DNA of 64,000 nt from an uncultured Elusimicrobiales bacterium (GTDB lineage Bacteria > Elusimicrobiota > Elusimicrobia > Elusimicrobiales > Elusimicrobiaceae), in the NCBI GenBank assembly GCA_944324675.1, contig CALUXE010000002.1:62001-126000 (forward strand). The letters run 5' to 3'. Below the pieces are notes generated by a model. The model was not told the origin of the DNA, did no database searches, and worked only from the letters and a program-made list of their open reading frames with translations. Each line of letters begins with the position of its first letter. The stretch's first letter is position 1. The position numbers were made by a program, and so were the translations under genes. Positions 1-64,000 of the stretch are shown here, in pieces.

Positions 1-1105
1 ACAAGCTTAACATATCCAGCAGGGCCAGATCGTATTTATAAGGCACATCAGAATAAGCAAGATATAGATTAATGAATTTTAATCCGTATAGGTATCTTAT
101 AGCTGTCATTTGGTCGATCTCGTCGCCCCAAGAATCGGGGATTGCATCTTCTTTTTTAGAATTGCCGAAAATGGATTTTTCTCCGTATGATATAATTTTG
201 TTTAACGCTTTAATATTATCCTGAAGGAAAGACAATCTGGAAACCATTTCCATAAAAGAAGTTTGCGTGGCCTTTAAATTAGCCTCATCTATACCCGCGT
301 ATATACTGGTAACCGCCACGAAATTAAAAATCTTTTTTCCGTAAAAAGCTATTTTCTCTTTTGAAAAGAACGACAAGGAAGCCGCGGGTTTCGCTAAATT
401 GATTCCCCTAAGATTGCGCAAGGCCCAAAAAGTAAATAGGGAGACGGCTATCCCGTCAAACGCTTTATCCGTGTTTATGCGCTTCATCTCTTTTTCCAAA
501 GCCAAAAAACTTTTATAGGCCGGGCCTTGCTGTATTTTTTTGTCAAAAGCGTAAAATTCCGCGGACAGTTCCTTTTGAATTTCCGCAGGCGTCTTTTTGT
601 ATTGCGGCAAATTTTTCCAACGAGACATATTTGCCGCCTGTTTGTATAAATCAAAGGCATCGTTTATTTGCCCCTGTTTGATTGTTATGGGTATTTGGGG
701 GTTTTGATTGATTATGGAGGCATATTCGCTTTTAAGGGCGTTATACTCTTGCCGGAGTTTTTGTTCTTCTTCGTTTTCGGTTTGTCTTTTGCGTTCTTCA
801 AGTTTTTTGGAAAGAGAAGTCGATTCTTCGTAAATATGTTTTGGCGTTATCGCGGGGCGCTGTATTTTCGTATTTCTCGGCGATCTATCTTCAAGAGATT
901 TGCCCCAAGTATGCAGAGTCAGTTTTTTCTCCATTTCGGATATTTTTTCGCTCAGCTCTTTGGCTTTCATATATTCTTTGGAATTTGCTTGCTCAGCGTT
1001 TTGAGGAACTTTCCAAGGAAATATCGTAGCGTTTTGTGCAAACGCGGAGAAAACGGGTGTAAATACAAAGGAAAAGGCAATTGTTAAAGCGAAGAGTTTT
1101 TTCAT
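1..1105 (-). CDS. Unrecognised secreted protein, C-terminus cut by window edge
   Basis: An open frame on the minus strand begins at ATG 1105 and runs 368 codons without a stop to the left edge, so the C-terminus is missing. The first 22 or so residues are a typical signal peptide (MKK, a hydrophobic core, then AFA before Q), so the product should be exported. Residues about 45-130 are strongly charged and helical, probably coiled coil. A short hydrophobic stretch lies near residues 205-220. No family is recognised. It is divergent from purB across 155 bp. The plus-strand frames inside it are shadows. The frame itself is convincing because of length, codon pattern and signal peptide; the function is unknown. 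Confidence 0.75.
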   Translation of the reverse strand, partial: MKKLFALTIAFSFVFTPVFSAFAQNATIFPWKVPQNAEQANSKEYMKAKELSEKISEMEKKLTLHTWGKSLEDRSPRNTKIQRPAITPKHIYEESTSLSKKLEERKRQTENEEEQKLRQEYNALKSEYASIINQNPQIPITIKQGQINDAFDLYKQAANMSRWKNLPQYKKTPAEIQKELSAEFYAFDKKIQQGPAYKSFLALEKEMKRINTDKAFDGIAVSLFTFWALRNLRGINLAKPAASLSFFSKEKIAFYGKKIFNFVAVTSIYAGIDEANLKATQTSFMEMVSRLSFLQDNIKALNKIISYGEKSIFGNSKKEDAIPDSWGDEIDQMTAIRYLYGLKFINLYLAYSDVPYKYDLALLDMLSL

Positions 1106-1192
1106 ACATGTCCCCATAATATACCACTTAGCAATATGATAACAACAGATAACAACAGAAGGCAAGAGCCGTAAGTCCTAAACTTGCCTGGG

Positions 1193-1230
1193 AAATAAGA
1201 CCTGCTACAAGTAAATAAGACCTAGTACAA
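1193..1230. repeat. Two 18-bp direct repeats upstream of purB
   Basis: Positions 1193-1210 and 1213-1230 carry the same 18-mer, AAATAAGACCT followed by two variable bases and TACAA, with two mismatches and an exact 20-bp period. A separate AACAACAGA repeat lies at 1141-1159. They sit just upstream of the purB -10 box, so an operator is possible, but no known regulator site is recognised. Confidence 0.45.
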
Positions 1231-1246
1231 CTTTGAAATAATTAAA

Positions 1247-1252
1247 TATAAT
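1247..1252 (+). promoter_or_regulatory. -10 box of purB-purA
   Basis: A perfect TATAAT ends 8 bp before the purB ATG, so the expected transcription start (about 1259) would leave a leader of about 2 nt. No convincing -35 box is seen at normal spacing. A weak AGGA lies 4 nt before the ATG. Confidence 0.5.
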
Positions 1253-1260
1253 AGGAATGT

Positions 1261-2637
1261 ATGGCTTTAAGTCCTTTAGACGGAAGATATGGCAAGGCTC
1301 TTAAAGAGTTGGCCGCTTTGGCCGGTGAGGACCGCCTGATTGTTATGAGAATCAAGGCGGAGTGTATGTATTTGCTTGCTTTGGCGGAAAGCGGAATATT
1401 CAAAATATCCGCCGCGGATAAAAAGAAAATACTTTCCTTGGCGCAGGCGTCAAAAGATGCCGTCGAAACGGTAAAACTTATAGAAAACGAAGGCTTTAAA
1501 GGCATAGCAGCCACAAGACACGATGTCAAAGCCGTGGAATATTATCTGCGTCTGTCTTTTGAGGAAAAAGGCTTGGGCAAATATATCCAATGGCTGCATT
1601 TCGCCTTAACTTCCGAAGATGTAAACAGCCTCTGTTACGCCGTAATGATGAGAGACGCCTTGCAATATCTTTTGATCCCCGCCCTGGAAGATATACTCTC
1701 TGCCTTGCGCGGCTTCGCGAAAACTTACGCGAGCGACGTGCTTTTGGCTCGCACGCACGGGCAGGCGGCGGTGCCGACCACTTTCGGCAAAGAGTTTAAA
1801 GTTTTTGAGTATCGCCTCTCAAGGCAGATAAAACAGCTTAAGAAACAGCAAATTTCCTGTAAATTCGGCGGCGCCGTAGGTTGTTATAACGCGCACGCCG
1901 CGGCGTTTGGAAATATTGATTGGCCAAAATTTTCAAAAAATTTTATAGAAACATTCAATAAAGGCCGAAAAAGCAAAATATTTTTGTGGGAAGTCGCTAC
2001 CCAGATAGATCCCCACGATTCTTATGCGGAACTCTTTGACAATTTGCGCCGTATAAATATGATATTGTTGGATTTATCGCAGGATATTTGGCGCTATATA
2101 TCCGACGGTTTGATAAGGCAAAAAAAGGTCAGGGGCGAGGTGGGCTCTTCCACAATGCCGCAGAAGGTAAATCCGATAGATTTTGAGCAGGCTGAAGGCA
2201 ATCTTGGGCTTGCCAACGCTTTGTTCGGGTTTTTCAGCGGAAAGCTGACGGTATCTAGGTTGCAGAGGGATTTATCGGATTCTACGGTATTAAGGAATAT
2301 CGCTTGCGCTTTTGGATATTGCTTGACTGCTTATAAAGCTCTAGACGGGGGTTTGTCAAAGATAAAGGCGGATACTCAATACGCCTTGGAGCAAGTGCGC
2401 TCCCATCCGGAAGTTATCGCGGAAGCATTGCAAATCTTGCTTAGAACTTACGGCAGGCAAGACGCTTATGAAAGCCTTAAAAAGCTCACCCGCGGCAAAA
2501 AAATAAACTCCGAAGACATTGACGCTTTTGTGGAAAATTTAGACTTGACGCCGCCCCAAAGGAAGAAACTTCTTTCCCTTAAAGCGGAAGAATATATCGG
2601 CCTGTCGGCCGAAATTGCGAGGAAGGTTTATTTATGA
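1261..2637 (+). CDS. purB: Adenylosuccinate lyase
   Basis: Splits adenylosuccinate to AMP and SAICAR to AICAR in purine synthesis, in the cytosol. The 458-residue length is normal. The fumarase/aspartase superfamily signature is present as SSTMPQKVNPIDFEQAE (about residues 296-312), along with an N-terminal SPLDGRY and the TSEDVNS and ARTHGQ segments typical of PurB. Its stop overlaps the purA start in ATGA, so the two are translationally coupled. Together they convert IMP to AMP, and the lyase also serves the IMP branch. The start is ATG 1261, next to a -10 box that predicts an almost leaderless mRNA. Confidence 0.96.
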   Translation: MALSPLDGRYGKALKELAALAGEDRLIVMRIKAECMYLLALAESGIFKISAADKKKILSLAQASKDAVETVKLIENEGFKGIAATRHDVKAVEYYLRLSFEEKGLGKYIQWLHFALTSEDVNSLCYAVMMRDALQYLLIPALEDILSALRGFAKTYASDVLLARTHGQAAVPTTFGKEFKVFEYRLSRQIKQLKKQQISCKFGGAVGCYNAHAAAFGNIDWPKFSKNFIETFNKGRKSKIFLWEVATQIDPHDSYAELFDNLRRINMILLDLSQDIWRYISDGLIRQKKVRGEVGSSTMPQKVNPIDFEQAEGNLGLANALFGFFSGKLTVSRLQRDLSDSTVLRNIACAFGYCLTAYKALDGGLSKIKADTQYALEQVRSHPEVIAEALQILLRTYGRQDAYESLKKLTRGKKINSEDIDAFVENLDLTPPQRKKLLSLKAEEYIGLSAEIARKVYL

Positions 2638-3656
2638 TAGATATAGTATCCGGCGGACAGGCCGGCGATGAAGGAAAAGGCAAGATCTCGGCGTATCTTT
2701 CCTATAAGGGTAATTACTCTTATTGCGTCCGCATAGGCGGGCCGAATGCGGGCCATACGGTTTTGCATCGGGGCAGCAAGTATACTTTGAAGAATATTCC
2801 TTCCGGTTTTCTTAACCCTAAAACCAAACTGGTCTTGGGCGCGGGCGCGTATACCAAAACAGATTGGCTTTTGAAGGAAGTCGAGCTTACCGGTACAAAA
2901 GACCGTCTTATAATCGACCCTATGGCCGTACTCATTGAAGATAGACATACCTCCGCGGAGAAAGGCGACAGCCATTTTATGTCTGCTGTCGGCAGCGTGG
3001 GCACGGGCTTGGGGCAGGCGGTAAAAGAACGCATAGAAAGGCGCGAGCTTAAATTCGCCAAGGATGAACCTGTTCTTAAAGAATTTATACGGGACGTACC
3101 CGAACTTTTAAATAAGTCCTTGGCTAAAGGGGAAGATATTTTGGTTGAGGGAACCCAAGGCGTTAAGCTTTCGCTTTTACACGGGGAATATCCTTTTGTT
3201 ACATCACGCGATACAACCGCGTCTACATTTTTGGGCGAGGCCGGGCTCGGCCCCAAAGCGGTAAGGGATTGCTGGGTCATTTTTAAGCCTTACGTGAGCA
3301 GAGTGGGCCCGGGGCCTTTGGCAAGCGAGATTTTTGACGAGAAAGAATTGGAGCTTTACCACGGCAAAGGCTGCGAAATAGGCAGCGTCAGCAAAAGGCT
3401 TAGAAGGATAGGTCGTTTTGAAGACGAAACGGCCAGAAAGGCCATTATACTTAATACCGCCACCAAAATAGCTATTACCCATATAGATCTTTTTGCGGGC
3501 AATGACGCGGGTACGGTAAGCGCCTACGAACAATTCAGCGGCGAGGCCAAAAAATTCTTGGAGCATTTGCAAGAGATACTTAAAAGCACCTATCCGTATC
3601 CGGAACTTAAACTGATTTCCAACGGGCCGGAATTGGAAGATATGGTGGTTCTATAA
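2634..3656 (+). CDS. purA: Adenylosuccinate synthetase, compact form
   Basis: Makes adenylosuccinate from IMP, aspartate and GTP. The N-terminal GGQAGDEGKGK P-loop-like segment, GGPNAGHT, GTGLGQAV, VEGTQG and TSRDTTAS are all PurA motifs. At 340 residues it is much shorter than the usual bacterial enzyme of about 430, and closer to the compact form known from archaea. The frame is intact and ends in a clear terminator, so this is not a truncation by frameshift. ATG 2634 overlaps the purB stop. The missing length appears spread over internal and C-terminal segments, which suggests a distinct lineage and possibly transfer. Confidence 0.92.
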   Translation: MIDIVSGGQAGDEGKGKISAYLSYKGNYSYCVRIGGPNAGHTVLHRGSKYTLKNIPSGFLNPKTKLVLGAGAYTKTDWLLKEVELTGTKDRLIIDPMAVLIEDRHTSAEKGDSHFMSAVGSVGTGLGQAVKERIERRELKFAKDEPVLKEFIRDVPELLNKSLAKGEDILVEGTQGVKLSLLHGEYPFVTSRDTTASTFLGEAGLGPKAVRDCWVIFKPYVSRVGPGPLASEIFDEKELELYHGKGCEIGSVSKRLRRIGRFEDETARKAIILNTATKIAITHIDLFAGNDAGTVSAYEQFSGEAKKFLEHLQEILKSTYPYPELKLISNGPELEDMVVL

Positions 3657-3670
3657 GTTTTGCCAACAGC

Positions 3671-3699
3671 AAAAGCCGCCTAGAAGGGGCGGCTTTTTT
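3671..3699 (+). terminator. Terminator after purA
   Basis: Inverted repeat AAAAGCCGCC / GGCGGCTTTT with a 7-nt loop followed by a T run, 15 bp after the purA stop. Confidence 0.9.
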
Positions 3700-3845
3700 A
3701 AATAGCGCCCTTAAAAGCAGGCAAGAGTTTTGCTCTTGGAATATGCCGCGCCGTATTGCAAAGAGCTGAAAAACCTTCTAAAAACGGATTGCAAAAGGAA
3801 TAAAAATTGTCAATAATGAATACATAGACCGCGGAGGAATATTTT

Positions 3846-5585
3846 ATGAAATCCTATGCTGTTGACAGTATTTACGCTTTTATCATAGTTGTGGCGGTTT
3901 TTTTGGTTTTGCCCTTCTTCGTTCCTATGGAGGAAGACGAATATGTATCCGCCCCGGTCGGCGAATATTCCATAGAGGAAGAAAAGCCTGAAATATTTAC
4001 CAGAATAATCGATAGGGTTTCCTCTTTCTATCGGCTGAAAAAGAAGAAGAAAGCCTCCTTTGCCGATAGCTTGTCTTCCAAGAACTCCTCGGACGAAAAA
4101 GGGAAGCCTTTTTCGGCTGGGAGCTCCGCTGGGGAAGGCGGCGGGGAAGATACCTCAAACGCCCTAACGGCAGCCCTCCCCCCGAGCGAGGCCGATGATC
4201 GGGCAAGCAGTCCGATCGGGCTGCATAACGCGAGCGTTTCTTCTATTCCCTCCATGGCGGAACTTGACGGCAAGGAATATAAAATAATGCCGGACCCTTA
4301 CGGAAATCAATATGTTATGGTTAAGGGCGGGCCCATAGCGCTTAAGTACTTTCTTGCAAAAGGCGGCAGAATAGTCAAACCCGCGTACAATTATCAAAAG
4401 AATGTTAATTTGCCGGTTAATATGAAAAGCGCAAATATTCGTTACGGCGGCGGAGATTTATCTTCCGGGCATAGCGGATCTGCCTACGTAAAAGGGGATA
4501 TATCCTCTTATAAAGGGCGCGGCGGCGGTAAAATAAGGGGTTTTAATCAAGGCAAAGCGGCGGAATTGAGAGAGGAGGACGGGGGCGCCTCTAGGTTGGG
4601 GAGTAGAGGCGTGAACTCCGATTTTGACATAAGCGGTTTTGATTTCGGTTCGGGCGAGAGTTTTGGCGAGCTGCGGAAAAATTTATCAGCCAAGAGCGGC
4701 GGCGGTTCCGGTGGCGATAATACCGAAGACCAGGCCAACAGAACGCCAAAAGTTTACAAACTGCAAAACGCCAGCCCTTTTGTGAGCGAAAACTCTATGG
4801 GAGTGTCACTGCGGAAGGAAAATGACGGCATAACCATTGACTCAGAGTCTACGACCGAATCCGAATTAAACACTCAGGAGCAACAGGTTTCCAGGAATCT
4901 CGTATCAATAAGCATAGAGGCGGGATATGAAAACTCTTTGGGAATAATTCCAGACAATGCCGGTACTCGCAAAGCGATGACGCGCGAGCTTTTAGGTAAT
5001 TCAACCTTTATTGGAAGTTCCGAGCAGGGGCAAGTGGAGGATCCCTGGATATTGCCCGACAATATAGACAACGGCCCCGGCAAAGAGTTTTTTGAAGCGA
5101 ACAAAGACGTTTTGTTGGGCAGCGAGGCGGTCAGCTTCAAGGAATGGGAAGACAACGATATTTATTACAACAATGTCCGCGGCGAAATAGAAAACACGAC
5201 AAAAGGGGCGGTTACTCCTCTGATTATGATAAACGGCCAAAAAGGGCCCTTTACCATGCAGGTTATGCCCGAAGACAGTTATTATTACAAAGTGACTTCC
5301 AATTTGCTTAACAATAAAGTTCGAAAGGTGGATGAAGGGGGCGAAGTTGATTTAAACCGAATAGACAGGAACAGGGTTTTGGTCGTAGTTCCAGAAAGGC
5401 CCTTGGCCGAAAATTTAAAGAAAGACGGATATAAAGTCGCCGTATTTGACAAATATATAGTAACGCCTGGCAATTTAAAGAATTTTTACGATCAAACCGC
5501 TAACGCCATTAAGGATATAGAGGAAGGCAAGAAAGCCGATCAGGAAACGAAGAAACAGGATATAGCGCGTTTATTAAAGGATTGA
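3846..5585 (+). CDS. Membrane-anchored paralogue A, unknown function
   Basis: A 579-residue protein with one N-terminal membrane segment (about residues 9-27), then a short acidic stretch and a conserved motif with IFTRIIDRVSSFYRLKKKKK at about 50-69. The middle is long, Gly/Ser-rich and low in complexity. The C-terminal 90 residues look folded (RNRVLVVVPERPLAENLKK onward) and end in a charged helix. The two larger genes at 6393 and 8438 share the same plan: anchor, acidic patch, basic helix with an aromatic-Tyr motif, variable linker, alpha/beta tail. A GGAGG ribosome site precedes ATG 3846. The bulk is probably periplasmic. No family is recognised. Confidence 0.75.
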   Translation: MKSYAVDSIYAFIIVVAVFLVLPFFVPMEEDEYVSAPVGEYSIEEEKPEIFTRIIDRVSSFYRLKKKKKASFADSLSSKNSSDEKGKPFSAGSSAGEGGGEDTSNALTAALPPSEADDRASSPIGLHNASVSSIPSMAELDGKEYKIMPDPYGNQYVMVKGGPIALKYFLAKGGRIVKPAYNYQKNVNLPVNMKSANIRYGGGDLSSGHSGSAYVKGDISSYKGRGGGKIRGFNQGKAAELREEDGGASRLGSRGVNSDFDISGFDFGSGESFGELRKNLSAKSGGGSGGDNTEDQANRTPKVYKLQNASPFVSENSMGVSLRKENDGITIDSESTTESELNTQEQQVSRNLVSISIEAGYENSLGIIPDNAGTRKAMTRELLGNSTFIGSSEQGQVEDPWILPDNIDNGPGKEFFEANKDVLLGSEAVSFKEWEDNDIYYNNVRGEIENTTKGAVTPLIMINGQKGPFTMQVMPEDSYYYKVTSNLLNNKVRKVDEGGEVDLNRIDRNRVLVVVPERPLAENLKKDGYKVAVFDKYIVTPGNLKNFYDQTANAIKDIEEGKKADQETKKQDIARLLKD

Positions 5586-5621
5586 TTTGGGCCCTAGGAC
5601 CCATGTGTTTTTGGGCCCAAA
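5586..5621 (+). other. Inverted repeat after paralogue A
   Basis: TTTGGGCCC (5586-5594) and GGGCCCAAA (5613-5621) form a perfect 9-bp stem right after the stop codon. Only a broken T run follows, so termination would be weak; it may act as an mRNA 3' end stabiliser inside the operon. Confidence 0.5.
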
Positions 5622-5712
5622 AACCCTTGTTTTGCGGTCGCTTATTTAATACATTTTAATAAGGAAGCGTTGTTTTTTACAGCTTTGATATTAATTTATG
5701 GAGTAAAAGAAT

Positions 5713-6366
5713 ATGAAGAAAAAGTTCTTGTTCGTCTTGGCTCTTTCGATATTCGCGTTTGGCGCCCTTCCGGCTCATGCCGATTATCATATGTATTGCA
5801 AGATAAACGAAGTAGAGTATGAGTTGGGCGACGTAATTAAGAGGTTTGGCAATTACAGTAAAGCCGTTATCGGCTGCTGCAATATAACAAAGGTCTGCGG
5901 CCCCAATTACATATCTAACGTGGAGGGCCCGGAATATTTGCATTCTCTTTCCTTAATAGCGGCGAAATATAATCATTTATGGGCGCTGAAGTATCTTATA
6001 GAGGTCAGACGCGTGGGATACGAAAGCTGGCCCCTGAAGAAAGGCAGCGACGGCCATTACCGGGACTATAAAGATTATACCCAGCTTATGTACGCCATAA
6101 AGAACGGCAATGCCGATATGGTGAATTATTTGTTGGAAAAAGGGGCGAACCCCCGCCTGTCTAACCAATATGGCGAAGACTCTATGGATATAGCCAACAC
6201 TGTCGACAGTCCCGAAGTAAAAGAAATCATAAAAAAAGCGTGGAGTTCCTACAGATATAAACTTAACGTTAAATACAAAAGGGAAATTTTGGAACTCAAA
6301 GACTATAATTACGAAGAAGTTTTTGACGGGTTTTTAAGAACGATCAATTCCGAAGATAACATATAG
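5713..6366 (+). CDS. Secreted ankyrin-repeat-like protein
   Basis: A 217-residue protein with a clear signal peptide (MKKKFLFVLALSIFAF, cleavage after AHA near residue 23). Residues about 80-165 carry ankyrin-like helix pairs: HSLSLIAAKYNHLWALKYLI and TQLMYAIKNGNADMVNYLLE followed by KGANPRLSNQYGEDSMDIA. Six cysteines lie in the first 60 mature residues or so (for example CKINEVE, CCNITKVC), suggesting disulfides in the periplasm. It lies between paralogues A and B, 127 bp after A and 26 bp before B, so co-expression is likely. Ankyrin repeats usually bind protein partners, and the neighbouring anchored proteins are obvious candidates, but that is inference. Confidence 0.75.
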   Translation: MKKKFLFVLALSIFAFGALPAHADYHMYCKINEVEYELGDVIKRFGNYSKAVIGCCNITKVCGPNYISNVEGPEYLHSLSLIAAKYNHLWALKYLIEVRRVGYESWPLKKGSDGHYRDYKDYTQLMYAIKNGNADMVNYLLEKGANPRLSNQYGEDSMDIANTVDSPEVKEIIKKAWSSYRYKLNVKYKREILELKDYNYEEVFDGFLRTINSEDNI

Positions 6367-6392
6367 TCAAACGGACTCGAGAGGAGGCGGTT

Positions 6393-8390
6393 ATGACGCA
6401 TAAGAATATAAGAAATATATTTATATGGGTTTTAGCCGCCTTGGCGTTATTTTTGGTTGTTCCGTTTGTATTTCAAGAAGATATCGGCGGCAAAAACGGC
6501 AGCGGCGCGTCAATGGATGGCGAAGGGCTGCTGCCTGTGGTCAGTTCGGAAAATCCTTTAACCAAATATATGAAGAAGTTGGCGGAATTCTACGGCCTTA
6601 AGAAGAAAGAGGCCCCCGCTCGTAATTCTTTTGCCGAAGGGGATGGCTATTACGAAGAAGGCTTGGTATACATGAAAGAAGCTTTCGACGCTCTGTTGGC
6701 CAGCCCTAAGGAGGGTTCGTCCTCTTATGAGTGGGACTCGGGACTTTCGGACGAGGAAATCGATTCCGTTCGTGCGGCGTATGGCAAAGGGGATGGAATA
6801 TCTTTGGAACGAGGTACCGTAATTGCCTCGCCCGGCCTTGTTTTAAAACCTTCGCTTAACGGCTATTCGATAGAAGGTAAGTTCTATAAGAATGGGACCT
6901 ACCCCTCCCTGAAAGACAAACGAAATATAGAAAAAGCTTTAAGCAAATTTCATAAAGAGAAAGCGGCTCAAAAAGGTTTAACTGCCGCCTATGTGCGAAA
7001 TCCGGACGGAAGCTTGAGCGTAAAATATATGTCTCCTGGAAGTTTGGCCGCGCCGGTTAGCGGCAATTTGTACGCTTCAAATACGAACCGAGACAGGGAC
7101 TATTATCGCGGCGCGCGGATAATATCCAGGAAAGATTCCGATCCATCTTCAGCGGAGGGCAGGCTTTCCGGCGGATCGTCAAAGAAAGGGGATAGTTCTT
7201 CCTTTGATGATATAGAGACCGCATATGAAAGTCTATCCAATAGAATCAGGGAGTATCTTAATGATAAAGAAGCCTCCTCGGAAGAAGAAAAAACTCAGGG
7301 CGATCCCTCCGAACAAAACCTTTCCCGGGACCTTATAGCAAATTCCAACCGCGCGCCGGTAAGTCTATTGATGACATCTCAATTAAGGCAATCGCCTAAC
7401 AAAATACCTAGTGAGGAGTATTTAAATGCCCCGATAGTGGCGTTAAGGCTTCCAAATATCTATGCCAATATCGGATCAGTAAGCGATCTGCTGAGGAGAT
7501 ATGGAATAAAAGACAATTTAAATTTCAGAGAAAAGCAGCTGCCCATTATTGCGCCGGGTACAAGCAGAGAGGAAATTCGCGAGATAATGTCGGAATGGGG
7601 CAAAACTCTGCAGGAATTAAAATCGGAAGAAGGCCTTTTAAGAGTGTTTTCCCCCGCCATGATACCCGATACGGTTTTTACCGGCGGGAACAATGATCCT
7701 GATATTTATGTCGGATATCCGCGGGTGCCGTATATGGATATAAATAGGGCCGGCCAACCTGTTCCCACCAGTTTTTCCGAGGTGTTTTTAAATAGGACGG
7801 GGCTTTCCAATATGTTATACGCGATGGGCGGCCCCCAATGGGTGGATTTGGATGTCGCGGCATTGCAAGAACGCTATTACGCTTTGGATAATATGCGCGG
7901 CGAAAATAATAAGTATTTACAGACTCTTGGGGAAAACAAAGCCCTAAGAAAACAAATGCCCAAAGTGGTATTTTATTTGGGAAAAATGGCCAAAAATGAG
8001 GGCAATGTGGCGGTGGCGTCTCCCTCGTCATTTTTATACGTATACGCGCCGAATATGGCTCCCGACTTTATATTGGGGGGAGATAAAATGTCTTCCTTTA
8101 GGCAAATGCCCGCCGAAATATTTTTGGACAACGTTAATGAGAGCGGAAGCAACAATATCGTTATAGTTAATGACGATAAGATTAAAGACACGTTAAATAA
8201 AGCCGGGGTAAAAAACGTTTCCGTAATAGAAACAGATAGGCTTTCTTCCGGCACGCCGGAAGACGTGGCATATGTAATAGGCATTTTAAAGGACGTTGTT
8301 AAGCAAAGGGTAATGTCCGATGAAGCCCTGAAACAGGAGTTTATAAAAATCATGAAAGAGGCCGACAAAAAAGAAAAGGGGAAAAAGTGA
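6393..8390 (+). CDS. Membrane-anchored paralogue B, unknown function
   Basis: A 665-residue member of the local family. The N-terminal anchor (about residues 9-27, ending FLVVPFVFQED) and PLTKYMKKLAEFYGLKKKEA (about 53-72) match paralogue A closely. The central part is charged and Ser/Gly-rich. The C-terminal third is more ordered and ends with SNNIVIVNDDKIKDTLNKAG, a helix and a Lys-rich tail, comparable to the end of A. A strong GAGGAGG ribosome site precedes ATG 6393. The single anchor and absence of cysteines suggest an inner-membrane protein with a large periplasmic part, though the orientation is not proven. No catalytic motif is recognised. Confidence 0.75.
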   Translation: MTHKNIRNIFIWVLAALALFLVVPFVFQEDIGGKNGSGASMDGEGLLPVVSSENPLTKYMKKLAEFYGLKKKEAPARNSFAEGDGYYEEGLVYMKEAFDALLASPKEGSSSYEWDSGLSDEEIDSVRAAYGKGDGISLERGTVIASPGLVLKPSLNGYSIEGKFYKNGTYPSLKDKRNIEKALSKFHKEKAAQKGLTAAYVRNPDGSLSVKYMSPGSLAAPVSGNLYASNTNRDRDYYRGARIISRKDSDPSSAEGRLSGGSSKKGDSSSFDDIETAYESLSNRIREYLNDKEASSEEEKTQGDPSEQNLSRDLIANSNRAPVSLLMTSQLRQSPNKIPSEEYLNAPIVALRLPNIYANIGSVSDLLRRYGIKDNLNFREKQLPIIAPGTSREEIREIMSEWGKTLQELKSEEGLLRVFSPAMIPDTVFTGGNNDPDIYVGYPRVPYMDINRAGQPVPTSFSEVFLNRTGLSNMLYAMGGPQWVDLDVAALQERYYALDNMRGENNKYLQTLGENKALRKQMPKVVFYLGKMAKNEGNVAVASPSSFLYVYAPNMAPDFILGGDKMSSFRQMPAEIFLDNVNESGSNNIVIVNDDKIKDTLNKAGVKNVSVIETDRLSSGTPEDVAYVIGILKDVVKQRVMSDEALKQEFIKIMKEADKKEKGKK

Positions 8391-8413
8391 TTACCTCGGG
8401 CAGAATAGTTTAA

Positions 8414-8419
8414 TATAAT
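8414..8419 (+). promoter_or_regulatory. Possible -10 box before paralogue C
   Basis: TATAAT 19 bp upstream of the ATG at 8438, with an AGAGGG ribosome site between. No good -35 box is seen. It may give paralogue C its own transcript as well as readthrough from B. Confidence 0.4.
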
Positions 8420-8437
8420 TTACAGAGGGCAAATTTT

Positions 8438-10303
8438 ATGTCGAAGGGTTTAATTTTTAAGATTTTTATTTGTGGTTTTGTTGTTTTTTTGCTTCTTCCG
8501 GCCGTATTTGACGAAGATGAGGCGCGCCCCGTAAAGAGGCAAGCCTTCGAGGACGCCGTGGAATTTAATCCCAGTTTATATGACGGGGAGGAGAGCCTTC
8601 CTATACTTGATATTGCAGAGCCTGAAAAGGGCAATATTTTTACCAGATACGCAAAAAAATTCAAGAGGATGTACGGGCAAGCATTGTTCGGCCGCAGCGA
8701 TAAGGATGCGGCGCCTTATGAAGAAGACGGCAACGAAGAATTATATTACGCTATGGCCGCCTTATTCAACGCGGGCGATTTGGATTCGGAAGACGGGGAG
8801 GCGAGAGCGGCTTATGCCGCTAGCGGCGGCGCGGCTGAAAAGTATAACAGAGACTATTTTAAAGGGGTCCCTTCTACCGTAAAGCAGACGGTTCATGATA
8901 ATGTTCCCGTAAGGGGGCTTTATGAGGCTTCCGCGGTGGAATCTTACGAAACCCGCAGCAAGGCGAAAGAAGTGTACAGCAATGTGATGAATAAAGTCGA
9001 TAAAACCGTGCCCTCGGCAGCTAAGCCGAAAGCCGAAGGGGCTGCGTCTTCGAGCGGGTTTGAAGACGAGGAACTTTATCAAAGCGAAAGCGTATCCGGC
9101 ATTAATGACGGAGTGACGCTTGCATCTTTGAGGGCCGAGAGAAACGACAGCAAATATAGCGGCATAGCCGGCCGCCGCGGCGGCAGTTACAACTCTTACG
9201 GCGTCGGTTCCGAAGTCGGCCTTGACGGTTTTGGCGGCGCTTTGGGCGGGAATTTCGAAGCGGCGGCGGCCCGCGCGGAGAAGAATATTTCCGCGGCGGC
9301 CGGCATAATGAGAGACGAACGACGCGAACAAGAGGAAAACGGATCCGCTAAGCTAAACGGGAATATTTATAGCGGTAATGTCAATGGAAGTTCTTTACAA
9401 AGCGGAGCTCACAACGAAACGCTAAACGGCGGCGCTCAGGGGGGAGGTTTTTCCGAGGGGGGATCTGCCTCAAGCGGAAGCTCGGGCGCGGCCGGCAATA
9501 ATTCTAACCAAAACAATCCGCCATTAGGGCAGGATACTCTGTTTGATCAACAAAAATACGATTATATGTTGCATACCACCTGCGAAGACGATCCCATTTC
9601 CGGAATACAGGACGATGCTGAAAGCCTTGTCGCAAACGGGGGGCAAGGTCTGTTGGAGGAAAGGGATTTGCAAAAGCATTCCAATCCCGATAAGATAGAA
9701 CCGTTTTGCGCCAGACCGTTGGAGGGCGCCCAATCCATAGCGGATGCCATAAACGGTAAAAATATAGTAGTGGATTTGGGGCTCATACGGGGTAATGACG
9801 GGGATTTATACAGAGTAATTCCGACATTCTCTTCGCTTTCCAGCAAAGGCCTGGGCCAAATAGGAATTATGGAGTATTATGACGAACCCAAAGATGCCAT
9901 AAGATTGGGATATCTGTTTAAAGGGGCGAATATTTCGGAGTTCGCTTCCGTAGCGAAAAATGACAATAGTATTGTTATAACTGTCTCTCCGGTGGTGGCG
10001 AGGGCTTATTTGGGTAGATCCGTTCTTATAGAGGAAGGCGACTTGGAAAGCAAAAGAGGATTAAAGGCGCTTGCCGAAAAACTAAACAATCTTCCCGCGG
10101 AAAGGGAGCGGATACTTGCTTTGACCGCCCGGCAACAGGAGGCTGGAAACTCTCAGCCGCGAGGCGGGAGCCAAGCGCAGGAACAAGCCCGCAAAAAAGC
10201 TGAGCTGCAAGCAGATATAGAAGGAAAGAAGGAAGAAGTCAAAGGGAAGGGGCTTTTTGGAAAAATGTTCGGCAATTTATTTGGCGGCGATAATGAAAAG
10301 TAG
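8438..10303 (+). CDS. Membrane-anchored paralogue C, unknown function
   Basis: A 621-residue third member of the local family: anchor at about residues 7-23 ending LLLPAVFDEDE, then NIFTRYAKKFKRMYGQALFG near 67-86, matching IFTRIIDRVSSFYRL of A. The middle (about 200-370) is Gly/Ser/Asn-rich and probably disordered. A more ordered part from about 380 holds HTTCEDDP and FCARPLEG, and a tail with NSIVITVSPVVARAYLGRS aligns in style with the end of A and B. The last 50 residues are a charged helix rich in Gln, Lys and Glu. Function unknown; divergence among the three is high outside the anchor region. Confidence 0.75.
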   Translation: MSKGLIFKIFICGFVVFLLLPAVFDEDEARPVKRQAFEDAVEFNPSLYDGEESLPILDIAEPEKGNIFTRYAKKFKRMYGQALFGRSDKDAAPYEEDGNEELYYAMAALFNAGDLDSEDGEARAAYAASGGAAEKYNRDYFKGVPSTVKQTVHDNVPVRGLYEASAVESYETRSKAKEVYSNVMNKVDKTVPSAAKPKAEGAASSSGFEDEELYQSESVSGINDGVTLASLRAERNDSKYSGIAGRRGGSYNSYGVGSEVGLDGFGGALGGNFEAAAARAEKNISAAAGIMRDERREQEENGSAKLNGNIYSGNVNGSSLQSGAHNETLNGGAQGGGFSEGGSASSGSSGAAGNNSNQNNPPLGQDTLFDQQKYDYMLHTTCEDDPISGIQDDAESLVANGGQGLLEERDLQKHSNPDKIEPFCARPLEGAQSIADAINGKNIVVDLGLIRGNDGDLYRVIPTFSSLSSKGLGQIGIMEYYDEPKDAIRLGYLFKGANISEFASVAKNDNSIVITVSPVVARAYLGRSVLIEEGDLESKRGLKALAEKLNNLPAERERILALTARQQEAGNSQPRGGSQAQEQARKKAELQADIEGKKEEVKGKGLFGKMFGNLFGGDNEK

Positions 10304-10340
10304 TTTTTCGGGAAAGGTTTACAAGTAAGACAAAGTAAAA

Positions 10341-11789
10341 ATGGAACTAAAATTTGATTTGAGCAATTTAGAAGAGTTTTTGCCGAAGGAATTTGACGCC
10401 GACAAACGGCTTAGGGCAAAAACTCTTTTCTTTAAGAAGCTGGCCTTGGCCTCGCATAGCTTTTACGGGGGCAAATTGACGGTTTTGCCTAAAGCCGGGC
10501 CGATGAGTTCCGGTTGGATGAACGTATGGTATACGCCGGGCGTATCGGCGGTATCAACGGCTATCAGAGATGAGGATTGGAAATCCTACGATTTAAGTTC
10601 GCGCGGCAATAGGGCTTTGGTATTAAGCGACGGCACTCGCGTATTGGGCGACGGCGATTGCGGCCCGGCCGGCGGGCTTGGCGTGATGGAAGGCAAGGCG
10701 ATGCTTATGAAGTATCTTGGCGGCATAGACGCCGACGCGATATGCATAAACAGCCGTGACGGCAAGGGAAGGCCCTCGGCCGAGAAAATAATAGCTTTCG
10801 CCAATATGGTTGCGCCGAGTTTTGGGGCAATAAATTTGGAGGACATAAGCCAGCCCAATTGCTATAAGGTGCTTGACGAGTTAAGAAGAACTTGCCCAAT
10901 CCCAGTATGGCATGATGACGCGCAAGGCACGGCCTGCGTTACCTGCGCCGCATTAATAAACGCTTTAAAACTTGCCCGTAAGAAGATAGATAATATAAAG
11001 ATAGTTCTTTACGGCGCTGGCGCGGCCAATAGTACGGTGGCTAAATTTCTTATGGCTATGGGCGCGGCGGGCGGCAATATCATAATATTTGATAAGAGCG
11101 GGGCCTTAACTAAAAAAAGAACGGACCTAAAAAACGATCCCGATTTCTACAAACAATGGGATTTATGCCTAAAGACGAATGGCGCGAATATTAAAGACGA
11201 GCGAAGCGCGTTTAAAAACGCCGATGTCGTTATCGCGCTGTCAAAGCCCGGGCCTGGCACGATAAGAAGCGAGTGGATAGAACTTATGGCGCCCAAGGCC
11301 ATAGTATTTGCCTGCGCCAATCCGGTGCCGGAGATATCGCCGGAAGAATCTTTGAAAGCGGGTGCTTTTATAGCGGCCAGCGGGCGGGGAGATTTTCCCA
11401 ACCAGGTAAACAATTCGCTTTGTTTCCCGGGTATATTGAAAGCGGTATTGCTCTGCAGAGCGCGCGGGATAACCGATAGTATGGCTCTTGCCGCGGCAAA
11501 AGCGATAGCGAAATGCGCGGAACTAAAAGGGATTAACCCCAAGAGAATACTGCCCGATATGTATGACGAGGAATTATATCCCATGCAAGTAAAAGCTGTA
11601 GTGGAACAGGCGCGCAGGGAGGGTTTAATCGGGCGGGAGATAACCCCTCAGGAGGCTTACAAAAAAGCTAAGGCCGACATAAAAGCGGCGCGTTCCCTTA
11701 GCGATGTTTTGTATCGGAAAGGGCATATCAAGAAGATGCCCGTATCTATAATTAAAAAGGCGTTGCGGGAAACTCTTAAGGAAATATGA
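10341..11789 (+). CDS. Malic enzyme
   Basis: Oxidative decarboxylation of malate to pyruvate with NAD(P). The family segments are present: WYTPGVSAVSTAI (about 55-67), a DGTRVLGDGDCGP variant of the usual cofactor and substrate region, GKAMLMKYLGGIDADAI, INLEDISQPNCYKVL and WHDDAQGTA holding the metal-binding acidic residues, and a Rossmann segment IVLYGAGAANSTVAKFL. The 482-residue length is normal for bacteria. It overlaps the fumarase alpha gene by ATGA, giving a fumarate-malate-pyruvate unit. The common LGLGNIGP segment is changed to LGDGDCGP, an unusual substitution. Whether NAD or NADP is used cannot be read from sequence. Confidence 0.9.
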   Translation: MELKFDLSNLEEFLPKEFDADKRLRAKTLFFKKLALASHSFYGGKLTVLPKAGPMSSGWMNVWYTPGVSAVSTAIRDEDWKSYDLSSRGNRALVLSDGTRVLGDGDCGPAGGLGVMEGKAMLMKYLGGIDADAICINSRDGKGRPSAEKIIAFANMVAPSFGAINLEDISQPNCYKVLDELRRTCPIPVWHDDAQGTACVTCAALINALKLARKKIDNIKIVLYGAGAANSTVAKFLMAMGAAGGNIIIFDKSGALTKKRTDLKNDPDFYKQWDLCLKTNGANIKDERSAFKNADVVIALSKPGPGTIRSEWIELMAPKAIVFACANPVPEISPEESLKAGAFIAASGRGDFPNQVNNSLCFPGILKAVLLCRARGITDSMALAAAKAIAKCAELKGINPKRILPDMYDEELYPMQVKAVVEQARREGLIGREITPQEAYKKAKADIKAARSLSDVLYRKGHIKKMPVSIIKKALRETLKEI

Positions 11790-12616
11790 GGATAATAAAA
11801 AGCTCGGAAATAAGAGATATAGTCGCCGCCCTTTGTATTGAGGCGGCGTACAATTTGCCCAAGAAGGAAATAAAATTATTGAGGGCCGCTCTCAATAAGG
11901 AGAAGGGCCGCGCCGCCAATTTGATAAGGCTGATCTTAAAGAACGCCAAAATAGCTTCAAAAGGAGAATATCCCTTGTGCCAAGATACGGGCAGTACGGT
12001 TGTTTTTGCCGAAATAGGGGAGGACATTCATATCGAAGGCAATATAAACGAGGCCGTAAACGAGGGCGTCAGGAAAGGCTATAAAGAGGGATATTTGCGC
12101 AAATCGATAGTAAACCCGTTGCTTAATAGAAAGAACACCGGCGATAATACTCCCGCTATTTTGCATTTAAGCATAGTCAAAGGGGATAAAATTAAACTAA
12201 AAGTTTTGTTAAAAGGCGGCGGCGCGGAAAACGCCAGCCGGTTAAAAATGTTTACACCCGCAGACGGAAAAGAAGAAATAATAGATTTTATAAAACAAAC
12301 CGTAAAAGACGCTGGCGGCAAGGCGTGTCCGCCGTATATTTTGGGGATAGGCATAGGGGGCGATTTTGAGCAATGCGCTTTTTTGGCCAAGAAGGCTTTA
12401 ACGAGGAACCGCGCCAATTCGCAAAAGAGATATACCCTGCTTGAAAAAGAGATATTAAGAGAGGTTAATTCCTTGGGTATAGGCGCGCAAGGTCTTGGCG
12501 GTAAAGTTACGGCTTTGTCCGTTTATGTGGAAAGCGCGCCGTGCCATATGGCCAGTTTGCCGGTAGCGGTAAATATTTGCTGCCACAGCCATCGCATAAA
12601 AGAGGGCGTGATATGA
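11786..12616 (+). CDS. Class I fumarate hydratase, alpha subunit
   Basis: The N-terminal subunit of the two-part iron-sulfur fumarase (TtdA/FumA-type family), hydrating fumarate to malate. Three cysteines suited to hold the 4Fe-4S cluster are C65 (PLCQDTG), C181 (KACPP) and C197 (EQCAFLAKKALTR). The 276-residue length is normal. ATG 11786 overlaps the malic enzyme stop, and its own stop overlaps the beta subunit start. The oxygen-sensitive cluster enzyme suits an anaerobe. L-tartrate dehydratase is the main alternative in this family, but the malic enzyme neighbour favours fumarase. Confidence 0.9.
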   Translation: MRIIKSSEIRDIVAALCIEAAYNLPKKEIKLLRAALNKEKGRAANLIRLILKNAKIASKGEYPLCQDTGSTVVFAEIGEDIHIEGNINEAVNEGVRKGYKEGYLRKSIVNPLLNRKNTGDNTPAILHLSIVKGDKIKLKVLLKGGGAENASRLKMFTPADGKEEIIDFIKQTVKDAGGKACPPYILGIGIGGDFEQCAFLAKKALTRNRANSQKRYTLLEKEILREVNSLGIGAQGLGGKVTALSVYVESAPCHMASLPVAVNICCHSHRIKEGVI

Positions 12617-13131
12617 AGAAACTTTTACTTCCCGCAGATAAAGAAAGTCTGAAGAGTTTAAAAGCTGGCGACGAAGTCCTGCTAAGCGGTACGATTTACT
12701 CTCTTAGGGATAAAGCTCACGCTTTGCTTTTGGGCGGTGGCGATATTCCGGAATTTTTGAAAGGCAGCGTAATATACTATATGGGGCCTACGCCAGCGCG
12801 CCCTAATAAGGCTATTGGCAGCTGCGGGCCTACCACAAGCGCGCGTATGGACAAATATACGCCTACAATAGTCAAAAAAACAAGTATAATTGGTATTATA
12901 GGCAAAGGCGAACGCAGCGCCGCGGTAAACCGCGCGATGAAAGGCAAGGCGATATATTTTCTTGCTTATGCGGGTTTGGGCGCGTTGTGCGCTCAAAGCG
13001 TTTTGAAAAGCGAGGCTGTATTGTATAAGGAATTGGGAGCGGAGGCTGTTTTTAGGTTGGAAGTAAAAGATTTTCCGCTGATAGTATGTCAAGATCTTAA
13101 AGGCGATAATATATACGGAGGAATAAAATGA
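12613..13131 (+). CDS. Class I fumarate hydratase, beta subunit
   Basis: The C-terminal subunit of the class I fumarase, 172 residues from the ATG at 12613 that overlaps the alpha stop (ATGA). Recognisable segments are YYMGPTPARPNKAIGSCGPTT, TSARMDKYTP and IGKGERS. A longer in-frame start lies upstream inside the alpha gene, but the coupled ATG gives the usual N-terminus (LLLPADKESLKSLKAGDEVLLSG). It pairs with the alpha subunit to complete the active site. Its stop overlaps the next gene, a lipoprotein, in the same ATGA manner. Confidence 0.9.
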   Translation: MKKLLLPADKESLKSLKAGDEVLLSGTIYSLRDKAHALLLGGGDIPEFLKGSVIYYMGPTPARPNKAIGSCGPTTSARMDKYTPTIVKKTSIIGIIGKGERSAAVNRAMKGKAIYFLAYAGLGALCAQSVLKSEAVLYKELGAEAVFRLEVKDFPLIVCQDLKGDNIYGGIK

Positions 13132-13703
13132 AGAAGTCATTACTGTTTTTGATTGTATTATGCGGCGCGGTTCTTTTCGGCGCATGCAGCGGCAATAAGA
13201 AAGACGCGAACTATGAGGAAGAACCATATAATCGTTCCAAGAAGGCCTCCTATGAGCGCCAAGTCAGATATTCGGTATTCGCGCCCTTTATGTATGAAGA
13301 TAAGTTTTACGCTTATTACGCGTTGGCAAAAAAGGTTTCCGGCCCCGATAAGGCCGGCTGGTACGAAGTCGAATTTAAAAACGGCCCCAAAAAAGGCGAA
13401 CGGATAAAGACGAAAAACGTTATCGTCAAGACGAGGCCGGCCGACGATTACGAATTAAAGAAAGGTATGGTTGTTTTGGTAAACCATTGGAATCCCAGAA
13501 CGAAGAATGACGAGAGCCGTACCGATATGTGGCGGAAGGGCGTGGTATATAACCTGGACGAGCTGAGCAAAGGCAAAGTGATGTTGGAATTTCCTTATGA
13601 CCGCAACGATTTTATGGCCACAAAAGAAGTCTATCTTTTAGACAATGTAAGATTAATATTGGAACCTAAAGGCGTACGGGATCCAAGAATATTTTTAGAT
13701 TAG
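13128..13703 (+). CDS. Lipoprotein of unknown function
   Basis: A 191-residue protein with a lipoprotein signal: MKKSLLFLIVLCGAVLFGAC, with lipidation expected on C20. The mature part is basic and rich in aromatic residues, and seems to hold two similar beta-rich units (KAGWYEVEFKNGPKKGERI and RKGVVYNLDELSKGKVMLEF), reminiscent of small Tudor-like or SH3-like barrels. That resemblance is weak. Ser at +2 would favour outer-membrane sorting by the rule known from enterobacteria. It is coupled to the fumarase beta gene and 4 bp from the next gene, a putative barrel protein, so it may work with envelope neighbours. Confidence 0.75.
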   Translation: MKKSLLFLIVLCGAVLFGACSGNKKDANYEEEPYNRSKKASYERQVRYSVFAPFMYEDKFYAYYALAKKVSGPDKAGWYEVEFKNGPKKGERIKTKNVIVKTRPADDYELKKGMVVLVNHWNPRTKNDESRTDMWRKGVVYNLDELSKGKVMLEFPYDRNDFMATKEVYLLDNVRLILEPKGVRDPRIFLD

Positions 13704-13707
13704 CGAT

Positions 13708-14406
13708 ATGTTCAAGAGAATAGTTTTTTCGATTTCTGCTTTGATACTTTGCGTTTTGCCGCTGCGGGCGATGCAGAGCGATACTTATCTGATAGATACG
13801 CCTACGGCGGAAGTTCTGCCGCTTAGGGATTTAAGCGTAAGAACGCGGATATTTACGGGCGGCGGAGTACTTGCCTATTTTGATTTTACAGTTATAAACC
13901 GTCTTAGTATAGGAGCCTCCGTAACGGCGGAGCATTTGGTGGGGGAAAGCGACGAGGATATTAAACTTCTCGTGCCCGCGCTTCAGTTAAAATATCGTTT
14001 ATACGACGGCGGGGAACATTTGCCCGCTTTAGCGTTAGGTTTTGACAATCAGGGTTTTAAGTATAACCACGATTTAGACGAATACGAACAGCCGGCCAAG
14101 GGCCTTTATTTGGCTCTTACCAAAGAAGTGCTGATACCGGGCTTGATGTTCAACCCCGGCTTAAACGTAACCGTTGACGGGTTTGAATTTGACAAGCTGG
14201 CGGGATACATATCGGCGGCTTATAATATAAAGGACGTAGTCAATTTAATGTTTGAGTGGGATAATATACACGGGATAAAAGAGTCCCGCTTGAACGGCGG
14301 ATTGAGATTATATGTAACCGAGAATTTTTCTTTGGATTTTGCGGTGCGCAATTTCAATCATAAGGCGGAGCGTATAGCGCAGCTTAAGTACAGCTGCAGT
14401 ATATAA
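13708..14406 (+). CDS. Putative outer-membrane beta-barrel protein
   Basis: A 232-residue protein with a signal peptide (MFKRIVFSISALILCVLPLRA). The mature part has many amphipathic strands of about 10 residues with alternating hydrophobic residues and turns (for example GGVLAYFDFTVINRLSIGASV and LFEWDNIHGI-type segments), and a late FSLDFAVRNF strand. That is the pattern of an 8- to 12-strand barrel. It lacks a terminal aromatic residue, ending in CSI. It lies between a lipoprotein and a HAMP membrane protein in the same operon. No named family is assigned. Confidence 0.65.
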   Translation: MFKRIVFSISALILCVLPLRAMQSDTYLIDTPTAEVLPLRDLSVRTRIFTGGGVLAYFDFTVINRLSIGASVTAEHLVGESDEDIKLLVPALQLKYRLYDGGEHLPALALGFDNQGFKYNHDLDEYEQPAKGLYLALTKEVLIPGLMFNPGLNVTVDGFEFDKLAGYISAAYNIKDVVNLMFEWDNIHGIKESRLNGGLRLYVTENFSLDFAVRNFNHKAERIAQLKYSCSI

Positions 14407-14411
14407 TATTT

Positions 14412-14861
14412 ATGGATAAGATAAAAAAGCCGTATAAGCGAAGTATAATTTTCATCAAGAAGAACATGCAGTTAAAGTTCGTGTTTTTGTCATTGCTTCT
14501 TGCGCTTTTGTGCGTAGTAATGTGCACTTATGAATTTGTAAGTATGATACAGGCTTTTTTTAAGGCGCATCCCATTTTGCTTCAGGAGCTTATAGAACAA
14601 GTTTCGGTGCTTATACCGCTATCCATAATAAAGCTTGCCATATTTTTCGCGGTAATAGCGATACTGGCGGCGATTTTATCGAACAGAATAGCGGGGCCCG
14701 TATACAGGTTTGAAAGTGTATGCAAAGAGGTTGCCAAAGGCAACTATAAAGTACGGGTAAAACTGCGCGACGGCGACGGCCTTAGAGGTTTGGAAAAAGA
14801 ATTTAACGCTATGCTTGACACCTTGGAACGAAAAAAAGGGGAATGTAAAGATGAAAAATAG
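14412..14861 (+). CDS. HAMP-domain membrane protein without output domain
   Basis: A 149-residue inner-membrane protein with two membrane segments (about 24-45 and 70-90) flanking a short loop of about 25 residues, followed directly by a HAMP domain (SNRIAGPVYRFESVCKEV, KGNYKVRVKLRDGDGLRGLE, EFNAMLDTLE). It stops there: no kinase, cyclase or chemoreceptor domain follows, and the next gene is TolC, which overlaps it by 11 bp. HAMP domains normally relay signals to an attached output module, so this one may act through a partner. Similar HAMP-only proteins are known but poorly understood. Confidence 0.8.
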   Translation: MDKIKKPYKRSIIFIKKNMQLKFVFLSLLLALLCVVMCTYEFVSMIQAFFKAHPILLQELIEQVSVLIPLSIIKLAIFFAVIAILAAILSNRIAGPVYRFESVCKEVAKGNYKVRVKLRDGDGLRGLEKEFNAMLDTLERKKGECKDEK

Positions 14862-16155
14862 GGCGGCGGCGCTTTTCGCCGTTATAATGACTTTCGCGTG
14901 CCTTGCCGGCGCGCAGAAATATCGCATAAAATATTCGGTTGACGAGAAAGATCCTATTTCTTTGGAAAACGCCATACGTTTGGCTTTGGAAAACAACTAC
15001 GAGCTTTTGCTTACCGAGCAAGATGTGGTAATATCCGAGCAGCGTTTAAAGGAAGCCAAATTTTTGTACCTGCCGGAGATAAGTTTCAACGCCGCGGCGA
15101 CGGGTTACAATTTGGATTCGCCGATAGTCTTGCCCGACAGCTTGGGGCTTAGATATATCGCCCCTGCTCAAGATCACGACACCGATACTCTCTTTTACGG
15201 CTTAGGCGTATCCGCGACGCAGTATTTGTATACGGGCGGGCGCATTTCAAGCACGGTAAGCATGGCGAAAGCGGGCCTTAAAGAAGCGATGAGCCGCTAC
15301 GAGGCCGTCAAATACTCCGTAATTTATCAAGTTAAGGAAGCGTTTTTTGAGCAGCTTTTTCTCCAGCGTAAGGAGGCCCTGCTTGAGGATATGGTAAAGA
15401 GGGTGGAATCCTACTTGAAAGGCAAAAGCTACAAGCAATGGGAAAGGGTATTGATACAGGCCGAGCGCGCTAAGATGACTAGCAAGGTAAACGCTTTGAA
15501 AGAGGAGTTGTCTTCCGCCAATCTGAAGTTGATAAACGTGTTGAATAAAGAACTTAACAGCAAGGTGGTAATAAGCGGGGAATTCGATTTCAATCCGATA
15601 AACGTGGATTTGGCCAAGGCGACTTTGTGGGCGATGGAATTCCGCCCCGAGCTTAAAAGCGCTTTGTATAAGTTGGAGATGGACAATATCTCGGTGAAAC
15701 TGTCTTTGGCCAGGCGCTATCCCAATATATTGCTCGGGATAGGCTATGACCGCCAGGGCGAGGACAATATCAACGACGAAAATATTCAAGCCACTCTTGC
15801 GTTGAAACTGCCGTTTGGATACGATTACGGCACTCAGCTCAAACAAAAACGGGCGGAACAGCGCCAAAGCAATCTTAAGCGCGCGGCGATAGAAGATTCC
15901 ATTCGTTCCGAAGTTTTGGAAGCGTATAACAATTTAATGTTCTGGCAGGAAGAAACCGCCGTACGAATCAATACTTGGGACGCCATAAACAAAGAATTGG
16001 GCAATCTAAATTACAATACTTTAAGCAAGGAAGAAGCCATAAAAGTGTTTAACTACTATTACGAAGCGGGCGTGGATTATCTTGAAGGAATAAAAGAACA
16101 TATGCTTGCGATAGCCAAATTGGAATTGGCGGTGGGGCAGGACATAAGAGAATAG
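14851..16155 (+). CDS. TolC-family outer-membrane efflux protein
   Basis: A 434-residue outer-membrane factor starting at ATG 14851 with signal peptide MKNRAAALFAVIMTFACLAGA. Mature residues show the TolC repeat plan: SLENAIRLALENNYELLLTEQDV, long coiled helices, and ALEFRPELKSALYKLEMDN-like second repeat with LSLARRYPNILLGIGY. The last part holds the partner helices ending in AIAKLELAVGQDI. A longer in-frame start 36 bp upstream would put charged residues before the signal, so it is not preferred. No adaptor or pump gene is in the operon, so the substrate and partner are unknown. Confidence 0.88.
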   Translation: MKNRAAALFAVIMTFACLAGAQKYRIKYSVDEKDPISLENAIRLALENNYELLLTEQDVVISEQRLKEAKFLYLPEISFNAAATGYNLDSPIVLPDSLGLRYIAPAQDHDTDTLFYGLGVSATQYLYTGGRISSTVSMAKAGLKEAMSRYEAVKYSVIYQVKEAFFEQLFLQRKEALLEDMVKRVESYLKGKSYKQWERVLIQAERAKMTSKVNALKEELSSANLKLINVLNKELNSKVVISGEFDFNPINVDLAKATLWAMEFRPELKSALYKLEMDNISVKLSLARRYPNILLGIGYDRQGEDNINDENIQATLALKLPFGYDYGTQLKQKRAEQRQSNLKRAAIEDSIRSEVLEAYNNLMFWQEETAVRINTWDAINKELGNLNYNTLSKEEAIKVFNYYYEAGVDYLEGIKEHMLAIAKLELAVGQDIRE

Positions 16156-16160
16156 ATTTG

Positions 16161-17123
16161 ATGAAGTTTTACGGCATAAGAATAATTCTTTTCGCATTAA
16201 GTTTTTTGGCGGTATCATACGCGCAGGGCGGGGTAATAGACGACAAACGGGAAAACGAGATACTGCGAGAATTTTTATGGCGGGAATTTGTTTCTCTTCC
16301 CAAGGATAAGCGCCCGAAGATAGGCGTAACGCTTTCGGCCGGCGGGGTACGGGGGTTTTCTCACATTGGCGCGCTGGAGGTTATCAAAGCCAGCGCTTTG
16401 CCGATAGATTATATGTCCGGCACTTCGATGGGCTGCATAGTGGGTTCGATGTTTGCCGCGGGGGTAAGCCAGGCGAGGTTATTGGATTTGGCGGAAAACC
16501 CTAAGCTTTCCTATATTTCAAAAGATCTTACGATACTGGGCGTTATCAAATACGTGTTTGGCAACAGATTGTTTTCTTCGGAGCAATTTCAGGAATTTAT
16601 AGAATCTGAAATCGGCTCCGTATATTATGAGGACCTTAATATCCCCTTTGCGTGCGTTTCGGCCGATATCAAGACCGGCGAGAAAGTGGTTTTTGACAGC
16701 GGGCCGGTGGCTTTGGGCGTGCGCGCCAGTATGAATTTACCCGGCATTTTCGCTCCGGTGGAATACCGTCAGCGTTATTTGGTGGATGGCGGTGTAGTGG
16801 ATTATATGCCGGTTGATTTGGTTAAAGATATGGGGGCCGATTGGGTACTTGCAATATTTTCGCTGCCGGATTATTCCAAAAGCGTACCGACGACCATTTT
16901 GGGCTATATAGTCAGGACGGGCGATTTAAGGGGCGCTTTCCTTACGGAAAGCTCCGAAAAGAGCGCCAATTTCCTTATAGAGTCGCGCGTAGGCGATATA
17001 CATTCCTTTAACCCGGGTGAATCTTTGAAAGCGTTGGAAATCGGCGCCAAATCGGCCTACGAGTCTTTGGACAATATGGAAGACAATTTGCTTTTATATT
17101 CGGTGGATTATGTTTTTAAATAA
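16161..17123 (+). CDS. Patatin-like phospholipase, exported
   Basis: A patatin-family serine hydrolase of 320 residues with an N-terminal signal peptide (to about AQG, residue 23). The oxyanion segment GGVRGFSHIG (61-70), nucleophile GTSMG with Ser89, and the catalytic Asp209 in DGG are all intact, as is the family's short RssA-type layout without an added barrel. It should hydrolyse acyl ester bonds in lipids, probably in the periplasm. A TTG codon directly before ATG 16161 is an alternative start. It overlaps the following TPR gene by 14 bp. The TolC and barrel neighbours suggest an envelope or secretion role. Confidence 0.9.
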   Translation: MKFYGIRIILFALSFLAVSYAQGGVIDDKRENEILREFLWREFVSLPKDKRPKIGVTLSAGGVRGFSHIGALEVIKASALPIDYMSGTSMGCIVGSMFAAGVSQARLLDLAENPKLSYISKDLTILGVIKYVFGNRLFSSEQFQEFIESEIGSVYYEDLNIPFACVSADIKTGEKVVFDSGPVALGVRASMNLPGIFAPVEYRQRYLVDGGVVDYMPVDLVKDMGADWVLAIFSLPDYSKSVPTTILGYIVRTGDLRGAFLTESSEKSANFLIESRVGDIHSFNPGESLKALEIGAKSAYESLDNMEDNLLLYSVDYVFK

Positions 17124-18117
17124 AGTATTCTTGTTCGCGCTCGCCGCTTTGTTTTTGCTATGGCCTTTTGAACAAGGCCGAGCTTTGTTCGGAATAAGCG
17201 CGCGCAATGCCCAAAACCAGATGATAATCCAAGCGCAGGAGGCGTACGACAACGCGGAATATAAACGAGTGGAGGAACTTGGCAAGGAATTTTTGCTTAA
17301 ATATCCGTCCGCTTCCAAAAAACGCCTAAAAAAAATGTATTTGCTTTTGGGCGAGTCCTACAAGGAAAGCGGCCAATACGATAAAGCTTTGCTTACTTAT
17401 AACGAGGCGGCGGAATTTCTGCCCAAAGACGAAGACGTAAATCTTGCATTGGGCGGGATATATCTTATCGGCGGGCTGACCGACAATGCCAAAGACATAT
17501 TCAGAAAAGTGTTGGAAATAAACAAAGAAAACAAGGACGCTCTTTTAGGTATGGCAAGAGCTTATTATGAGGAAGGCCTTTTCTCACGCGCGAATGTGTT
17601 TTTTGAATATTACCGACAGGCCGGCGGCGAAGAAATATCGGGCCCGTTCTTTTATTATTATGCTATGTCGCAGTATCTGGCCAACAATCAAGAGGCGGCG
17701 CTGGAGTTGGCTTTAAAGGCGTTGTCTGCCGAGGAAAATGCGGACACCTTATTCTTGCTGGCTAAGATTTATAAGAGCGGCGACGATGAGGAAAAAACCT
17801 GGCTGTATATGGACGCCGCTTTGGATAAAGATCCTTCTCGTGACGATATTTATTTAACCAAGGCCTTATGGCTCTCTTTCGGTACTTTGGATCAGAGTAA
17901 ACAAGCGGAGAAAATGGCCGACTCCATACTTAAGAAGGACAGCCGCGACAAATTGGCCCTGTTTATAAAATATTTGTCTTTGCGAAAGCGCGGGGGCGAC
18001 AGCGCTAAGGCGAGGGAATATTTAAGAACGATAATGTCTATGGAAGGCGATCAGCTTATGGACAAATTGGCCGCGAAACTTTACTATATGGACATCAGCG
18101 GGAAATCGTCTAAATAA
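17110..18117 (+). CDS. TPR-repeat protein with signal peptide
   Basis: A 335-residue protein with a signal or anchor segment (about residues 4-26) and at least five tetratricopeptide repeats, for example YLLLGESYKESGQYDKALLTYNEAAEFLP, VNLALGGIYLIGGLTDNAKDIFRKVLEI and ALLGMARAYYEEGLFSRANVFF. The segments are split here for reading only. TPR proteins hold together complexes; periplasmic ones often serve envelope assembly. It closes the long plus-strand operon before a strong two-way terminator. Its partner cannot be named, but TolC and patatin lie just upstream. Confidence 0.85.
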   Translation: MFLNKVFLFALAALFLLWPFEQGRALFGISARNAQNQMIIQAQEAYDNAEYKRVEELGKEFLLKYPSASKKRLKKMYLLLGESYKESGQYDKALLTYNEAAEFLPKDEDVNLALGGIYLIGGLTDNAKDIFRKVLEINKENKDALLGMARAYYEEGLFSRANVFFEYYRQAGGEEISGPFFYYYAMSQYLANNQEAALELALKALSAEENADTLFLLAKIYKSGDDEEKTWLYMDAALDKDPSRDDIYLTKALWLSFGTLDQSKQAEKMADSILKKDSRDKLALFIKYLSLRKRGGDSAKAREYLRTIMSMEGDQLMDKLAAKLYYMDISGKSSK

Positions 18118-18134
18118 AATTTTGATAATAAAAT

Positions 18135-18165
18135 AAAAAACGCCGCTTTTAAGCGGCGTTTTTTT
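18135..18165. terminator. Bidirectional terminator, TPR gene and pssA
   Basis: A 14-bp stem AAAAAACGCCGCTT / AAGCGGCGTTTTTT with a 2-nt loop, T-rich on both strands, between convergent genes. Confidence 0.92.
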
Positions 18166-18187
18166 ATTTGCTAAAAGATGTAGGGAT

Positions 18188-18985
18188 CTATTCCTCTTTT
18201 TTGAGGCTTATGTTTTTAAACGCTTTGAATATCATCATTATTACGCCCATTAAAGCGTAAAGCCCGAATACGATAAATACCACGTCTTGCGGATATTTAA
18301 ACAGAAAAGCTATCACTATGGCGATAATGGCCAGTTTGGTAACGGATATTTTTTTATGCGGCGTATCCTGCGAGTTTTCTTTCTTGCCTTTGAAAGCGGC
18401 ATAAGGGATATTGGAAACCATAAGCAAAGCCAAGCCTATCGTAATAAAGGCTATCAAATTATAGATATACGGGAGATAAGTTTGCATAAAAGGCATAACT
18501 TTGCCGTTCGCGTCCAGCGCGAATATATTATAAGAAAGCGCGAAGGATACTAAAACCGCCGCAGCCGCCGGTACGGGCAAACCGGTAAAATACTGTTTTG
18601 AGGATTTCCCCGCATGGGCCATAGCGTTAAATCTAGCCAGCCTTATCGCGCCGAAAAGCACGAAAATGAAAGCTATTTGCGCGCCGAATACCGTAATATT
18701 CTGCAAGGCTATATAGTAAATGAGGAAAGCAGGCGCGGTGCAGAAAGATATCAAATCCGCCAAAGAATCCATTTCCACTCCGAAAGAAGACTCCGCATTT
18801 AACATTCTGGCGACTCTGCCGTCGAAGGTATCAAGCAGCATGGCTATAAAAATAAGCCAGCCCGCCTTCGAGTAATGGCCGTTTATCGATGCCATAATGG
18901 AAAAGAATCCGCACCCTATATTGCCCATGGTAAAGAGGGAGGGGATGGTAATAATGCCTGCGTGTTTTATTTTTTCTAAATTCAT
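18188..18985 (-). CDS. pssA: CDP-diacylglycerol-serine O-phosphatidyltransferase
   Basis: Transfers phosphatidyl from CDP-diacylglycerol to serine, making phosphatidylserine in the inner membrane. The CDP-alcohol phosphotransferase motif is complete: D52, D55-G56, A59-R60, G69, D73, D77 within DTFDGRVAR and FGVEMDSLAD. At 265 residues with about eight membrane segments, it fits the integral-membrane (Bacillus-type) PssA. It lies 4 bp downstream of the decarboxylase gene psd, so the two steps to phosphatidylethanolamine form one operon. The C-terminus is a short basic tail. Confidence 0.93.
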   Translation of the reverse strand: MNLEKIKHAGIITIPSLFTMGNIGCGFFSIMASINGHYSKAGWLIFIAMLLDTFDGRVARMLNAESSFGVEMDSLADLISFCTAPAFLIYYIALQNITVFGAQIAFIFVLFGAIRLARFNAMAHAGKSSKQYFTGLPVPAAAAVLVSFALSYNIFALDANGKVMPFMQTYLPYIYNLIAFITIGLALLMVSNIPYAAFKGKKENSQDTPHKKISVTKLAIIAIVIAFLFKYPQDVVFIVFGLYALMGVIMMIFKAFKNISLKKEE

Positions 18986-18989
18986 AGAT

Positions 18990-19670
18990 TTATCTCCAAA
19001 GGCCGAGTACGGTAAGCGCGCCTTGTACGTTTTGGCCTTCCTTAACGGTGATTTTAACCTTGTCTTTAGGCAGATATACAGCCACTTGCGAGCCGAAGTA
19101 TATCATGCCGGCGTATTGCCCCGCTTTTACTTTATCGCCCGGTTTTACCCAACATTCTATTCTTCTGGCTATGGCGCCGGTGATTTGCTCCATATAGGCG
19201 AATTTATCGCCGTTGACGAATTTGATAAGATTCCTTTCATTGTTGTTCGCCTCGGGGTTATTGGCGAAAGCGAATTTGCCTTTGGTGTATTTAATCTCTT
19301 GCACTTCGCCGTCTATGGTAGCTCTTTGTATGTGTACGTTAAAAATCGAAAGAAAGATGCGTATTACCAACACTTTATCGTCGCCTTCGGTTCTAATCGA
19401 GATTATTTTGCCGTCCGCGGGGCAGGCGATTTCATCTTCTTTAAACACCGTAGGTCGGTACGGATCTCTGAAGAAAAACGCCACAAATATTCCTATTGCC
19501 GCGTACAATACGGCTACGGTCAGGGATAGAATGGAACAGGTGAAAAGGTAGACAATGAAAGCGGCCAATGCAAGGGCGAAAATTATAAGGGCGGTCTTTT
19601 TGCCGCGCGGGTGGACGGTTGTGACCCAGCCGAAAACTTCTCCCAAAGTTCTTTTGATGTCTTCTAACAT
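18990..19670 (-). CDS. psd: Phosphatidylserine decarboxylase, short form
   Basis: Converts phosphatidylserine to phosphatidylethanolamine. The 226-residue protein is of the short type, with two N-terminal membrane segments (about 26-66), FFRDPYR, CPADGKI, the conserved IFLSIFNVHIQRAT, and the self-cleavage site G193-S194 in YFGSQV; cleavage there makes the pyruvoyl group and a small alpha chain of about 33 residues. GAGG lies upstream of ATG 19670, and a TATAAT on the minus strand near 19690-19697 is a likely promoter. The gene precedes pssA, the reverse of the reaction order. Confidence 0.93.
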   Translation of the reverse strand: MLEDIKRTLGEVFGWVTTVHPRGKKTALIIFALALAAFIVYLFTCSILSLTVAVLYAAIGIFVAFFFRDPYRPTVFKEDEIACPADGKIISIRTEGDDKVLVIRIFLSIFNVHIQRATIDGEVQEIKYTKGKFAFANNPEANNNERNLIKFVNGDKFAYMEQITGAIARRIECWVKPGDKVKAGQYAGMIYFGSQVAVYLPKDKVKITVKEGQNVQGALTVLGLWR

Positions 19671-19704
19671 AAAACCTCGCTTATAAGGCGTATTATATAA
19701 AACA

Positions 19705-19730
19705 GGCCGCCCTTATGCGGCGGCTTTAAA
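19705..19730 (-). terminator. Terminator after tRNA-Leu
   Basis: Stem GCCGCC / GGCGGC (19706-19711 with 19719-19724) about 10 nt beyond the tRNA end on the minus strand, followed by a short T run that merges with the psd -10 region. Confidence 0.6.
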
Positions 19731-19734
19731 AATG

Positions 19735-19818
19735 TGGGCAGGGGGGGACTCGAACCCCCACGATCTTGCGATCAACAGATTTTAAGTCTGTCGCGTCTAC
19801 CAATTCCGCCACCAGCCC
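19735..19818 (-). tRNA. tRNA-Leu (UAA)
   Basis: An 84-nt cloverleaf on the minus strand with 7-bp acceptor stem GGGCTGG / CCTGCCC (one T-T mismatch at pair 5), anticodon stem ACAGA / TCTGT around loop CTTAAAA (anticodon TAA), a long class II variable arm TGATCGCAAGATCG and a T arm GGGGG-TTCGAGT-CCCCC. CCA is not encoded. Confidence 0.95.
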
Positions 19819-19848
19819 TTAATAAATTGTAAGTATATTTTAGCAAAT

Positions 19849-20250
19849 TTAATCGGAAAAGGCATTAAAAAATTTGTCGCAGGAAACGCTCTTTATCCCG
19901 ACGAGGCGGACCTTTTGCGCCAGTTCCCTGTCGGATGTTACCACGACTGCGCGTTTGGAATATTCTTTATAGTACTGCGCCTGTTCTAAAATGACTTCGT
20001 CCGCGGTCATTTCCTCGGTAAATATGGCGTGCACGCAGGACGTTACGGTAGGGCCCACTTTTCGGTATGTGCCGTCGAGTATCAGCTGAAATTCCGAGCC
20101 GTATAACTTTTGCGAGCCCAGATCGTCCAGCCAAGATATAAGCTCCGAAGTCAAATTATCCTCATTTATATAGCCGTTGCCGGCCAAGAAAGTTCTTATA
20201 AAGTTCAGGCCGTCTATAAGGTATATTGTTGGTTTGGAACTGCCTTTCAT
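19849..20250 (-). CDS. NYN-domain ribonuclease, YacP/Rae1-like
   Basis: A 133-residue single-domain protein of the NYN (PIN-like) fold, similar to Bacillus YacP/Rae1, which cuts mRNA in a ribosome-dependent way. The acidic metal site is recognisable: D13 and N16 in YLIDGLNFIR, D59 in LILDGT, D84 in MTADEVI, and D107 in VTSDREL. It lies between two tRNA genes on the minus strand, 52 bp beyond tRNA-fMet, and may share that transcript. It could act in RNA turnover, but no target is suggested by the context beyond this. Confidence 0.85.
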   Translation of the reverse strand: MKGSSKPTIYLIDGLNFIRTFLAGNGYINEDNLTSELISWLDDLGSQKLYGSEFQLILDGTYRKVGPTVTSCVHAIFTEEMTADEVILEQAQYYKEYSKRAVVVTSDRELAQKVRLVGIKSVSCDKFFNAFSD

Positions 20251-20302
20251 ACGGATGTAAGGTATAAAAAAACCGCCTTTCGGCGGAACCTTTATAAAAA
20301 TA

Positions 20303-20376
20303 TTGCGGGGGCAGGATTTGAACCTGCGATCTCAAGGTTATGGGCCTTGCGAGATACCGGGCTTCTCTACCCCGCA
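20303..20376 (-). tRNA. Initiator tRNA-Met (CAU), variant
   Basis: A 74-nt cloverleaf on the minus strand. The anticodon stem CAAGG / CCTTG encloses CCCATAA (CAT). The D arm GAGA-AGCCCGGTA-TCTC and the 5-nt variable loop follow the bacterial initiator pattern, and the total with CCA would be 77 nt. Two hallmarks differ: position 1 is T facing A72, instead of the usual C1/A72 mismatch, and pair 29-41 is A-T, so only two of the three conserved G-C pairs remain. CCA is not encoded. A TATAAT ends 5 nt before position 1. Confidence 0.85.
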
Positions 20377-20482
20377 ATATTATTATACATAATCAGACGG
20401 GACTTTGCAAATTCCGCATCTTCACCCTTTGTCAAAGAGAGGTTATTGTTTATTTAGAGGAGTGTTTCTTTATACTATGGCG

Positions 20483-21346
20483 TTATTTGCCTATGCCCAA
20501 CAGGGCTTTTGCAATGGGTTTCGCGACTAACGATATGGCCTTAAAACCGCTTATCAGCAGGAGGGAAAGCAGAGCTTTGGGGATATGCAGTATCGGGTTA
20601 TCGTTTTTACGGTATAGAGTTTTAAGGGCTTTTGCCAGTTCTTTTTCGCCTTTTTTGTCCGCCAGGCTGCGCATGGTATAGCTTTTTTCGCTCAGGCGCC
20701 AGCGGGTAAGTTTCTTGTCGATAAAATAAAATTTGCGCTTAAAGGAGAGCCGCGCCCAAAGATAATAGTCCGTCATAGGGGCGAAGGGGGATTGAAAGCC
20801 GTAAGATTCGGCCAGGGCGGTTTTCATCATAACGCAGGAAAAAGTTGGAATGGGATTGAAAGCCATAAGCGGGAAGTTCAAATTATAAGCATTTGAAAAA
20901 GGATTTAAAATATTTAAGTATATTTTTACCGCCCTGTTAAACAGGGCGAGCTTCTTGCGGCGGTCCTCGTTTCCAAAGCATTGCACGTCGTTAAATATTA
21001 TTTCCGCCTGCGGATTTTGTGAAAGGAAGGCCAGTTTTTCCTTAAGATAATCTTTATGCCAGATATCGTCGCATTCCAAGAAGGCGACATAATCCGTTTT
21101 TACGCAGGAGAGGGCTTTTTTAAGAGTTTCCCGCAAGCCCAAGTTTTTTCCGTCGGGGTGGGAGAAGAGTTTTATCCGCTCGTCCTGCTGAGCGTATTTG
21201 TGGATTATCTGCGGGCTTGAGTCCGTAGAACCGTCGTCAAAAACGATAAGCCGCCATTTACCGTAACTTTGCGCCAGGACGGATTTTATCGTTTCCTCTA
21301 TTGTGTTTTGGCAGTTGTAAGAGGCCGTAATTACCGTAATTTCCAT
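20483..21346 (-). CDS. Glycosyltransferase family 2
   Basis: A 287-residue GT-A fold enzyme. VITASYNCQNTIEETIKSVL opens the nucleotide-sugar domain, DDGSTD (37-42) binds the nucleotide, and ECDD (about 97-100) is the metal-binding DxD-type motif. The C-terminal 40 residues are hydrophobic (LLSLLLISGFKAISLVA), probably a membrane-attached helix pair. It overlaps the flippase gene upstream by 16 bp, so the pair likely makes and exports a lipid-linked sugar or glycan. The sugar transferred cannot be named. Confidence 0.88.
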   Translation of the reverse strand: MEITVITASYNCQNTIEETIKSVLAQSYGKWRLIVFDDGSTDSSPQIIHKYAQQDERIKLFSHPDGKNLGLRETLKKALSCVKTDYVAFLECDDIWHKDYLKEKLAFLSQNPQAEIIFNDVQCFGNEDRRKKLALFNRAVKIYLNILNPFSNAYNLNFPLMAFNPIPTFSCVMMKTALAESYGFQSPFAPMTDYYLWARLSFKRKFYFIDKKLTRWRLSEKSYTMRSLADKKGEKELAKALKTLYRKNDNPILHIPKALLSLLLISGFKAISLVAKPIAKALLGIGK

Positions 21347-22824
21347 TTTATGCCCGCCGTTTTTGTAAGATAGGCCAAATCGCCGCTGAAAAGAAGCGCA
21401 AGGCCGTTAAGGAAAACGAAAGCGCTTCCTTTTATCAATATTTCCATAAAGACATTCCCTTGATAAAAAGCGAACGCGTATTTAACGATAGCCGCGCAGA
21501 TAAAAGAGATTAAAATCGTTTTTAATACCCAAAGCATATTTTTGCCGTAGGGTATAAACGGGGCGAAGGTTTTTACTGTAATGATATTCATAAAGGTCAT
21601 AACGGCGTACATCGCCAGGAATATTACCGGGTAAGCGTAAGCACCGTAATATTTTACGCCGAATATAAACGCCGCGGCGCAAATCAGGCCGAGTATCAGA
21701 TATCTGGGGGTAATCTCTTTGATTATTCTAAGAGCGGAAAACACATTGGATATATTATTGTTGAACCCGATAAACGGTACGGCCATAATGAACATCGCCA
21801 AGAATTTGGCGGTATTATCGACGTCCTGCGCGGTAAAGCTGCCTCTTTTAAAGAACATTGTTATTATTTCCTGGGCGAAGATGCAGGTAAACACGCAGAA
21901 GGGTATTAACAGCACGGAAACGGACTTATCGGTTTTGATTACGGTATCGGCCATTTTGCCAAATTGTTTTTTTGCGGCTTCGGCGGTGAATTTTACTTTT
22001 GCGACGCCGTTTACTTTAGAGGTTAAAATATCGGTGGGACTGTCGGAAAGCATTCTTGAATAATTTACCGCGCTTACCATACCCGCCTGAGTGGAGGAAA
22101 TCATAAACAGCGGCGCGTAAAGCACAGCGGCCCAAACCATGGCGCCGGGCTGTGAATAGAGGAAATTTTGTATAAACTTTTTGTTAAATTCGGGTTTGGC
22201 CGGCTTAAAATGCCAGGCCTGTTTTTTTCTCAGCAGATAAAGGGATAAGAGTCCTTGAATCCAGTATGCTGTTATGTAGCCCAGGAACATGGCTTCCAGT
22301 TTTTTTGAGGCAATTAAAAATAACAGAGGGAGCAAAGTATTAAGCGGGGCGAGGAAATAAATCCCGAACATTCTGTAACTTTCGCAAAGTGCTATCAGGT
22401 AAGACATTATAAAAAACGAAAAAAAATAAACCGCACTTAAAAACAACAAATTGCCCGAGCGCTCTATTTCCGATGGCGAAAAGGCGGAAATCGTGCCGAG
22501 TATTTCGCCCGGCCAAATATAAGCTGCGGCGCAGAATAACAATGCCGCGGCGATATAGAGATACAAAAAGAAATTGGCCAGATTTATTGCGGCGTTAGGC
22601 GATTTTTCTCTCTGGTGCATAAATTCCGGCAGCACCAGCGAAACGTTTAGGGAAGACAGCCAGCCCGTCAGCACGGCACAAATGAGAATTAGGTAAAAGT
22701 AAACGTCCGTTTTACCCGTCGCGCCAAAGTAGAAAGCCAATAAAAGACTGCTTAAAAAGGAGAATAATTTCCCCGTAACCGTGGCGGCGACGGAGAGAGC
22801 GGCTCCTTTTTTATAATTCTCCAT
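21331..22824 (-). CDS. MurJ/MviN-like lipid flippase
   Basis: A 497-residue multi-spanning membrane protein of the MOP flippase superfamily. The start is taken at ATG 22824, which gives the family N-terminus (KKGAALSVAATVTGKLFSFL, FYFGATGKTDVYFY); a longer frame to 23256 reads back through gatB and is rejected. FKRGSFTAQDVDNTAKFL near residue 340 is the conserved MurJ-type segment. It may flip lipid II or another undecaprenyl-linked sugar; pairing with a glycosyltransferase rather than cell-wall genes argues for caution over naming it murJ. It is divergent from gatB across 21 bp. Confidence 0.85.
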   Translation of the reverse strand: MENYKKGAALSVAATVTGKLFSFLSSLLLAFYFGATGKTDVYFYLILICAVLTGWLSSLNVSLVLPEFMHQREKSPNAAINLANFFLYLYIAAALLFCAAAYIWPGEILGTISAFSPSEIERSGNLLFLSAVYFFSFFIMSYLIALCESYRMFGIYFLAPLNTLLPLLFLIASKKLEAMFLGYITAYWIQGLLSLYLLRKKQAWHFKPAKPEFNKKFIQNFLYSQPGAMVWAAVLYAPLFMISSTQAGMVSAVNYSRMLSDSPTDILTSKVNGVAKVKFTAEAAKKQFGKMADTVIKTDKSVSVLLIPFCVFTCIFAQEIITMFFKRGSFTAQDVDNTAKFLAMFIMAVPFIGFNNNISNVFSALRIIKEITPRYLILGLICAAAFIFGVKYYGAYAYPVIFLAMYAVMTFMNIITVKTFAPFIPYGKNMLWVLKTILISFICAAIVKYAFAFYQGNVFMEILIKGSAFVFLNGLALLFSGDLAYLTKTAGIKWKLR

Positions 22825-22845
22825 ATTTGATATTATATTAAATAT
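22825..22845. promoter_or_regulatory. Overlapping divergent promoters, flippase and gatB
   Basis: The entire 21-bp gap holds two back-to-back -10 boxes that share bases. On the plus strand TGATATTAT (22828-22836, extended -10) predicts a start about 3 nt before gatB ATG. On the minus strand TATAAT (22837-22832) predicts a start at or 1 nt before the flippase ATG. There is no space for ribosome sites, so both mRNAs should be leaderless or nearly so. Confidence 0.6.
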
Positions 22846-24285
22846 ATGAAATACGAATTTGAACCTGTAATAGGGCTGGAAATACATGTCCAGCTTGCGA
22901 CAAAGAGCAAGATGTTTTGCTCCTGCCCCAGCGGCGCCAAAAGCGATATGGCGCCCAATACGGCGCTTTGCCCGCTGTGCAGCGGACAGCCGGGCGTATT
23001 GCCCGTTATAAACAAGCAAGCAGTCAAATTGGCTTTGAGGGCGGCCATGGGCATTAACGCTAAAATAAACGAAGTTTCCGTTTTCGCCCGCAAAAATTAT
23101 TTTTATCCCGATTTGCCAAAAGGCTATCAAATCTCGCAGGACGACAAACCGATAATAGAACACGGATACGTCGAAATAGAAACAGACGACGGGCAAAGCA
23201 AGAAAATCAATATTACCCGCGCGCATTTGGAAGAGGACGCTGGAAAATCCACGCATGAAAGCGACGCTTCTTTAATAGATTTGAATCGCGCGGGCGTGCC
23301 TTTGCTGGAGATTGTTTCGGAGCCTGATATCCGCAGTCCTCAGGAAGCGTACAATTATCTGACTTCCTTAAAGAAGATAATGCAGTGGCTTGACGTTTCC
23401 AACTGCGATATGGAGAAAGGCGAACTGCGCGTGGACGTCAACTTGTCCTTGAGGCCGAAAGGTACGGAGAAATTCGGCACTAGAATAGAGATAAAGAACC
23501 TCAATTCTTTCAAAGCCGTAAAAGACGCTTTAACTTACGAGATAAAACGCCAAAGCGAACTTTTAGATAACGGCGGCGTGATAACCCAGCAAACGATGCT
23601 TTGGAACGAGGAAGAAGGCGTAACCAAGACTATGCGCGGCAAAGAAACGGCGCAGGAATACAGATATTTCCCAGAGCCCGACCTTCCTCCTTTAGTGGTA
23701 ACGGAAGAAATGTTGAAAGAGGTTAAGGACTCAATGCCGGTTCTGCCTTGGGAAAAGCGCGAATATTACGAAAAGGAACTCGGCCTTAATGCCTATGACA
23801 GCAAGCTGTTAATCGGCAGCCGCGCCTTATGCGATTATTTCGATAAGGTGGTAAAGGCTGGATCTCAGCCCAAGAACGCCGTCAACTGGATAGGCACAGA
23901 TTTGTTGGGCAAACTAAACGCTGCGGGCAAAGCGATAGAGGAAAGCCCCGTAAAGGCCGAAGACTTGGCCGCCCTGATAAACTATATACAAAGCGGCAAG
24001 ATTTCTTCCAAAATGGCCAAGGAGATATTTGTCAAAGCGTTTGAAAGCGGCAAGAGCGTAAAGGACCTTGTGGAAAGTTCCGGCGCTTCGCAAATCAGCG
24101 ACGAGGCGGCGTTGGAAGCCTGGGCCAAAGAGGCTTTGGCGGTCAACCCTAAAGCCGCGGCCGATGTTAAAGCGGGCAACGGCAAGGCGATAGGCGCTTT
24201 GGTGGGCGCGGTGATGAAGATGTCGAAGGGAAAGGCGAACCCCGCGCTTTTGAACAAGATATTTATGAAGCTGATAAACCAGTAA
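22846..24285 (+). CDS. gatB: Asp-tRNA(Asn)/Glu-tRNA(Gln) amidotransferase subunit B
   Basis: The tRNA-binding and kinase-like subunit of the GatCAB complex, which corrects Glu-tRNA(Gln) or Asp-tRNA(Asn). The 479-residue length is usual. Key segments: EPVIGLEIHVQLATKSKMFC, a CSC/CPLC zinc site (CSCPSGAK, ALCPLCSGQPG), RKNYFYPDLPKGYQISQ, the LEEDAGKS catalytic helix, and the C-terminal Yqey-like tail domain from about 330. The gatA and gatC genes are not in the window. The start codon follows the shared divergent promoter with no ribosome site. Confidence 0.96.
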   Translation: MKYEFEPVIGLEIHVQLATKSKMFCSCPSGAKSDMAPNTALCPLCSGQPGVLPVINKQAVKLALRAAMGINAKINEVSVFARKNYFYPDLPKGYQISQDDKPIIEHGYVEIETDDGQSKKINITRAHLEEDAGKSTHESDASLIDLNRAGVPLLEIVSEPDIRSPQEAYNYLTSLKKIMQWLDVSNCDMEKGELRVDVNLSLRPKGTEKFGTRIEIKNLNSFKAVKDALTYEIKRQSELLDNGGVITQQTMLWNEEEGVTKTMRGKETAQEYRYFPEPDLPPLVVTEEMLKEVKDSMPVLPWEKREYYEKELGLNAYDSKLLIGSRALCDYFDKVVKAGSQPKNAVNWIGTDLLGKLNAAGKAIEESPVKAEDLAALINYIQSGKISSKMAKEIFVKAFESGKSVKDLVESSGASQISDEAALEAWAKEALAVNPKAAADVKAGNGKAIGALVGAVMKMSKGKANPALLNKIFMKLINQ

Positions 24286-24306
24286 ATATTTTGGGATATA
24301 TTTTAT

Positions 24307-24336
24307 AAAAAGCCCCTCTTTTTGGAGGGGCTTTTT
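24307..24336. terminator. Bidirectional terminator, gatB and rel operon
   Basis: AAAAAGCCCCTC / GAGGGGCTTTTT stem with T runs on both strands, between convergent genes. Confidence 0.93.
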
Positions 24337-24347
24337 ATGGATTAAAT

Positions 24348-24653
24348 TTAATAAAGCGGCATATCCAGCAGGGAAAGATAAATGTCGGCTATATTCTTTA
24401 ACTCCACCACTAATTTGTAAGAGAACCAGCAGAACAACAGTACCATTATCAGGGAAAATATCCACTTAGTCCACTTGCCTATCAAAGGCGAGCGCACCAC
24501 AAAATATATCGCGAACGGCCCTATAAACAAATAAAGCAGCCACATGCCCCATATCTTGTAATAGAAGGACACGTGTTTGCCCTGCCCCGTTCCGCAGTAT
24601 TTGCAGTAATTGTCAAAATCGCCTATATCGGCTTTGCATTTCCAGCAGATCAC
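24348..24653 (-). CDS. Zinc-ribbon membrane protein
   Basis: A 101-residue protein with an N-terminal zinc ribbon (C3, C6, C17, C20 in CWKC and CKYC) and two membrane segments (about 37-55 and 63-83), then a short amphipathic tail. The start is GTG 24653, overlapping the TGA stop of the rel gene (GTGA), so it is translationally coupled to it. Small zinc-ribbon membrane proteins of this kind are common and mostly unstudied. The coupling to a stringent-response enzyme may be chance packing of the operon. Function unknown. Confidence 0.75.
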   Translation of the reverse strand: MICWKCKADIGDFDNYCKYCGTGQGKHVSFYYKIWGMWLLYLFIGPFAIYFVVRSPLIGKWTKWIFSLIMVLLFCWFSYKLVVELKNIADIYLSLLDMPLY

Positions 24654-26095
24654 AGTTCTATGCCTCTGCTTCTTAGAAAAGTCTTTATCTTGGAGCGGGC
24701 CCGGGCGGTTTTTGCCGCCTCAAGCCATTGCGGCTTTGGCTCCACGTTTTTGCGGGTTTGTATTTCAACGATGTCGCCGCTTTTAAGAGGGCTGTTCATC
24801 TTTACCATTTTATTGTTTACCAAAGCGCCGCTGTAATGATCTCCTATTTCGGTGTGAACCAAATAGGCGAAATCCAGCGGAGTGGCGTGCTCCGGCAGAA
24901 CCTTAACGTCGCCTTTTGGCGTAAAGACGAAAATCTGATTTAAGTTGATGTCCGTTTGGAAACTTTCCAAAAACTCTCTTGGCGCCGTCAAATCGCGCTG
25001 CCATTCTATCCATTGGCGTATCCAGTTGAGTTTCTCGTCCAAATTAGGGTCGGCCTTGCTGCCCAGTTTATAGCGCCAATGCGCGGCGATGCCGTATTCG
25101 CAGGTGCGGTGCATATCTTCCGTCCTGATTTGCACTTCCACTAAACTGCCTTCAAAAAATACGGTCGTGTGTATGCTTTGGTACATATTCATCTTGGGCA
25201 TGGCGATATAGTCGGTAAAACTGCCGGATAGCGGCTTGAAATTTGCGTGAAGCGCTCCCAAAGCCCTATAACAATCAAGTACGGTATCGGTGATAATGCG
25301 TACGCCCAAAAGGTCTTGTATTTGGTCAAAGGAGGCGTCATGCTTGCGCATCTTTCTGAAGATGGAATAATAATTTTTCACTCTGGAAAGCAATCTATGC
25401 GGTATTTGATCTTTATCGAGCACCGCGCCCAAAGCGTTTTTAAAAGCGGCCAGTCTTTTGTCCAAATTGGCTTTCTTGCGATCTACGCCCGCGACGATTT
25501 GTTTGTATTCTTCCGGATACAAATATTTGAAAGAAAGGTCCTCAAGTTCGTTTTTTATGCTGAACATTCCAAGGCGTTGCGCAAGCGGCGCGTAAAGGTT
25601 TAAAGTTTCTAAAGCCTTTTCTTTTTGGCGTTTTGGCGCGAGCGCGTCAAGCGTTTTCATATTGTGGGTTCTGTCGGCCAATTTTATGAGGATAATGCGC
25701 ATATCGTTTGATACCGCTATGAGCATTTTGCGCCAGTTTTCCACGGTTTCTTCGTCGGTGGAAGTATTTTCCAAACGATCGATTTTGGTCAGGCCCGCGA
25801 CCATATTGGCTATTTCTTTATTGAAGTTTGTTTCTATATCCTTTACGGTAGTGTCGGTATCTTCCACGGTATCGTGCAGCAGGGCGGCGGAAATGGTGTC
25901 GGCGTCAAGTTTGTGTTCAAGCAGTATCTTCGCCACTTCGCAGCAATGCGTAAAGAATGGCTCGCCGGTAAGCCTTTTTTGGTTTTCGTGCGCTTTTTTG
26001 GCGAAGAAGTAGGCTTTCTCAATCATCGCCGTGTCGTGATTGGGATTATACTCCTTAAAACCCGCCAAAATTTCGTCTAAATAGTGATCGTCCAT
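24650..26095 (-). CDS. RelA/SpoT (p)ppGpp synthetase/hydrolase, short form
   Basis: A bifunctional-type stringent response enzyme of 481 residues. The HD hydrolase domain (about 20-175) has THCCEV, LLHDTVEDTD and LADRTHNMKTL intact. The synthetase domain (about 215-350) has RVKNYYSIFRKM, DLLGVRII, DYIAMPKMNMYQSIHT and VEVQIRT. A TGS domain (about 388-448) follows. It ends soon after (KTFLRSRGIEL), lacking the helical, zinc-finger and ACT regions that follow in full Rel proteins of about 720 residues. The frame is intact and overlaps the next gene, so the short form seems genuine. It lies 2 bp downstream of lpxB. Confidence 0.93.
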   Translation of the reverse strand: MDDHYLDEILAGFKEYNPNHDTAMIEKAYFFAKKAHENQKRLTGEPFFTHCCEVAKILLEHKLDADTISAALLHDTVEDTDTTVKDIETNFNKEIANMVAGLTKIDRLENTSTDEETVENWRKMLIAVSNDMRIILIKLADRTHNMKTLDALAPKRQKEKALETLNLYAPLAQRLGMFSIKNELEDLSFKYLYPEEYKQIVAGVDRKKANLDKRLAAFKNALGAVLDKDQIPHRLLSRVKNYYSIFRKMRKHDASFDQIQDLLGVRIITDTVLDCYRALGALHANFKPLSGSFTDYIAMPKMNMYQSIHTTVFFEGSLVEVQIRTEDMHRTCEYGIAAHWRYKLGSKADPNLDEKLNWIRQWIEWQRDLTAPREFLESFQTDINLNQIFVFTPKGDVKVLPEHATPLDFAYLVHTEIGDHYSGALVNNKMVKMNSPLKSGDIVEIQTRKNVEPKPQWLEAAKTARARSKIKTFLRSRGIEL

Positions 26096-26097
26096 AC

Positions 26098-27246
26098 TTA
26101 CTCTTTCGGGAAAACTTCGTCAATTATCATTTGCGCTGCCCTTTTCGCTACGCCCGGCTCGCCAAGCTGGCTTCTGAGTTTCAGCAGCTGCGCGCGCATG
26201 GAATTGTAATTCTTTTCGCTCCCTATTATCGAGCATACTTCCTGCGCTATCGCTTTAGGGTTGGCGTCTTTTTGTATAAATTCTTTCACCACGCCTTTCT
26301 TGCTTAATATGTTTACCAAGGAAATATAAGGCACCTTGATAATCATCTTCGCCACTTGATAGGTTACCCAGCCCGTCTTGTATACCACCAGCATCGGCAG
26401 ACCCAAAAGCGCGTTTTCCAAAGTGGCGGTGCCGGAGCAGGTGATTACAAAGTCCATTTCGCTTCTGGCGGCATAATCGTTTTCGCGCACGATTTCCAAG
26501 CCGTCGTGGCGCGGGCCGATAAGTTCGTAAATCTTTTCGTCGCTTACTTCAGGAACGGCGAACAAATAGGCCTTGGCGTTGGGGAAAGATCTTCTTACCT
26601 CTTTAAACGCCTGATAGAAAAGTTTTGTGTGTTTTTCTATTTCTCTGGGCCTGCTGCCGGGCAAAAGGCCGATTTTCCATTCTTTGGTATTGTCGCCTTT
26701 GAAGGGATTTTCCTTCGGGGCGGGTATTTTATCCAAAAGCGGATTGCCCAAGAATACGGCGTCGCCGCCCAAATCGGTGTAAATCTTCTTTTCGAAAGGG
26801 AAGATGACGAACATTTTTTTTGCCAGCCTTACTATGCTTCTTGCGCGGTATTCGCGGCTGGCCCACACTTGCGGGCAGACATAGTAATAGGCGGGAATAT
26901 TTCTATGTTTGGCTATGCCCAAAACTTGGTGGTTGAAACCGTAGAAATCCACGGTAATTACGCAGGCGGGGGTTTTCTCGTTGATGTAATTTTTTATCAT
27001 ATTCATCAATCTTACCCACATCGGCAGTTTTTTGAAGGGTTCCACAAAACCGCTTGCTCCGCGCGCGACGAGGTTATAGAGGAATTTATCGCTTGCGGCC
27101 TTCATTCTTTCCCCGCCGATGGAAGTTACGGTAATGTCGGGCGCGTAGGCCTTAAGCTCTTTTATCAGATTAGATGCGTGCACGTCGCCCGATATGTCGC
27201 CCGCGACTACCAAAATATTTTTGCTGTTTGGAATAATATGGGGCAT
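26098..27246 (-). CDS. lpxB: Lipid-A-disaccharide synthase
   Basis: Joins UDP-2,3-diacylglucosamine and lipid X to form the lipid A disaccharide, a peripheral inner-membrane enzyme of the GT19 family. The 382-residue length is typical. Motifs: VVAGDISGDVHASNLI at the start (usual bacteria have GEASGD), PQVWASREYRA, FLGNPLLD, GLLPGSRPREIEKH and CSGTATLENALLGLPMLVVYK. This is the clearest sign of lipopolysaccharide in the organism. Between it and the upstream Gfo/Idh gene lie only 2 bp. No other lpx gene is in the window. Confidence 0.95.
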   Translation of the reverse strand: MPHIIPNSKNILVVAGDISGDVHASNLIKELKAYAPDITVTSIGGERMKAASDKFLYNLVARGASGFVEPFKKLPMWVRLMNMIKNYINEKTPACVITVDFYGFNHQVLGIAKHRNIPAYYYVCPQVWASREYRARSIVRLAKKMFVIFPFEKKIYTDLGGDAVFLGNPLLDKIPAPKENPFKGDNTKEWKIGLLPGSRPREIEKHTKLFYQAFKEVRRSFPNAKAYLFAVPEVSDEKIYELIGPRHDGLEIVRENDYAARSEMDFVITCSGTATLENALLGLPMLVVYKTGWVTYQVAKMIIKVPYISLVNILSKKGVVKEFIQKDANPKAIAQEVCSIIGSEKNYNSMRAQLLKLRSQLGEPGVAKRAAQMIIDEVFPKE

Positions 27247-27248
27247 AA

Positions 27249-28313
27249 TTATTTACCGCTCCCTCTTTTAAGATTGCCCAAACTTTCGTCGAGGGCTATT
27301 TTGGCGGCCGTACCTATCTCGTGCATAAGATGCATGGGCCCGTGCTTTTCTTCTTTAGCGCCTTGGGGCACGTTATAGCGTTTGATTTCGTCTATAATTT
27401 TTAAGGCTATCAAAAGCGCTTTACTGCCCTTTTCGCCGCTGGGGCCGGGCGTTTTATCGTTTTGTATGCAATCGACGAAGTGTAAAATTTCCGAAGTGAT
27501 GGGCATTTGTTTGTCTACCGTCGGGTAGATTACGTCTATATCGTTTAGGGATTTTATTATGGGCACTTTCTTCCTGTAAATTTTAACTCTGGCGTTCATA
27601 AAATCCACGGAGATATAAGCGTCTTCCTGATACAAATTCATATAGCGGGAGCGTTCGAAGCTGGCCCTGCTGGCGGTGACGTCCGCGGTGCAGCCGTTTG
27701 CGAATTTAAGGCGTACATTGGCGATGTCTTCGTGTTCCGAAAAAGCGCTTAGGCCGATGGCGTCTATGGATACCACGTCCGATTTGAGCATAGTCAAAAG
27801 CAAGTCTATATCGTGTATCATCAAATCGAGCACTACGCCTATATTGGCCATTCTCGGGTCATAGGGTCCGAGTCTTTTTATAGCGATAAATTTGGGGTCT
27901 TTTATATATTTGAAAGCTTCAAGTACGGCGGGGTTGAATCTTTCCACGTGTCCTATTTGGAGTATTACGTCTTTTTCGTGCGCTTTGGCTATCAGTTCTC
28001 TTGCCTGATCCATTGTGGAGGCTATCGGTTTTTCCATTAAAGTGTTCACTTTATGTTCAAGGCAGTACATACCTATTTTATGATGCAGTTCCGTAGGCGC
28101 GGCCACTATTACGGCCTCTACCTGGGGGATTAAATCTTCGTATCTGGTATAGGCGGTGGAGTTGTATTCCCAAGCCAATTTCTGCGCGCGCATAGGGTCA
28201 TTGTCGCAAACGCCCACCAGCTCTATGTTTTTCATTTTGGATAAAGTTCTTACGTGAAAAGTGCCGATTTTGCCGGCGCCGATGACGCCGAATCTTATTT
28301 TTTTGTCGCTCAT
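27249..28313 (-). CDS. Gfo/Idh/MocA-family oxidoreductase, possibly for lipid A
   Basis: A 354-residue NAD-dependent sugar oxidoreductase. The Rossmann glycine motif GVIGAGKIGTFH (9-20), the EKPIA hinge motif and the LDLMIHDIDLLL helix with the catalytic His region are clear. It is first in an operon with lpxB. A Gfo/Idh enzyme, GnnA, oxidises UDP-GlcNAc next to lpx genes in Leptospira and Acidithiobacillus, making 3-amino lipid A together with the transaminase GnnB. No gnnB-like gene is here, so a GnnA role is only a hypothesis. Another nucleotide-sugar substrate is equally possible. Confidence 0.85.
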   Translation of the reverse strand: MSDKKIRFGVIGAGKIGTFHVRTLSKMKNIELVGVCDNDPMRAQKLAWEYNSTAYTRYEDLIPQVEAVIVAAPTELHHKIGMYCLEHKVNTLMEKPIASTMDQARELIAKAHEKDVILQIGHVERFNPAVLEAFKYIKDPKFIAIKRLGPYDPRMANIGVVLDLMIHDIDLLLTMLKSDVVSIDAIGLSAFSEHEDIANVRLKFANGCTADVTASRASFERSRYMNLYQEDAYISVDFMNARVKIYRKKVPIIKSLNDIDVIYPTVDKQMPITSEILHFVDCIQNDKTPGPSGEKGSKALLIALKIIDEIKRYNVPQGAKEEKHGPMHLMHEIGTAAKIALDESLGNLKRGSGK

Positions 28314-28334
28314 ATAAAATACCTCGTATTTTAA

Positions 28335-28343
28335 ATTATAGCA
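28335..28343 (-). promoter_or_regulatory. Extended -10 promoter of the lpxB operon
   Basis: Reads TGCTATAAT on the minus strand, a perfect extended -10 motif, 21 nt before the ATG at 28313, with a GAGG ribosome site between. No -35 box is obvious. Confidence 0.65.
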
Positions 28344-28395
28344 TTTAGGGCAACGGCGTCGTAAATTTTTATGTCAGAAGCGGGTTCTTTTATTT

Positions 28396-28404
28396 TGTTA
28401 TAAT
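28396..28404 (+). promoter_or_regulatory. Extended -10 promoter of ndk
   Basis: Reads TGTTATAAT; the expected start at 28411 is one base before the ndk ATG (28412), so the message is probably leaderless. No ribosome site or -35 box is visible. Confidence 0.6.
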
Positions 28405-28411
28405 TATTTAT

Positions 28412-28858
28412 ATGAAAGAAAGAACTTTAGTTTTAATGAAACCCGATGCCATAAGCAAGAAACTTACCGGCATCATCATAGACCGCCTGGAGCATCTGGG
28501 CTTGGATATTAAAGGCGCGAAAGTGAGAGTTATGACCGAAGAGCTTGCGCGCGAACATTATTCCAATTTGGCGGGCCAGCCGTTTTTGCCCGGCGTAATA
28601 TCGTTTATGCGTGGCGATTTTAACGGCATATCCGATCACCGCATTTACGCTTTCGTTTTTGAGGGTGAGGACGCCATAGCCAAAGTCCGCGGCGCTTTGG
28701 GCGCGACGGATCCCGCCAAGGCAGAGCCTTGGAGCATAAGGGGCGCTTTCGGCTGTTTTAAAGACGGCGTAATGCAAAACTGCGTGCACGCTTCCGGCAG
28801 CAAAGAAGACGCACAGCGCGAAATCAATCTTTGGTTTAAGCCAGAGGAAATAGTGTAA
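28412..28858 (+). CDS. ndk: Nucleoside diphosphate kinase
   Basis: Moves the gamma-phosphate from ATP to other nucleoside diphosphates through a phosphohistidine. The 148-residue length is normal. The catalytic His126 sits in NCVHASGSKEDA, and LVLMKPDAI opens the fold. Gly-loop residues GATDP and the arginine of SIRGAFG, which contact the nucleotide, are present. Its stop shares a base with the next ATG (TAATG), coupling it to a hydrolase-like gene. The -10 box just before the ATG suggests a leaderless start. Confidence 0.96.
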   Translation: MKERTLVLMKPDAISKKLTGIIIDRLEHLGLDIKGAKVRVMTEELAREHYSNLAGQPFLPGVISFMRGDFNGISDHRIYAFVFEGEDAIAKVRGALGATDPAKAEPWSIRGAFGCFKDGVMQNCVHASGSKEDAQREINLWFKPEEIV

Positions 28859-29703
28859 TGAAGTTTAAAACGGCAATATTTTTTGCGTTTTTGTCGGTTT
28901 TATCCTGCGCGGTTTTCGCGCAGGATAAAGTTACTTTGCGTACTGCCGACAAGTGGAATTTAGCCGCGCTTTATAATCCGTCGCAGAACGGCAAATACGT
29001 AATTTTGCTGCACGATTTGGGCAGCAAGAAAGAAGAATATCCCTCTTTCAGCCGCGCTTTGGACAAAGCGGGTTTTGGCTATTTGGCCTTGGACCTTAGG
29101 GGACACGGCCAAAGCACCAATATCAACACCTACGATAAATTTGAAAAGACGGGCGTAGACAATGAATTTAACAAAATGACGCGCGACGTAGACGCCGCTA
29201 TAAACTATCTTCGCGGGAAAGGGGCGTCCGAAGGCAATATATTCATTTTGGGCGCGGGCTTGGGCGCGAATGTAGCGGCGAAGTCTTTGCCGTTTCACCC
29301 GAAGTTGGGCGGCGTGGTTTTGCTTACGCCATCCTTAAAGAACAGGGACGTCCTCACAATGGTAGGAATAAAAAATTTCAAAGGGCCGGTGTTTATCGGC
29401 GTATCTTCCACCGACAGGAAGCAGCTTATGGAAGCCAGCTTTATCAGGAATGCGGCGTATTTGGCTTCGGGCAAAGGGAAAGTGACTTTTATGACGGCCT
29501 ATAACCTTAAAGGCGTGGATATGCTAGACAGATACCTTACGCAGGAAGTATTGCAGTGGCTCAGAACGCCGCAGCTGCCCGAGGTCCTGCCTGACGCCGT
29601 TTCCTTTGAGGAAGAAACTTATTACGAAACGCCCGAGGCCGCCCCCAAAAAAGACGAGCTGCCCGCAATGACTATGGGCGATGTTTTGAAATCGCTCGAC
29701 TGA
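28858..29703 (+). CDS. Exported alpha/beta-hydrolase-like protein, probably inactive
   Basis: A 281-residue protein with a signal peptide (cleaved after VFA, residue 21). It has the alpha/beta hydrolase start, LLHDLGSKKEEYP and LDLRGHGQS. The nucleophile elbow, normally G-x-S-x-G, reads GAGLG (132-136), with Gly134 in place of the serine. No cysteine or aspartate replaces it, and the usual histidine near the end is not obvious. It may bind rather than cut a ligand. Coupled to ndk and 7 bp before murQ, so it could have some link to cell-wall metabolism, but this is not shown. Confidence 0.82.
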   Translation: MKFKTAIFFAFLSVLSCAVFAQDKVTLRTADKWNLAALYNPSQNGKYVILLHDLGSKKEEYPSFSRALDKAGFGYLALDLRGHGQSTNINTYDKFEKTGVDNEFNKMTRDVDAAINYLRGKGASEGNIFILGAGLGANVAAKSLPFHPKLGGVVLLTPSLKNRDVLTMVGIKNFKGPVFIGVSSTDRKQLMEASFIRNAAYLASGKGKVTFMTAYNLKGVDMLDRYLTQEVLQWLRTPQLPEVLPDAVSFEEETYYETPEAAPKKDELPAMTMGDVLKSLD

Positions 29704-29710
29704 TCGATTT

Positions 29711-30634
29711 ATGAAAACAAACCGCACCCTCCGCCTTGAAAGCGGCCTTGGCGAAAAATTGCCTCAGACGGAGGTATTAAACAAAAATTCCGCCGACTTC
29801 AGCTTTTGCACATCCGCAAAGATGTTTGACAAAATGCAGCGGGAAAATCTAAACGCCGTAAAAGCGGTTTCCAAAGCCAAAAAAGCGATAGTAGCGGCGG
29901 CCGAACTTGCGGCCGAAACTTATCTTAACGGAAAGAAAATAATTTTTGCGGGCGCGGGCACCAGCGGGCGGCTTGGAGTGCTTGAAGCGGCCGAATGCCC
30001 GCCGACTTTCAGCGTCGGCTATGACGTATTCGATACCCTTATGGCGGGCGGGGAAAGCGCCGTATTTAAAGCGGTTGAAGGCGCGGAGGACGATTTTAAT
30101 CTCGGTGCGCGCGACTTTAAAAAGAAAGCCAAAAGCGGCGATATTCTTATAGCGATAGCGGCCAGCGGCAGAACGCCTTACGCATTAGGGGCATTGCGCG
30201 CGGCAAAGGAAAGGGGCAACAAGACGGTTTTTGTTTCTTGCAGCGACACGGCGGACACTTCCAACGCGGATATTTTTGTTTATTTGCCTACGGGCGCGGA
30301 AGTTATTTCGGGCTCTACCCGCTTAAAAGCGGCAACGGCGACAAAATGCGCCCTTAATATGATTACCACAATGGCAATGGCTTTAAGCGGAAAAGTCTAC
30401 AAGAATTTGATGGTGGACGTAAAAGCCTCCAACGTAAAACTTAAAGACAGGGCGGCGCGGCTGATAGCGAAGGCCGCCGGCATAGAAAAGGAAGAGGCGG
30501 TTGCTCTTGCCAAAAAAACACGCTACAATGTAAAGGCGGCCATAGTGATGGCCAAACTTAAAGTCGACTTTAAGAAAGCGCAGACTTTGTTAAAGGAAAG
30601 CGGCGGTTTTTTGGACAAGATTATAAATGAATAA
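29711..30634 (+). CDS. murQ: N-acetylmuramic acid 6-phosphate etherase
   Basis: Removes lactate from MurNAc-6-phosphate, giving GlcNAc-6-phosphate, in the cytosol. The SIS-domain enzyme is 307 residues, normal for MurQ. Recognisable are AGAGTSGRLGVLEAAECPPTF (with the catalytic glutamate region), VEGAEDD, AASGRTPY and EVISGSTRLKAATA. It overlaps anmK by 8 bp and is followed by nagZ: the three consecutive steps of anhydromuropeptide recycling. The importer and amidase (AmpG, AmpD) are not in the window. Confidence 0.95.
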   Translation: MKTNRTLRLESGLGEKLPQTEVLNKNSADFSFCTSAKMFDKMQRENLNAVKAVSKAKKAIVAAAELAAETYLNGKKIIFAGAGTSGRLGVLEAAECPPTFSVGYDVFDTLMAGGESAVFKAVEGAEDDFNLGARDFKKKAKSGDILIAIAASGRTPYALGALRAAKERGNKTVFVSCSDTADTSNADIFVYLPTGAEVISGSTRLKAATATKCALNMITTMAMALSGKVYKNLMVDVKASNVKLKDRAARLIAKAAGIEKEEAVALAKKTRYNVKAAIVMAKLKVDFKKAQTLLKESGGFLDKIINE

Positions 30635-31718
30635 AAAAAGCATACTCGCGCTGGGCCTGATGAGCGGCACTTCCGCCGACGGCGTGACTTTGTGCCTTTT
30701 CGATATAGCTTTAAAGAAAGTCGTTCGCTTCAAAAATTATCCTTACGACAAAAAACTCCAAAATAAAATACTCGGCGCGAAAGATATGAAAGCGCCGGAA
30801 CTTTCCGAACTTAATTTTGAGCTTGGCCGCCTCTATGCCGATAAGGCCGAAAAATTTATAAAAGAATATAAGATAAACAGAAAGGACATAAAGGTAATAG
30901 GCTCGCACGGCCAAACGGTGTATCACAATCCTTCAAGCAGGGTACCCAATACTTTACAAATAGGGGAAGGCGCTTTTTTGGCGCGCCGCTTTAAAGGGAT
31001 ACCGGTGGTATATAATTTCAGGCCCGCCGATATTGCGGCGGGCGGATCGGGCGCGCCGTTTGTACCGATGTTCGATAAATACCTCTGCGGCGGCAAAAAG
31101 GCTATGCTTTTAAATATCGGCGGGATATCCAATGTTACGGTATGTCTTGGCAAAGACACCTTCGGTTTTGACATCGGCCCCGGCAACAGCTTAAGCGACG
31201 CGGGCGTAAATCTGCTAAGCGGCGGCGCCAAAACTTACGACAAAGACGGCAAAATAGCCGCGGCCTATGCGCCCGATGTTAAAAAGGCGCAGGAGCTTTT
31301 AAAACTTTTCGTAGGTAACAGGCCGCCGTTATCCCTTGAAAGAAGCGCAATGGCGGAAGGTTTTGTCAAAGCGCATTTCAAGAATCTGGCTTTGCCCGAT
31401 ATTTCCACCTTGAACTATCTGACGGCTTTGATAATTGCAAAAAGTCTAAAAAAGTTTATACTTAATAAATATGATATAAAGCGTCTTTATTTATGCGGCG
31501 GCGGCGTTTACAATAAGACGCTGGTTTTGAATTTGGGCAAACTGCTGCCGAACATTAAGATTGGCAATACGGCCGAAATGGGGCTTCACCCGATGGCCAA
31601 AGAGGCGGCAGCGTTCGCGTATTTGGCGTGGCTTACTTTAAACGGGCGTGCGGGTACGTGCCCTAAGGCTACGGGCGCGAAGGAAAGTTCGGTCATAGGG
31701 TGCGTGATAAAACAATGA
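30627..31718 (+). CDS. anmK: Anhydro-N-acetylmuramic acid kinase
   Basis: Opens the 1,6-anhydro ring and phosphorylates anhMurNAc to MurNAc-6-phosphate, the substrate of MurQ. It is a sugar-kinase fold of the ASKHA type, 363 residues. GLMSGTSADGVTL at the start, GSHGQTVYH, FRPADIAAGGSGAPFVP, NIGGISNVT and DIGPGNSL are the family motifs. It overlaps both murQ and nagZ. Slightly different from E. coli in that MurQ and NagZ are genetically fused into one operon with it. Confidence 0.95.
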   Translation: MNKKSILALGLMSGTSADGVTLCLFDIALKKVVRFKNYPYDKKLQNKILGAKDMKAPELSELNFELGRLYADKAEKFIKEYKINRKDIKVIGSHGQTVYHNPSSRVPNTLQIGEGAFLARRFKGIPVVYNFRPADIAAGGSGAPFVPMFDKYLCGGKKAMLLNIGGISNVTVCLGKDTFGFDIGPGNSLSDAGVNLLSGGAKTYDKDGKIAAAYAPDVKKAQELLKLFVGNRPPLSLERSAMAEGFVKAHFKNLALPDISTLNYLTALIIAKSLKKFILNKYDIKRLYLCGGGVYNKTLVLNLGKLLPNIKIGNTAEMGLHPMAKEAAAFAYLAWLTLNGRAGTCPKATGAKESSVIGCVIKQ

Positions 31719-33142
31719 ATACCAACCGATTGATACATGCCGGATTTTGGTTCGGCAAGAGCGATGTAAAAGAAGCCTTGGAACTTGCCAAGGCGGGGGT
31801 AGGCGGTTTTTGCATATATTTCGGTACGACTAAAGAAGTAAAAGAACTTATAACCGCTTTGCGGCAAGCTTCGCCCAATGAGCTTATAATCAGCGCAGAC
31901 TATGAATACGGCCTGGGCCGTTGGCATAGAGACGCGTATCTTTTGCCTTCAAACATATCAATAGGAGCGGCGCGCAAGGAAGATCTATCCTATAAAAAAG
32001 GTTTGATAACGGCGCGCCAGGCAAGGGAATTGGGCGTGGATTGGGTGCTCGCGCCTAATGTGGATTTGGCCGATACGCCCGCCAATCCGATAGTAAATAC
32101 ACGTTCCTTCGGCAAAGACGCTTCTTTGGTTACCGATATGGCCAAGGCCTTTATGCTTGGTTTGGCCGACGACGGCTGTTTGAATTGTCTTAAACATTTT
32201 CCCGGCCACGGTTCGACTTTGCTTGACAGCCACCTCTCTTTGCCGACGGTAAACAAGAGTTTGGCCAAGCTGCAGGAAGAAGATTTGATCCCTTATAAGA
32301 AACTTTTGACCAAGGCCGACGCCATTATGCCTTCGCATTTATTGGTTCCGGCTTTTGATAAAGACAATCCCGCTTCTTTTTCCGCCAAGGCTATTCAGGG
32401 CTTTATTAAGAGCGAGCTGCATTTTAAAGGTTTGGTTGTTACGGACGCCCTTGTTATGAAAGCTATCGGCGGGCGCGATCCCGTAGACGCTTTCAAGGCG
32501 GGCGCGGATATATTGTTATGCCCGGAAAATCCTTTTGAGGTTATGGCGAAGCTGGAAAAGGAAGTTAAGAAAGACCGTTCCTTGATAGAGCACGCCATAA
32601 GCGCTTTAAGCGAGCAGGAAATGATGATAGCCAAACTTAAAGCGGCGGAGGATTTCATCTGTAAAGACTGCGCGGAACAGGCCGATAAACTCTCTTTTGA
32701 TACGGCCCGCGCGGGTATTTGCCTTAAGGGTGAGGATATAAAGCTCAAACACGGCAAAAACGTAACTTATTTGGAGATTGACGTCTTTCCAAGCGGCGAA
32801 ATGCAGGCCAAAGATTTCTACAATAAACTTAAAGCCGAGGGCATAAAGCTAAAGCCGTATAAAGCGGGCGATAAAAGCGACGTGCTTATAATAAGCACCA
32901 TGGCCAATTACGCCGCGTTCAGCGGTAAGATAAACTTCTCCGCGGAGCAAAAAGAGATTATTAACAAAGCGGCGGCCAAAGCGGGCAAGAGCGTACTTGT
33001 TTCTTTCGGGAGCCCTTTTGTAGATGAGGGCTTAAAGATAAATTCTTTCCTTATGGCGGGTACGCAGACGGCGCCCTTCCAAAAGGTTTGCGCCGATATA
33101 CTTTTGGGCAAAGAGACTCCGCGCGGCGTTATGCCGGTTTAG
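31715..33142 (+). CDS. nagZ: Beta-N-acetylglucosaminidase, two-domain NagZ type
   Basis: Glycoside hydrolase family 3 enzyme that frees GlcNAc from GlcNAc-anhMurNAc products. KHFPGHG (160-166) with D171 and H173 form the acid/base dyad of NagZ enzymes, and D244 in VVTDALVM is the nucleophile. At 475 residues it has an extra C-terminal domain of about 130 residues, as in Gram-positive NagZ, where proteobacterial NagZ has about 340. No signal peptide, so cytosolic. ATG 31715 overlaps the anmK stop; an in-frame GTG at 31700 is less likely. Its stop overlaps that of convergent ogt by 4 bp. Confidence 0.92.
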   Translation: MNTNRLIHAGFWFGKSDVKEALELAKAGVGGFCIYFGTTKEVKELITALRQASPNELIISADYEYGLGRWHRDAYLLPSNISIGAARKEDLSYKKGLITARQARELGVDWVLAPNVDLADTPANPIVNTRSFGKDASLVTDMAKAFMLGLADDGCLNCLKHFPGHGSTLLDSHLSLPTVNKSLAKLQEEDLIPYKKLLTKADAIMPSHLLVPAFDKDNPASFSAKAIQGFIKSELHFKGLVVTDALVMKAIGGRDPVDAFKAGADILLCPENPFEVMAKLEKEVKKDRSLIEHAISALSEQEMMIAKLKAAEDFICKDCAEQADKLSFDTARAGICLKGEDIKLKHGKNVTYLEIDVFPSGEMQAKDFYNKLKAEGIKLKPYKAGDKSDVLIISTMANYAAFSGKINFSAEQKEIINKAAAKAGKSVLVSFGSPFVDEGLKINSFLMAGTQTAPFQKVCADILLGKETPRGVMPV

Positions 33143-33612
33143 TCTTTAAAGTATCGCTCCAAAGCGAGCAGGAATTTTTTCTTGTCTGTTCCGCAGGCAA
33201 AGCCAGACAGTTTCCCGTCCGCGCCGATTACCCTGTGGCACGGCACGGCTATTAAAATAGGGTTTTTATTGTTTGCGTTTCCCGCGGCTCTGGCCGCTTT
33301 TTTATTGCCCGCTTTTTCCGCCAGTTCGGCGTAAGAGACGGTTTGCCCGTAAGGTATTTTGATAAGGTTTTGCCATATCTTTATTTGGAACGGCGTTCCT
33401 TCAAGCAGCAAGGGCAAATCGAAAGTTTTGCGCCGCCCTTCAAAATATTGCGCAAGCTGTTTTTCGGCTTCCAAGAGCAGGGGCGTTTGGGCAAGAATAA
33501 AATCTTTGCGGGTGCGGCGCTCTTTGGGGGCTATTTCGCATATTTTGCCGTCTTTTTCGGCCAAGAATAGCTCCCCGATGGGGGAAGATGTAAACATAAC
33601 CTTTTTAATCAT
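33139..33612 (-). CDS. ogt: Methylated-DNA-protein cysteine methyltransferase
   Basis: Suicide repair protein that takes the alkyl group from O6-methylguanine onto C125, in the conserved IAVPCHRVIG. The 157-residue length is that of the Ogt type. The helix-turn-helix region PYGQTVSYAELAEKAGNKKAARA with NGN-like GNANNKNP is also normal. It is divergent from an AlkD-type glycosylase across 33 bp, so two alkylation repair genes share a control region. Its -10 box predicts a transcript that starts at the A of the ATG. Terminal codons overlap those of nagZ. Confidence 0.95.
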   Translation of the reverse strand: MIKKVMFTSSPIGELFLAEKDGKICEIAPKERRTRKDFILAQTPLLLEAEKQLAQYFEGRRKTFDLPLLLEGTPFQIKIWQNLIKIPYGQTVSYAELAEKAGNKKAARAAGNANNKNPILIAVPCHRVIGADGKLSGFACGTDKKKFLLALERYFKD

Positions 33613-33645
33613 TAAAGAATAATATCAAATTTATATAATTAAGGT
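33613..33645. promoter_or_regulatory. Divergent leaderless promoters, ogt and alkD-like gene
   Basis: The 33-bp gap carries TGATATTAT on the minus strand (33627-33619), giving a predicted start exactly at the ogt ATG (33612), and TATAAT on the plus strand (33634-33639), giving a start exactly at the ATG at 33646. No -35 boxes or ribosome sites fit. Shared control of two alkylation-repair genes is likely. Confidence 0.6.
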
Positions 33646-34329
33646 ATGAACATTAAAGAAATAGACGATTTTTTAAAAGAAAATGCCGAGCCTGAATTTA
33701 GGGATTTTTCCGCCTCTTTGATACCTGCGGGCGGCGGCAAATTGCTTGGGGTTAGGCTGCCGATTTTGCGCAAGTTGGCCGCGCGAATAGCCAAAGGCGA
33801 CTGGGAAGATTACTTTCTTAAAGCGCCGGAGGTCTATACCGAGCATACTATGCTTAAAGGTTTCTTGCTGGGCTACATAAAGGATATCGATGTCCTGCTT
33901 AAATATTTAGAACTCTATATCCCCAAGATAAACAACTGGGCGGTGTGCGACAGCCCTTTAAGCGGCCTTAAACTGATAAGGAAACATCAAGAAAAGGTAT
34001 GGTCTTTCCTGCAAGATTACATAGAAGACAAAAGGGAATTTTACGCCCGCGCGGCGGCCTGCCTTTTAATGTGCTTTTTCGTGGACGATAAATATATAGA
34101 CGAGACTTTGCTGGCCCTATCCAGAATGAAAGCGGAAGGCTATTACCGCCAAATGGGGGTGGCGTGGGCGATAAGCGTATGTTACGTAAAATTCCCCGCC
34201 AAGACGGAAGAATTTTTGAAGGAGAAAACGCTTGACGTTTTTACCCATAACAAAGCGATAAGCAAGATACGGGAATCATTTAGGGTAGGCAAAGCCGATA
34301 AGGAGCGCCTGCAAGCTCTAAAGCGGTAG
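33646..34329 (+). CDS. DNA alkylation repair protein, AlkD-like
   Basis: A 227-residue all-helical HEAT-repeat protein of the DNA alkylation repair family, which excises bulky or positively charged alkylated bases. Conserved segments include GVRLPILRKLAARI, EEHTMLKGFLLGYI-like YTEHTMLKGF, and the NNWAVCDSPLS stretch that carries the active-site Trp and Asp of the family. The helices KREFYARAAACLLMCFFV and YYRQMGVAWAISVCYV continue the repeat. Divergent neighbour ogt repairs alkylation directly, which supports the role. ATG 33646 is also the predicted transcription start. Confidence 0.88.
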   Translation: MNIKEIDDFLKENAEPEFRDFSASLIPAGGGKLLGVRLPILRKLAARIAKGDWEDYFLKAPEVYTEHTMLKGFLLGYIKDIDVLLKYLELYIPKINNWAVCDSPLSGLKLIRKHQEKVWSFLQDYIEDKREFYARAAACLLMCFFVDDKYIDETLLALSRMKAEGYYRQMGVAWAISVCYVKFPAKTEEFLKEKTLDVFTHNKAISKIRESFRVGKADKERLQALKR

Positions 34330-34339
34330 AGTATTTTAG

Positions 34340-34345
34340 TAGAAT
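34340..34345 (+). promoter_or_regulatory. -10 box of the IspH-fusion gene
   Basis: TAGAAT placed so that the predicted transcription start (34352) is the A of the ATG; no ribosome site is present. Confidence 0.45.
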
Positions 34346-34351
34346 ATATAT

Positions 34352-36040
34352 ATGAAAGATAAGAACCACGGCGTTGTAGTCGCCCCCGGCGCGGGCTTTT
34401 GCCCCGGAGTAAAAAAAGCGATAGACTGCGTCTTGCATTTGGAAGCGGCGGGTAAGAAGCCTATATATACCATCGGGCCGCTTATACACAATAAGCAGGT
34501 GACGGATATGCTTGCGGAAAAGGGTATAACTTCGATAGACGAGCTTTCCCAAGCCAAGGACAAGAGCGGCGTTCTGGTTATACGCGCGCACGGCATTACG
34601 CCCGAATTTCAGGCGGAAGTGCAGTCCCAGGGAATGGAGGTGGTGGATTCCACCTGCCCGCTGGTCAAGAAAGTGCATAACGTAATAGACGAATACGCCA
34701 AGCAGGGCTACTATACCGTAATAGTGGGCGACGGCGGCCACGCGGAAGTGATAGGGCTTTTGGGGTATACGCGGGGCAAGGGCTATGTGATAGCCAACGC
34801 CGAGGAAGCCGAGAAGCTGCCGCATTTTGATAAGGTAAACATAGTATCGCAGACCACTCAGAAGGAAGAAACTTTTTTTAAAGCGGCCGAAGCGGTAAAA
34901 GCGAAAGCCGACATATGCCAAATCAACAATACGATATGCCAGCCGACCAAACAACGCCAGAAGGAAACCTTGGAACTTGCCAAGAACGCCGATTTGGTAA
35001 TAGTGGTAGGAGGCAAGCACAGCGCCAATACCGCCAGATTGGCCAAGCTGTGCGGGGAATTATGCCCAAAGGTAATACATGTGGAAAGCGAGGAAGAAAT
35101 CCGAAAGGAAGACGTCCTTTCTCCAAGCAATATTTTTATTACGGCGGGCGCCTCTACGCCTAACTGGGTAATAGACAATGTGGCGAGCAGAGTGAAAAAT
35201 TACAGGAAGGAAGCATCCTCTTTCTCGGGGATGCTTGGCAGGATATGGGATTTTATAGTCAAGAGCTCCATTTTTACTGCTTTGGCGGCGGCGTGTCTGA
35301 CATATGTCTGCATGAAACTTTCCGGCGCGCGAAACGATTTAAAGTTGTATTTGCTTTCGGCTTTTTTCGTCTTTACTTTGACTTTCGCCAACAAGACGCC
35401 GCAGGATATGCCTTCAAAAATAAAGAAGCGTTTTCTTACCCCCGTAATTTTAGGAGGGTTGATTGCTTTTATAATTTCGCTTAATTACGGCGCGGGGGTA
35501 TGGCTGCCCACTTTGGTATTTTTGATTTTGGGCGCGGCGGCCTATCCGTTTAGAAGCAGGATAAGTTTCCTTTCGCGGTTGCCGGGTACTAAAGACATAA
35601 TTACGGCCTTGGGATGGTGTTTCGTCTGTGTATACGTACCGGCGGCGAGCCAAGGCCTTTTGATGAGCAAATCTGCGTGGCTGGCGTTCAGCTACGGCCT
35701 TTTGTTGGTGTTTATCCGTTCGGTGATACTAAGCATCGGCGCGGAGAACAAGGATATAATGCTGGGCAAGGAAAGTTTCTACAAAGCCTTCGGCATAAAC
35801 GCCACCAAGACGGCTATCAGCTTGATAATAGCGGCTTTGACGGCGGTGCTTATCCAGCTTTTGATAATGGGTTGGAAGAGCGGCATAGTTTTTATGCTGC
35901 TTTTGGGGCAAATTTATACAATAATAATAGCGGTCTATTTTTACAGCAGGAAGACACCCCGCACAACCGCAAGCGAAACTTTTATAGACGGACAGTTTTT
36001 CGTTTTGGCTTTGCTTACTTATTTGGCGGTGCGATTTTAA
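34352..36040 (+). CDS. ispH: IspH (HMBPP reductase) fused to a UbiA-like membrane domain
   Basis: Residues 1 to about 285 are a full IspH, which reduces HMBPP to IPP and DMAPP in the non-mevalonate isoprenoid pathway. Cluster cysteines C17, C102 and C196, the GPLIHN and IRAHG histidines, and E132 in GHAEVIG are in place. From about 303 to 562 there are roughly nine membrane segments. This part resembles UbiA prenyltransferases: RSVILSIGAENKDIMLGKES around residue 460 matches the second aspartate motif of some UbiA enzymes, but the first two aspartates are replaced by Ser and Ala. Hence a membrane-tethered IspH with a degenerate, perhaps non-catalytic, prenyltransferase domain. Domain assignment of the C-terminal half is from memory of the motif. 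Confidence 0.85.
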   Translation: MKDKNHGVVVAPGAGFCPGVKKAIDCVLHLEAAGKKPIYTIGPLIHNKQVTDMLAEKGITSIDELSQAKDKSGVLVIRAHGITPEFQAEVQSQGMEVVDSTCPLVKKVHNVIDEYAKQGYYTVIVGDGGHAEVIGLLGYTRGKGYVIANAEEAEKLPHFDKVNIVSQTTQKEETFFKAAEAVKAKADICQINNTICQPTKQRQKETLELAKNADLVIVVGGKHSANTARLAKLCGELCPKVIHVESEEEIRKEDVLSPSNIFITAGASTPNWVIDNVASRVKNYRKEASSFSGMLGRIWDFIVKSSIFTALAAACLTYVCMKLSGARNDLKLYLLSAFFVFTLTFANKTPQDMPSKIKKRFLTPVILGGLIAFIISLNYGAGVWLPTLVFLILGAAAYPFRSRISFLSRLPGTKDIITALGWCFVCVYVPAASQGLLMSKSAWLAFSYGLLLVFIRSVILSIGAENKDIMLGKESFYKAFGINATKTAISLIIAALTAVLIQLLIMGWKSGIVFMLLLGQIYTIIIAVYFYSRKTPRTTASETFIDGQFFVLALLTYLAVRF

Positions 36041-36063
36041 AATTTTAAGGAGCGGCAAATAAT

Positions 36064-37179
36064 ATGAAAGTAAGAAGAATCGGCGTTTTAACTGCCGGCG
36101 GCGACTGCCCCGGTCTTAACGCCGTGGTAAGAGGCGTCGCCAAGCACGCCCTTAACTGCGGCATAGAAGTATTGGGTTTTAAAAACGGTTTTGACGGTTT
36201 GGTAAAGAACCAGTTTATGGAATTGGACAGCAAAACCGTATCGGGTATACTTACGCGCGGCGGCACGATACTGGGCACGAGCAATTTGGCCAATCCGTTT
36301 AAATATACTTTGGCGCCGATGGGCTCGCCCGAGGAACCCAAAGATGTATCTTCCCTGGTTCTGCACACGATAAAGACTAATAAGGTAGACGCTTTGGTAA
36401 CGATAGGCGGCGACGGCACTTTATCTATGTCGCAGAAGTTTATAGAGATGGGTGTGCCTATAGTCGGCGTGCCCAAGACCATCGACAATGACCTTTCCGC
36501 CACCGATTTTACTTTCGGTTTTGATTCGGCCCTAAGCGTTGCGACCGACGCCGTCGACAGAATCCACACTACCGCCGAATCGCATCACCGCGTTATGATA
36601 TTGGAAACTATGGGGCGCTATGCGGGCTGGATAGCTTTGCGCTCCTGCATAGCGGGCGGCGGCGACATCTGTCTGATTCCGGAGATACCTTACTCCGACG
36701 ACGCCATTATAGACGCCATAGAGGACAGACAGCGCAAAGGCAAAACCTTCAGCATAATAGTTGCGGCGGAAGGTGCGGTAAACGAGCAAGGCGAAATGGC
36801 GGTAAAGACCAAGATAGCGGGTTCTACCGATCCGATAAGGCTCGGCGGAATAAGCAGCAAGATAGCGGCGATGATAGAGGAACGTCTTAAAGTGGAATGC
36901 AGAGTTGTCGTGCTCGGGCACTTGCAGCGCGGCGGTACGCCTACGGCTTTTGACCGCTGGCTTTCCACCCGTTTCGGCACCGAAGCGGTGGAGCTTATTT
37001 TGCAGGGCAAGACGGGCTATATGGTGGCTTTAAGAGGAACGGAAATAATAAGCGTACCGGTAAAAGACGCGGTATCGAAACTTAAAAGAGTCGACCCGAA
37101 CGGCGAGGAAGTCCGCGCGGCTTTGGCCGTAGGGACGAGCTTCGGTTCAAATAAAATAGGCGGAGCGTGCGGCGTATAA
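36064..37179 (+). CDS. 6-phosphofructokinase, phosphate donor uncertain
   Basis: Phosphorylates fructose 6-phosphate in glycolysis. The 371-residue protein has GVLTAGGDCPGLNAVVRG, GGDGTL (115-120), PKTIDNDL (137-144), the MGRYAGWIA segment and LGHLQRGGTP. Position 118 is Gly, as in ATP enzymes; position 138 is Lys, as in pyrophosphate-dependent ones (E. coli positions 104 and 124). The Gly/Lys pair occurs in a separate family branch whose donor cannot be fixed by sequence. A good AAGGAG site precedes ATG 36064. Coupled to rlmB by TAATG. Confidence 0.93.
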   Translation: MKVRRIGVLTAGGDCPGLNAVVRGVAKHALNCGIEVLGFKNGFDGLVKNQFMELDSKTVSGILTRGGTILGTSNLANPFKYTLAPMGSPEEPKDVSSLVLHTIKTNKVDALVTIGGDGTLSMSQKFIEMGVPIVGVPKTIDNDLSATDFTFGFDSALSVATDAVDRIHTTAESHHRVMILETMGRYAGWIALRSCIAGGGDICLIPEIPYSDDAIIDAIEDRQRKGKTFSIIVAAEGAVNEQGEMAVKTKIAGSTDPIRLGGISSKIAAMIEERLKVECRVVVLGHLQRGGTPTAFDRWLSTRFGTEAVELILQGKTGYMVALRGTEIISVPVKDAVSKLKRVDPNGEEVRAALAVGTSFGSNKIGGACGV

Positions 37180-37925
37180 TGGAAAGAATAGACAAAGAAC
37201 AGCTGATCTTCGGCATACACCCCATAAGGGAAGCGCTTAAAGGCAGAAAGCGCCAAATACTCCAGCTTTACATCGTGGAGAACAAAAAACAGAGCAAAGC
37301 GGTGGAAGACGTTATCCGCCTTGCCAAGACCAACAATGTAAAGATAAAGAGTATGGAAGAGCGCCTTATGAATAATTTGGCCGGCGGCGCAAACCACCAA
37401 GGCGTGATAGCGCGCGCGGAACCTTTAAAGCTTATGCGCCTGACCAATGCTTTGTACGAAAGTTCGGGCAACAATAAGGACTTGTGGCTTGCTATCGATG
37501 AAGTTACCGACCCGCAGAACTTGGGCTCAATGTTAAGGAGCGCGGCCTGTCTGGGGTTCAGCACGGTTCTGTTGCCCCAGCGCAGAAGCGTAGGTATAAC
37601 GGGTACGGTTCATAAAGTGGCGTGCGGCGCTTTGGAGACTTTGAGGATTGTGGAAGTTACCAATCTTACCACCGCGCTGCTGGACTTAAAAGACGAAGGG
37701 TTTTGGATTTACGGCGCCGATATGGCGGGCAAGAGTATAAAAGAGATGGATTACGCTTACCCCGCGGTATTGGTTGTAGGCTCGGAGGGAACGGGCCTGA
37801 GGCTTAAAACGAAAGAACATTGCGACGAGGTTATCAGCATACCGCAGCAAGGCGGAGTAAGCAGTTTAAACGCGGCGGCGGCCGGCGCGATAATAATGTA
37901 TGATATGTTCTCCAAGATAAAATAG
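37179..37925 (+). CDS. rlmB: 23S rRNA 2'-O-methyltransferase, RlmB-type (SPOUT)
   Basis: A 248-residue TrmH-family SPOUT methyltransferase. After an N-terminal substrate-binding domain (IFGIHPIREALK, NHQGVIARAEPL), motif 1 is DEVTDPQNLGSMLRSAACLG, motif 2 is VVGSEGTGLRL and motif 3 is VSSLNAAAAGAIIMYD, which form the knot and AdoMet site. It fits RlmB, which methylates G2251 of 23S rRNA, although other TrmH-family targets are possible. Start ATG 37179 overlaps the phosphofructokinase stop codon by one base. Confidence 0.88.
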   Translation: MERIDKEQLIFGIHPIREALKGRKRQILQLYIVENKKQSKAVEDVIRLAKTNNVKIKSMEERLMNNLAGGANHQGVIARAEPLKLMRLTNALYESSGNNKDLWLAIDEVTDPQNLGSMLRSAACLGFSTVLLPQRRSVGITGTVHKVACGALETLRIVEVTNLTTALLDLKDEGFWIYGADMAGKSIKEMDYAYPAVLVVGSEGTGLRLKTKEHCDEVISIPQQGGVSSLNAAAAGAIIMYDMFSKIK

Positions 37926-37937
37926 GTTTTGGCGCCA

Positions 37938-37973
37938 AAAAATCCCCGTCCTTTTAACAGGACGGGGATTTTT
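37938..37973. terminator. Bidirectional terminator, rlmB and barrel protein gene
   Basis: A 15-bp stem AAAAATCCCCGTCCT / AGGACGGGGATTTTT with a 6-nt loop and T runs on both strands. Confidence 0.94.
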
Positions 37974-37987
37974 GTTTAGTCTAAAAG

Positions 37988-38752
37988 CTAAATGGCTACT
38001 TTGAGGTTTAATCCGAGGGTGTAGGTATCGTCTTGGTGTTCTATGTCCTCAAAGGTGGCGAAAGCCGTTAGGCCCAGCCTTGAGGGAAGGGGGTTGATGT
38101 CCAAACGGGCGGTAAGGAAGTAACCCTTATAATAGCTGTCGCCGCCGAGGTCGTAGACTTTATAGCCCGCTTCGCCGCCGACTCCTACGATGTCCATAAC
38201 GTCAAAAATGGCGAAAGCCTTTAAATTGCCGTTATAGATTTTATTATCGTCATTTTTGCTCATTAATTTGGCGTTTAAACCGTCCCAGTAATCCAGCCCG
38301 CCGATCGCGCCGAGATAAAAAATGCCCAAATCGGCGCCAGCTCTGGCAAAGAAGCCGTATTTGTCGGTCCCGTCGGCTACGCCGCCTTCAGAAAAGTCGT
38401 CGAAGGCGTCAAATTCTATGCGGCCGCCGAGGTCCACGTCAAGGCCGATATTCCAAATCCTTAAAACGGCAAAAATGCCTGGATTGGTAAAATCTTTTGC
38501 GTCGGCATCGTCGATTTTGCTGTATCCGATATAGCCGCCGAGCTGCAGTCTGTCGGTAATGCCGAAAGAAAGCGCTTCTCTAAGGGTATAGACCTTGTTG
38601 CTGTTTCCGTCGGTGGTATCCTGGAAGGTAACCAAAGTGTCGGAAAGTATTTGCCCCTCTGACGGCATAAACAGCGGGTTCGTCACGGCCTTGGCCAAAA
38701 CGAACGGGCTTATAAAGCCTAGCATAAGGATAAAAAGCAATAGTTTCTTCAT
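37988..38752 (-). CDS. Putative outer-membrane beta-barrel protein
   Basis: A 254-residue protein from ATG 38752, with AAGGAGG 7 bp upstream and a signal peptide (MKKLLLFILMLGFISPFVLA). The mature part has repeated amphipathic strands joined by short acidic turns (for example LQLGGYIGYSKIDDADAK and GLDVDLGGRIEFDAFDD), and the last residues LGLNLKVAI form a terminal strand. The strong acidic content and length of about 230 fit a small 10- to 12-strand barrel. No family is assigned. It is a lone gene, divergent from smc. A longer frame start adds only 11 residues and lacks a ribosome site. Confidence 0.72.
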   Translation of the reverse strand: MKKLLLFILMLGFISPFVLAKAVTNPLFMPSEGQILSDTLVTFQDTTDGNSNKVYTLREALSFGITDRLQLGGYIGYSKIDDADAKDFTNPGIFAVLRIWNIGLDVDLGGRIEFDAFDDFSEGGVADGTDKYGFFARAGADLGIFYLGAIGGLDYWDGLNAKLMSKNDDNKIYNGNLKAFAIFDVMDIVGVGGEAGYKVYDLGGDSYYKGYFLTARLDINPLPSRLGLTAFATFEDIEHQDDTYTLGLNLKVAI

Positions 38753-38885
38753 CAAAAAGCCTCCTTGTGGTAAAATATATTTCAATTATGCCAAAAAATA
38801 TATAAATAAGCAAAATATAGTATCATATAAAAAAGGGCCGCTTAACGAGCCCTTGTTTATTCTTGCGGGATCATGCGGAATTATT

Positions 38886-41800
38886 ATGTATCTAAAAGCA
38901 CTGGAAATAATCGGTTTTAAATCTTTCGCGGATAAGGTTAGGCTTAATTTCGAGCCCGGCGTATCTTGTATAGTGGGGCCCAACGGCTGCGGCAAATCAA
39001 ATGTTATAGATTCCGTGCGTTGGGCGATAGGGGAAATGTCTTGGAAATCCTTGCGCTCCAGCTCTATGGTGGACATAATTTTCAACGGTACAAGGAAAAG
39101 AGCTCCGCTTAATATGGCGCAGGTAAATATGGTGTTTGACAATTCCTCAAGAAAACTGCCGGTGGATTTCAACGAGGTTACCGTATCGCGCAAAATATAC
39201 CGCTCCGGCGAAAGCGAATATTTCCTTAACAGGGTACAATGCCGCCTTAAAGACATTAGAGAGATGTTTTTGGATACCGGCATCGGCGGCGAGGGTTACG
39301 CCATAATAGACCAAGGTTCGGTCAACCAGATTTTGGAATCCACTCCAGAACAAAGGCGCGAAATGTTTGAAGAAGTGGCGGGCGTATCAAAATATAAAGC
39401 CAAGAGGGAAGAGGCGGTGCGCAAACTCGAACGAGTGGATATGGATATAGCCCGCTTAAGCGATACTTTGGCCTTGATAGCGGAACAGATAAAGAAACTC
39501 GACAGCGAAGCGCGCAAAGCCAGACTATATCAAAAGTACCGAGAGGAACTTAAAGAAAGCGAAATAGCTCTTTCCTTGGAAAACATAAAAAACCACGAAG
39601 CTCAAATTCAAGCGGCGGCTAAAGAACTGGAACCGATTTTAAAAGAGATAGAGGACTCCAACAATACCGTATCGGCATTGGAAGGGCAAGTCGCGGCTTT
39701 GGACCTTAACCTTACCCATAAGCAGAAGGAGCTTTCCCAATTTAACGAGAATATATCCTCCGCCAAATATCAGATAGGCCTTTTGGAAGGCGCTATACAG
39801 AACTGCCAGAACTTGGCCGGAGAACTTACTTTGCAGGTGCAGAGCTCCCAATCTGAAGAGGTGGTGGCCTCGGCCAGATTGGCCGAACTTGCCCCGGCCT
39901 TGCAGGCCCTGAGGGAAAAAATACGGCAAGCGGAAGAAGAATACAAACCTTTGCAGGATAAATATAATGAGAAGTATTCGCAAGTCAGCGCCAATGAGCA
40001 GGCTTTAAAAGCGGCGCAAAACGAAGTGGAGCGTGCTGTTTCTGCGGCTTCGGATATCTCCCAAAAGCAGATGGAACTTTCCGGCAAAATAGCTTTGGAG
40101 GAATCTTCCTGCGCGCACGAGGACGAGAGCCTTATAAACTTGGAAAGAAATCTGCAAACCCAGCTTCAGCGGGCGCGGGTTTTGAAAGAAGAAATAGAAA
40201 AATTTTCCTCCGCTCTTTTAGAGAAACAAACTTTGGTATCCCAAGTTAAAGAAGACCAGCAAAAAGCCGAAGCCGCTTTAAACGATCTTAACGCTCGGCG
40301 CCAGTCGCTTAACGACAAACTAAATAATTTGAAGGGCAAACGCGCCTCCCTAAACGCCAAAATGCAGATGATACAAACGCAAGGCGAGAACGACCCTTAT
40401 TGGATCGGCACCAAGCTTGTGGAGGAAAGCGGCATAGCGGGTATAAAAGGCACTTTAAGAAAGCAGCTTAAATTTAAGGAAGAAGATTCCCTGGCGGTGG
40501 AGGAAAGCTTGGGCAAGTTTATGGATTCCGTTTTGGCCGATAGTTTCGACGCCGTAAAACAGGCGGTCTCTTTGCTTAAACAAAACGGCAAGGCGCGGTG
40601 CAGATTTATAATACTCTCACGTGTGCCGCAAAGCAGGGAAGGAACTTCCGTTCTTTCGGGCTCGGCGGTAGACGGGCTTTTGCAATACCCGGAGGAACTT
40701 GAGGGCTTGATAAAATACGTAACGGCTTCTTACAGCGCTTTGGAGAGCGAAGTCGGCGACGGGTTTTGGGTTTCCGGCGGAGCTGCGGGCGTAAAATCGC
40801 CGGAGGCTTACTGGGGCGAGGAAGAAACCGTCAAGAAAGAGTTAAAGCGGTTGGACGCGGAGGAGAGGGACCTTTCCGATTCTTTGCAAAAGGTAAATGC
40901 GCAAGCCGCGGAAACGGAGCAGTCTTTGCGGGCTTTGCGCGCCAAGTATCAGGAAGAAAGCATAAGTTTAAATTCTTTAAACAACGACATCAACTTACAT
41001 AAAAGAAGTTTGGCGGAGGCGGAGCAGTCCTGCCAGCAGATAGGCAGGAGCAAAGAGGAAATATCCTCAAAGGTGGCTCAGCGCAGGGCAAAAACCGGGG
41101 AGCTTAAAGTGCAGCTTACCGAACTTACCGGCAAATATGAAGAGGCCAAGGGCAATATACAAACCCTTCGCGATAAGCGAGAACTGCTGGAAAAAGAGGA
41201 ACAAACTTTAAAAGCGGAAATAGAACAAGCCAATGCCAAATTATATGAGGCGAAGATAAAGAAGAACAATTTGGAATTGGATCTTAGGACGGCCGCGTCC
41301 GAAGAGGATAATTTAAAGCAGGCGCAGAGCAAGCGCGGCGAGAATGTGGCTAAAGCGACGGAGCGAATAAAGGTTTTGGAAGATGAAAAGCTGTCATCTC
41401 AAGCGAAGCTTTCCGCCCAGCGCGACGCTTTGGCCGCGCTTGAAGTGGCGGAAAATAAAATGCGCGGCGATTTGAATTTGATAAAAACGGAATTTGACGA
41501 GAAGAGCACCGCCCTTAACAAACGCAAAGCCCGCATAAACGAACTTGCGTTAAAAGCACATGACTTGGAAAACGATTTGGGCAATCACAGAAGGCAAAAA
41601 ACGGCCATAATAAATAATCTTTTGGAATCGTGGAATATAACCCCGCAGGAAGCGCAGATGAAGTGGGGGGAAGTAAAAGTGGATTACGAGCGCGTGAAGA
41701 TGATGAGAAAACGCATAGAAAATATGGGAGCCGTAAATATGACCGCGCCCGAGGAATACGACGCTTTGACCCAACGCAACGACTTCCTTAAAAAACAGAT

Positions 41801-42362
41801 AGAGGATTTGGGCGGAGCCAAACGCGATTTGAAAGCGGCGATAAACAAAATAAACGCTACCACGAAAGAGAATTTTAAATATACTTTTGAACAGGTCCGC
41901 ACGCATTTTAAGAGTATTTACCAGACTTTGTTCGTAGGCGGCGAAGCGGAACTGACTTTAACCGACCCGGAAAACCTGCTGGAAACGGGCGTGGAAATAA
42001 CCGTTCAGCCGCCGGGCAAAAAACTTTTGAACATATCGGCTTTGTCGGGCGGGGAGAAGGCTTTGACGGCGGTTTCTCTGCTGTTTGCGTTCTTTACGCA
42101 TAATCCTTCGCCTTTCTGCATTCTTGACGAGGCCGATGCCCCTCTTGACGAAGCGAATGTGGAAAGATTTACCAATCTTATAAAAGAGTTTTCAAGCAAG
42201 ACGCAGTTTATCGTGGTAACCCACAATAAGCGTACGATGGAAGCGGCGCAAATGTTATACGGCGTAACTATGGAGGAGAGCGGAGTATCAAAAGTTCTTT
42301 CGCTCAATTTAAAAGATCAAGACGCGAAGACAAGGCAGCTGGTGGCCGCCGCGTCTGAGTGA
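38886..42362 (+). CDS. smc: Chromosome segregation protein SMC
   Basis: An 1158-residue condensin ATPase. Walker A is GPNGCGKSN (31-39), the Q-loop region follows, and the C-terminal half has the signature LSGGEKALTAV (about 1052-1062) and Walker B FCILDEADAPLDEA (about 1077-1090). Two long coiled coils flank a hinge at about 505-640 (DPYWIGTKLVEESGIAGIKG onward). The start is ATG 38886, which gives the family N-terminus YLKALEIIGFKSFADKV; the frame runs open 291 bp further up, overlapping the barrel gene's opposite strand, and is rejected. Partner genes scpA and scpB are not in the window. Confidence 0.95.
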   Translation: MYLKALEIIGFKSFADKVRLNFEPGVSCIVGPNGCGKSNVIDSVRWAIGEMSWKSLRSSSMVDIIFNGTRKRAPLNMAQVNMVFDNSSRKLPVDFNEVTVSRKIYRSGESEYFLNRVQCRLKDIREMFLDTGIGGEGYAIIDQGSVNQILESTPEQRREMFEEVAGVSKYKAKREEAVRKLERVDMDIARLSDTLALIAEQIKKLDSEARKARLYQKYREELKESEIALSLENIKNHEAQIQAAAKELEPILKEIEDSNNTVSALEGQVAALDLNLTHKQKELSQFNENISSAKYQIGLLEGAIQNCQNLAGELTLQVQSSQSEEVVASARLAELAPALQALREKIRQAEEEYKPLQDKYNEKYSQVSANEQALKAAQNEVERAVSAASDISQKQMELSGKIALEESSCAHEDESLINLERNLQTQLQRARVLKEEIEKFSSALLEKQTLVSQVKEDQQKAEAALNDLNARRQSLNDKLNNLKGKRASLNAKMQMIQTQGENDPYWIGTKLVEESGIAGIKGTLRKQLKFKEEDSLAVEESLGKFMDSVLADSFDAVKQAVSLLKQNGKARCRFIILSRVPQSREGTSVLSGSAVDGLLQYPEELEGLIKYVTASYSALESEVGDGFWVSGGAAGVKSPEAYWGEEETVKKELKRLDAEERDLSDSLQKVNAQAAETEQSLRALRAKYQEESISLNSLNNDINLHKRSLAEAEQSCQQIGRSKEEISSKVAQRRAKTGELKVQLTELTGKYEEAKGNIQTLRDKRELLEKEEQTLKAEIEQANAKLYEAKIKKNNLELDLRTAASEEDNLKQAQSKRGENVAKATERIKVLEDEKLSSQAKLSAQRDALAALEVAENKMRGDLNLIKTEFDEKSTALNKRKARINELALKAHDLENDLGNHRRQKTAIINNLLESWNITPQEAQMKWGEVKVDYERVKMMRKRIENMGAVNMTAPEEYDALTQRNDFLKKQIEDLGGAKRDLKAAINKINATTKENFKYTFEQVRTHFKSIYQTLFVGGEAELTLTDPENLLETGVEITVQPPGKKLLNISALSGGEKALTAVSLLFAFFTHNPSPFCILDEADAPLDEANVERFTNLIKEFSSKTQFIVVTHNKRTMEAAQMLYGVTMEESGVSKVLSLNLKDQDAKTRQLVAAASE

Positions 42363-42418
42363 GGGCTCTCTCGTTTAAGGGAGAGTGTATTGATTGTTAA
42401 ATAAATATAAGGGGTAAC

Positions 42419-43159
42419 ATGAAATACGCCGTACTTTCGGATATACATTCCAATTATGAAGCGCTTGAAGTCGTGCTCAAAAAAGTAGAGAGCGTCGGCG
42501 TGGACGCCTACGCTTTCTGCGGGGATCTTATAGGTTACGGGCCCGATCCCGAAGAATGCTGCCAAAAAATGATGAAGCTCAAGAATTTTGTCGGCGTAAT
42601 GGGAAATCACGATATGAGTTTGTTTCGGGAAGACTTTTTCAACTGGTTCAGCGATTACGCCAAACAGTCGATGATTTATACAGCGGGCCAACTTAGCGAA
42701 AAATCACAGGATTTTATAAAGAGTTTTAAACGGGAGTACCACGGGAAAGATTTCTGTATGGTCCACGGTTCTTTTTTGGACCCTTTCAGGGATTATTTAC
42801 TCAGCGCGGAACAGTTTGTTCTAAACTTGGAAAAATGGAAAGGCCATTTGTGTTTTGTTGGGCACAGCCACGTCCCTTTTATCATGAGTTATAAAAGCAA
42901 TCATATGCCCCAGATAGATTTATTTTTGGGTTCGGACGTAACGATAAAGATGCTCCCGGGTATACGCTATATGATAAATCCCGGTTCCATAGGCCAGCCG
43001 CGCGACACCAACGCCAAGGCCTCTTTCGGGATATTGGACACAAAAGAGCAGACTTTCCGCCTTATCCGTCTGCCTTACGACATAGAGGCCGTACAGGCCA
43101 AGATAGAGAACAGAGGCTTGCCGACGATACTTTCCACTCGCCTAAAACAGGGAAAATAG
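42419..43159 (+). CDS. Metallophosphoesterase, YfcE-like
   Basis: A 246-residue calcineurin-type phosphoesterase. The metal ligands are all visible: D8 and H10 in LSDIHSN, D36 in FCGDLIGYGPDP, N63 and H64 in MGNHD, a His in CMVHGSF, and GHSH near 155-160. The layout is that of the YfcE/diadenosine tetraphosphatase-like group. AAGGGG precedes ATG 42419. The substrate could be a nucleotide, a cyclic nucleotide or a phosphodiester and is not predictable. It lies 56 bp after smc in the same direction. Confidence 0.88.
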   Translation: MKYAVLSDIHSNYEALEVVLKKVESVGVDAYAFCGDLIGYGPDPEECCQKMMKLKNFVGVMGNHDMSLFREDFFNWFSDYAKQSMIYTAGQLSEKSQDFIKSFKREYHGKDFCMVHGSFLDPFRDYLLSAEQFVLNLEKWKGHLCFVGHSHVPFIMSYKSNHMPQIDLFLGSDVTIKMLPGIRYMINPGSIGQPRDTNAKASFGILDTKEQTFRLIRLPYDIEAVQAKIENRGLPTILSTRLKQGK

Positions 43160-43230
43160 CTTTTCGGCAAGGCGCCGCTCCGTTAAGGGCGGGTTGCAAT
43201 TTCGTCCGATATTTGTTAATATATAAGTAC

Positions 43231-43306
43231 GGGCCTGTAGCTCAGCTGGGAGAGCGCCTGCATGGCATGCAGGAGGTCATCGGTTCGATCCCGTTCAGGT
43301 CCACCA
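43231..43306 (+). tRNA. tRNA-Ala (GGC)
   Basis: A 76-nt cloverleaf with anticodon stem CTGCA... around GGC (CCTGCATGGCATGCAGG), D arm CTCAGCTGGGAGAG and T arm ATCGG-TTCGATC-CCGTT with the usual UUC. CCA is encoded at 43304-43306, unlike the other three tRNAs here. Confidence 0.96.
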
Positions 43307-43315
43307 GATTTGATT

Positions 43316-43346
43316 AACCGCCGCTTTAAGCGGCGGTTATTTTTTT
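43316..43346 (+). terminator. Terminator after tRNA-Ala
   Basis: AACCGCCGC / GCGGCGGTT stem with 5-nt loop and a run of Ts, 9 nt after the tRNA. Confidence 0.92.
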
Positions 43347-43451
43347 GGGGGGAATGATGGGTTTTATTTTATATGCCCCCAAGAGAGCCGCGTTTGGGTT
43401 GAATACAAATTTTTGCCATACATATTAAGTTCGCTTGAAAGTTTCTGCTTC

Positions 43452-43480
43452 TTGACAATGCTCGTTTTAAGTGGGAAAAT
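43452..43480 (+). promoter_or_regulatory. Sigma-70-type promoter before the lpoB operon
   Basis: TTGACA (43452-43457), 17-bp spacer, GAAAAT (43475-43480). The -35 is perfect and the -10 matches 4 of 6. A GAGGAG ribosome site follows before ATG 43511. Confidence 0.6.
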
Positions 43481-43510
43481 AAACTATATATCAGTTTTTG
43501 AGGAGAGAAA

Positions 43511-44104
43511 ATGAAAAAATTTTTATTGGCGTTGTTGGTTTTTCCGTTTTTGTTTGCCTGCGGCACCAAGGTGGAACGTATGGACGTGGGCGTGACCAAA
43601 GATTTAAGCGGGAAGTGGAACGATACCGATTCGCGCTTGGTTGCGGAAACAATGATACAGGAATGTTTAAACGGGGCTTGGTACGCTAAAGCCGTAAAGG
43701 AAATGGGAGGGAAGGAGCCCGTAGTCATAGTGGGCACCGTAGTCAATGATACTATGGAACATATAAATACCGGCGCTTTTGTCGAAGAGCTGCAAAGGGC
43801 TTTAATCAACAGTGGGAAAATAGAATTCGTGGCCAGCTCCTCGGAGCGGGGGGAAATCCGTCAGGAACGCCTTGAGCAGGACGAATACGCCTCCGAAGCT
43901 ACCAGAAAGGCCTTTGGGCGGGAAGTCGGCGCGGATTATATGCTAAGCGGCGTGTTGAGTTCCATAGTGGACCAAGAGGGCCGAAAATCGGTGGTGTTTT
44001 ATCAGGTAAACTTAAAACTCATCAATATAGAAACGAATAAAATACTGTGGAACGGCCAAAAACAAATTAAGAAATATGTAGCCAAGAAATCTCTTAAATT
44101 ATAA
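43511..44104 (+). CDS. LpoB-like penicillin-binding protein activator lipoprotein
   Basis: A 197-residue lipoprotein (lipobox LFAC, lipidated C17). The fold segments match the LpoB family: VVIVGTVVNDTMEHINTGAF, ELQRALINSGKIEFV, DEYASEATRKAFGREVGADYML and VNLKLINIETNKILWNGQ. In E. coli LpoB reaches through the peptidoglycan and activates PBP1B. Homologues of this size also occur in an operon of three lipoproteins in many bacteria whose role is less clear. It heads such an operon here, with its own promoter. It has a Gly at +2. Confidence 0.88.
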   Translation: MKKFLLALLVFPFLFACGTKVERMDVGVTKDLSGKWNDTDSRLVAETMIQECLNGAWYAKAVKEMGGKEPVVIVGTVVNDTMEHINTGAFVEELQRALINSGKIEFVASSSERGEIRQERLEQDEYASEATRKAFGREVGADYMLSGVLSSIVDQEGRKSVVFYQVNLKLINIETNKILWNGQKQIKKYVAKKSLKL

Positions 44105-44109
44105 AAGAT

Positions 44110-45420
44110 ATGAAAGCCCGGTTTGCCCTTTTAATAATAGCGTTAAGCGTATTAACGGCGTGCGCCGGGCCTTCTTTACGCTATAAAAAGGAAGTTCTTG
44201 CCAAGATGGACGAGGGCCGCTTTGACAAAGCGCAAACCCTGATAGAAGAAAACAAATCTAAATCCTACGGCGATAAAAACGCGGTTTTGTATTATCTTGA
44301 TTTAAGCTCCCAACAAACGGCGCGCGGTGACAGTACGGGCGCGCTTTCTTCTCTGTCTGCGGCGGGCGAGATAACAGAGGAACTCTACGCCAAAAGCATA
44401 AGCGCTTCTTTAGGCGCTTTAATGATAAACGACAATACCGTCGCTTATGTACCCCCGTTGTTTGAACAGGCTATGCTGCATCTTAACAGTGCGGTAAATT
44501 ATCTTTATGAGGGCGAGGAAAATTCCGCTTTGGTGGAAGCCAACAGAATAGTTTTTATGCTGGACAGAAACCGCGAGGCCAACCCTAAAGCCTTATATAA
44601 CGACGACGCTTTCGCGCAGTATTTCGCTAGTATGATATATGAGGACAACGGCAAACTCTCCGACGCCAGAATATCGCGCCAAAACGCCAAAAACGCCTAT
44701 GAAAGACAGGCGGGATCATCGGCGAGTATGCCCAAGATTGATTTGCCGCCCGATTATCAAGACAAGGGCGAGGCGGTAATACTGCACTATAACGGCAAAA
44801 TACCGATAAAAATATCCAGAAGCGTTATGCTGGCCTGGAATGACATCTGGTTCGCGGTGGAAGGCAACAGCGATTTGGCGTCTACCAGCCAAGGGCTGAT
44901 AAACGCGGTGTATGCCGGCGCTTTCGGGCGGTCAATAACGGTAAGTTTCCCGGAATTTCAGGATATGTCTTACAAGATAAAATATTCGGAAGTATCGGCC
45001 GACGGCGACGCACCCGTACGCACGCAGCTGGTCAGCGATATCGCTTGGCAGGCTCGGGCCGATTTAAGCCAGAGTATGAAAGGCATTTATACCCGTACCG
45101 TAATAAGAGCGGTAACGAAATACATTTTAAGCGTTCAGGCGCGGCATATCGCGGAAAAGAACTGGGGCGAGGATATGGGCTTTATAATAGGGTCCATTAT
45201 GAGCATTTTGTCCAACGCGACGGAAGTCGCCGATACCCGCTCTTGGTTTACGCTGCCCGCTCAGATAAGAATGGCGAACCTGTTTTTGGAACCCGGCATC
45301 CACAATATAAAAATTAAATTCATAAGCGCGGGCGGGCGAACTATTGACGAATACCTCTTTGAAAATGTACAAATTATAAAAGGGAGAAGAACGTATTTGC
45401 ATACAAGAACCTCCCGATGA
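44110..45420 (+). CDS. Lipoprotein of the COG3014 type
   Basis: A 436-residue lipoprotein (lipobox LTAC, C18). The first half is a helical TPR-like region (KALIEENKSK, SYGDKNAVLYYLDLS, YLYEGEENSALVEANRIVF), the second half beta-rich (EAVILHYNGKIPIKISRSV, GIHNIKIKFISAGGRTIDEY). This layout is typical of the widely distributed but uncharacterised COG3014 lipoproteins, which often sit beside LpoB-like and LPP20-like genes as here. It starts 5 bp after the previous gene. It likely forms an outer-membrane lipoprotein complex with them; the function is unknown. Confidence 0.82.
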   Translation: MKARFALLIIALSVLTACAGPSLRYKKEVLAKMDEGRFDKAQTLIEENKSKSYGDKNAVLYYLDLSSQQTARGDSTGALSSLSAAGEITEELYAKSISASLGALMINDNTVAYVPPLFEQAMLHLNSAVNYLYEGEENSALVEANRIVFMLDRNREANPKALYNDDAFAQYFASMIYEDNGKLSDARISRQNAKNAYERQAGSSASMPKIDLPPDYQDKGEAVILHYNGKIPIKISRSVMLAWNDIWFAVEGNSDLASTSQGLINAVYAGAFGRSITVSFPEFQDMSYKIKYSEVSADGDAPVRTQLVSDIAWQARADLSQSMKGIYTRTVIRAVTKYILSVQARHIAEKNWGEDMGFIIGSIMSILSNATEVADTRSWFTLPAQIRMANLFLEPGIHNIKIKFISAGGRTIDEYLFENVQIIKGRRTYLHTRTSR

Positions 45421-45430
45421 GGAGCCGAAA

Positions 45431-46357
45431 ATGAAGAAAATCCTTTATCTTTTGTTTGCGGTTTTGGCTGTCGGCGCGTGCACCGCCAACAGAAATATAT
45501 TAAACGAAAAAATGGCCAAATATCCCGCCGACAAGTATATAACCAAAGTCGCTTTCGCCCAAGCAAAGAACGACGCTAAAGCGGCGGCGGTGGCGGAACT
45601 CGCCAAATTATTTGACGATTTGCCCCAGGATGAGGCTTCTCAAATACGGCGCGATAATATAATATCTCAAATAAAAGCGGTTCAATGGTGGAAGAATAGA
45701 GAAAACAAAAGATATTACGCCATAGCCGTATTGGAAAGAGAACCTGCCTTGGAAACGATAAAACCATACTACACGCCGATAGAAGGCCAGCTTAACGGGC
45801 TGGTGTCCAAGATAGCGGGCGAAAGCGACAAATACGTTAAACTTAAATACGCCTTCACTATGCCGGATTTGCTCGATAAAAGGGAAGAATTGGACAGGGA
45901 ATACCGCAAAATATCTTTCGACGGTTCCGCCTACGATGAGGACGCTTTGTATTCCTATAAGAGCATATACAATAAAACTTTATACGACGTCAAAATAAAC
46001 GCCGTACTTTCCGGCTCCGACGATATAACCGTAAAGACGTATATAATAGACGCTTTAAACGAACTGGGGTTTGGCGTCGGCGAGGATTTAAAGACTTATG
46101 ATATTGAGTTAACCATGGATATAAAAATAGACAATTACGAATCCGATACTTTACAAGGCCTTTATTGGAGTACGGCCACCGCTACGGTATCCTTAAAAGA
46201 TGTGGAAACGGGCGGGATATTCGCCACGTTCAGCGAGAGCGAACGTATAGGTTCAGCGCGCGGCGAGGACGCCAAAAGGCGCAGTTTGGTGGCTGCGGGC
46301 AAGAAATGCGCGCCAGTTATGAAGGTAAAATTTGTCGAATATATAGAAAAGAAATAG
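45431..46357 (+). CDS. LPP20-like lipoprotein
   Basis: A 308-residue lipoprotein (lipobox VGAC, C17). Residues about 33-120 fit the LPP20/FlgT-N fold of surface lipoproteins (TKVAFAQAKNDAKAAAVAELAK, then a tryptophan-rich turn KAVQWWKNRENKRYYAIAVLE). The C-terminal half has a second alpha/beta part (SGSDDITVKTYIIDALNELGFGV, DIELTMDIKIDNYESDT). It begins 10 bp after the COG3014 gene. The three together form a conserved-looking cassette. It may attach to the inner face of the outer membrane; no activity is suggested. Confidence 0.8.
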   Translation: MKKILYLLFAVLAVGACTANRNILNEKMAKYPADKYITKVAFAQAKNDAKAAAVAELAKLFDDLPQDEASQIRRDNIISQIKAVQWWKNRENKRYYAIAVLEREPALETIKPYYTPIEGQLNGLVSKIAGESDKYVKLKYAFTMPDLLDKREELDREYRKISFDGSAYDEDALYSYKSIYNKTLYDVKINAVLSGSDDITVKTYIIDALNELGFGVGEDLKTYDIELTMDIKIDNYESDTLQGLYWSTATATVSLKDVETGGIFATFSESERIGSARGEDAKRRSLVAAGKKCAPVMKVKFVEYIEKK

Positions 46358-46367
46358 GAGCTTCAAA

Positions 46368-47075
46368 ATGAAAAAACTTTTTGTGTTGCCTTTGTTGATG
46401 CTATCCGCCTGCTTGGCTTTTGCTCAGGAGCAAGCGGCCCAAGAAAACAATCAGACGGCAAATAAAACGGCTGACGCTTCAAGCGAGAAGGTGCTTTATT
46501 CGCTTGGCTATTTGCTGGGCGAGAATTTGAAGAACAATCTTATGCTCAGCAGCGAAGATGATTTCAAAGCGGTATCGCAGGGCATGAGGGACGCTCTTTT
46601 AAACCGCAATTCCCAAACGAATTTGGAGGATTATAAGCCTTTGGTCGAGAAGCGTTACCGCGAAGATACCACCGCGGTTATGAATAAGCGCAAATTGGAG
46701 CAGGACGAGTTTTTGAAAGAAGCAAAAAAAGACAAAAAAAATACGGTGCTGGCTAACGGCGTAGTTATGCGGATGACGAAAAAAGGCAAAGGCAAAAGCC
46801 CGAAGGCCTCAAGTTTGGTAAAAGTTCATTACGAAGGGAAATTACTGGACGGTACGGAATTTGACAGTTCCATAAAAAGAGGCAAGCCGGCCGAGTTCCC
46901 GCTTAACGGCGTAATAGCTTGTTGGACCAGTGCTTTACAGGAAATGAAAGAAGGCGGCAAAGCGACATTGTACTGCCCGCCCGATACCGCCTATGGCAAT
47001 GCTCAGGCCGGCCCGATACAGCCCGGCTCGCTGTTGGTGTTTGACGTGGAATTGTTGGAAGTTATGGATAAATGA
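46368..47075 (+). CDS. FKBP-type peptidyl-prolyl isomerase, exported
   Basis: A 235-residue Mip/FkpA-like protein. A signal peptide leads to either a lipobox (LSAC, C15) or cleavage after AFA. Residues about 35-125 are the helical N-terminal dimerisation domain (SLGYLLGENLKNNL, KRKLEQDEFLKEAKK). The FKBP domain follows (VKVHYEGKLLDGTEFDSS, EFPLNGVIACWTSALQEM, YCPPDTAYGN, GSLLVFDVELLEV). It helps fold proteins in the periplasm. It belongs to the lpoB operon, and its stop overlaps the next ATG. Confidence 0.92.
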   Translation: MKKLFVLPLLMLSACLAFAQEQAAQENNQTANKTADASSEKVLYSLGYLLGENLKNNLMLSSEDDFKAVSQGMRDALLNRNSQTNLEDYKPLVEKRYREDTTAVMNKRKLEQDEFLKEAKKDKKNTVLANGVVMRMTKKGKGKSPKASSLVKVHYEGKLLDGTEFDSSIKRGKPAEFPLNGVIACWTSALQEMKEGGKATLYCPPDTAYGNAQAGPIQPGSLLVFDVELLEVMDK

Positions 47076-47737
47076 CTTTTAAATCCAAAATATATGTAGC
47101 GATAATAGCTTTTTCCCTAGCCGTTATAGTAGCGGTGCTGGCCGCGCGCCGTATAGAAAGCGTGTGGCTAAAGCCTGCCTCCTCTGAGGAAAGCGAAGAA
47201 GCTCAACAAGAAGACTTCTATTATCCTTTTATAAACAAGGCGGAAAAAGCCGCCCAAAGCGATACGGAAGAGCCTTTGCCCGACAGAATGATGATAGCCT
47301 TGGACGAAGAAGAAGCTTATGTGCCGGAAAAACAAATGCAGAAACCGTTTTTCGGCGGTCAGATAGATTTGCCCGCCTTGGCGAAAGAGCAGGAGGCGTA
47401 TATAAACTCGCAAGAGGTTCCCTCTGTCGAAATGGGACGGGAAAAATTCAAAAACAACGAAGATTTGGAATTGACTTTTAATAATACTTACGAGAACGAT
47501 CCAGAGTTGCGGCGCTTTGTGCAAGATATGCGCAGGGCGATGGGCGAGGATATGACTAATGCGCAGCTTTCGCCGCGGGAAATGACGGAAAAGATATTGA
47601 ATAATCCACAAATGCGAAAAATTTTGCTTGAATATAGTAAGAATCCCAAAGTAATGCAAATGGCGCAAGACTTAATAAGAGACACCGGAAAAACGGTTAA
47701 AAACAATCGCAACGGAAACGAAGTTTATAATAATTGA
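47072..47737 (+). CDS. Single-pass membrane protein, unknown
   Basis: A 221-residue protein with one N-terminal membrane segment (about 7-25) and a long acidic, probably periplasmic region. The end (residues about 160-205), MTEKILNNPQMRKILLEYS followed by NPKVMQMAQDLI, is helical and a little like STI1-type helices (NP-x-M repeats) known from chaperone-binding proteins, a weak likeness. It overlaps the FKBP gene by ATGA, so the two are coupled; a role beside the chaperone is possible. No family is recognised. Confidence 0.7.
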   Translation: MTFKSKIYVAIIAFSLAVIVAVLAARRIESVWLKPASSEESEEAQQEDFYYPFINKAEKAAQSDTEEPLPDRMMIALDEEEAYVPEKQMQKPFFGGQIDLPALAKEQEAYINSQEVPSVEMGREKFKNNEDLELTFNNTYENDPELRRFVQDMRRAMGEDMTNAQLSPREMTEKILNNPQMRKILLEYSKNPKVMQMAQDLIRDTGKTVKNNRNGNEVYNN

Positions 47738-47752
47738 CAGGAGAAGAAAAAA

Positions 47753-48244
47753 ATGGGTGTATTTATAGCCGTAATAATAATACTGGTTTTGGTTTTATAT
47801 GCCGTAAAGGATTTGTTGGGAGAGAAGGATATGTCGTTTTGGATAAATACGGCGTTGACTTCTCTTGTGCTTTTTACGGTTATATTGTCGATATTTATAA
47901 TTCTAAACAAAGGCGACAAGGGCCCTTCTGTGGCGGTGATACAAAATAAACCCGCGGAGGAGCGCCTCCCCGAAGCGGAAAAACCGATAGAAGAAAAAAG
48001 CGACGAGGAAGTAATGTTGGAAATAGCGGTGGAATATACCCTTATAGAAGATGATTACAAAAAACGCAATCCCGAAGCCGCGGATTATGAGGAAGTATCT
48101 TCCAACTACATTAAGCAGAAATACGGCTTTACCGACGACGAGTGGAGCAATTTTATGATCCACGCCAAAGAGAGCGGATTGCTTGACCAGGCTCGTCAAA
48201 AAATAAAGGGCGACAATGATTTGGACAAATTGACGGCGCAATAG
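47753..48244 (+). CDS. Two-pass membrane protein, unknown
   Basis: A 163-residue protein with two membrane segments (about 3-21 and 31-51) joined by a short loop, then a charged helical tail of about 110 residues rich in Glu and Lys. The tail holds NYIKQKYGFTDDEWSNFMIHAKESG. No motif is recognised. AGGAGA precedes ATG 47753. It is the last gene of the lpoB operon and ends before a strong terminator. The tail would face the cytoplasm or the periplasm with equal likelihood. Confidence 0.7.
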   Translation: MGVFIAVIIILVLVLYAVKDLLGEKDMSFWINTALTSLVLFTVILSIFIILNKGDKGPSVAVIQNKPAEERLPEAEKPIEEKSDEEVMLEIAVEYTLIEDDYKKRNPEAADYEEVSSNYIKQKYGFTDDEWSNFMIHAKESGLLDQARQKIKGDNDLDKLTAQ

Positions 48245-48263
48245 TTCGTTTTATGATTTGATA

Positions 48264-48289
48264 AAACCCCGATCGTTTGATCGGGGTTT
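48264..48289 (+). terminator. Terminator of the lpoB operon
   Basis: AAACCCCGATC / GATCGGGGTTT stem, 4-nt loop, with only a short T run after it; it is symmetrical and could work on both strands. Confidence 0.85.
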
Positions 48290-48528
48290 CTTGTATGTTG
48301 TGAAAACCCCCGGCTGGGGCGGATAATTTTATGCGGACGCTTGTTTAAGAAAAGTTTGCGTTTATTACAAAGGTTTTGCTTTACGTTGAGCGTGTGGTTA
48401 TATGGCAACGTGAGGTTGTTGATTGGCGGCAGGTTTTTACTTAAAGAGGGGCAAATCTCTCTGCGCTTATTTGGAGCAGTATTCGCAACTATTGTTGCGT
48501 AGGGGAGAATGTTTTAGAGAAACGGTTT
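48290..48528. other. Intergenic stretch without a credible gene
   Basis: About 240 bp between the terminator and rdgB stop. Only a minus-strand frame of poor composition crosses it. Small stem candidates exist (GCAACTATTGTTGC at about 48487-48500), so a small RNA is possible but unsupported. Confidence 0.4.
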
Positions 48529-49134
48529 TCACAATTTTTTTATTATTTCGGCCATTTGCTTAAACGCGCGGAAACGGTGGCTGATTTTGTTTTTTTCTTC
48601 TTTGCTCATTTCCGCCATTGTTTTGCCCGCCTCCGCAACCAAGAATAAAGGGTCATATCCGAAGCCGTTGGAGCCTTTATAGTCTTCTATGATGAAGCCT
48701 TCAATCTTGCCTTGAGTAAAAATTATTTCCTTACCCGGTGCGGCCAAGGCCGCAACGGTGGAGAAATGAGCGGAACGATCCTTACCCTTATAAGGTAAAA
48801 GTTCCTTTAATAATTTCTTGTTATTGGCTTCATAATCGGCTTTGTTCTGATCGGCGTAACGCGCGCTTAGTACGCCCGGCGCTCCGTTTAAAGCGTCTAC
48901 CATAAGGCCCGTATCGTCGGCTATGCTGATAAGACCCGTATTCTTAAGCCCGCAGCGTGCTTTAATGGCGGCGTTTTCTTGTAGAGTAAGGCCGGTTTCT
49001 TCAGGCTCGGCTATGGCCGGGAAATCAATGAAAGATAGATATTCTATCACTTCCCCTTTTATCGTGTTTTGGGGCAATATCGCCAAAAGTTCCGCAAGTT
49101 TATGGCGGTTGTGCGTCGCTATAAGTATCTTCAT
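48529..49134 (-). CDS. rdgB: Non-canonical purine NTP pyrophosphatase (RdgB/HAM1)
   Basis: Hydrolyses dITP, ITP and XTP to monophosphates to keep damaged purines out of DNA. The 201-residue length is usual. ATHNRHKLAEL at the start, the catalytic ADDTGLMVDAL with LNGAPGVLSARYA, and GSNGFGYDPLF and SHRFRAFKQM at the end are family motifs. It follows valS on the minus strand, but a terminator hairpin lies between them, so its own promoter or attenuated readthrough is likely. ATG 49134 lies only 11 nt after that hairpin's stem. Confidence 0.95.
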   Translation of the reverse strand: MKILIATHNRHKLAELLAILPQNTIKGEVIEYLSFIDFPAIAEPEETGLTLQENAAIKARCGLKNTGLISIADDTGLMVDALNGAPGVLSARYADQNKADYEANNKKLLKELLPYKGKDRSAHFSTVAALAAPGKEIIFTQGKIEGFIIEDYKGSNGFGYDPLFLVAEAGKTMAEMSKEEKNKISHRFRAFKQMAEIIKKL

Positions 49135-49144
49135 AAAGTTATAA

Positions 49145-49168
49145 AATCCCCGCTTTGGGGCGGGGATT
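49145..49168 (-). terminator. Terminator between valS and rdgB
   Basis: AATCCCCGC / GCGGGGATT stem with 6-nt loop and a short T run on the minus strand; it could work on both strands. Confidence 0.75.
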
Positions 49169-49172
49169 GTTA

Positions 49173-51881
49173 TCAGTTCAAGTCTTCTTTCGCCGTTTTG
49201 ATTTGCTGCGCTCTTAACAGCATTTGCTCAAGTTCGTTCTTGGCTTTTTCCACCTGCTCTTTAGGCGCGTTCTTGACGAAGTTCTCATTGCCGAGCATTC
49301 TCTCCCGGTTGCGTATTCCGTTCTCTATTACCGCAAGTTCCTTATCCAAGCGCGCTTTCTCTTTATCGAAGTCTATAAGGCCTTCAAGCGGTATGTATAC
49401 CGTCGTCGTTCCGTGTAGGCCCGTGGCGCTTTGTTTGGGTTTTGCTATGTCGGAACCGATTTCAAGCGTTTCCACTTTGGCCATACTGGTAATGTAATTT
49501 TGATATTTCGCTATTACCGCCAAGTCGTTTCTGTCGGCCGTATTTAAAAGAACTTTAATTTTGAGGCCAGGCGGGACGTTAAACTGAGCTCTTATCGTCC
49601 TTATCTGCGTTGTTACGCCTTGAAGCAGAGCCATCTGCGTTTGTGCCTGTTCGTCCGATAATGCGGGATTGTAGGCGGGATAAGATTCCTCAATTAAAAA
49701 TTCCTTATGATCTTTTATGTATTTCTTTAAGCTCATCGCTATTTCTTCGGTAATGAAAGGCATAAAAGGATGCAAAGCCTTAAGCGTGTTATATAGAATA
49801 TTGATAAGTATTGATATGACTTCTTTGCGGTCTTCGCCGTCAAAACGCTGTTTGGCCAGTTCTATATACCAATCGCAGAAGTCGCCCCAGAGGAAATGGT
49901 ACAGTATATCCGCCGCGGCGGCCATATTGTATTTTTTGATTTCGTCCGAGGCTTGCTTTATCGCATTATTGTAGCGCGATATTATCCACCTGTCGCATAG
50001 CTCTTTGGGTTTGGCAGGCAGTTCAAGCGGGCCTTCTATGCCTTCGCTGTTCATCTGTATGAAGCGGGAAGCGTTATAAATTTTATTGCAGAAGTTTCTT
50101 GCCCCGATAATGCTTTCCTCGCCATAAGGGATATCTTTGCCCAGCACCGATTGGGACAAAAGCGAAAATCTTACCGCGTCGGCGCCGTATTTTTGCGTAA
50201 GGTCCAGCGGATCGACCACATTGCCCAGGGATTTGGACATTTTTTTGCCCGTTTTGTCGCGTACTATGCCGTTTAACAGAACGTCTTTGAAAGGCACTTC
50301 GCCCTGAAACTCAAGGCCCATCATTATCATTCTGGCCACCCAAAGGTAAATGATTTCATAGCCCGTAACCAATATGCTGGTGGGATAGTAATATTTAAGT
50401 TCTTTGGTCTGTTCCGGCCAGCCGAATACCGACATCGGCCACAAAGCGGAGGAGAACCAAGTATCCAAAACGTCGGGGTCTTGTATGGTGTCATGGCCGT
50501 GGCATTGGGGACATTCGGGCTTTTCGAAGGAAACTATCGGCTTTGCGCCGTCCTCGAAGGAAACTTTGGAAAGCTGTTCTTTGCCTTGCTTGTCCGTGGT
50601 AAAAGTGAGGCCCTTTTCACTGCAATGGCGGCAGTACCAAACGGGTATTCTGTGCCCCCACCAAATTTGTCTGGATATGCACCAGTCTTGTATATTCTTA
50701 AGCCAATTTGTCAGGGGTCCTTTCCAGTTGGCGGGGTGGAATTTTACTTTTTCTTCCTCTATCGCTTTTAAGGCGTTTTTGGCCAGCTCGTCCATTTTTA
50801 CGAACCACTGCTCGCTTAGATAAGGCTCAATGGCGCTGTGGCAGCGGTAGCAGGTGCTGACGGCGTTATTATATTTTTCTTCTTTGACCAAAAGGCCCGC
50901 CGCTTCCAAATCCTTGACGGTTTCTTTGCGGCAGAGATCTCTGTCCATACCGAGGTATTTCTCGGGCAGATTAATCATCTTGCCTTTATCATTAATTACG
51001 ATAAAAGTTTCCAAACTGTGTCTTTGGCCGATTTCGTAGTCGACGGGGTCGTGCGCGGGCGTTATTTTGAGGGCGCCGGTGCCGAATTCCATTTCTACCG
51101 CCTCATCGGCTATTATGGGTATTAAGCGGTCTATTAAAGGTATGCGCACTTTTTTGCCGATAAGGTTTTTGTATCTTTCGTCTTTGGGATTTACCGCTAT
51201 CGCCGAATCGGCGAAAATGGTTTCGGGCCTGGTGGTGGCTATGACTACGCCGTCGGAGCCGTTCTCCATTTTATAGCGCAAGTGCCAAAGTTTGCCGGCA
51301 TGCTGTTCGTGTTCCACTTCTATATCGGAAAGCGCTGTTGAGCATCTTACGCACCAGTTTATCATACGTTTGCCGCGGTAAATATATTTTTTGTTCCAAA
51401 GATTGCTGAAGCTTGCGTATACTGATTTGGCCCTGTCTTCGTCCATGGTGAAGCGGATATTGCTTTGGTCCAGAGCCCAGCCCATCTTCTCAAATTGATT
51501 GTATATGGCGTTGCCGCATTCTTTATACCAGTCCCATACGGTTTGGACGAATTTTTCTCTGCCCAGATCGTGGCGGGACAGTTTTTGCTCTTTGGATAGT
51601 TTCTTTTCTATTACGTTTTGCGTAGCTATGCCGCCGTGGTCGGTGCCGGGCACCCAGTTGGCGCACTCGCCGTTCATTCTGTGGAATCGTATTAAGGTAT
51701 CCTGCAAAGTATTGTTAAGCCCATGGCCCATATGCAAGGCGCCGGTGATGTTCGGCGGCGGGATTACTATTACGTACGGTTTTTTTGTTTCGTCTATTTC
51801 GGCTTTAAAAACGTGTTTGTCTTTCCATAATTTGGATATTTTTTCTTCCACTTCTTTAGGGTCATAAGCTTTAGGCAGCAT
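49173..51881 (-). CDS. valS: Valyl-tRNA synthetase
   Basis: A class I synthetase of 902 residues. The HIGH motif appears as PPPNITGALHMGHGL (about 37-51) and KMSKS as GKKMSKSLGNV. An editing domain (CP1, about 205-340) contains TTRPETIFADSA and DPVDYEIGQRH. Four cysteines in CYRCH, CRHC and CPQC-type sites may bind zinc. An anticodon-binding domain and a C-terminal coiled arm (DFDKEKARLDKELAVIENGI) end the protein, all typical of ValS. GAGG precedes ATG 51881 by 7 nt. It is the only synthetase in the window. Confidence 0.97.
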   Translation of the reverse strand: MLPKAYDPKEVEEKISKLWKDKHVFKAEIDETKKPYVIVIPPPNITGALHMGHGLNNTLQDTLIRFHRMNGECANWVPGTDHGGIATQNVIEKKLSKEQKLSRHDLGREKFVQTVWDWYKECGNAIYNQFEKMGWALDQSNIRFTMDEDRAKSVYASFSNLWNKKYIYRGKRMINWCVRCSTALSDIEVEHEQHAGKLWHLRYKMENGSDGVVIATTRPETIFADSAIAVNPKDERYKNLIGKKVRIPLIDRLIPIIADEAVEMEFGTGALKITPAHDPVDYEIGQRHSLETFIVINDKGKMINLPEKYLGMDRDLCRKETVKDLEAAGLLVKEEKYNNAVSTCYRCHSAIEPYLSEQWFVKMDELAKNALKAIEEEKVKFHPANWKGPLTNWLKNIQDWCISRQIWWGHRIPVWYCRHCSEKGLTFTTDKQGKEQLSKVSFEDGAKPIVSFEKPECPQCHGHDTIQDPDVLDTWFSSALWPMSVFGWPEQTKELKYYYPTSILVTGYEIIYLWVARMIMMGLEFQGEVPFKDVLLNGIVRDKTGKKMSKSLGNVVDPLDLTQKYGADAVRFSLLSQSVLGKDIPYGEESIIGARNFCNKIYNASRFIQMNSEGIEGPLELPAKPKELCDRWIISRYNNAIKQASDEIKKYNMAAAADILYHFLWGDFCDWYIELAKQRFDGEDRKEVISILINILYNTLKALHPFMPFITEEIAMSLKKYIKDHKEFLIEESYPAYNPALSDEQAQTQMALLQGVTTQIRTIRAQFNVPPGLKIKVLLNTADRNDLAVIAKYQNYITSMAKVETLEIGSDIAKPKQSATGLHGTTTVYIPLEGLIDFDKEKARLDKELAVIENGIRNRERMLGNENFVKNAPKEQVEKAKNELEQMLLRAQQIKTAKEDLN

Positions 51882-52039
51882 AATAATTCCTCTTTTTTTA
51901 ATTTGCGTAATGTGACTCTACGCCTTTACCCTTATATTTTACAATTTTAAGAGATATAAGGCTTTAGTGAAAATATGTTTTATCGGCTTTGGGTTATCCC
52001 GCTTGGCAAAATATGCTTTTTTTGCAAAAAATATAAAGT

Positions 52040-52330
52040 ATGGAAAATAAGAAATACGAAGAGCAGGAAATTATAGAGCCCGAAGTTTACGACGAGAGCG
52101 GACGAAAAATATCTTCTCCGGGGGCGCCGCGCGCCGAAAGCATTAAGCGCGATTTAAACCCGCTGAGAAAAGCTCTGATGGGGGTATTGGGCGCCGCCGC
52201 GGCTTTGCTGAGCGGGTTTATGATGCTGTGTGTTTTTTTGGTGGTTTTCGCCATTATGGCGATACCGATGTTGATACTGAGCCTGTTCGGGCGCAAACCG
52301 AATATAAAAATATTCAAGTACAGAATGTAG
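52040..52330 (+). CDS. Small membrane protein, unknown
   Basis: A 96-residue protein with an acidic N-terminus (EEQEIIEPEVYDESGRKI), a basic stretch and two adjacent hydrophobic segments (about 45-85), then a basic end. It looks like a small inner-membrane protein; one long hairpin is possible. No ribosome site is evident, and a TATAAA lies 3 bp before the ATG. The gene is alone, with the divergent valS on its left and tRNA-Ser on its right. It has no recognised family. A true gene is likely from composition. Confidence 0.6.
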   Translation: MENKKYEEQEIIEPEVYDESGRKISSPGAPRAESIKRDLNPLRKALMGVLGAAAALLSGFMMLCVFLVVFAIMAIPMLILSLFGRKPNIKIFKYRM

Positions 52331-52396
52331 GTGGGGGACTGCACTTGAAAACCTGGATCGTTTATTTTTTCGGCGTTTGGCATAGCGCCAAGTATT

Positions 52397-52405
52397 TGGT
52401 ATAAT
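52397..52405 (+). promoter_or_regulatory. Extended -10 promoter of tRNA-Ser
   Basis: TGGTATAAT, a perfect extended -10 motif, 32 bp before the tRNA. A CGGCG / CGCCG hairpin lies in the leader (52414-52429). Confidence 0.6.
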
Positions 52406-52437
52406 CTATATATCGGCGTTGAAGCGCCGCTGATTTT

Positions 52438-52525
52438 GGAGAGGTGTCCGAGCGGTTGAAGGAGCAGTCCTGGAAAGACTGTATACCCCAAAAGGGTATC
52501 GAGGGTTCGAATCCCTCCCTCTCCG
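52438..52525 (+). tRNA. tRNA-Ser (GGA)
   Basis: An 88-nt cloverleaf with acceptor stem GGAGAGG / CCTCTCC, anticodon stem CAGTC / GACTG around CTGGAAA (anticodon GGA), a long class II variable arm (TATACCCCAAAAGGGTATC) and T arm GAGGG-TTCGAAT-CCCTC. Discriminator is G73, as in serine tRNAs. CCA is not encoded. Confidence 0.96.
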
Positions 52526-52558
52526 TTTTTTATTTAATAGTTCGGTAAATTGTTTTGG

Positions 52559-52586
52559 GCGCGGCTTTTGGGGCCGTGCTTTTTTA
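52559..52586 (+). terminator. Terminator after tRNA-Ser
   Basis: GCGCGGC / GCCGTGC stem with one G-T pair, 7-nt loop and six Ts. A weaker GCGG / CCGC hairpin at 52622-52636 may end the convergent VOC gene. Confidence 0.75.
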
Positions 52587-52653
52587 TTGGGCTTATTTCG
52601 TTATGCGGATTAAATTAAAAGGCGGATTTTAGCCGCGTTTTTTATCGGTTATA

Positions 52654-53034
52654 TTACTTTGTAAGTTCTATAAGGTTGCCGTCCGGATCCGCAATGACGC
52701 TTTCGTAATATCCGTCGCCCGTTATTCTTGGTGCGCTTAGGATTTTATGTCCGTCTTTTTCCAGCTTGGCGGTTAAAATATTTACCGCTTCTTCGCTGCC
52801 CAGCGAAAAGGCCAAATGCGCGTAGCCCAAATGCGGCCTTAATATGTTTGGCGCCAAATCGGGCTTATGCATAATTTCCAATCGGGCGCCGCTTTGAAAA
52901 GAGAGAAAATAACTTTTAAAATCCGTGTTTTTGTTATGATACGACATCCCGGCTATTGCGTCGAAATATTTTGCGTAAAACTCTTTTGTCTTTTCCAAAT
53001 CTTTTACGTATATGGCGATATGTTCTATTTTCAT
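52654..53034 (-). CDS. Glyoxalase/VOC-family protein
   Basis: A 126-residue single-domain vicinal oxygen chelate protein. MKIEHIAIYVKDLEKTKEFYAKYF opens the fold with His5, LGYAHLAFSLGS has a second His and ADPDGNLIEL ends with the Glu of the metal site. It may be a glyoxalase I, which would detoxify methylglyoxal made by the nearby mgsA, but many VOC enzymes act on other substrates; distance is about 2 kb and the strands differ. No clear ribosome site precedes its ATG at 53034. Confidence 0.85.
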   Translation of the reverse strand: MKIEHIAIYVKDLEKTKEFYAKYFDAIAGMSYHNKNTDFKSYFLSFQSGARLEIMHKPDLAPNILRPHLGYAHLAFSLGSEEAVNILTAKLEKDGHKILSAPRITGDGYYESVIADPDGNLIELTK

Positions 53035-53046
53035 AATTCAGAAATT

Positions 53047-53073
53047 AAAAAGCCCCGCTTTTTAGGCGGGGCT
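53047..53073 (-). terminator. Terminator after the thioesterase gene
   Basis: AGCCCCGC / GCGGGGCT stem with 7-nt loop and a T run on the minus strand. Confidence 0.85.
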
Positions 53074-53078
53074 AAACT

Positions 53079-53813
53079 TTACTCCCATCTGGTATAAATC
53101 GCCGCAATTTCCTTATCGTCTAAGGGGCGTTTTAATATATGCCAATAACAATCTTGGCCCGCCGTATAGAGCTTTGCGAGCACTTCGTCGCCGTGGCGCA
53201 CTTCCGCTTTGAAGTGTATGATAATCTCAGCTAGGGTTTTGCCTTCCGTTTTTTCCGCTGGCAGGCTTTCCAGCGCCCAAGCCGAGAAATGGCTGTTGTT
53301 TACGTGGTTGTTGCTGTCCAGATCTTCAAGACGGGCGGTCAATTTAACTGTGTTTAAAAGTTCGCCCAGTTCCGTTTCGCGCGGAGCCTTTTCCATAGAT
53401 GCTTCCATAATCGGGGCGGGGTTTTTGTCGTTTAAGTCTATCAGGCTTTGCGGAGAGCGGGTTATTTTCCGTTTGCTTAAATCCATAATCAGCCACCAGC
53501 TTACGCCTTTGGCGATATGGTCGCCCGCTTCGTTAAACATAATGAAATCCCTTCGGCTTTGTATTTTGTCGGAATAGCAGTGCCAAGTCTTTACTTTTAT
53601 TTTCTGCGCGCCGCTGACCGGTTTTAAGAGCTGGATTTGAAGTTTAGTCAATATCCACGCTACGCCGTTTATCGAGAGTTCTTCCCAGCCGTAGGATAGA
53701 TTGTGCGCGTCTATGCCCGCGGCCTCCTGAAAGTAATTTTGCAATACCCAAACGGGTATTTGGCCCTTTGGGTTCATTTCGTGGTATCTGGTTTTAAAAA
53801 TTTCTTCCTGCAT
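53079..53813 (-). CDS. Acyl-ACP thioesterase
   Basis: A 244-residue double-hotdog thioesterase of the FatA/bacterial acyl-ACP family, releasing free fatty acids from acyl carrier protein. The N-terminal half has TRYHEMNPKGQIPVWVLQNYFQ-type and WILTKLQIQ segments, and the C-terminal half has LDSNNHVNNSHFSAW, where Asn and His form the catalytic site. GAGGGGG precedes ATG 53813. These enzymes occur in anaerobic Gram-positive and Gram-negative gut bacteria. Nothing nearby suggests which acid chain is released. Confidence 0.9.
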   Translation of the reverse strand: MQEEIFKTRYHEMNPKGQIPVWVLQNYFQEAAGIDAHNLSYGWEELSINGVAWILTKLQIQLLKPVSGAQKIKVKTWHCYSDKIQSRRDFIMFNEAGDHIAKGVSWWLIMDLSKRKITRSPQSLIDLNDKNPAPIMEASMEKAPRETELGELLNTVKLTARLEDLDSNNHVNNSHFSAWALESLPAEKTEGKTLAEIIIHFKAEVRHGDEVLAKLYTAGQDCYWHILKRPLDDKEIAAIYTRWE

Positions 53814-53840
53814 AATATCCCCCTCAGGGTTATTTTATCA

Positions 53841-53869
53841 AAAAAAGGCTCTCCCGAAGGAGAGCCTTT
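53841..53869 (-). terminator. Terminator after the Fe-ADH gene
   Basis: An 11-bp stem with AAAGGCTCTCC and GGAGAGCCTTT whose minus-strand loop reads TTCG closed by C-G, a stable UUCG tetraloop, followed by a long T run. Confidence 0.94.
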
Positions 53870-53886
53870 GAATCGTTTCCGATAAT

Positions 53887-55101
53887 TTATTTATTGTAAG
53901 GAGTCAAAGATTCCTGATATATGGCTTTGACTCTTTCTTTGGTGCTTTCATTGGGTGCCATGCTGAGCAGGAGCCCCAAAGACGGAGTCGTGAAGGCAAG
54001 CTCCGTCATTTTGTCCACGTCCTCTTCGTGGAAGCCTTCGTCTTTGAGCTTTGCCGTAGAACCTACCGAGAACAGCCATTTTTCCACGGCCTTTGCCGCG
54101 TCTTCGGCTTGGCTCGGGCAGCCGCTGAGGCCCGGAGCTATCGGCGCGAGCACCGCGGCTAAAGTGTGGGACTTCTCGGCATATATTTGCTTGACCACCG
54201 CCGGAAGCAGTATCGCCAGGCCGAGCCCATGGGTAAGTTCCGGTTTTACGGCACTGAGCGGGTGTTCCAAGGCGTGGGTATAGTGCAAAAGCCCGTTATC
54301 AAAACTCACGCCCGCTATCAACGCGGCGTAAGCCAGGAAGTAGCGCGCTTCCAAATTGTGGGGATCTTTCAGCGCTATCGGCAGATATTTGCCGACAAGC
54401 TGCACCACCGACACCGCCAAATCTATCGAGAAAGGCGAGGCCGCTTTTGTCGTGGAGGCCTCCACCACGTGGTTTACCGCGTCGATAGATACGTATCTGG
54501 TTTGATTTTCCGAGAGATTTACCATTAAGGCCGGGTCGTCTATGGAGTACATAGGATATATGCAGTCGTAGGCGATGGCGGGTTTAAAATTCTTTTCCAG
54601 TATCGTTACTACCGCGAAACGGTTGGCCTCGCTGCCGGTGCCGTGCGTCAGGTTGATGGCGATTATCGGGGCGGCCTTTTCAGGGGCGAATTTAAACTCG
54701 TATAATTCCTCCGCCGTTTTGCCCGGGTTTTCCATAAGTATCGCCACGCTCTTGCCCGCGTCTATGGCCGAGCCTCCGCCTATCGCCAGCATTGCTTTGG
54801 CGCCGAATTCTTTGGCCATTTTCGCCGCTTCGTTTACCTGATGGGTATTGGGGTTGGGCGTTACGCCGTCATAGTGGACATAGGTTATATTATGGTTTTT
54901 TAAAGCCGCCTGAACATAATCCCAGGCGCCGGTCTTTTTATATGCCCCTTTACCGGTGACTATCACCAATTTGTCCAAACCCTTCGCTTTAAGATCTTTG
55001 GCTATATCTTCTATTTTCTTTATCGCGCCCGCGCCGAAATATACCGTAGTGCGTACGCGTATTTCTTTAACTTCGTTTATGTCAATGTCTTTTTCCCACA
55101 T
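53887..55101 (-). CDS. Iron-containing alcohol dehydrogenase
   Basis: A group III Fe-ADH of 404 residues, reducing aldehydes to alcohols with NAD(P)H in fermentation. The coenzyme loop GGGSAIDAGKSVAI (about 108-121) and GTGSEANRFAVVT are clear. The iron site is in place: D and H in SIDAVNHVVEAST, then His in HYTHALEHPLS and His in PELTHGLGLAILLP. GGGGGAAG precedes ATG 55101. Substrate is likely a short aldehyde; butanol dehydrogenase-like and lactaldehyde-type roles are the main choices. It is divergent from mgsA, whose methylglyoxal is another possible substrate. Confidence 0.93.
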   Translation of the reverse strand: MWEKDIDINEVKEIRVRTTVYFGAGAIKKIEDIAKDLKAKGLDKLVIVTGKGAYKKTGAWDYVQAALKNHNITYVHYDGVTPNPNTHQVNEAAKMAKEFGAKAMLAIGGGSAIDAGKSVAILMENPGKTAEELYEFKFAPEKAAPIIAINLTHGTGSEANRFAVVTILEKNFKPAIAYDCIYPMYSIDDPALMVNLSENQTRYVSIDAVNHVVEASTTKAASPFSIDLAVSVVQLVGKYLPIALKDPHNLEARYFLAYAALIAGVSFDNGLLHYTHALEHPLSAVKPELTHGLGLAILLPAVVKQIYAEKSHTLAAVLAPIAPGLSGCPSQAEDAAKAVEKWLFSVGSTAKLKDEGFHEEDVDKMTELAFTTPSLGLLLSMAPNESTKERVKAIYQESLTPYNK

Positions 55102-55225
55102 ACTTCCCCCTTATCTTGTTTGAACTCCAGTTATATTATATCCGTACTTTTTAAACTTATCAAGCCGTTGAAGGGGATTCTCCTCTCCCCCAAATTATAT
55201 AGAATAGTATCTAAGGGGGGAAAAT

Positions 55226-55672
55226 ATGCCTTTAATGAAAAAATGTAAAAACATCGCCTTGGTGGCTCATGACAACAAAAAGAAAGATTTGCTTGAATGG
55301 GCGGTTTATAATAAAGGATCGCTTCTAAAGCACAAACTCTGCGCGACCGGTACTACCGGCGCTTTGCTTAAGGATGCTTTGGGCTGTGAGGTGCTGCGAT
55401 ATAACAGCGGGCCTTTCGGCGGAGACCAACAGATCGGCGCGGCGATAGCGGAAGGGAAAATAGACATACTTATTTTCTTTTGGGATCCGCTGAACCAGCT
55501 GCCGCATGACCCTGATGTCAAAGCTCTTTTGAGGCTCGCCGCCGTTTGGAATATACCCGTAGCCTGCAACAGGGCTACGGCAGACTTTTTGATATCCTCG
55601 CCGTTGTTCGACAGCGAATACGAAAACGTCCTGCCCGATTATAAGCCCTATTTGGAAAGATTTAACAAATAG
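55226..55672 (+). CDS. mgsA: Methylglyoxal synthase
   Basis: Converts dihydroxyacetone phosphate to methylglyoxal and phosphate, bypassing lower glycolysis. The 148-residue length is typical. [41 protein letters not shown] with the catalytic Asp, [22 protein letters not shown] and [12 protein letters not shown] are the family motifs. A strong GGGGGG purine site lies before ATG 55226. It is divergent from the Fe-ADH, and a VOC protein lies nearby, so a methylglyoxal pathway is suggested. Confidence 0.96.
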
Positions 55673-55690
55673 AAACAGAATATTATATGG

Positions 55691-55722
55691 GACTGGGTAT
55701 CTTCCTAAGAAGATACCCAGTC
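55691..55722. terminator. Strong inverted repeat between mgsA and the convergent gene
   Basis: GACTGGGTATCTTC / GAAGATACCCAGTC, a perfect 14-bp stem with a CTAA loop. There is no T run on either strand, so it is an unusual terminator or an mRNA end structure. Confidence 0.6.
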
Positions 55723-55741
55723 TCGTTTGGAAAGAAAAACC

Positions 55742-56497
55742 TTAAAAGAAAGTGACCAAAAAGGATAGTATCATCCCGAATGAATATCCCGCCACATTGG
55801 CAAAAAGCGTTAGGCCGAAAATCTCTTTACCCAATCTTCTTTTGCCGAAAAACAGATAAAGCAATAGAAATTCCACTAAGAAGGCTGCCCCCCATAATAT
55901 CCCGTCCTTTTGTGTGTAATTAGAAAGCAGCCACCAATTCAAAGGAATAGTGAACAAATTAATCCCTGTAAAACAAAGAAGAATGCTTATCGGCAGTTTG
56001 CTCATAAAGATAAATAAAGCTGCGGTAAGGACTTCGGATAAAAATACAAACAGTAGGGCGCTGATTATATAACTTTTTGTCAGATGTTCCGGCGCAAGGG
56101 TTACTTTTTCGCGTTCCACTTTCAAAGCGTCGGGCGTTACGGTTACAAGCATGGAGCTTTTCCTAGCGTCGGGTTTTTTAAATATGTCTGACTCTCGTAT
56201 GGAACCGTCATCAAATTTAACGATAAGTTTTTGGTAGGGGTTAAAATCGTAAGATACCGCATAGCAGGAAACCTCGTCACAGTTTAACGCTTGTATGCCG
56301 AACTTTCCCAAAGGCTTAGGGTTTAAACATTGGTTATCCTCGCACTGAAGCTGTTCGCTTTGTTCGGAGACTATTTTTATCGGTACAATCCCGTCAAAGA
56401 GGAAGGTATAGCTTATTTGCTCTGCCGGAGCGATGTCGGCAAAGGCCGATAAAGACATGGATAAAAAAGCAATAAGGGTAAAAAGAAGTTTTCTCAT
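55742..56497 (-). CDS. Exported multi-pass membrane protein, unknown
   Basis: A 251-residue protein with a signal peptide (MRKLLFTLIAFLSMSLSAFA), a periplasmic domain of about 120 residues with four cysteines in pairs (CEDNQC and CDEVSC), which suggests disulfide pairing, then four or five membrane segments (about 145-251). GAGGCGG precedes ATG 56497. It is a lone minus-strand gene, divergent from the aminopeptidase. No family is recognised, though the layout resembles a signal sensor or transporter accessory protein. Confidence 0.7.
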   Translation of the reverse strand: MRKLLFTLIAFLSMSLSAFADIAPAEQISYTFLFDGIVPIKIVSEQSEQLQCEDNQCLNPKPLGKFGIQALNCDEVSCYAVSYDFNPYQKLIVKFDDGSIRESDIFKKPDARKSSMLVTVTPDALKVEREKVTLAPEHLTKSYIISALLFVFLSEVLTAALFIFMSKLPISILLCFTGINLFTIPLNWWLLSNYTQKDGILWGAAFLVEFLLLYLFFGKRRLGKEIFGLTLFANVAGYSFGMILSFLVTFF

Positions 56498-56552
56498 ATT
56501 AGCCGCCTCATATTTTTTGTATCATAAATATTATATATAAAAGGAGAGAAAA

Positions 56553-57743
56553 ATGGACCTTAAAAAATACGCCGATATAATGATTTTTGCTTTAAAGTCC
56601 GCAAGAAAAGGCGGGAAGTTCAAACAGGGGGAAAATATTCTCGTAAGCTATGATATGCCAGCCCTGCCCTTGGCCGAAGAAATTTACGCCAAACTTATAG
56701 AAGAAAGATTCAATGTCGTTTTAAGACCCTACGCTACGGAGAAAATGTCTAAAATCTTATATACCAAAGGCAGCGACAAACAAATAAAGTTTATGCCTCC
56801 GTGGGAAAAGCTCTTTACAGAAAATCTTAACGGGTTAATCGCTTTAAGAGCTCCGCAGAATTTGGCAAATTTAAAAGACGTCGACCCAAAGAAAATAGCC
56901 CTCGCCACTATCGCCAGGAAACCGGTGCGGGAAATTATGGACGATAGAGAAGAGCGAGGTTTATTCTCTTGGACTTTGGCAAATTTCCCGACCGAGGGCC
57001 TTGCAAAACAAGCCGGGCTGAGTATAAAAGAATATGAATCGCAAATAAGCAAAGCCTGCTTTTTAAACGAGAAAGACCCGGCCAAAAAATTCGCCGAGGT
57101 TACCCAAGCCATAAACGAAGTAAGCAAGAGACTCTCGTCTTTGCCGATAGCCAAACTGCGCACCCAGTCGGAAAGTATGGACCTGGAGATACTTTTAGGC
57201 GAGAATCGCCGCTTTATAAGCGGCGGCGGCTGCAATGTTCCTTCTTTCGAGATTTTCACTTCCCCCGATTGGCGTGGTACCCGCGGCGTCTATTACAGCG
57301 ATTTGATGAGCTTTAGAAACGGAAACTACGTAAAAGATATCCATCTGGAATTTAAGGCGGGGCGCGTGGTAAAGGCCAGCGCGGGACAGGGGGAAGACTT
57401 CCTAAAAAAGATGCTCTCTTTGGACAGAGGCGCCTGTCAAATCGGCGAATACTCTTTGACCGATACCAGATTTTCCAAGATAGACCGCTTTATGGCCGAC
57501 ACTCTTTATGATGAGAACTTCGGCGGCAAATATGGCAACAGCCATATAGCTTTAGGCTCCAGTTACAGCGATACTTTCAGCGGGAATATCGCCAAGCTCG
57601 ACAAAAAACTTAAAAAAGAGCTCGGTTTTAACGAATCCGCGTTGCATTGGGATTTGGTGAATACGCAAAATAAATTGGTCAGCGCAATACTAAAAAACGG
57701 AAAACATTTGACTATTTATGAAAGTGGCCGTTTTTTGGTCTGA
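56553..57743 (+). CDS. Aminopeptidase, M29 family
   Basis: A 396-residue dizinc or dicobalt aminopeptidase. The M29 fold is indicated by GGGCNVPSFEIFTSPD (about 230-245, metal glutamate), GEYSLTDTRFSKI, NSHIALGSSYSD (His and following residues) and LHWDLV near the end, which carries the His-Asp ligand pair. The usual GEVF motif is changed to SFEIF. AGGAGAG precedes ATG 56553. It trims N-terminal residues from peptides in the cytosol, consistent with an amino-acid fermenting or scavenging habit. Confidence 0.9.
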   Translation: MDLKKYADIMIFALKSARKGGKFKQGENILVSYDMPALPLAEEIYAKLIEERFNVVLRPYATEKMSKILYTKGSDKQIKFMPPWEKLFTENLNGLIALRAPQNLANLKDVDPKKIALATIARKPVREIMDDREERGLFSWTLANFPTEGLAKQAGLSIKEYESQISKACFLNEKDPAKKFAEVTQAINEVSKRLSSLPIAKLRTQSESMDLEILLGENRRFISGGGCNVPSFEIFTSPDWRGTRGVYYSDLMSFRNGNYVKDIHLEFKAGRVVKASAGQGEDFLKKMLSLDRGACQIGEYSLTDTRFSKIDRFMADTLYDENFGGKYGNSHIALGSSYSDTFSGNIAKLDKKLKKELGFNESALHWDLVNTQNKLVSAILKNGKHLTIYESGRFLV

Positions 57744-58031
57744 TTGAGAAAAAATAGCTTCAAAAAATAATCTAAAAACAGTAAAAAAAACACTATTTGT
57801 CCACAGTAATAATTACTGTGGACAAATGTTTGCTTCTCCGACGTAAAAAAGCTTGTTGATAACTCTCTAAAAATCTTTTCTTAGACGGGATTTGAAATCT
57901 TTTGCCAACTTATGTAGAATTTTAAAGGCGATAAGCTGAAAACGGCCTGTTTTTTATGTTTTTAAAGGTGTAATTGTCAACTTTTATCCACAACATAAGC
58001 CGTTGTTTAAAACTTTTAAGAGGATAATGCC
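57744..58031. promoter_or_regulatory. AT-rich region with DnaA-box-like sites upstream of nrdD
   Basis: This 288-bp gap contains a perfect inverted repeat with 16-bp arms (57795-57810 and 57812-57827, 1-bp centre). Each arm carries TTGTCCACA, one base from the DnaA box. A TTATCCACA (57984-57992) is a perfect consensus DnaA box. TGTTGATAA (57854-57862, minus) and TTGTCAACT (57974-57982) are near matches. The nrdD ribosome site (AAGAGG) follows. It may control nrdD through DnaA, or could be an origin or a terminus element. Confidence 0.5.
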
Positions 58032-60092
58032 ATGCCCAATAACGATATTTTGCTGAAAATCATCAAAAGAGACGGAACGACCCAGGTTTTTGATTCCAAG
58101 AAAATAACCGACGCCATATATAAAGCCGGACAGTCGACCAATGAATTCGACTTGGATACGGCCAAGAAGCTTACCATCAGAGTGGTGAATATTCTTCAGC
58201 AGCTTTATTCGGAAATTACCCCGAGCGTGGAAAACGTGCAGGACGTAGTGGAAGACGTGCTTTTGACTTCCAATTTCCATAAAACGGCGAAGGCCTATAT
58301 ATTGTACAGGGACCAGCGCGCTAAGGTAAGGGAAATTTCTTCCAAATTTAACGTTGAGTTGGTTGACCAATATTTGCAGAAGCTGGACTGGCAGGTAAAC
58401 GAAAACAGCAATATGGGCTATTCCCTGCAAGGGCTTAACAATTATGTATCTTCGGAAATTACGAAGATCTACTGGCTTAATAAAATATACCCCGAGAATG
58501 TAAAGAAGATGCACACTTCCGGCGATTTCCACTTGCACGATTTGGGCCTTTTAGGCGCCTATTGCGTGGGCTGGGATTTGCAGGATCTTTTGATAAGCGG
58601 TTTTAAAGGCGTGGCGGGCAAAGCGGAATCCAGGCCGGCAAAGCATTTGAGGACGGCATTGGGGCAGGTGGTAAACTTCTTTTACACTTTGCAGGGCGAA
58701 AGCGCCGGCGCGCAGGCCTTTTCCAACTTCGACACTTTATTGGCGCCGTTTATCTATTACGACAATTTGAATTATCAGGAAGTTAAACAGGCTTTGCAGG
58801 AGTTTTTGTTCAACGTGAACGTACCTACCAGGGTAGGCTTCCAAACGCCGTTTACCAACGTAACTATGGATTTTGTGGTGCCTTCTTATTATAAGAATCA
58901 GGGCGTTATAATCGGCGGACAGATACAGGATAAGAAATACGGGGAGTTCCAAAAGGAAATGGATATGTTCAACAAAGCGTTTTTGGAACTTATGTTAGAA
59001 GGCGACGCGAAGGGACGCGTATTTACCTTCCCTATCCCTACCTATAACATAACAAAGGATTTCGATTGGGATAATCCGGCCTATAAACCTTTGTGGGACA
59101 TAACGGCTAAGTACGGTATACCGTATTTCGCGAACTTCGTAAATTCCGATATGAATCCGGAAGACGCGCGTTCGATGTGCTGTCGTTTGAGAATAGATAA
59201 CCGCGAACTTAACCGCCGCGGCGGCGGGCTTTTTGGATCGGCTCCGCTTACCGGTTCAATCGGGGTGGTAACGATAAATATGCCCAGGATAGGCTATTTG
59301 GCCTCTACGGAAGAGGAGTTCTTTAAACTTTTGGAAGATAGAATGGACGTCGCCAAACTGAGCCTTGAGATCAAAAGAAAGGTAATAGAGCGCTTTACCA
59401 GCGCCAACTTATACCCTTATATGAGCTTCTATTTAAGGAGCGTAAAGCAGCGTTTTAACGAGTATTGGAAGAACCATTTCTCCACGATCGGACTTGTGGG
59501 TTTGAACGAGGCTTGCTTAAATCTTTTGGGCGAAAGCGTCGGCAGCGAGAAAGGCAGGAAGTTCGGCGTAAAGGTTATGGACTTTATGCGCGCCAAACTC
59601 ATAGAGTATCAAAAGGAAACCGGCAACAATTATAATTTGGAAGCGACGCCGGCGGAAGGAACCTCTTACAGATTGGCCAAATTGGACAGGGAGAGATTTC
59701 CAGATATTATCGTGGCCGACAATGAACAGGCCGCGCAGGGCAGGCCGCCTTTCTATACCAACTCGAGCCAGCTGCCGGTGAACTATACCGACGATATTTT
59801 CGAGCTGTTGGACTTGCAGGACGAGATACAGGCGAAATATACCGGCGGGACGGTGCTGCACATCTTTATGGGCGAGAGGATAAAAGATACGGAAGCGCTG
59901 AAGAAATTTATCAAGAAAGTATGCGAAGGCTATCAGCTGCCGTACTTTTCCATAACGCCGACTTTCAGCGTATGCCCCAAATGCGGGTATATAGAGGGCG
60001 AGCATTTTGAATGCCCCAAATGTAAAGCCGAGAAGATAGAAAACATAGAAAAGCAGATAGCGCTCCTCGAGGAGCAACTGTACAGCAAGTAA
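58032..60092 (+). CDS. nrdD: Class III ribonucleotide reductase, catalytic part without glycyl-radical segment
   Basis: Reduces ribonucleotides to deoxyribonucleotides without oxygen. Residues 5-95 are an ATP-cone (IKRDGTTQVFDSKKITDAI). The barrel has RVGFQTPFTNVTMD, MCCRLRIDN (C382/C383, thiyl site) and GSIGVVTINMPRIGYLA. The C-terminal zinc site CPKCGYIEGEHFECPKC (about 648-664) is followed by a charged helix and the stop codon. The glycine loop (RVVGY), which is normally the next 30-40 residues, is missing. It is encoded by a separate gene 115 bp downstream in another frame. Both have ribosome sites, so the split seems real. Confidence 0.92.
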   Translation: MPNNDILLKIIKRDGTTQVFDSKKITDAIYKAGQSTNEFDLDTAKKLTIRVVNILQQLYSEITPSVENVQDVVEDVLLTSNFHKTAKAYILYRDQRAKVREISSKFNVELVDQYLQKLDWQVNENSNMGYSLQGLNNYVSSEITKIYWLNKIYPENVKKMHTSGDFHLHDLGLLGAYCVGWDLQDLLISGFKGVAGKAESRPAKHLRTALGQVVNFFYTLQGESAGAQAFSNFDTLLAPFIYYDNLNYQEVKQALQEFLFNVNVPTRVGFQTPFTNVTMDFVVPSYYKNQGVIIGGQIQDKKYGEFQKEMDMFNKAFLELMLEGDAKGRVFTFPIPTYNITKDFDWDNPAYKPLWDITAKYGIPYFANFVNSDMNPEDARSMCCRLRIDNRELNRRGGGLFGSAPLTGSIGVVTINMPRIGYLASTEEEFFKLLEDRMDVAKLSLEIKRKVIERFTSANLYPYMSFYLRSVKQRFNEYWKNHFSTIGLVGLNEACLNLLGESVGSEKGRKFGVKVMDFMRAKLIEYQKETGNNYNLEATPAEGTSYRLAKLDRERFPDIIVADNEQAAQGRPPFYTNSSQLPVNYTDDIFELLDLQDEIQAKYTGGTVLHIFMGERIKDTEALKKFIKKVCEGYQLPYFSITPTFSVCPKCGYIEGEHFECPKCKAEKIENIEKQIALLEEQLYSK

Positions 60093-60175
60093 AAGATTTG
60101 CTTTGTAAATAGAGCAAAGGACCTACAAAAAAATGGGTCTTGTTAGTAAAAAAATAATTTGCAAAAATAATAAAG

Positions 60176-60192
60176 GCGGCCAAAAAAGCCGC
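60176..60192 (+). other. Hairpin before the radical-domain gene
   Basis: GCGGC / GCCGC stem with an A-rich 7-nt loop, 2 nt before the AGGAGG ribosome site (60195-60200). It could protect or open the ribosome site and set the amount of the small subunit. A weaker AGGACC / GGTCTT stem is at about 60118-60141. Confidence 0.45.
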
Positions 60193-60207
60193 ATAGGAGG
60201 AAGGTTT

Positions 60208-60402
60208 ATGACAGCACAAGAAAGACACAATATAGAAGCAAAAATTTCCGAACTTAAAGCCGCGAAAGAAGCGGTAAAAGGTACGAACTGCGAAGTATAT
60301 TCCAGAGTGGTGGGTTATTTAAGGCCGGTACAGAACTGGAACAAAGGCAAAAAGGAAGAGTTTGCGCTTCGCAAGAATATAAAACTTTCGTGCGGGTGCT
60401 AG
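60208..60402 (+). CDS. Separate glycyl-radical domain of class III ribonucleotide reductase
   Basis: A 64-residue protein starting at ATG 60208 with AGGAGG 7 bp upstream. It holds the segment that normally ends NrdD: CEVYSRVVGYLRPVQNWNKG followed by KKEEF, with the radical candidate Gly36. The N-terminus is a charged helix (ERHNIEAKISELKAAKEAVKG) that could pair with the C-terminal helix of the large subunit (KIENIEKQIALLEEQLYSK). It ends LSCGC. It lies between nrdD and nrdG in an order expected for a functional operon. An upstream in-frame ATG at 60133 would add 25 residues but lacks a ribosome site. It might also act as a replaceable radical carrier, by analogy with GrcA/YfiD for pyruvate formate-lyase. 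Confidence 0.85.
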   Translation: MTAQERHNIEAKISELKAAKEAVKGTNCEVYSRVVGYLRPVQNWNKGKKEEFALRKNIKLSCGC

Positions 60403-60444
60403 TTTTTTAACTTGATATTTTTATCCTAAGGCAGGTGTGTAGTA

Positions 60445-61059
60445 GTGAAGATTAGCGGACTTTTGAAGTTTTCAATGATAGATTTTCCGGGCAGTATTTC
60501 TGCCATAGTATTTACGCAAGGTTGTAATCTGCATTGTGCATATTGTCATAATCCGGAACTTATACCGCCTGCCCAGGATAAAAATAACGCCATAGCGGAA
60601 GAAGATATTTTAGACTATCTTAATATGCGCAGGAAGGCGCTTGACGGGCTTGTGATAACCGGCGGGGAGCCTACTCTTCAGCCGGATTTGGAGCAATTCG
60701 CCGAGAAAGTCAAGGCTATGGGCTATCTGATAAAATTGGATACCAACGGCACCAATCCCGCCGTATTGAGAAGACTCATCGACAAAAAATTGCTGGATTT
60801 TATAGCAATGGACATAAAAGCTCCGTTTGAAAAGTACGAGGCCATCTGCGGCAAGACCAATCTTGACGCGGTCAAGGAAAGCATGGCTATGATTATATCT
60901 TCCGGCATTAACTACCAATTCAGAACCACCTATTATAAAGAAGTGCTTAACGACGCCGACATCGAAGCCATTAAGGCGATGGTGCCGGATCAAAGCAAAT
61001 TCAAGCTGCAGGAATGCCTGCCCGTAAAGAAGAAGGACGTTCTCAAAATAGAACATTAG
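60445..61059 (+). CDS. nrdG: Class III ribonucleotide reductase activating enzyme
   Basis: A 204-residue radical SAM enzyme that places the glycyl radical on NrdD. C27, C31 and C34 in CNLHCAYCHNP bind the 4Fe-4S cluster, with GGEPTLQPD and DTNGT for AdoMet binding. It is of the longer NrdG2-like type that starts KISGLLKFSMIDFPG. Start GTG 60445 is preferred because it gives this N-terminus; a GCAGG lies upstream. It follows the split radical-domain gene, its expected substrate, by 42 bp. Confidence 0.93.
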   Translation: MKISGLLKFSMIDFPGSISAIVFTQGCNLHCAYCHNPELIPPAQDKNNAIAEEDILDYLNMRRKALDGLVITGGEPTLQPDLEQFAEKVKAMGYLIKLDTNGTNPAVLRRLIDKKLLDFIAMDIKAPFEKYEAICGKTNLDAVKESMAMIISSGINYQFRTTYYKEVLNDADIEAIKAMVPDQSKFKLQECLPVKKKDVLKIEH

Positions 61060-61079
61060 TCTGTCTTTTCCCGTTTTTG

Positions 61080-61085
61080 TATAAT
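61080..61085 (+). promoter_or_regulatory. -10 box of lemA
   Basis: TATAAT 26 bp before the lemA ATG; a GGGAGGG ribosome site lies between. No clear -35 box. Confidence 0.5.
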
Positions 61086-61111
61086 ATATAGGTATTTTAC
61101 GGGAGGGTTTT

Positions 61112-61681
61112 ATGTTAACGGGAATAATTTTATTTTTGATAATAGCGGCGCTTGCCGTCGGTTTTTACGTTATAAGCATATATAACGGGCTTATTACTTT
61201 AAAGAACAGGGTGAAAGAGGCGTGGAGCGACATACAGGTACAGCTCAAAAGGCGTTACGATCTTATACCGAACCTGGTTGAAGTGGTAAAGGGCTACGCC
61301 GCGCACGAAAGTTCCACCTTGCAAAAAGTGATAGAAGCGCGCAATATGGCGATAAATTCCAAAAGCGACATGGCCGAGCAGGCCAAGGCGGAAAATATGC
61401 TTACTTCCACGCTCAAGAGTTTGTTTGCCGTATCGGAAAATTATCCCGATTTGAAAGCCAATCAGAATTTCCTGAAACTCCAGCAGGAGCTTACCGAAAC
61501 GGAAGACAGACTCCAGGCGGCGCGCAAATTCTATAATACCAACGTAAATCAGCTTAATATAGAGATAGAATCTTTCCCTTCAAATATAATAGCCAAGCAA
61601 TTTAAATTCGAAAAAGCTGAACTTTTTAAACTTGATGATGAGGCCGCTCAAGCGCAGAAGGCTCCATCCGTTAAGTTCTAA
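61112..61681 (+). CDS. lemA: LemA-family protein
   Basis: A 189-residue protein with one N-terminal membrane segment (about 3-24) and the LemA coiled-coil fold (YNGLITLKNRVKEAWSDIQVQLKRRYDLIPNLVEVV is the conserved part, split across positions 24-60; FPSNIIAKQFKFEKAE near the end). Its role is unclear; LemA often sits beside TPM-domain or HtpX genes, which are absent here. It is the last gene before a terminator and has its own promoter. Orientation is probably C-terminus outside. Confidence 0.92.
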   Translation: MLTGIILFLIIAALAVGFYVISIYNGLITLKNRVKEAWSDIQVQLKRRYDLIPNLVEVVKGYAAHESSTLQKVIEARNMAINSKSDMAEQAKAENMLTSTLKSLFAVSENYPDLKANQNFLKLQQELTETEDRLQAARKFYNTNVNQLNIEIESFPSNIIAKQFKFEKAELFKLDDEAAQAQKAPSVKF

Positions 61682-61696
61682 GATTTTTGATACTTT

Positions 61697-61729
61697 AAAA
61701 GCCCCGCGCGCAAAAGCCGGGGCTTTTTT
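61697..61729 (+). terminator. Terminator after lemA
   Basis: AAAAGCCCCG / CGGGGCTTTT stem with 11-nt loop and a T run. Confidence 0.9.
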
Positions 61730-61875
61730 ATGTATTTGGGAATTGCCTTCGCTTTTAAGAGCTTTGCGGGAGAGAAAATCCGGTAAAATCATTTTTATTT
61801 TTCTCAAAGTCCGCTCGTATTTTTAATTTTAAAGCCAGTGCCGTTTTATCGCTTCTAAGTATATGCCCAATAAAA

Positions 61876-61897
61876 AAGCCCGCGTTTAGGCGGGCTT
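61876..61897 (-). terminator. Terminator after the GNAT gene
   Basis: AAGCCCGC / GCGGGCTT stem with 6-nt loop and six Ts on the minus strand. Confidence 0.85.
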
Positions 61898-61919
61898 AAA
61901 AATTTTAGGCGATATATTC

Positions 61920-63014
61920 TTATATGTTTTTTTGGTAAAGGCGGTAAGTCTTGGTTTTTTTACAGCCCGCTTCTTCTATTACCGATATTATGGCTTTATT
62001 ATCCTCAAGCATCCAGGAAAGTTCGGCTTTATTCCAGCCTTTTCCTACGCCTTCGTCTACCACATGTTTGATTAGCAGAAGTTCCAATCCTCGTCCGCGG
62101 TGGTCGGGGTGTACGCCGAGCATTATCATACGGCAGTCCCTTATTCTGCGCCAGGCGAGGAGGGCTTGGGGCAGTTTAAAAGGATTTAAATTGCCGTTGA
62201 GGATTTTCAATACGTGGTTCATATTGGGTATTGAAATGGCAAATCCGGCTACTTCCCCTTTAATTTCTATCATACAGGTAAGCTCCGGCTTTACTATCAT
62301 CTTTAGTTGTTTTGCCGTATCGTTTATTTCGGCTTCGGTTATGGGTACAAAGCCGTAGTTTTGGCTCCAGGCCGCATTGTATATTTCGCGCACGTATTTG
62401 ACTTCATTGTCAAAATCGTTCATATTGATGGAACGTATGGTAAGTTCGGGGTTTCTCAATATGCGAAGGATAATCTTTTCCATACGCGGAGAGAAATTAT
62501 CCTTATCCGTTCTTTCAAAAGCCAAAAGATCTTTTGCCTTCTCAAGTCCCGTGCTCTTAAGTAATTCGTCGTAATAAGGGAAATTGTAAGGCATCATTAT
62601 GCAGGGCATGGAATCAAAATTATCTATAAGCGTGCCGCAGGTGTGGTTAGTGCTTGGGTTTACCGGGCCGCGTATGGCGTCTTTGCCTTTGGCTTTAAGC
62701 CAATCGGCCGCGGCTTGGATTAAGGCTTTTGCCGTTTCGGGATTATTCTCGCACTCGAAAAACCCAAAGAAACCGATATTGTCGCCGGCGTGCTTGTTGT
62801 GTTTTTCATTGATTATAGCCGCTATTCTGCCTACGGCCTTGCGTTCGCGCTTGGCCAAAAAGAGTTCCCTTTCGGCGTGGCGCCAAAAGGGATCTTTAGT
62901 CAAAAGGTGCTTCGTTTCGGTTTTAAGTTCGGGCACGTAGAACTTGTTTCCCTTGTATAAATCAAGAGGGAAAGCAATAAACTCCTTAAGTTCGGCCTTT
63001 TCTACGCTAAGCAT
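61920..63014 (-). CDS. GNAT-family acyltransferase next to the alpha-oxoamine synthase
   Basis: A 364-residue GNAT-fold protein. An N-terminal part (about 1-190) has WRHAERELFLAKRERKAVGRI and GPVNPSTNHTCGTLID, and the C-terminal GNAT half (about 195-364) has IEIKGEVAGFAISIPN and the acyl-CoA loop LGVHPDHRGRGLELLLI. It lies 1 bp after the alpha-oxoamine synthase gene, so the two are one operon. In Caulobacter a GNAT-superfamily enzyme (bCerS) acylates the amine made by serine palmitoyltransferase; this gene could do the same. That is an inference from context, not shown by sequence. Confidence 0.82.
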   Translation of the reverse strand: MLSVEKAELKEFIAFPLDLYKGNKFYVPELKTETKHLLTKDPFWRHAERELFLAKRERKAVGRIAAIINEKHNKHAGDNIGFFGFFECENNPETAKALIQAAADWLKAKGKDAIRGPVNPSTNHTCGTLIDNFDSMPCIMMPYNFPYYDELLKSTGLEKAKDLLAFERTDKDNFSPRMEKIILRILRNPELTIRSINMNDFDNEVKYVREIYNAAWSQNYGFVPITEAEINDTAKQLKMIVKPELTCMIEIKGEVAGFAISIPNMNHVLKILNGNLNPFKLPQALLAWRRIRDCRMIMLGVHPDHRGRGLELLLIKHVVDEGVGKGWNKAELSWMLEDNKAIISVIEEAGCKKTKTYRLYQKNI

Positions 63015-63015
63015 T

Positions 63016-64000
63016 TTATTTTATTATGCCCAAAGCCTTTCCCGCATTGCCGAATACTTCTATAATCTTATCGATTTGTTCGTCGGTATGGGTAGCCATG
63101 AGCGTAACCCTCATCATACATTTGTTTGGCGGCACGGCCGGCGGTATAACCGGGGTGGAGAAAACGCCGGCGTCCAAAGTGGCGCGCCACATCTTAAAGC
63201 AGTTTTCCATCGTGCCGATAAATACGGGCACTATCGGGGTCTGCGTGGCGCCGATGTCAAAACCGAGTTTCTTAAAACCTTCTTTTAAGCGTTTGGTATT
63301 GGCCCAGAGTTTGTCTTTGCGCGACATATCGTCCCAAATCAAATCCAAAGCTTTGCTTATGGAAGCTATAGAGGCCGGCGGCAAAGCGGCGGAGAATATT
63401 TGGCTCCTGGCATTGTGCCTTATATAGTGGATGATGTCCTCGTCGCCTACTACGAAGCCGCCTACCGTAGCGAAAGTCTTGGAGCAAGTACCCACGACCA
63501 AATCCACTTCGCCGTTTTCAAGGCCGAAGTGTTCGCAGGTTCCGCGCCCCTTCTTGCCGAGTATGCCGGTAGCGTGGGCATCGTCGACGATAATTCTGGC
63601 CCCGTATTTCTTTGCCAGTTTTACTATTTCCGGCAGATTGCAAATATCGCCTTCCATGCTGAATACGCCGTCGACTATTATAAGTTTGCCCTTGCTGTCG
63701 TCTATTTTTGAGAGTACGCGCTCCAAATCCTGCATGTCGTTGTGTTTAAAGCGCACCATTTCCGCTTCGGATAATTTCACTCCGTCAAGTATGCTGGCGT
63801 GGTCCAACTTGTCTACTATGGCGACGTCGCCTTTCTTAAGAAGGCTTGATATTACGCCCAAATTCATCTGATAGCCCGCCGAGAATATCAATCCCGCCTC
63901 TTTTCCTTTAAATTTGGCCAATTTGGCTTCAAGCTCGTCGGCGTATTTGGTGTTTCCGTTTAAAAATCTTGATCCGGCGGAACCGGTGCCTCTGGACATA
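63016..64000 (-). CDS. Alpha-oxoamine synthase, serine-palmitoyltransferase-like, N-terminus cut
   Basis: A PLP-dependent acyl-CoA plus amino acid condensing enzyme. The right window edge cuts the start; 327 residues remain. GTGSAGSRFLNGNTKYADEL, IVDDAHATGILGKKGRG with the PLP-contacting Asp and His, and the Schiff-base lysine in GTCSKTFATVGGFVVG are present. The GTxSK...GGF form and FSAALPPA resemble bacterial serine palmitoyltransferases more than the GALGKA form of 2-amino-3-ketobutyrate ligase, so SPT-like is preferred. Kbl or 8-amino-7-oxononanoate synthase remain possible. Partner: the GNAT gene 1 bp downstream. Confidence 0.88.
   Translation of the reverse strand, partial: MSRGTGSAGSRFLNGNTKYADELEAKLAKFKGKEAGLIFSAGYQMNLGVISSLLKKGDVAIVDKLDHASILDGVKLSEAEMVRFKHNDMQDLERVLSKIDDSKGKLIIVDGVFSMEGDICNLPEIVKLAKKYGARIIVDDAHATGILGKKGRGTCEHFGLENGEVDLVVGTCSKTFATVGGFVVGDEDIIHYIRHNARSQIFSAALPPASIASISKALDLIWDDMSRKDKLWANTKRLKEGFKKLGFDIGATQTPIVPVFIGTMENCFKMWRATLDAGVFSTPVIPPAVPPNKCMMRVTLMATHTDEQIDKIIEVFGNAGKALGIIK

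What the first reader, a model, noticed from the sequence alone, without database searches (positions are those of the whole stretch)
3846..10303. Tandem array of three membrane-anchored paralogues with no known family
Proteins of 579, 665 and 621 residues share an anchor, an acidic patch, a basic helix with a Tyr motif, a long disordered linker and a small alpha/beta end. The linkers differ a great deal while the ends stay alike, which suggests fast change of length or ligand. Their closeness and the secreted ankyrin protein suggest one assembly, perhaps at the cell surface.
Basis: partly seen in the sequence, partly recalled or inferred. Interest (0 to 1): 0.66.

Follow-up and report, generated by a model that had tools for sequence, protein, structure and literature searches.

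The report
Tethered periplasmic proteins of Elusimicrobiaceae gut bacteria
Three neighbouring genes in a gut bacterium of the family Elusimicrobiaceae encode long, flexible proteins anchored in the inner membrane and reaching into the space between the two membranes; they belong to an undescribed family found in almost every genome of that bacterial family and probably link the inner membrane to an outer-membrane gene set they share an operon with.

Summary
P1 (579 aa), P2 (665) and P3 (621) are real and are paralogues. With a whole class left out of training, a profile of the anchor module still finds each one above all 460 decoys. A fourth member lies elsewhere in the genome.

None matches Pfam, NCBIfam or PDB by sequence. 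The family occurs in 85 of 90 Elusimicrobiaceae genomes, with one doubtful hit in the 251 other genomes searched in the phylum, and probably in the isolate Elusimicrobium minutum.

Architecture: inner-membrane anchor, amphipathic FYG helix, disordered linker, small middle domain, long disordered linker, alpha/beta end. Predicted folds of P1 and P2 agree and weakly resemble class III substrate-binding proteins, without sequence support.

The end is periplasmic. In two relatives P1 is split into an anchored half and a secreted half that carries the end.

The array sits at the head of a run ending in lipoprotein, beta-barrel, HAMP protein, TolC, patatin and TPR protein. In the sister genus the single member is immediately upstream of that set in 60 of 60 assessable genomes. 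P1-type genes are followed by a secreted ankyrin-like protein.

Best reading: periplasm-spanning tethers serving this envelope set, not cell-surface proteins. The mechanism is inferred.

The parts
3846..5585 (+). P1, 579 aa, anchored paralogue (P1 class)
   Evidence: ORF; leave-class-out HMM E 8.9e-5; full-length profile match to P2 class, 98.6% over 518 columns
3846..4040 (+). P1 anchor module: TM helix, invariant Pro, acidic patch, basic amphipathic helix with FY motif (aa 1-65)
   Evidence: alignments; identity 75-92% to three orthologues
4242..4385 (+). P1 small middle domain, four strands and a helix (aa 133-180)
   Evidence: AlphaFold pLDDT about 80; identity 71-81%
4386..4898 (+). P1 long disordered linker (aa 181-351)
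   Evidence: mostly pLDDT < 50; identity 33-59% with 16-38 gap columns
4899..5582 (+). P1 C-terminal alpha/beta domain (aa 352-579)
   Evidence: pLDDT about 90 for aa 430-579; found as a separate secreted protein in L066 and L072
5713..6366 (+). secreted ankyrin-repeat protein, 217 aa
   Evidence: Ank_5 E 1.7e-10; signal-peptide-like start and four Cys; follows P1-class genes at several chromosomal sites
6393..8390 (+). P2, 665 aa, anchored paralogue
   Evidence: ORF; leave-class-out HMM E 2.2e-13
6393..6602 (+). P2 anchor module (aa 1-70)
6798..7040 (+). P2 middle domain, GYYYxGKFYKNGTYP type (aa 136-216)
   Evidence: invariant columns P153-Y212; pLDDT 75-86 over most of it
7041..7304 (+). 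P2 disordered linker (aa 217-304)
   Evidence: pLDDT < 50; identity 40-55%
7305..8387 (+). P2 C-terminal domain, class III SBP-like predicted fold with long helix aa 488-513 (aa 305-665)
8438..10303 (+). P3, 621 aa, anchored paralogue; two invariant Cys (C382, C424)
   Evidence: ORF; leave-class-out HMM E 1.5e-8; Cys invariant
9536..10132 (+). P3 C-terminal domain (aa 367-565)
   Evidence: profile match to the P2 end above shuffles; not folded
10341..13131 (+). maeB and two fumarase subunit genes inside the same run of genes
   Evidence: order conserved in genera g1 and g2, absent at this place in g6
13128..13703 (+). lp191, predicted lipoprotein of the envelope core
   Evidence: lipobox-like GAC (sequence); always downstream of the family gene in g6 loci read
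13708..14406 (+). omp232, predicted outer-membrane beta-barrel
   Evidence: order-wide, 141 of 149 genomes; 2.6-3.1 kb downstream of the family gene in 60 of 60 g6 genomes; weak OmpW match of a relative
14412..14861 (+). hamp149, membrane protein with HAMP domain and no kinase
   Evidence: HAMP E 1.7e-4; synteny
14851..16155 (+). TolC-family outer-membrane protein
   Evidence: TIGR01844 E 2.2e-16
16158..17123 (+). patatin-like phospholipase
   Evidence: PF01734 E 1.4e-29
17110..18117 (+). TPR protein, last gene of the run
   Evidence: TPR families; conserved order
18135..18164 (+). intrinsic terminator-like hairpin closing the run
   Evidence: 13 bp stem, 6 GC pairs, T tail

Best explanation
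P1, P2 and P3 are inner-membrane-anchored, periplasm-spanning tether proteins of a family restricted to Elusimicrobiaceae. Each has a short cytoplasmic N-terminus, one TM helix, a juxtamembrane amphipathic FYG helix, a small middle domain, long disordered linkers and a C-terminal alpha/beta domain free in the periplasm. The C-terminal domain is held on a flexible lead so that it can dock on outer-membrane or soluble partners of the co-transcribed envelope set (lipoprotein lp191, barrel omp232, TolC, patatin). P1-type members work with a secreted, cysteine-containing ankyrin protein. Shown by sequence comparison or prediction: the family, its architecture, the conserved gene order, the periplasmic side of the C-domain, and the P1-ankyrin gene pairing. 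Inferred: a single transcript, docking to outer-membrane partners, and the physiological purpose (envelope maintenance or transport).
For: Paralogy. Positive-inside charges in 41 of 43 members, mean +3.1 before and -1.3 after the TM. In G012 and G015 the P1 protein is two genes: an anchored half and a protein with its own signal peptide that covers P1 profile positions 341-573 and 352-570 (E 1e-29 and 6e-24), followed by the ankyrin gene. Cys pairs in P3, g6 and the ankyrin, and a secreted thioredoxin-like gene beside a g2 member. The single g6 member lies 2.55-3.15 kb upstream of omp232 in 60 of 60 assessable genomes. The gene run ends at a terminator after the TPR gene. In the one clade that lost omp232 (5 genomes, monophyletic, 100/100 support) P3 is absent and the C-domains of both P1-class and P2-class members are no longer recognisable, while anchor and middle domain remain.
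Against: No direct evidence of any partner contact. The omp232 co-loss is one evolutionary event on a long branch, so general fast evolution could explain it. The envelope core exists without the family in genera g3-g5 and in the sister family, so the family is not essential to the core. The middle of the window operon holds metabolic genes (maeB, fumarase), so co-transcription need not mean shared function.
Confidence: 0.42

Rival explanations
1. Tethered ligand-binding proteins: the C-terminal domain is a membrane-anchored class III substrate-binding domain that captures iron, haem, a cobamide or a similar ligand in the periplasm and passes it on.
For: P1 and P2 models, predicted separately, both have class III SBPs (PiaA, FtsB, FhuD2, CeuE) as top Foldseek hits: E 1.8e-4 and 1.6e-4, target TM-score up to 0.50 for P2. 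Conventional Peripla_BP_2 proteins are missing in most genomes that carry the family.
Against: No Pfam or PDB sequence match. Profile comparison with 23 Elusimicrobiota SBPs is not above shuffles. The window genome has no FecCD permease to receive a ligand. rmsd is 7-10 A, and P1 has only a reduced first lobe.
Confidence: 0.2
2. Periplasmic adaptors or regulators for TolC-dependent export, doing in this lineage what HlyD-type adaptors do elsewhere.
For: Conserved neighbourhood with TolC, patatin and a TPR protein.
Against: No hairpin, lipoyl or HlyD family match. The TolC gene is conserved without the family in the sister family. No ABC or RND pump gene is apparent in the operon.
Confidence: 0.14
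3. Cell-surface assembly of anchored proteins and ankyrin.
For: Secreted ankyrin adjacent and conserved; fast linkers.
Against: The anchor is an inner-membrane helix with the C-terminus out and there is no sorting or outer-membrane signal. The split form uses an ordinary signal peptide.
Confidence: 0.08
4. A lineage-specific orphan family with no dedicated role in the envelope set, kept in place by operon inertia.
For: Restricted to Elusimicrobiaceae; high divergence; metabolic genes share the run.
Against: Present in 85 of 90 genomes. Folded parts are under clear purifying selection, dN mostly 0.05-0.25 against dS about 1 or more in the two closest relatives. The position is fixed in 60 of 60 g6 genomes.
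Confidence: 0.12

Closest known systems
TonB and TolA of Gram-negative bacteria
   Same: Inner-membrane anchor, N-in/C-out, long flexible periplasmic segment, small C-terminal alpha/beta domain.
   Different: No TonB_C or TolA Pfam match. The linker is Ser/Gly-rich and disordered. There is an extra middle domain. No ExbBD/TolQR gene is apparent in the operon.
Class III (cluster A) substrate-binding proteins, Peripla_BP_2 (PF01497), e.g. FhuD, PiaA, FtsB
   Same: Predicted fold of the C-terminal part, including a long inter-lobe helix.
   Different: No sequence homology detected; membrane-anchored on a long tether; no FecCD permease in the genome.
AnkB, periplasmic ankyrin of Pseudomonas aeruginosa, needed for full KatB activity (Howell 2000, cited in PMC2830190)
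   Same: Exported ankyrin protein that works with the product of an adjacent gene.
   Different: The partner gene here is an anchored tether, not a catalase.

Membership tests
TonB / TolA | TonB_C or TolA C-terminal domain | tested here: not met
   No Pfam hit for P1; only irrelevant sub-threshold hits for P2 and P3 at E <= 1
TonB / TolA | N-in/C-out inner-membrane anchor with a periplasm-spanning flexible linker | tested here: met
   Charges in 41 of 43 members; disordered linkers; split form
TonB / TolA | Energised by ExbB-ExbD or TolQ-TolR | not tested
   No such gene is apparent in the operon; the genome was not searched for them
Class III substrate-binding protein (PF01497) | Sequence match to the family | tested here: not met
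   hmmscan; hhalign with 23 Elusimicrobiota SBPs at shuffle level
Class III substrate-binding protein (PF01497) | Two alpha/beta lobes joined by a long helix | tested here: inconclusive
   Foldseek best E 1.6e-4, target TM up to 0.50, rmsd mostly 7-10 A; weaker for P1
Class III substrate-binding protein (PF01497) | Cognate FecCD/BtuC permease | tested here: not met
   No FecCD match in the window genome at E 1e-3
One paralogous family (P1, P2, P3) | Homologous N-terminal module | tested here: met
   Leave-class-out HMM, 460 decoys
One paralogous family (P1, P2, P3) | Homologous C-terminal domain | tested here: met
   Masked hhalign above column shuffles for all three pairs, weakest for P1-P3; same element order in the P1 and P2 models
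Ankyrin-repeat protein (gene 5713-6366) | Pfam Ank above cut-off | tested here: met
   Ank_5 41.5 bits against a cut-off of 27

The most novel reading that the evidence does not exclude
A new kind of trans-envelope tether: a substrate-binding-protein-like domain carried on a long disordered lead from an inner-membrane anchor, duplicated and specialised with secreted ankyrin partners, that couples the inner membrane to an outer-membrane barrel/TolC/patatin set conserved across Elusimicrobiales.
Probability: 0.22. Interest if true: 0.72.

Novelty: new variant of a known kind. Interest (0 to 1): 0.47.

Why it matters
Little seems to be known about the envelope of Elusimicrobiaceae. This family is near-universal there and absent from every public family library searched. 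It marks a conserved envelope operon that can be tested in a cultured isolate, since the isolate-sized genome (G018, probably E. minutum Pei191) carries three tandem copies. If the tether reading holds, it adds a non-TonB, non-TolA way to bridge the two membranes, and gives periplasmic ankyrin proteins, which are rarely explained, a concrete partner.

Tried and rejected
Pairwise BLAST and phmmer of the three proteins alone were too weak to decide. Pfam, NCBIfam, PDB, plasmid (P2) and phage (P1) searches gave no relative. A Foldseek search against viral structures gave nothing. The idea that the C-domain is a true Peripla_BP_2 that replaced the lost soluble SBP was tested and not supported: no profile match, and FecCD is missing too. 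Positive selection on linkers was rejected. Shuffle controls with the large g6 alignment as target were unusable (scores around 134) and were ignored. The E. minutum genome paper is not held.
Full report
WHAT IS THERE. The window is G000:C2:62001-126000 of a 1.4 Mb assembly. Named contigs carrying relatives of P2 are Elusimicrobiaceae/Elusimicrobiota MAGs, at least one of them from rumen by its title. The three ORFs stand at the stated coordinates. P1, P2 and P3 have no acceptable match in Pfam, NCBIfam or, as profiles, among PDB sequences. A fourth member sits on another contig, next to malQ, and is followed by two secreted ankyrin genes.

ARE THEY PARALOGUES? Pairwise BLAST alone would not convince. 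The N-terminal module is a TM helix with an invariant proline, an acidic stretch, and an amphipathic helix of the type NPLxKYxxKxxxFYGxKK. When a whole class was left out of training, every left-out member scored above all 460 decoy proteins from the same loci; window P1, P2 and P3 had E 8.9e-5, 2.2e-13 and 1.5e-8. P1-class against P2-class aligns over almost the full length, 98.6% probability. With the N-terminal module cut off, the C-terminal ends still match above column shuffles, most weakly for P1-P3. AlphaFold models of P1 and P2 have the same order in the end domain: long helix, strand, strand, helix, strand, helix, strand, long helix, with pLDDT near 90. P3 was not folded.

LINKERS. 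Against the two closest relatives, anchor, middle and end domains are 65-92% identical, while the linkers are 25-59% identical with up to 46 gap columns. dN/dS in linkers is mostly well below 1 and near 1 only for P1 linker 1. This is relaxed constraint of disordered sequence, not evidence for changing ligands.

WHICH SIDE OF THE MEMBRANE. Charges flanking the TM favour N-in/C-out in 41 of 43 members. The strongest evidence is a natural gene split. In G012 and G015 the P1 protein is two neighbouring genes: an anchored half with the middle domain, and a protein with its own signal-peptide-like start that carries the whole P1 end domain (profile positions 341-573 and 352-570, E 1e-29 and 6e-24); the ankyrin gene follows. 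Conserved cysteines in P3 and g6 members and in the ankyrins, and a secreted thioredoxin-like gene beside one g2 member, agree with an oxidising periplasm.

DISTRIBUTION. The N-terminal module is found in 85 of 90 Elusimicrobiaceae genomes, in genera g1, g2 and g6, and not in g3-g5. It is not convincingly found in the sister family of the order. Outside the family, the phylum-wide search gave a single weak, partial hit, G274. G018, a single contig of 1,643,562 bases (the size I remember for E. minutum Pei191, not checked here), has three tandem members in front of the same operon.

NEIGHBOURHOOD. In the window genus the order is purB-purA-P1-ank-P2-P3-maeB-fum-fum-lp191-omp232-hamp149-tolC-patatin-TPR, closed by a strong terminator-like hairpin at 18135-18164. 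In g6 a periplasmic trypsin-like protease gene and a single family gene precede lp191-omp232-hamp149-tolC-patatin directly. The family gene lies 2.55-3.15 kb upstream of omp232 on the same strand in all 60 genomes where both are on one contig. The core without the family exists order-wide. The family therefore joined, or was retained in, an older envelope operon.

ANKYRIN PARTNER. Wherever the gene after a P1-class member could be read (purA, malQ, typA, aspS and other sites), a secreted ankyrin-like protein follows. Some are only recognisable by an ankyrin profile built here; L068 only by likeness to its orthologue L123. In L116 another small ORF intervenes, and in the split loci the secreted C-domain intervenes. 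The window genome has several other ankyrin genes or clusters elsewhere, so ankyrins are not confined to this family; the repeated pairing at different chromosomal sites is nonetheless hard to put down to chance.

A SUGGESTIVE CO-LOSS. Five genomes (G002, G003, G004, G011, G014) lack omp232, although neighbouring genes are contiguous in the two read through that stretch, G004 and G002. They form one clade. In the same genomes P3 is not found, and the C-domains of P2-class members, and of P1-class members in the four of these genomes examined, no longer match their profiles, while the P1-class anchor and middle domains still match well and the P2-class ones do too. This fits a C-domain that works with omp232, but it is a single event on a long branch.

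FOLD LEAD. Both models, predicted separately, have class III substrate-binding proteins as best PDB matches; target TM-score reaches 0.50 for P2. Sequence profiles give no support, and the window genome has neither a Peripla_BP_2 protein nor FecCD. I treat this as a fold resemblance only.

CONCLUSION. The best-supported account is a family of inner-membrane-anchored periplasmic tethers attached genetically to an envelope operon, with ankyrin partners for the P1 class. The architecture resembles TonB/TolA, but membership in those families is not met. The molecular task remains inferred.

Noticed in passing
L066:4628-6834 and L072:3095-5215: Natural split of a P1-class gene into an anchored half and a secreted C-domain with its own signal peptide.
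   Followed up: yes
L065, L067, L069, L070, L071 (genomes G004, G014, G011, G002, G003): One clade has lost omp232 and P3, and its P1-class and P2-class C-domains have diverged beyond recognition.
   Followed up: partly
window 14412-14861: Small membrane protein with a HAMP domain but no kinase or methyl-accepting output domain, conserved across the order next to TolC.
   Followed up: no
window 10341-13131; L142-L148: The envelope operon hosts different metabolic genes in different lineages: maeB and fumarase here, a phosphofructokinase gene between omp232 and hamp149 in other lineages.
   Followed up: no
G000:C5, C14, C3, C1:27149-27880 (L223-L234): The 1.4 Mb genome holds several further ankyrin-repeat genes or clusters away from this family, many for its size.
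   Followed up: no
window 43511-48244: Run of small lipoprotein and membrane-protein genes (43511, 44110, 45431, 46368, 47072, 47753), probably a second envelope operon.
   Followed up: no
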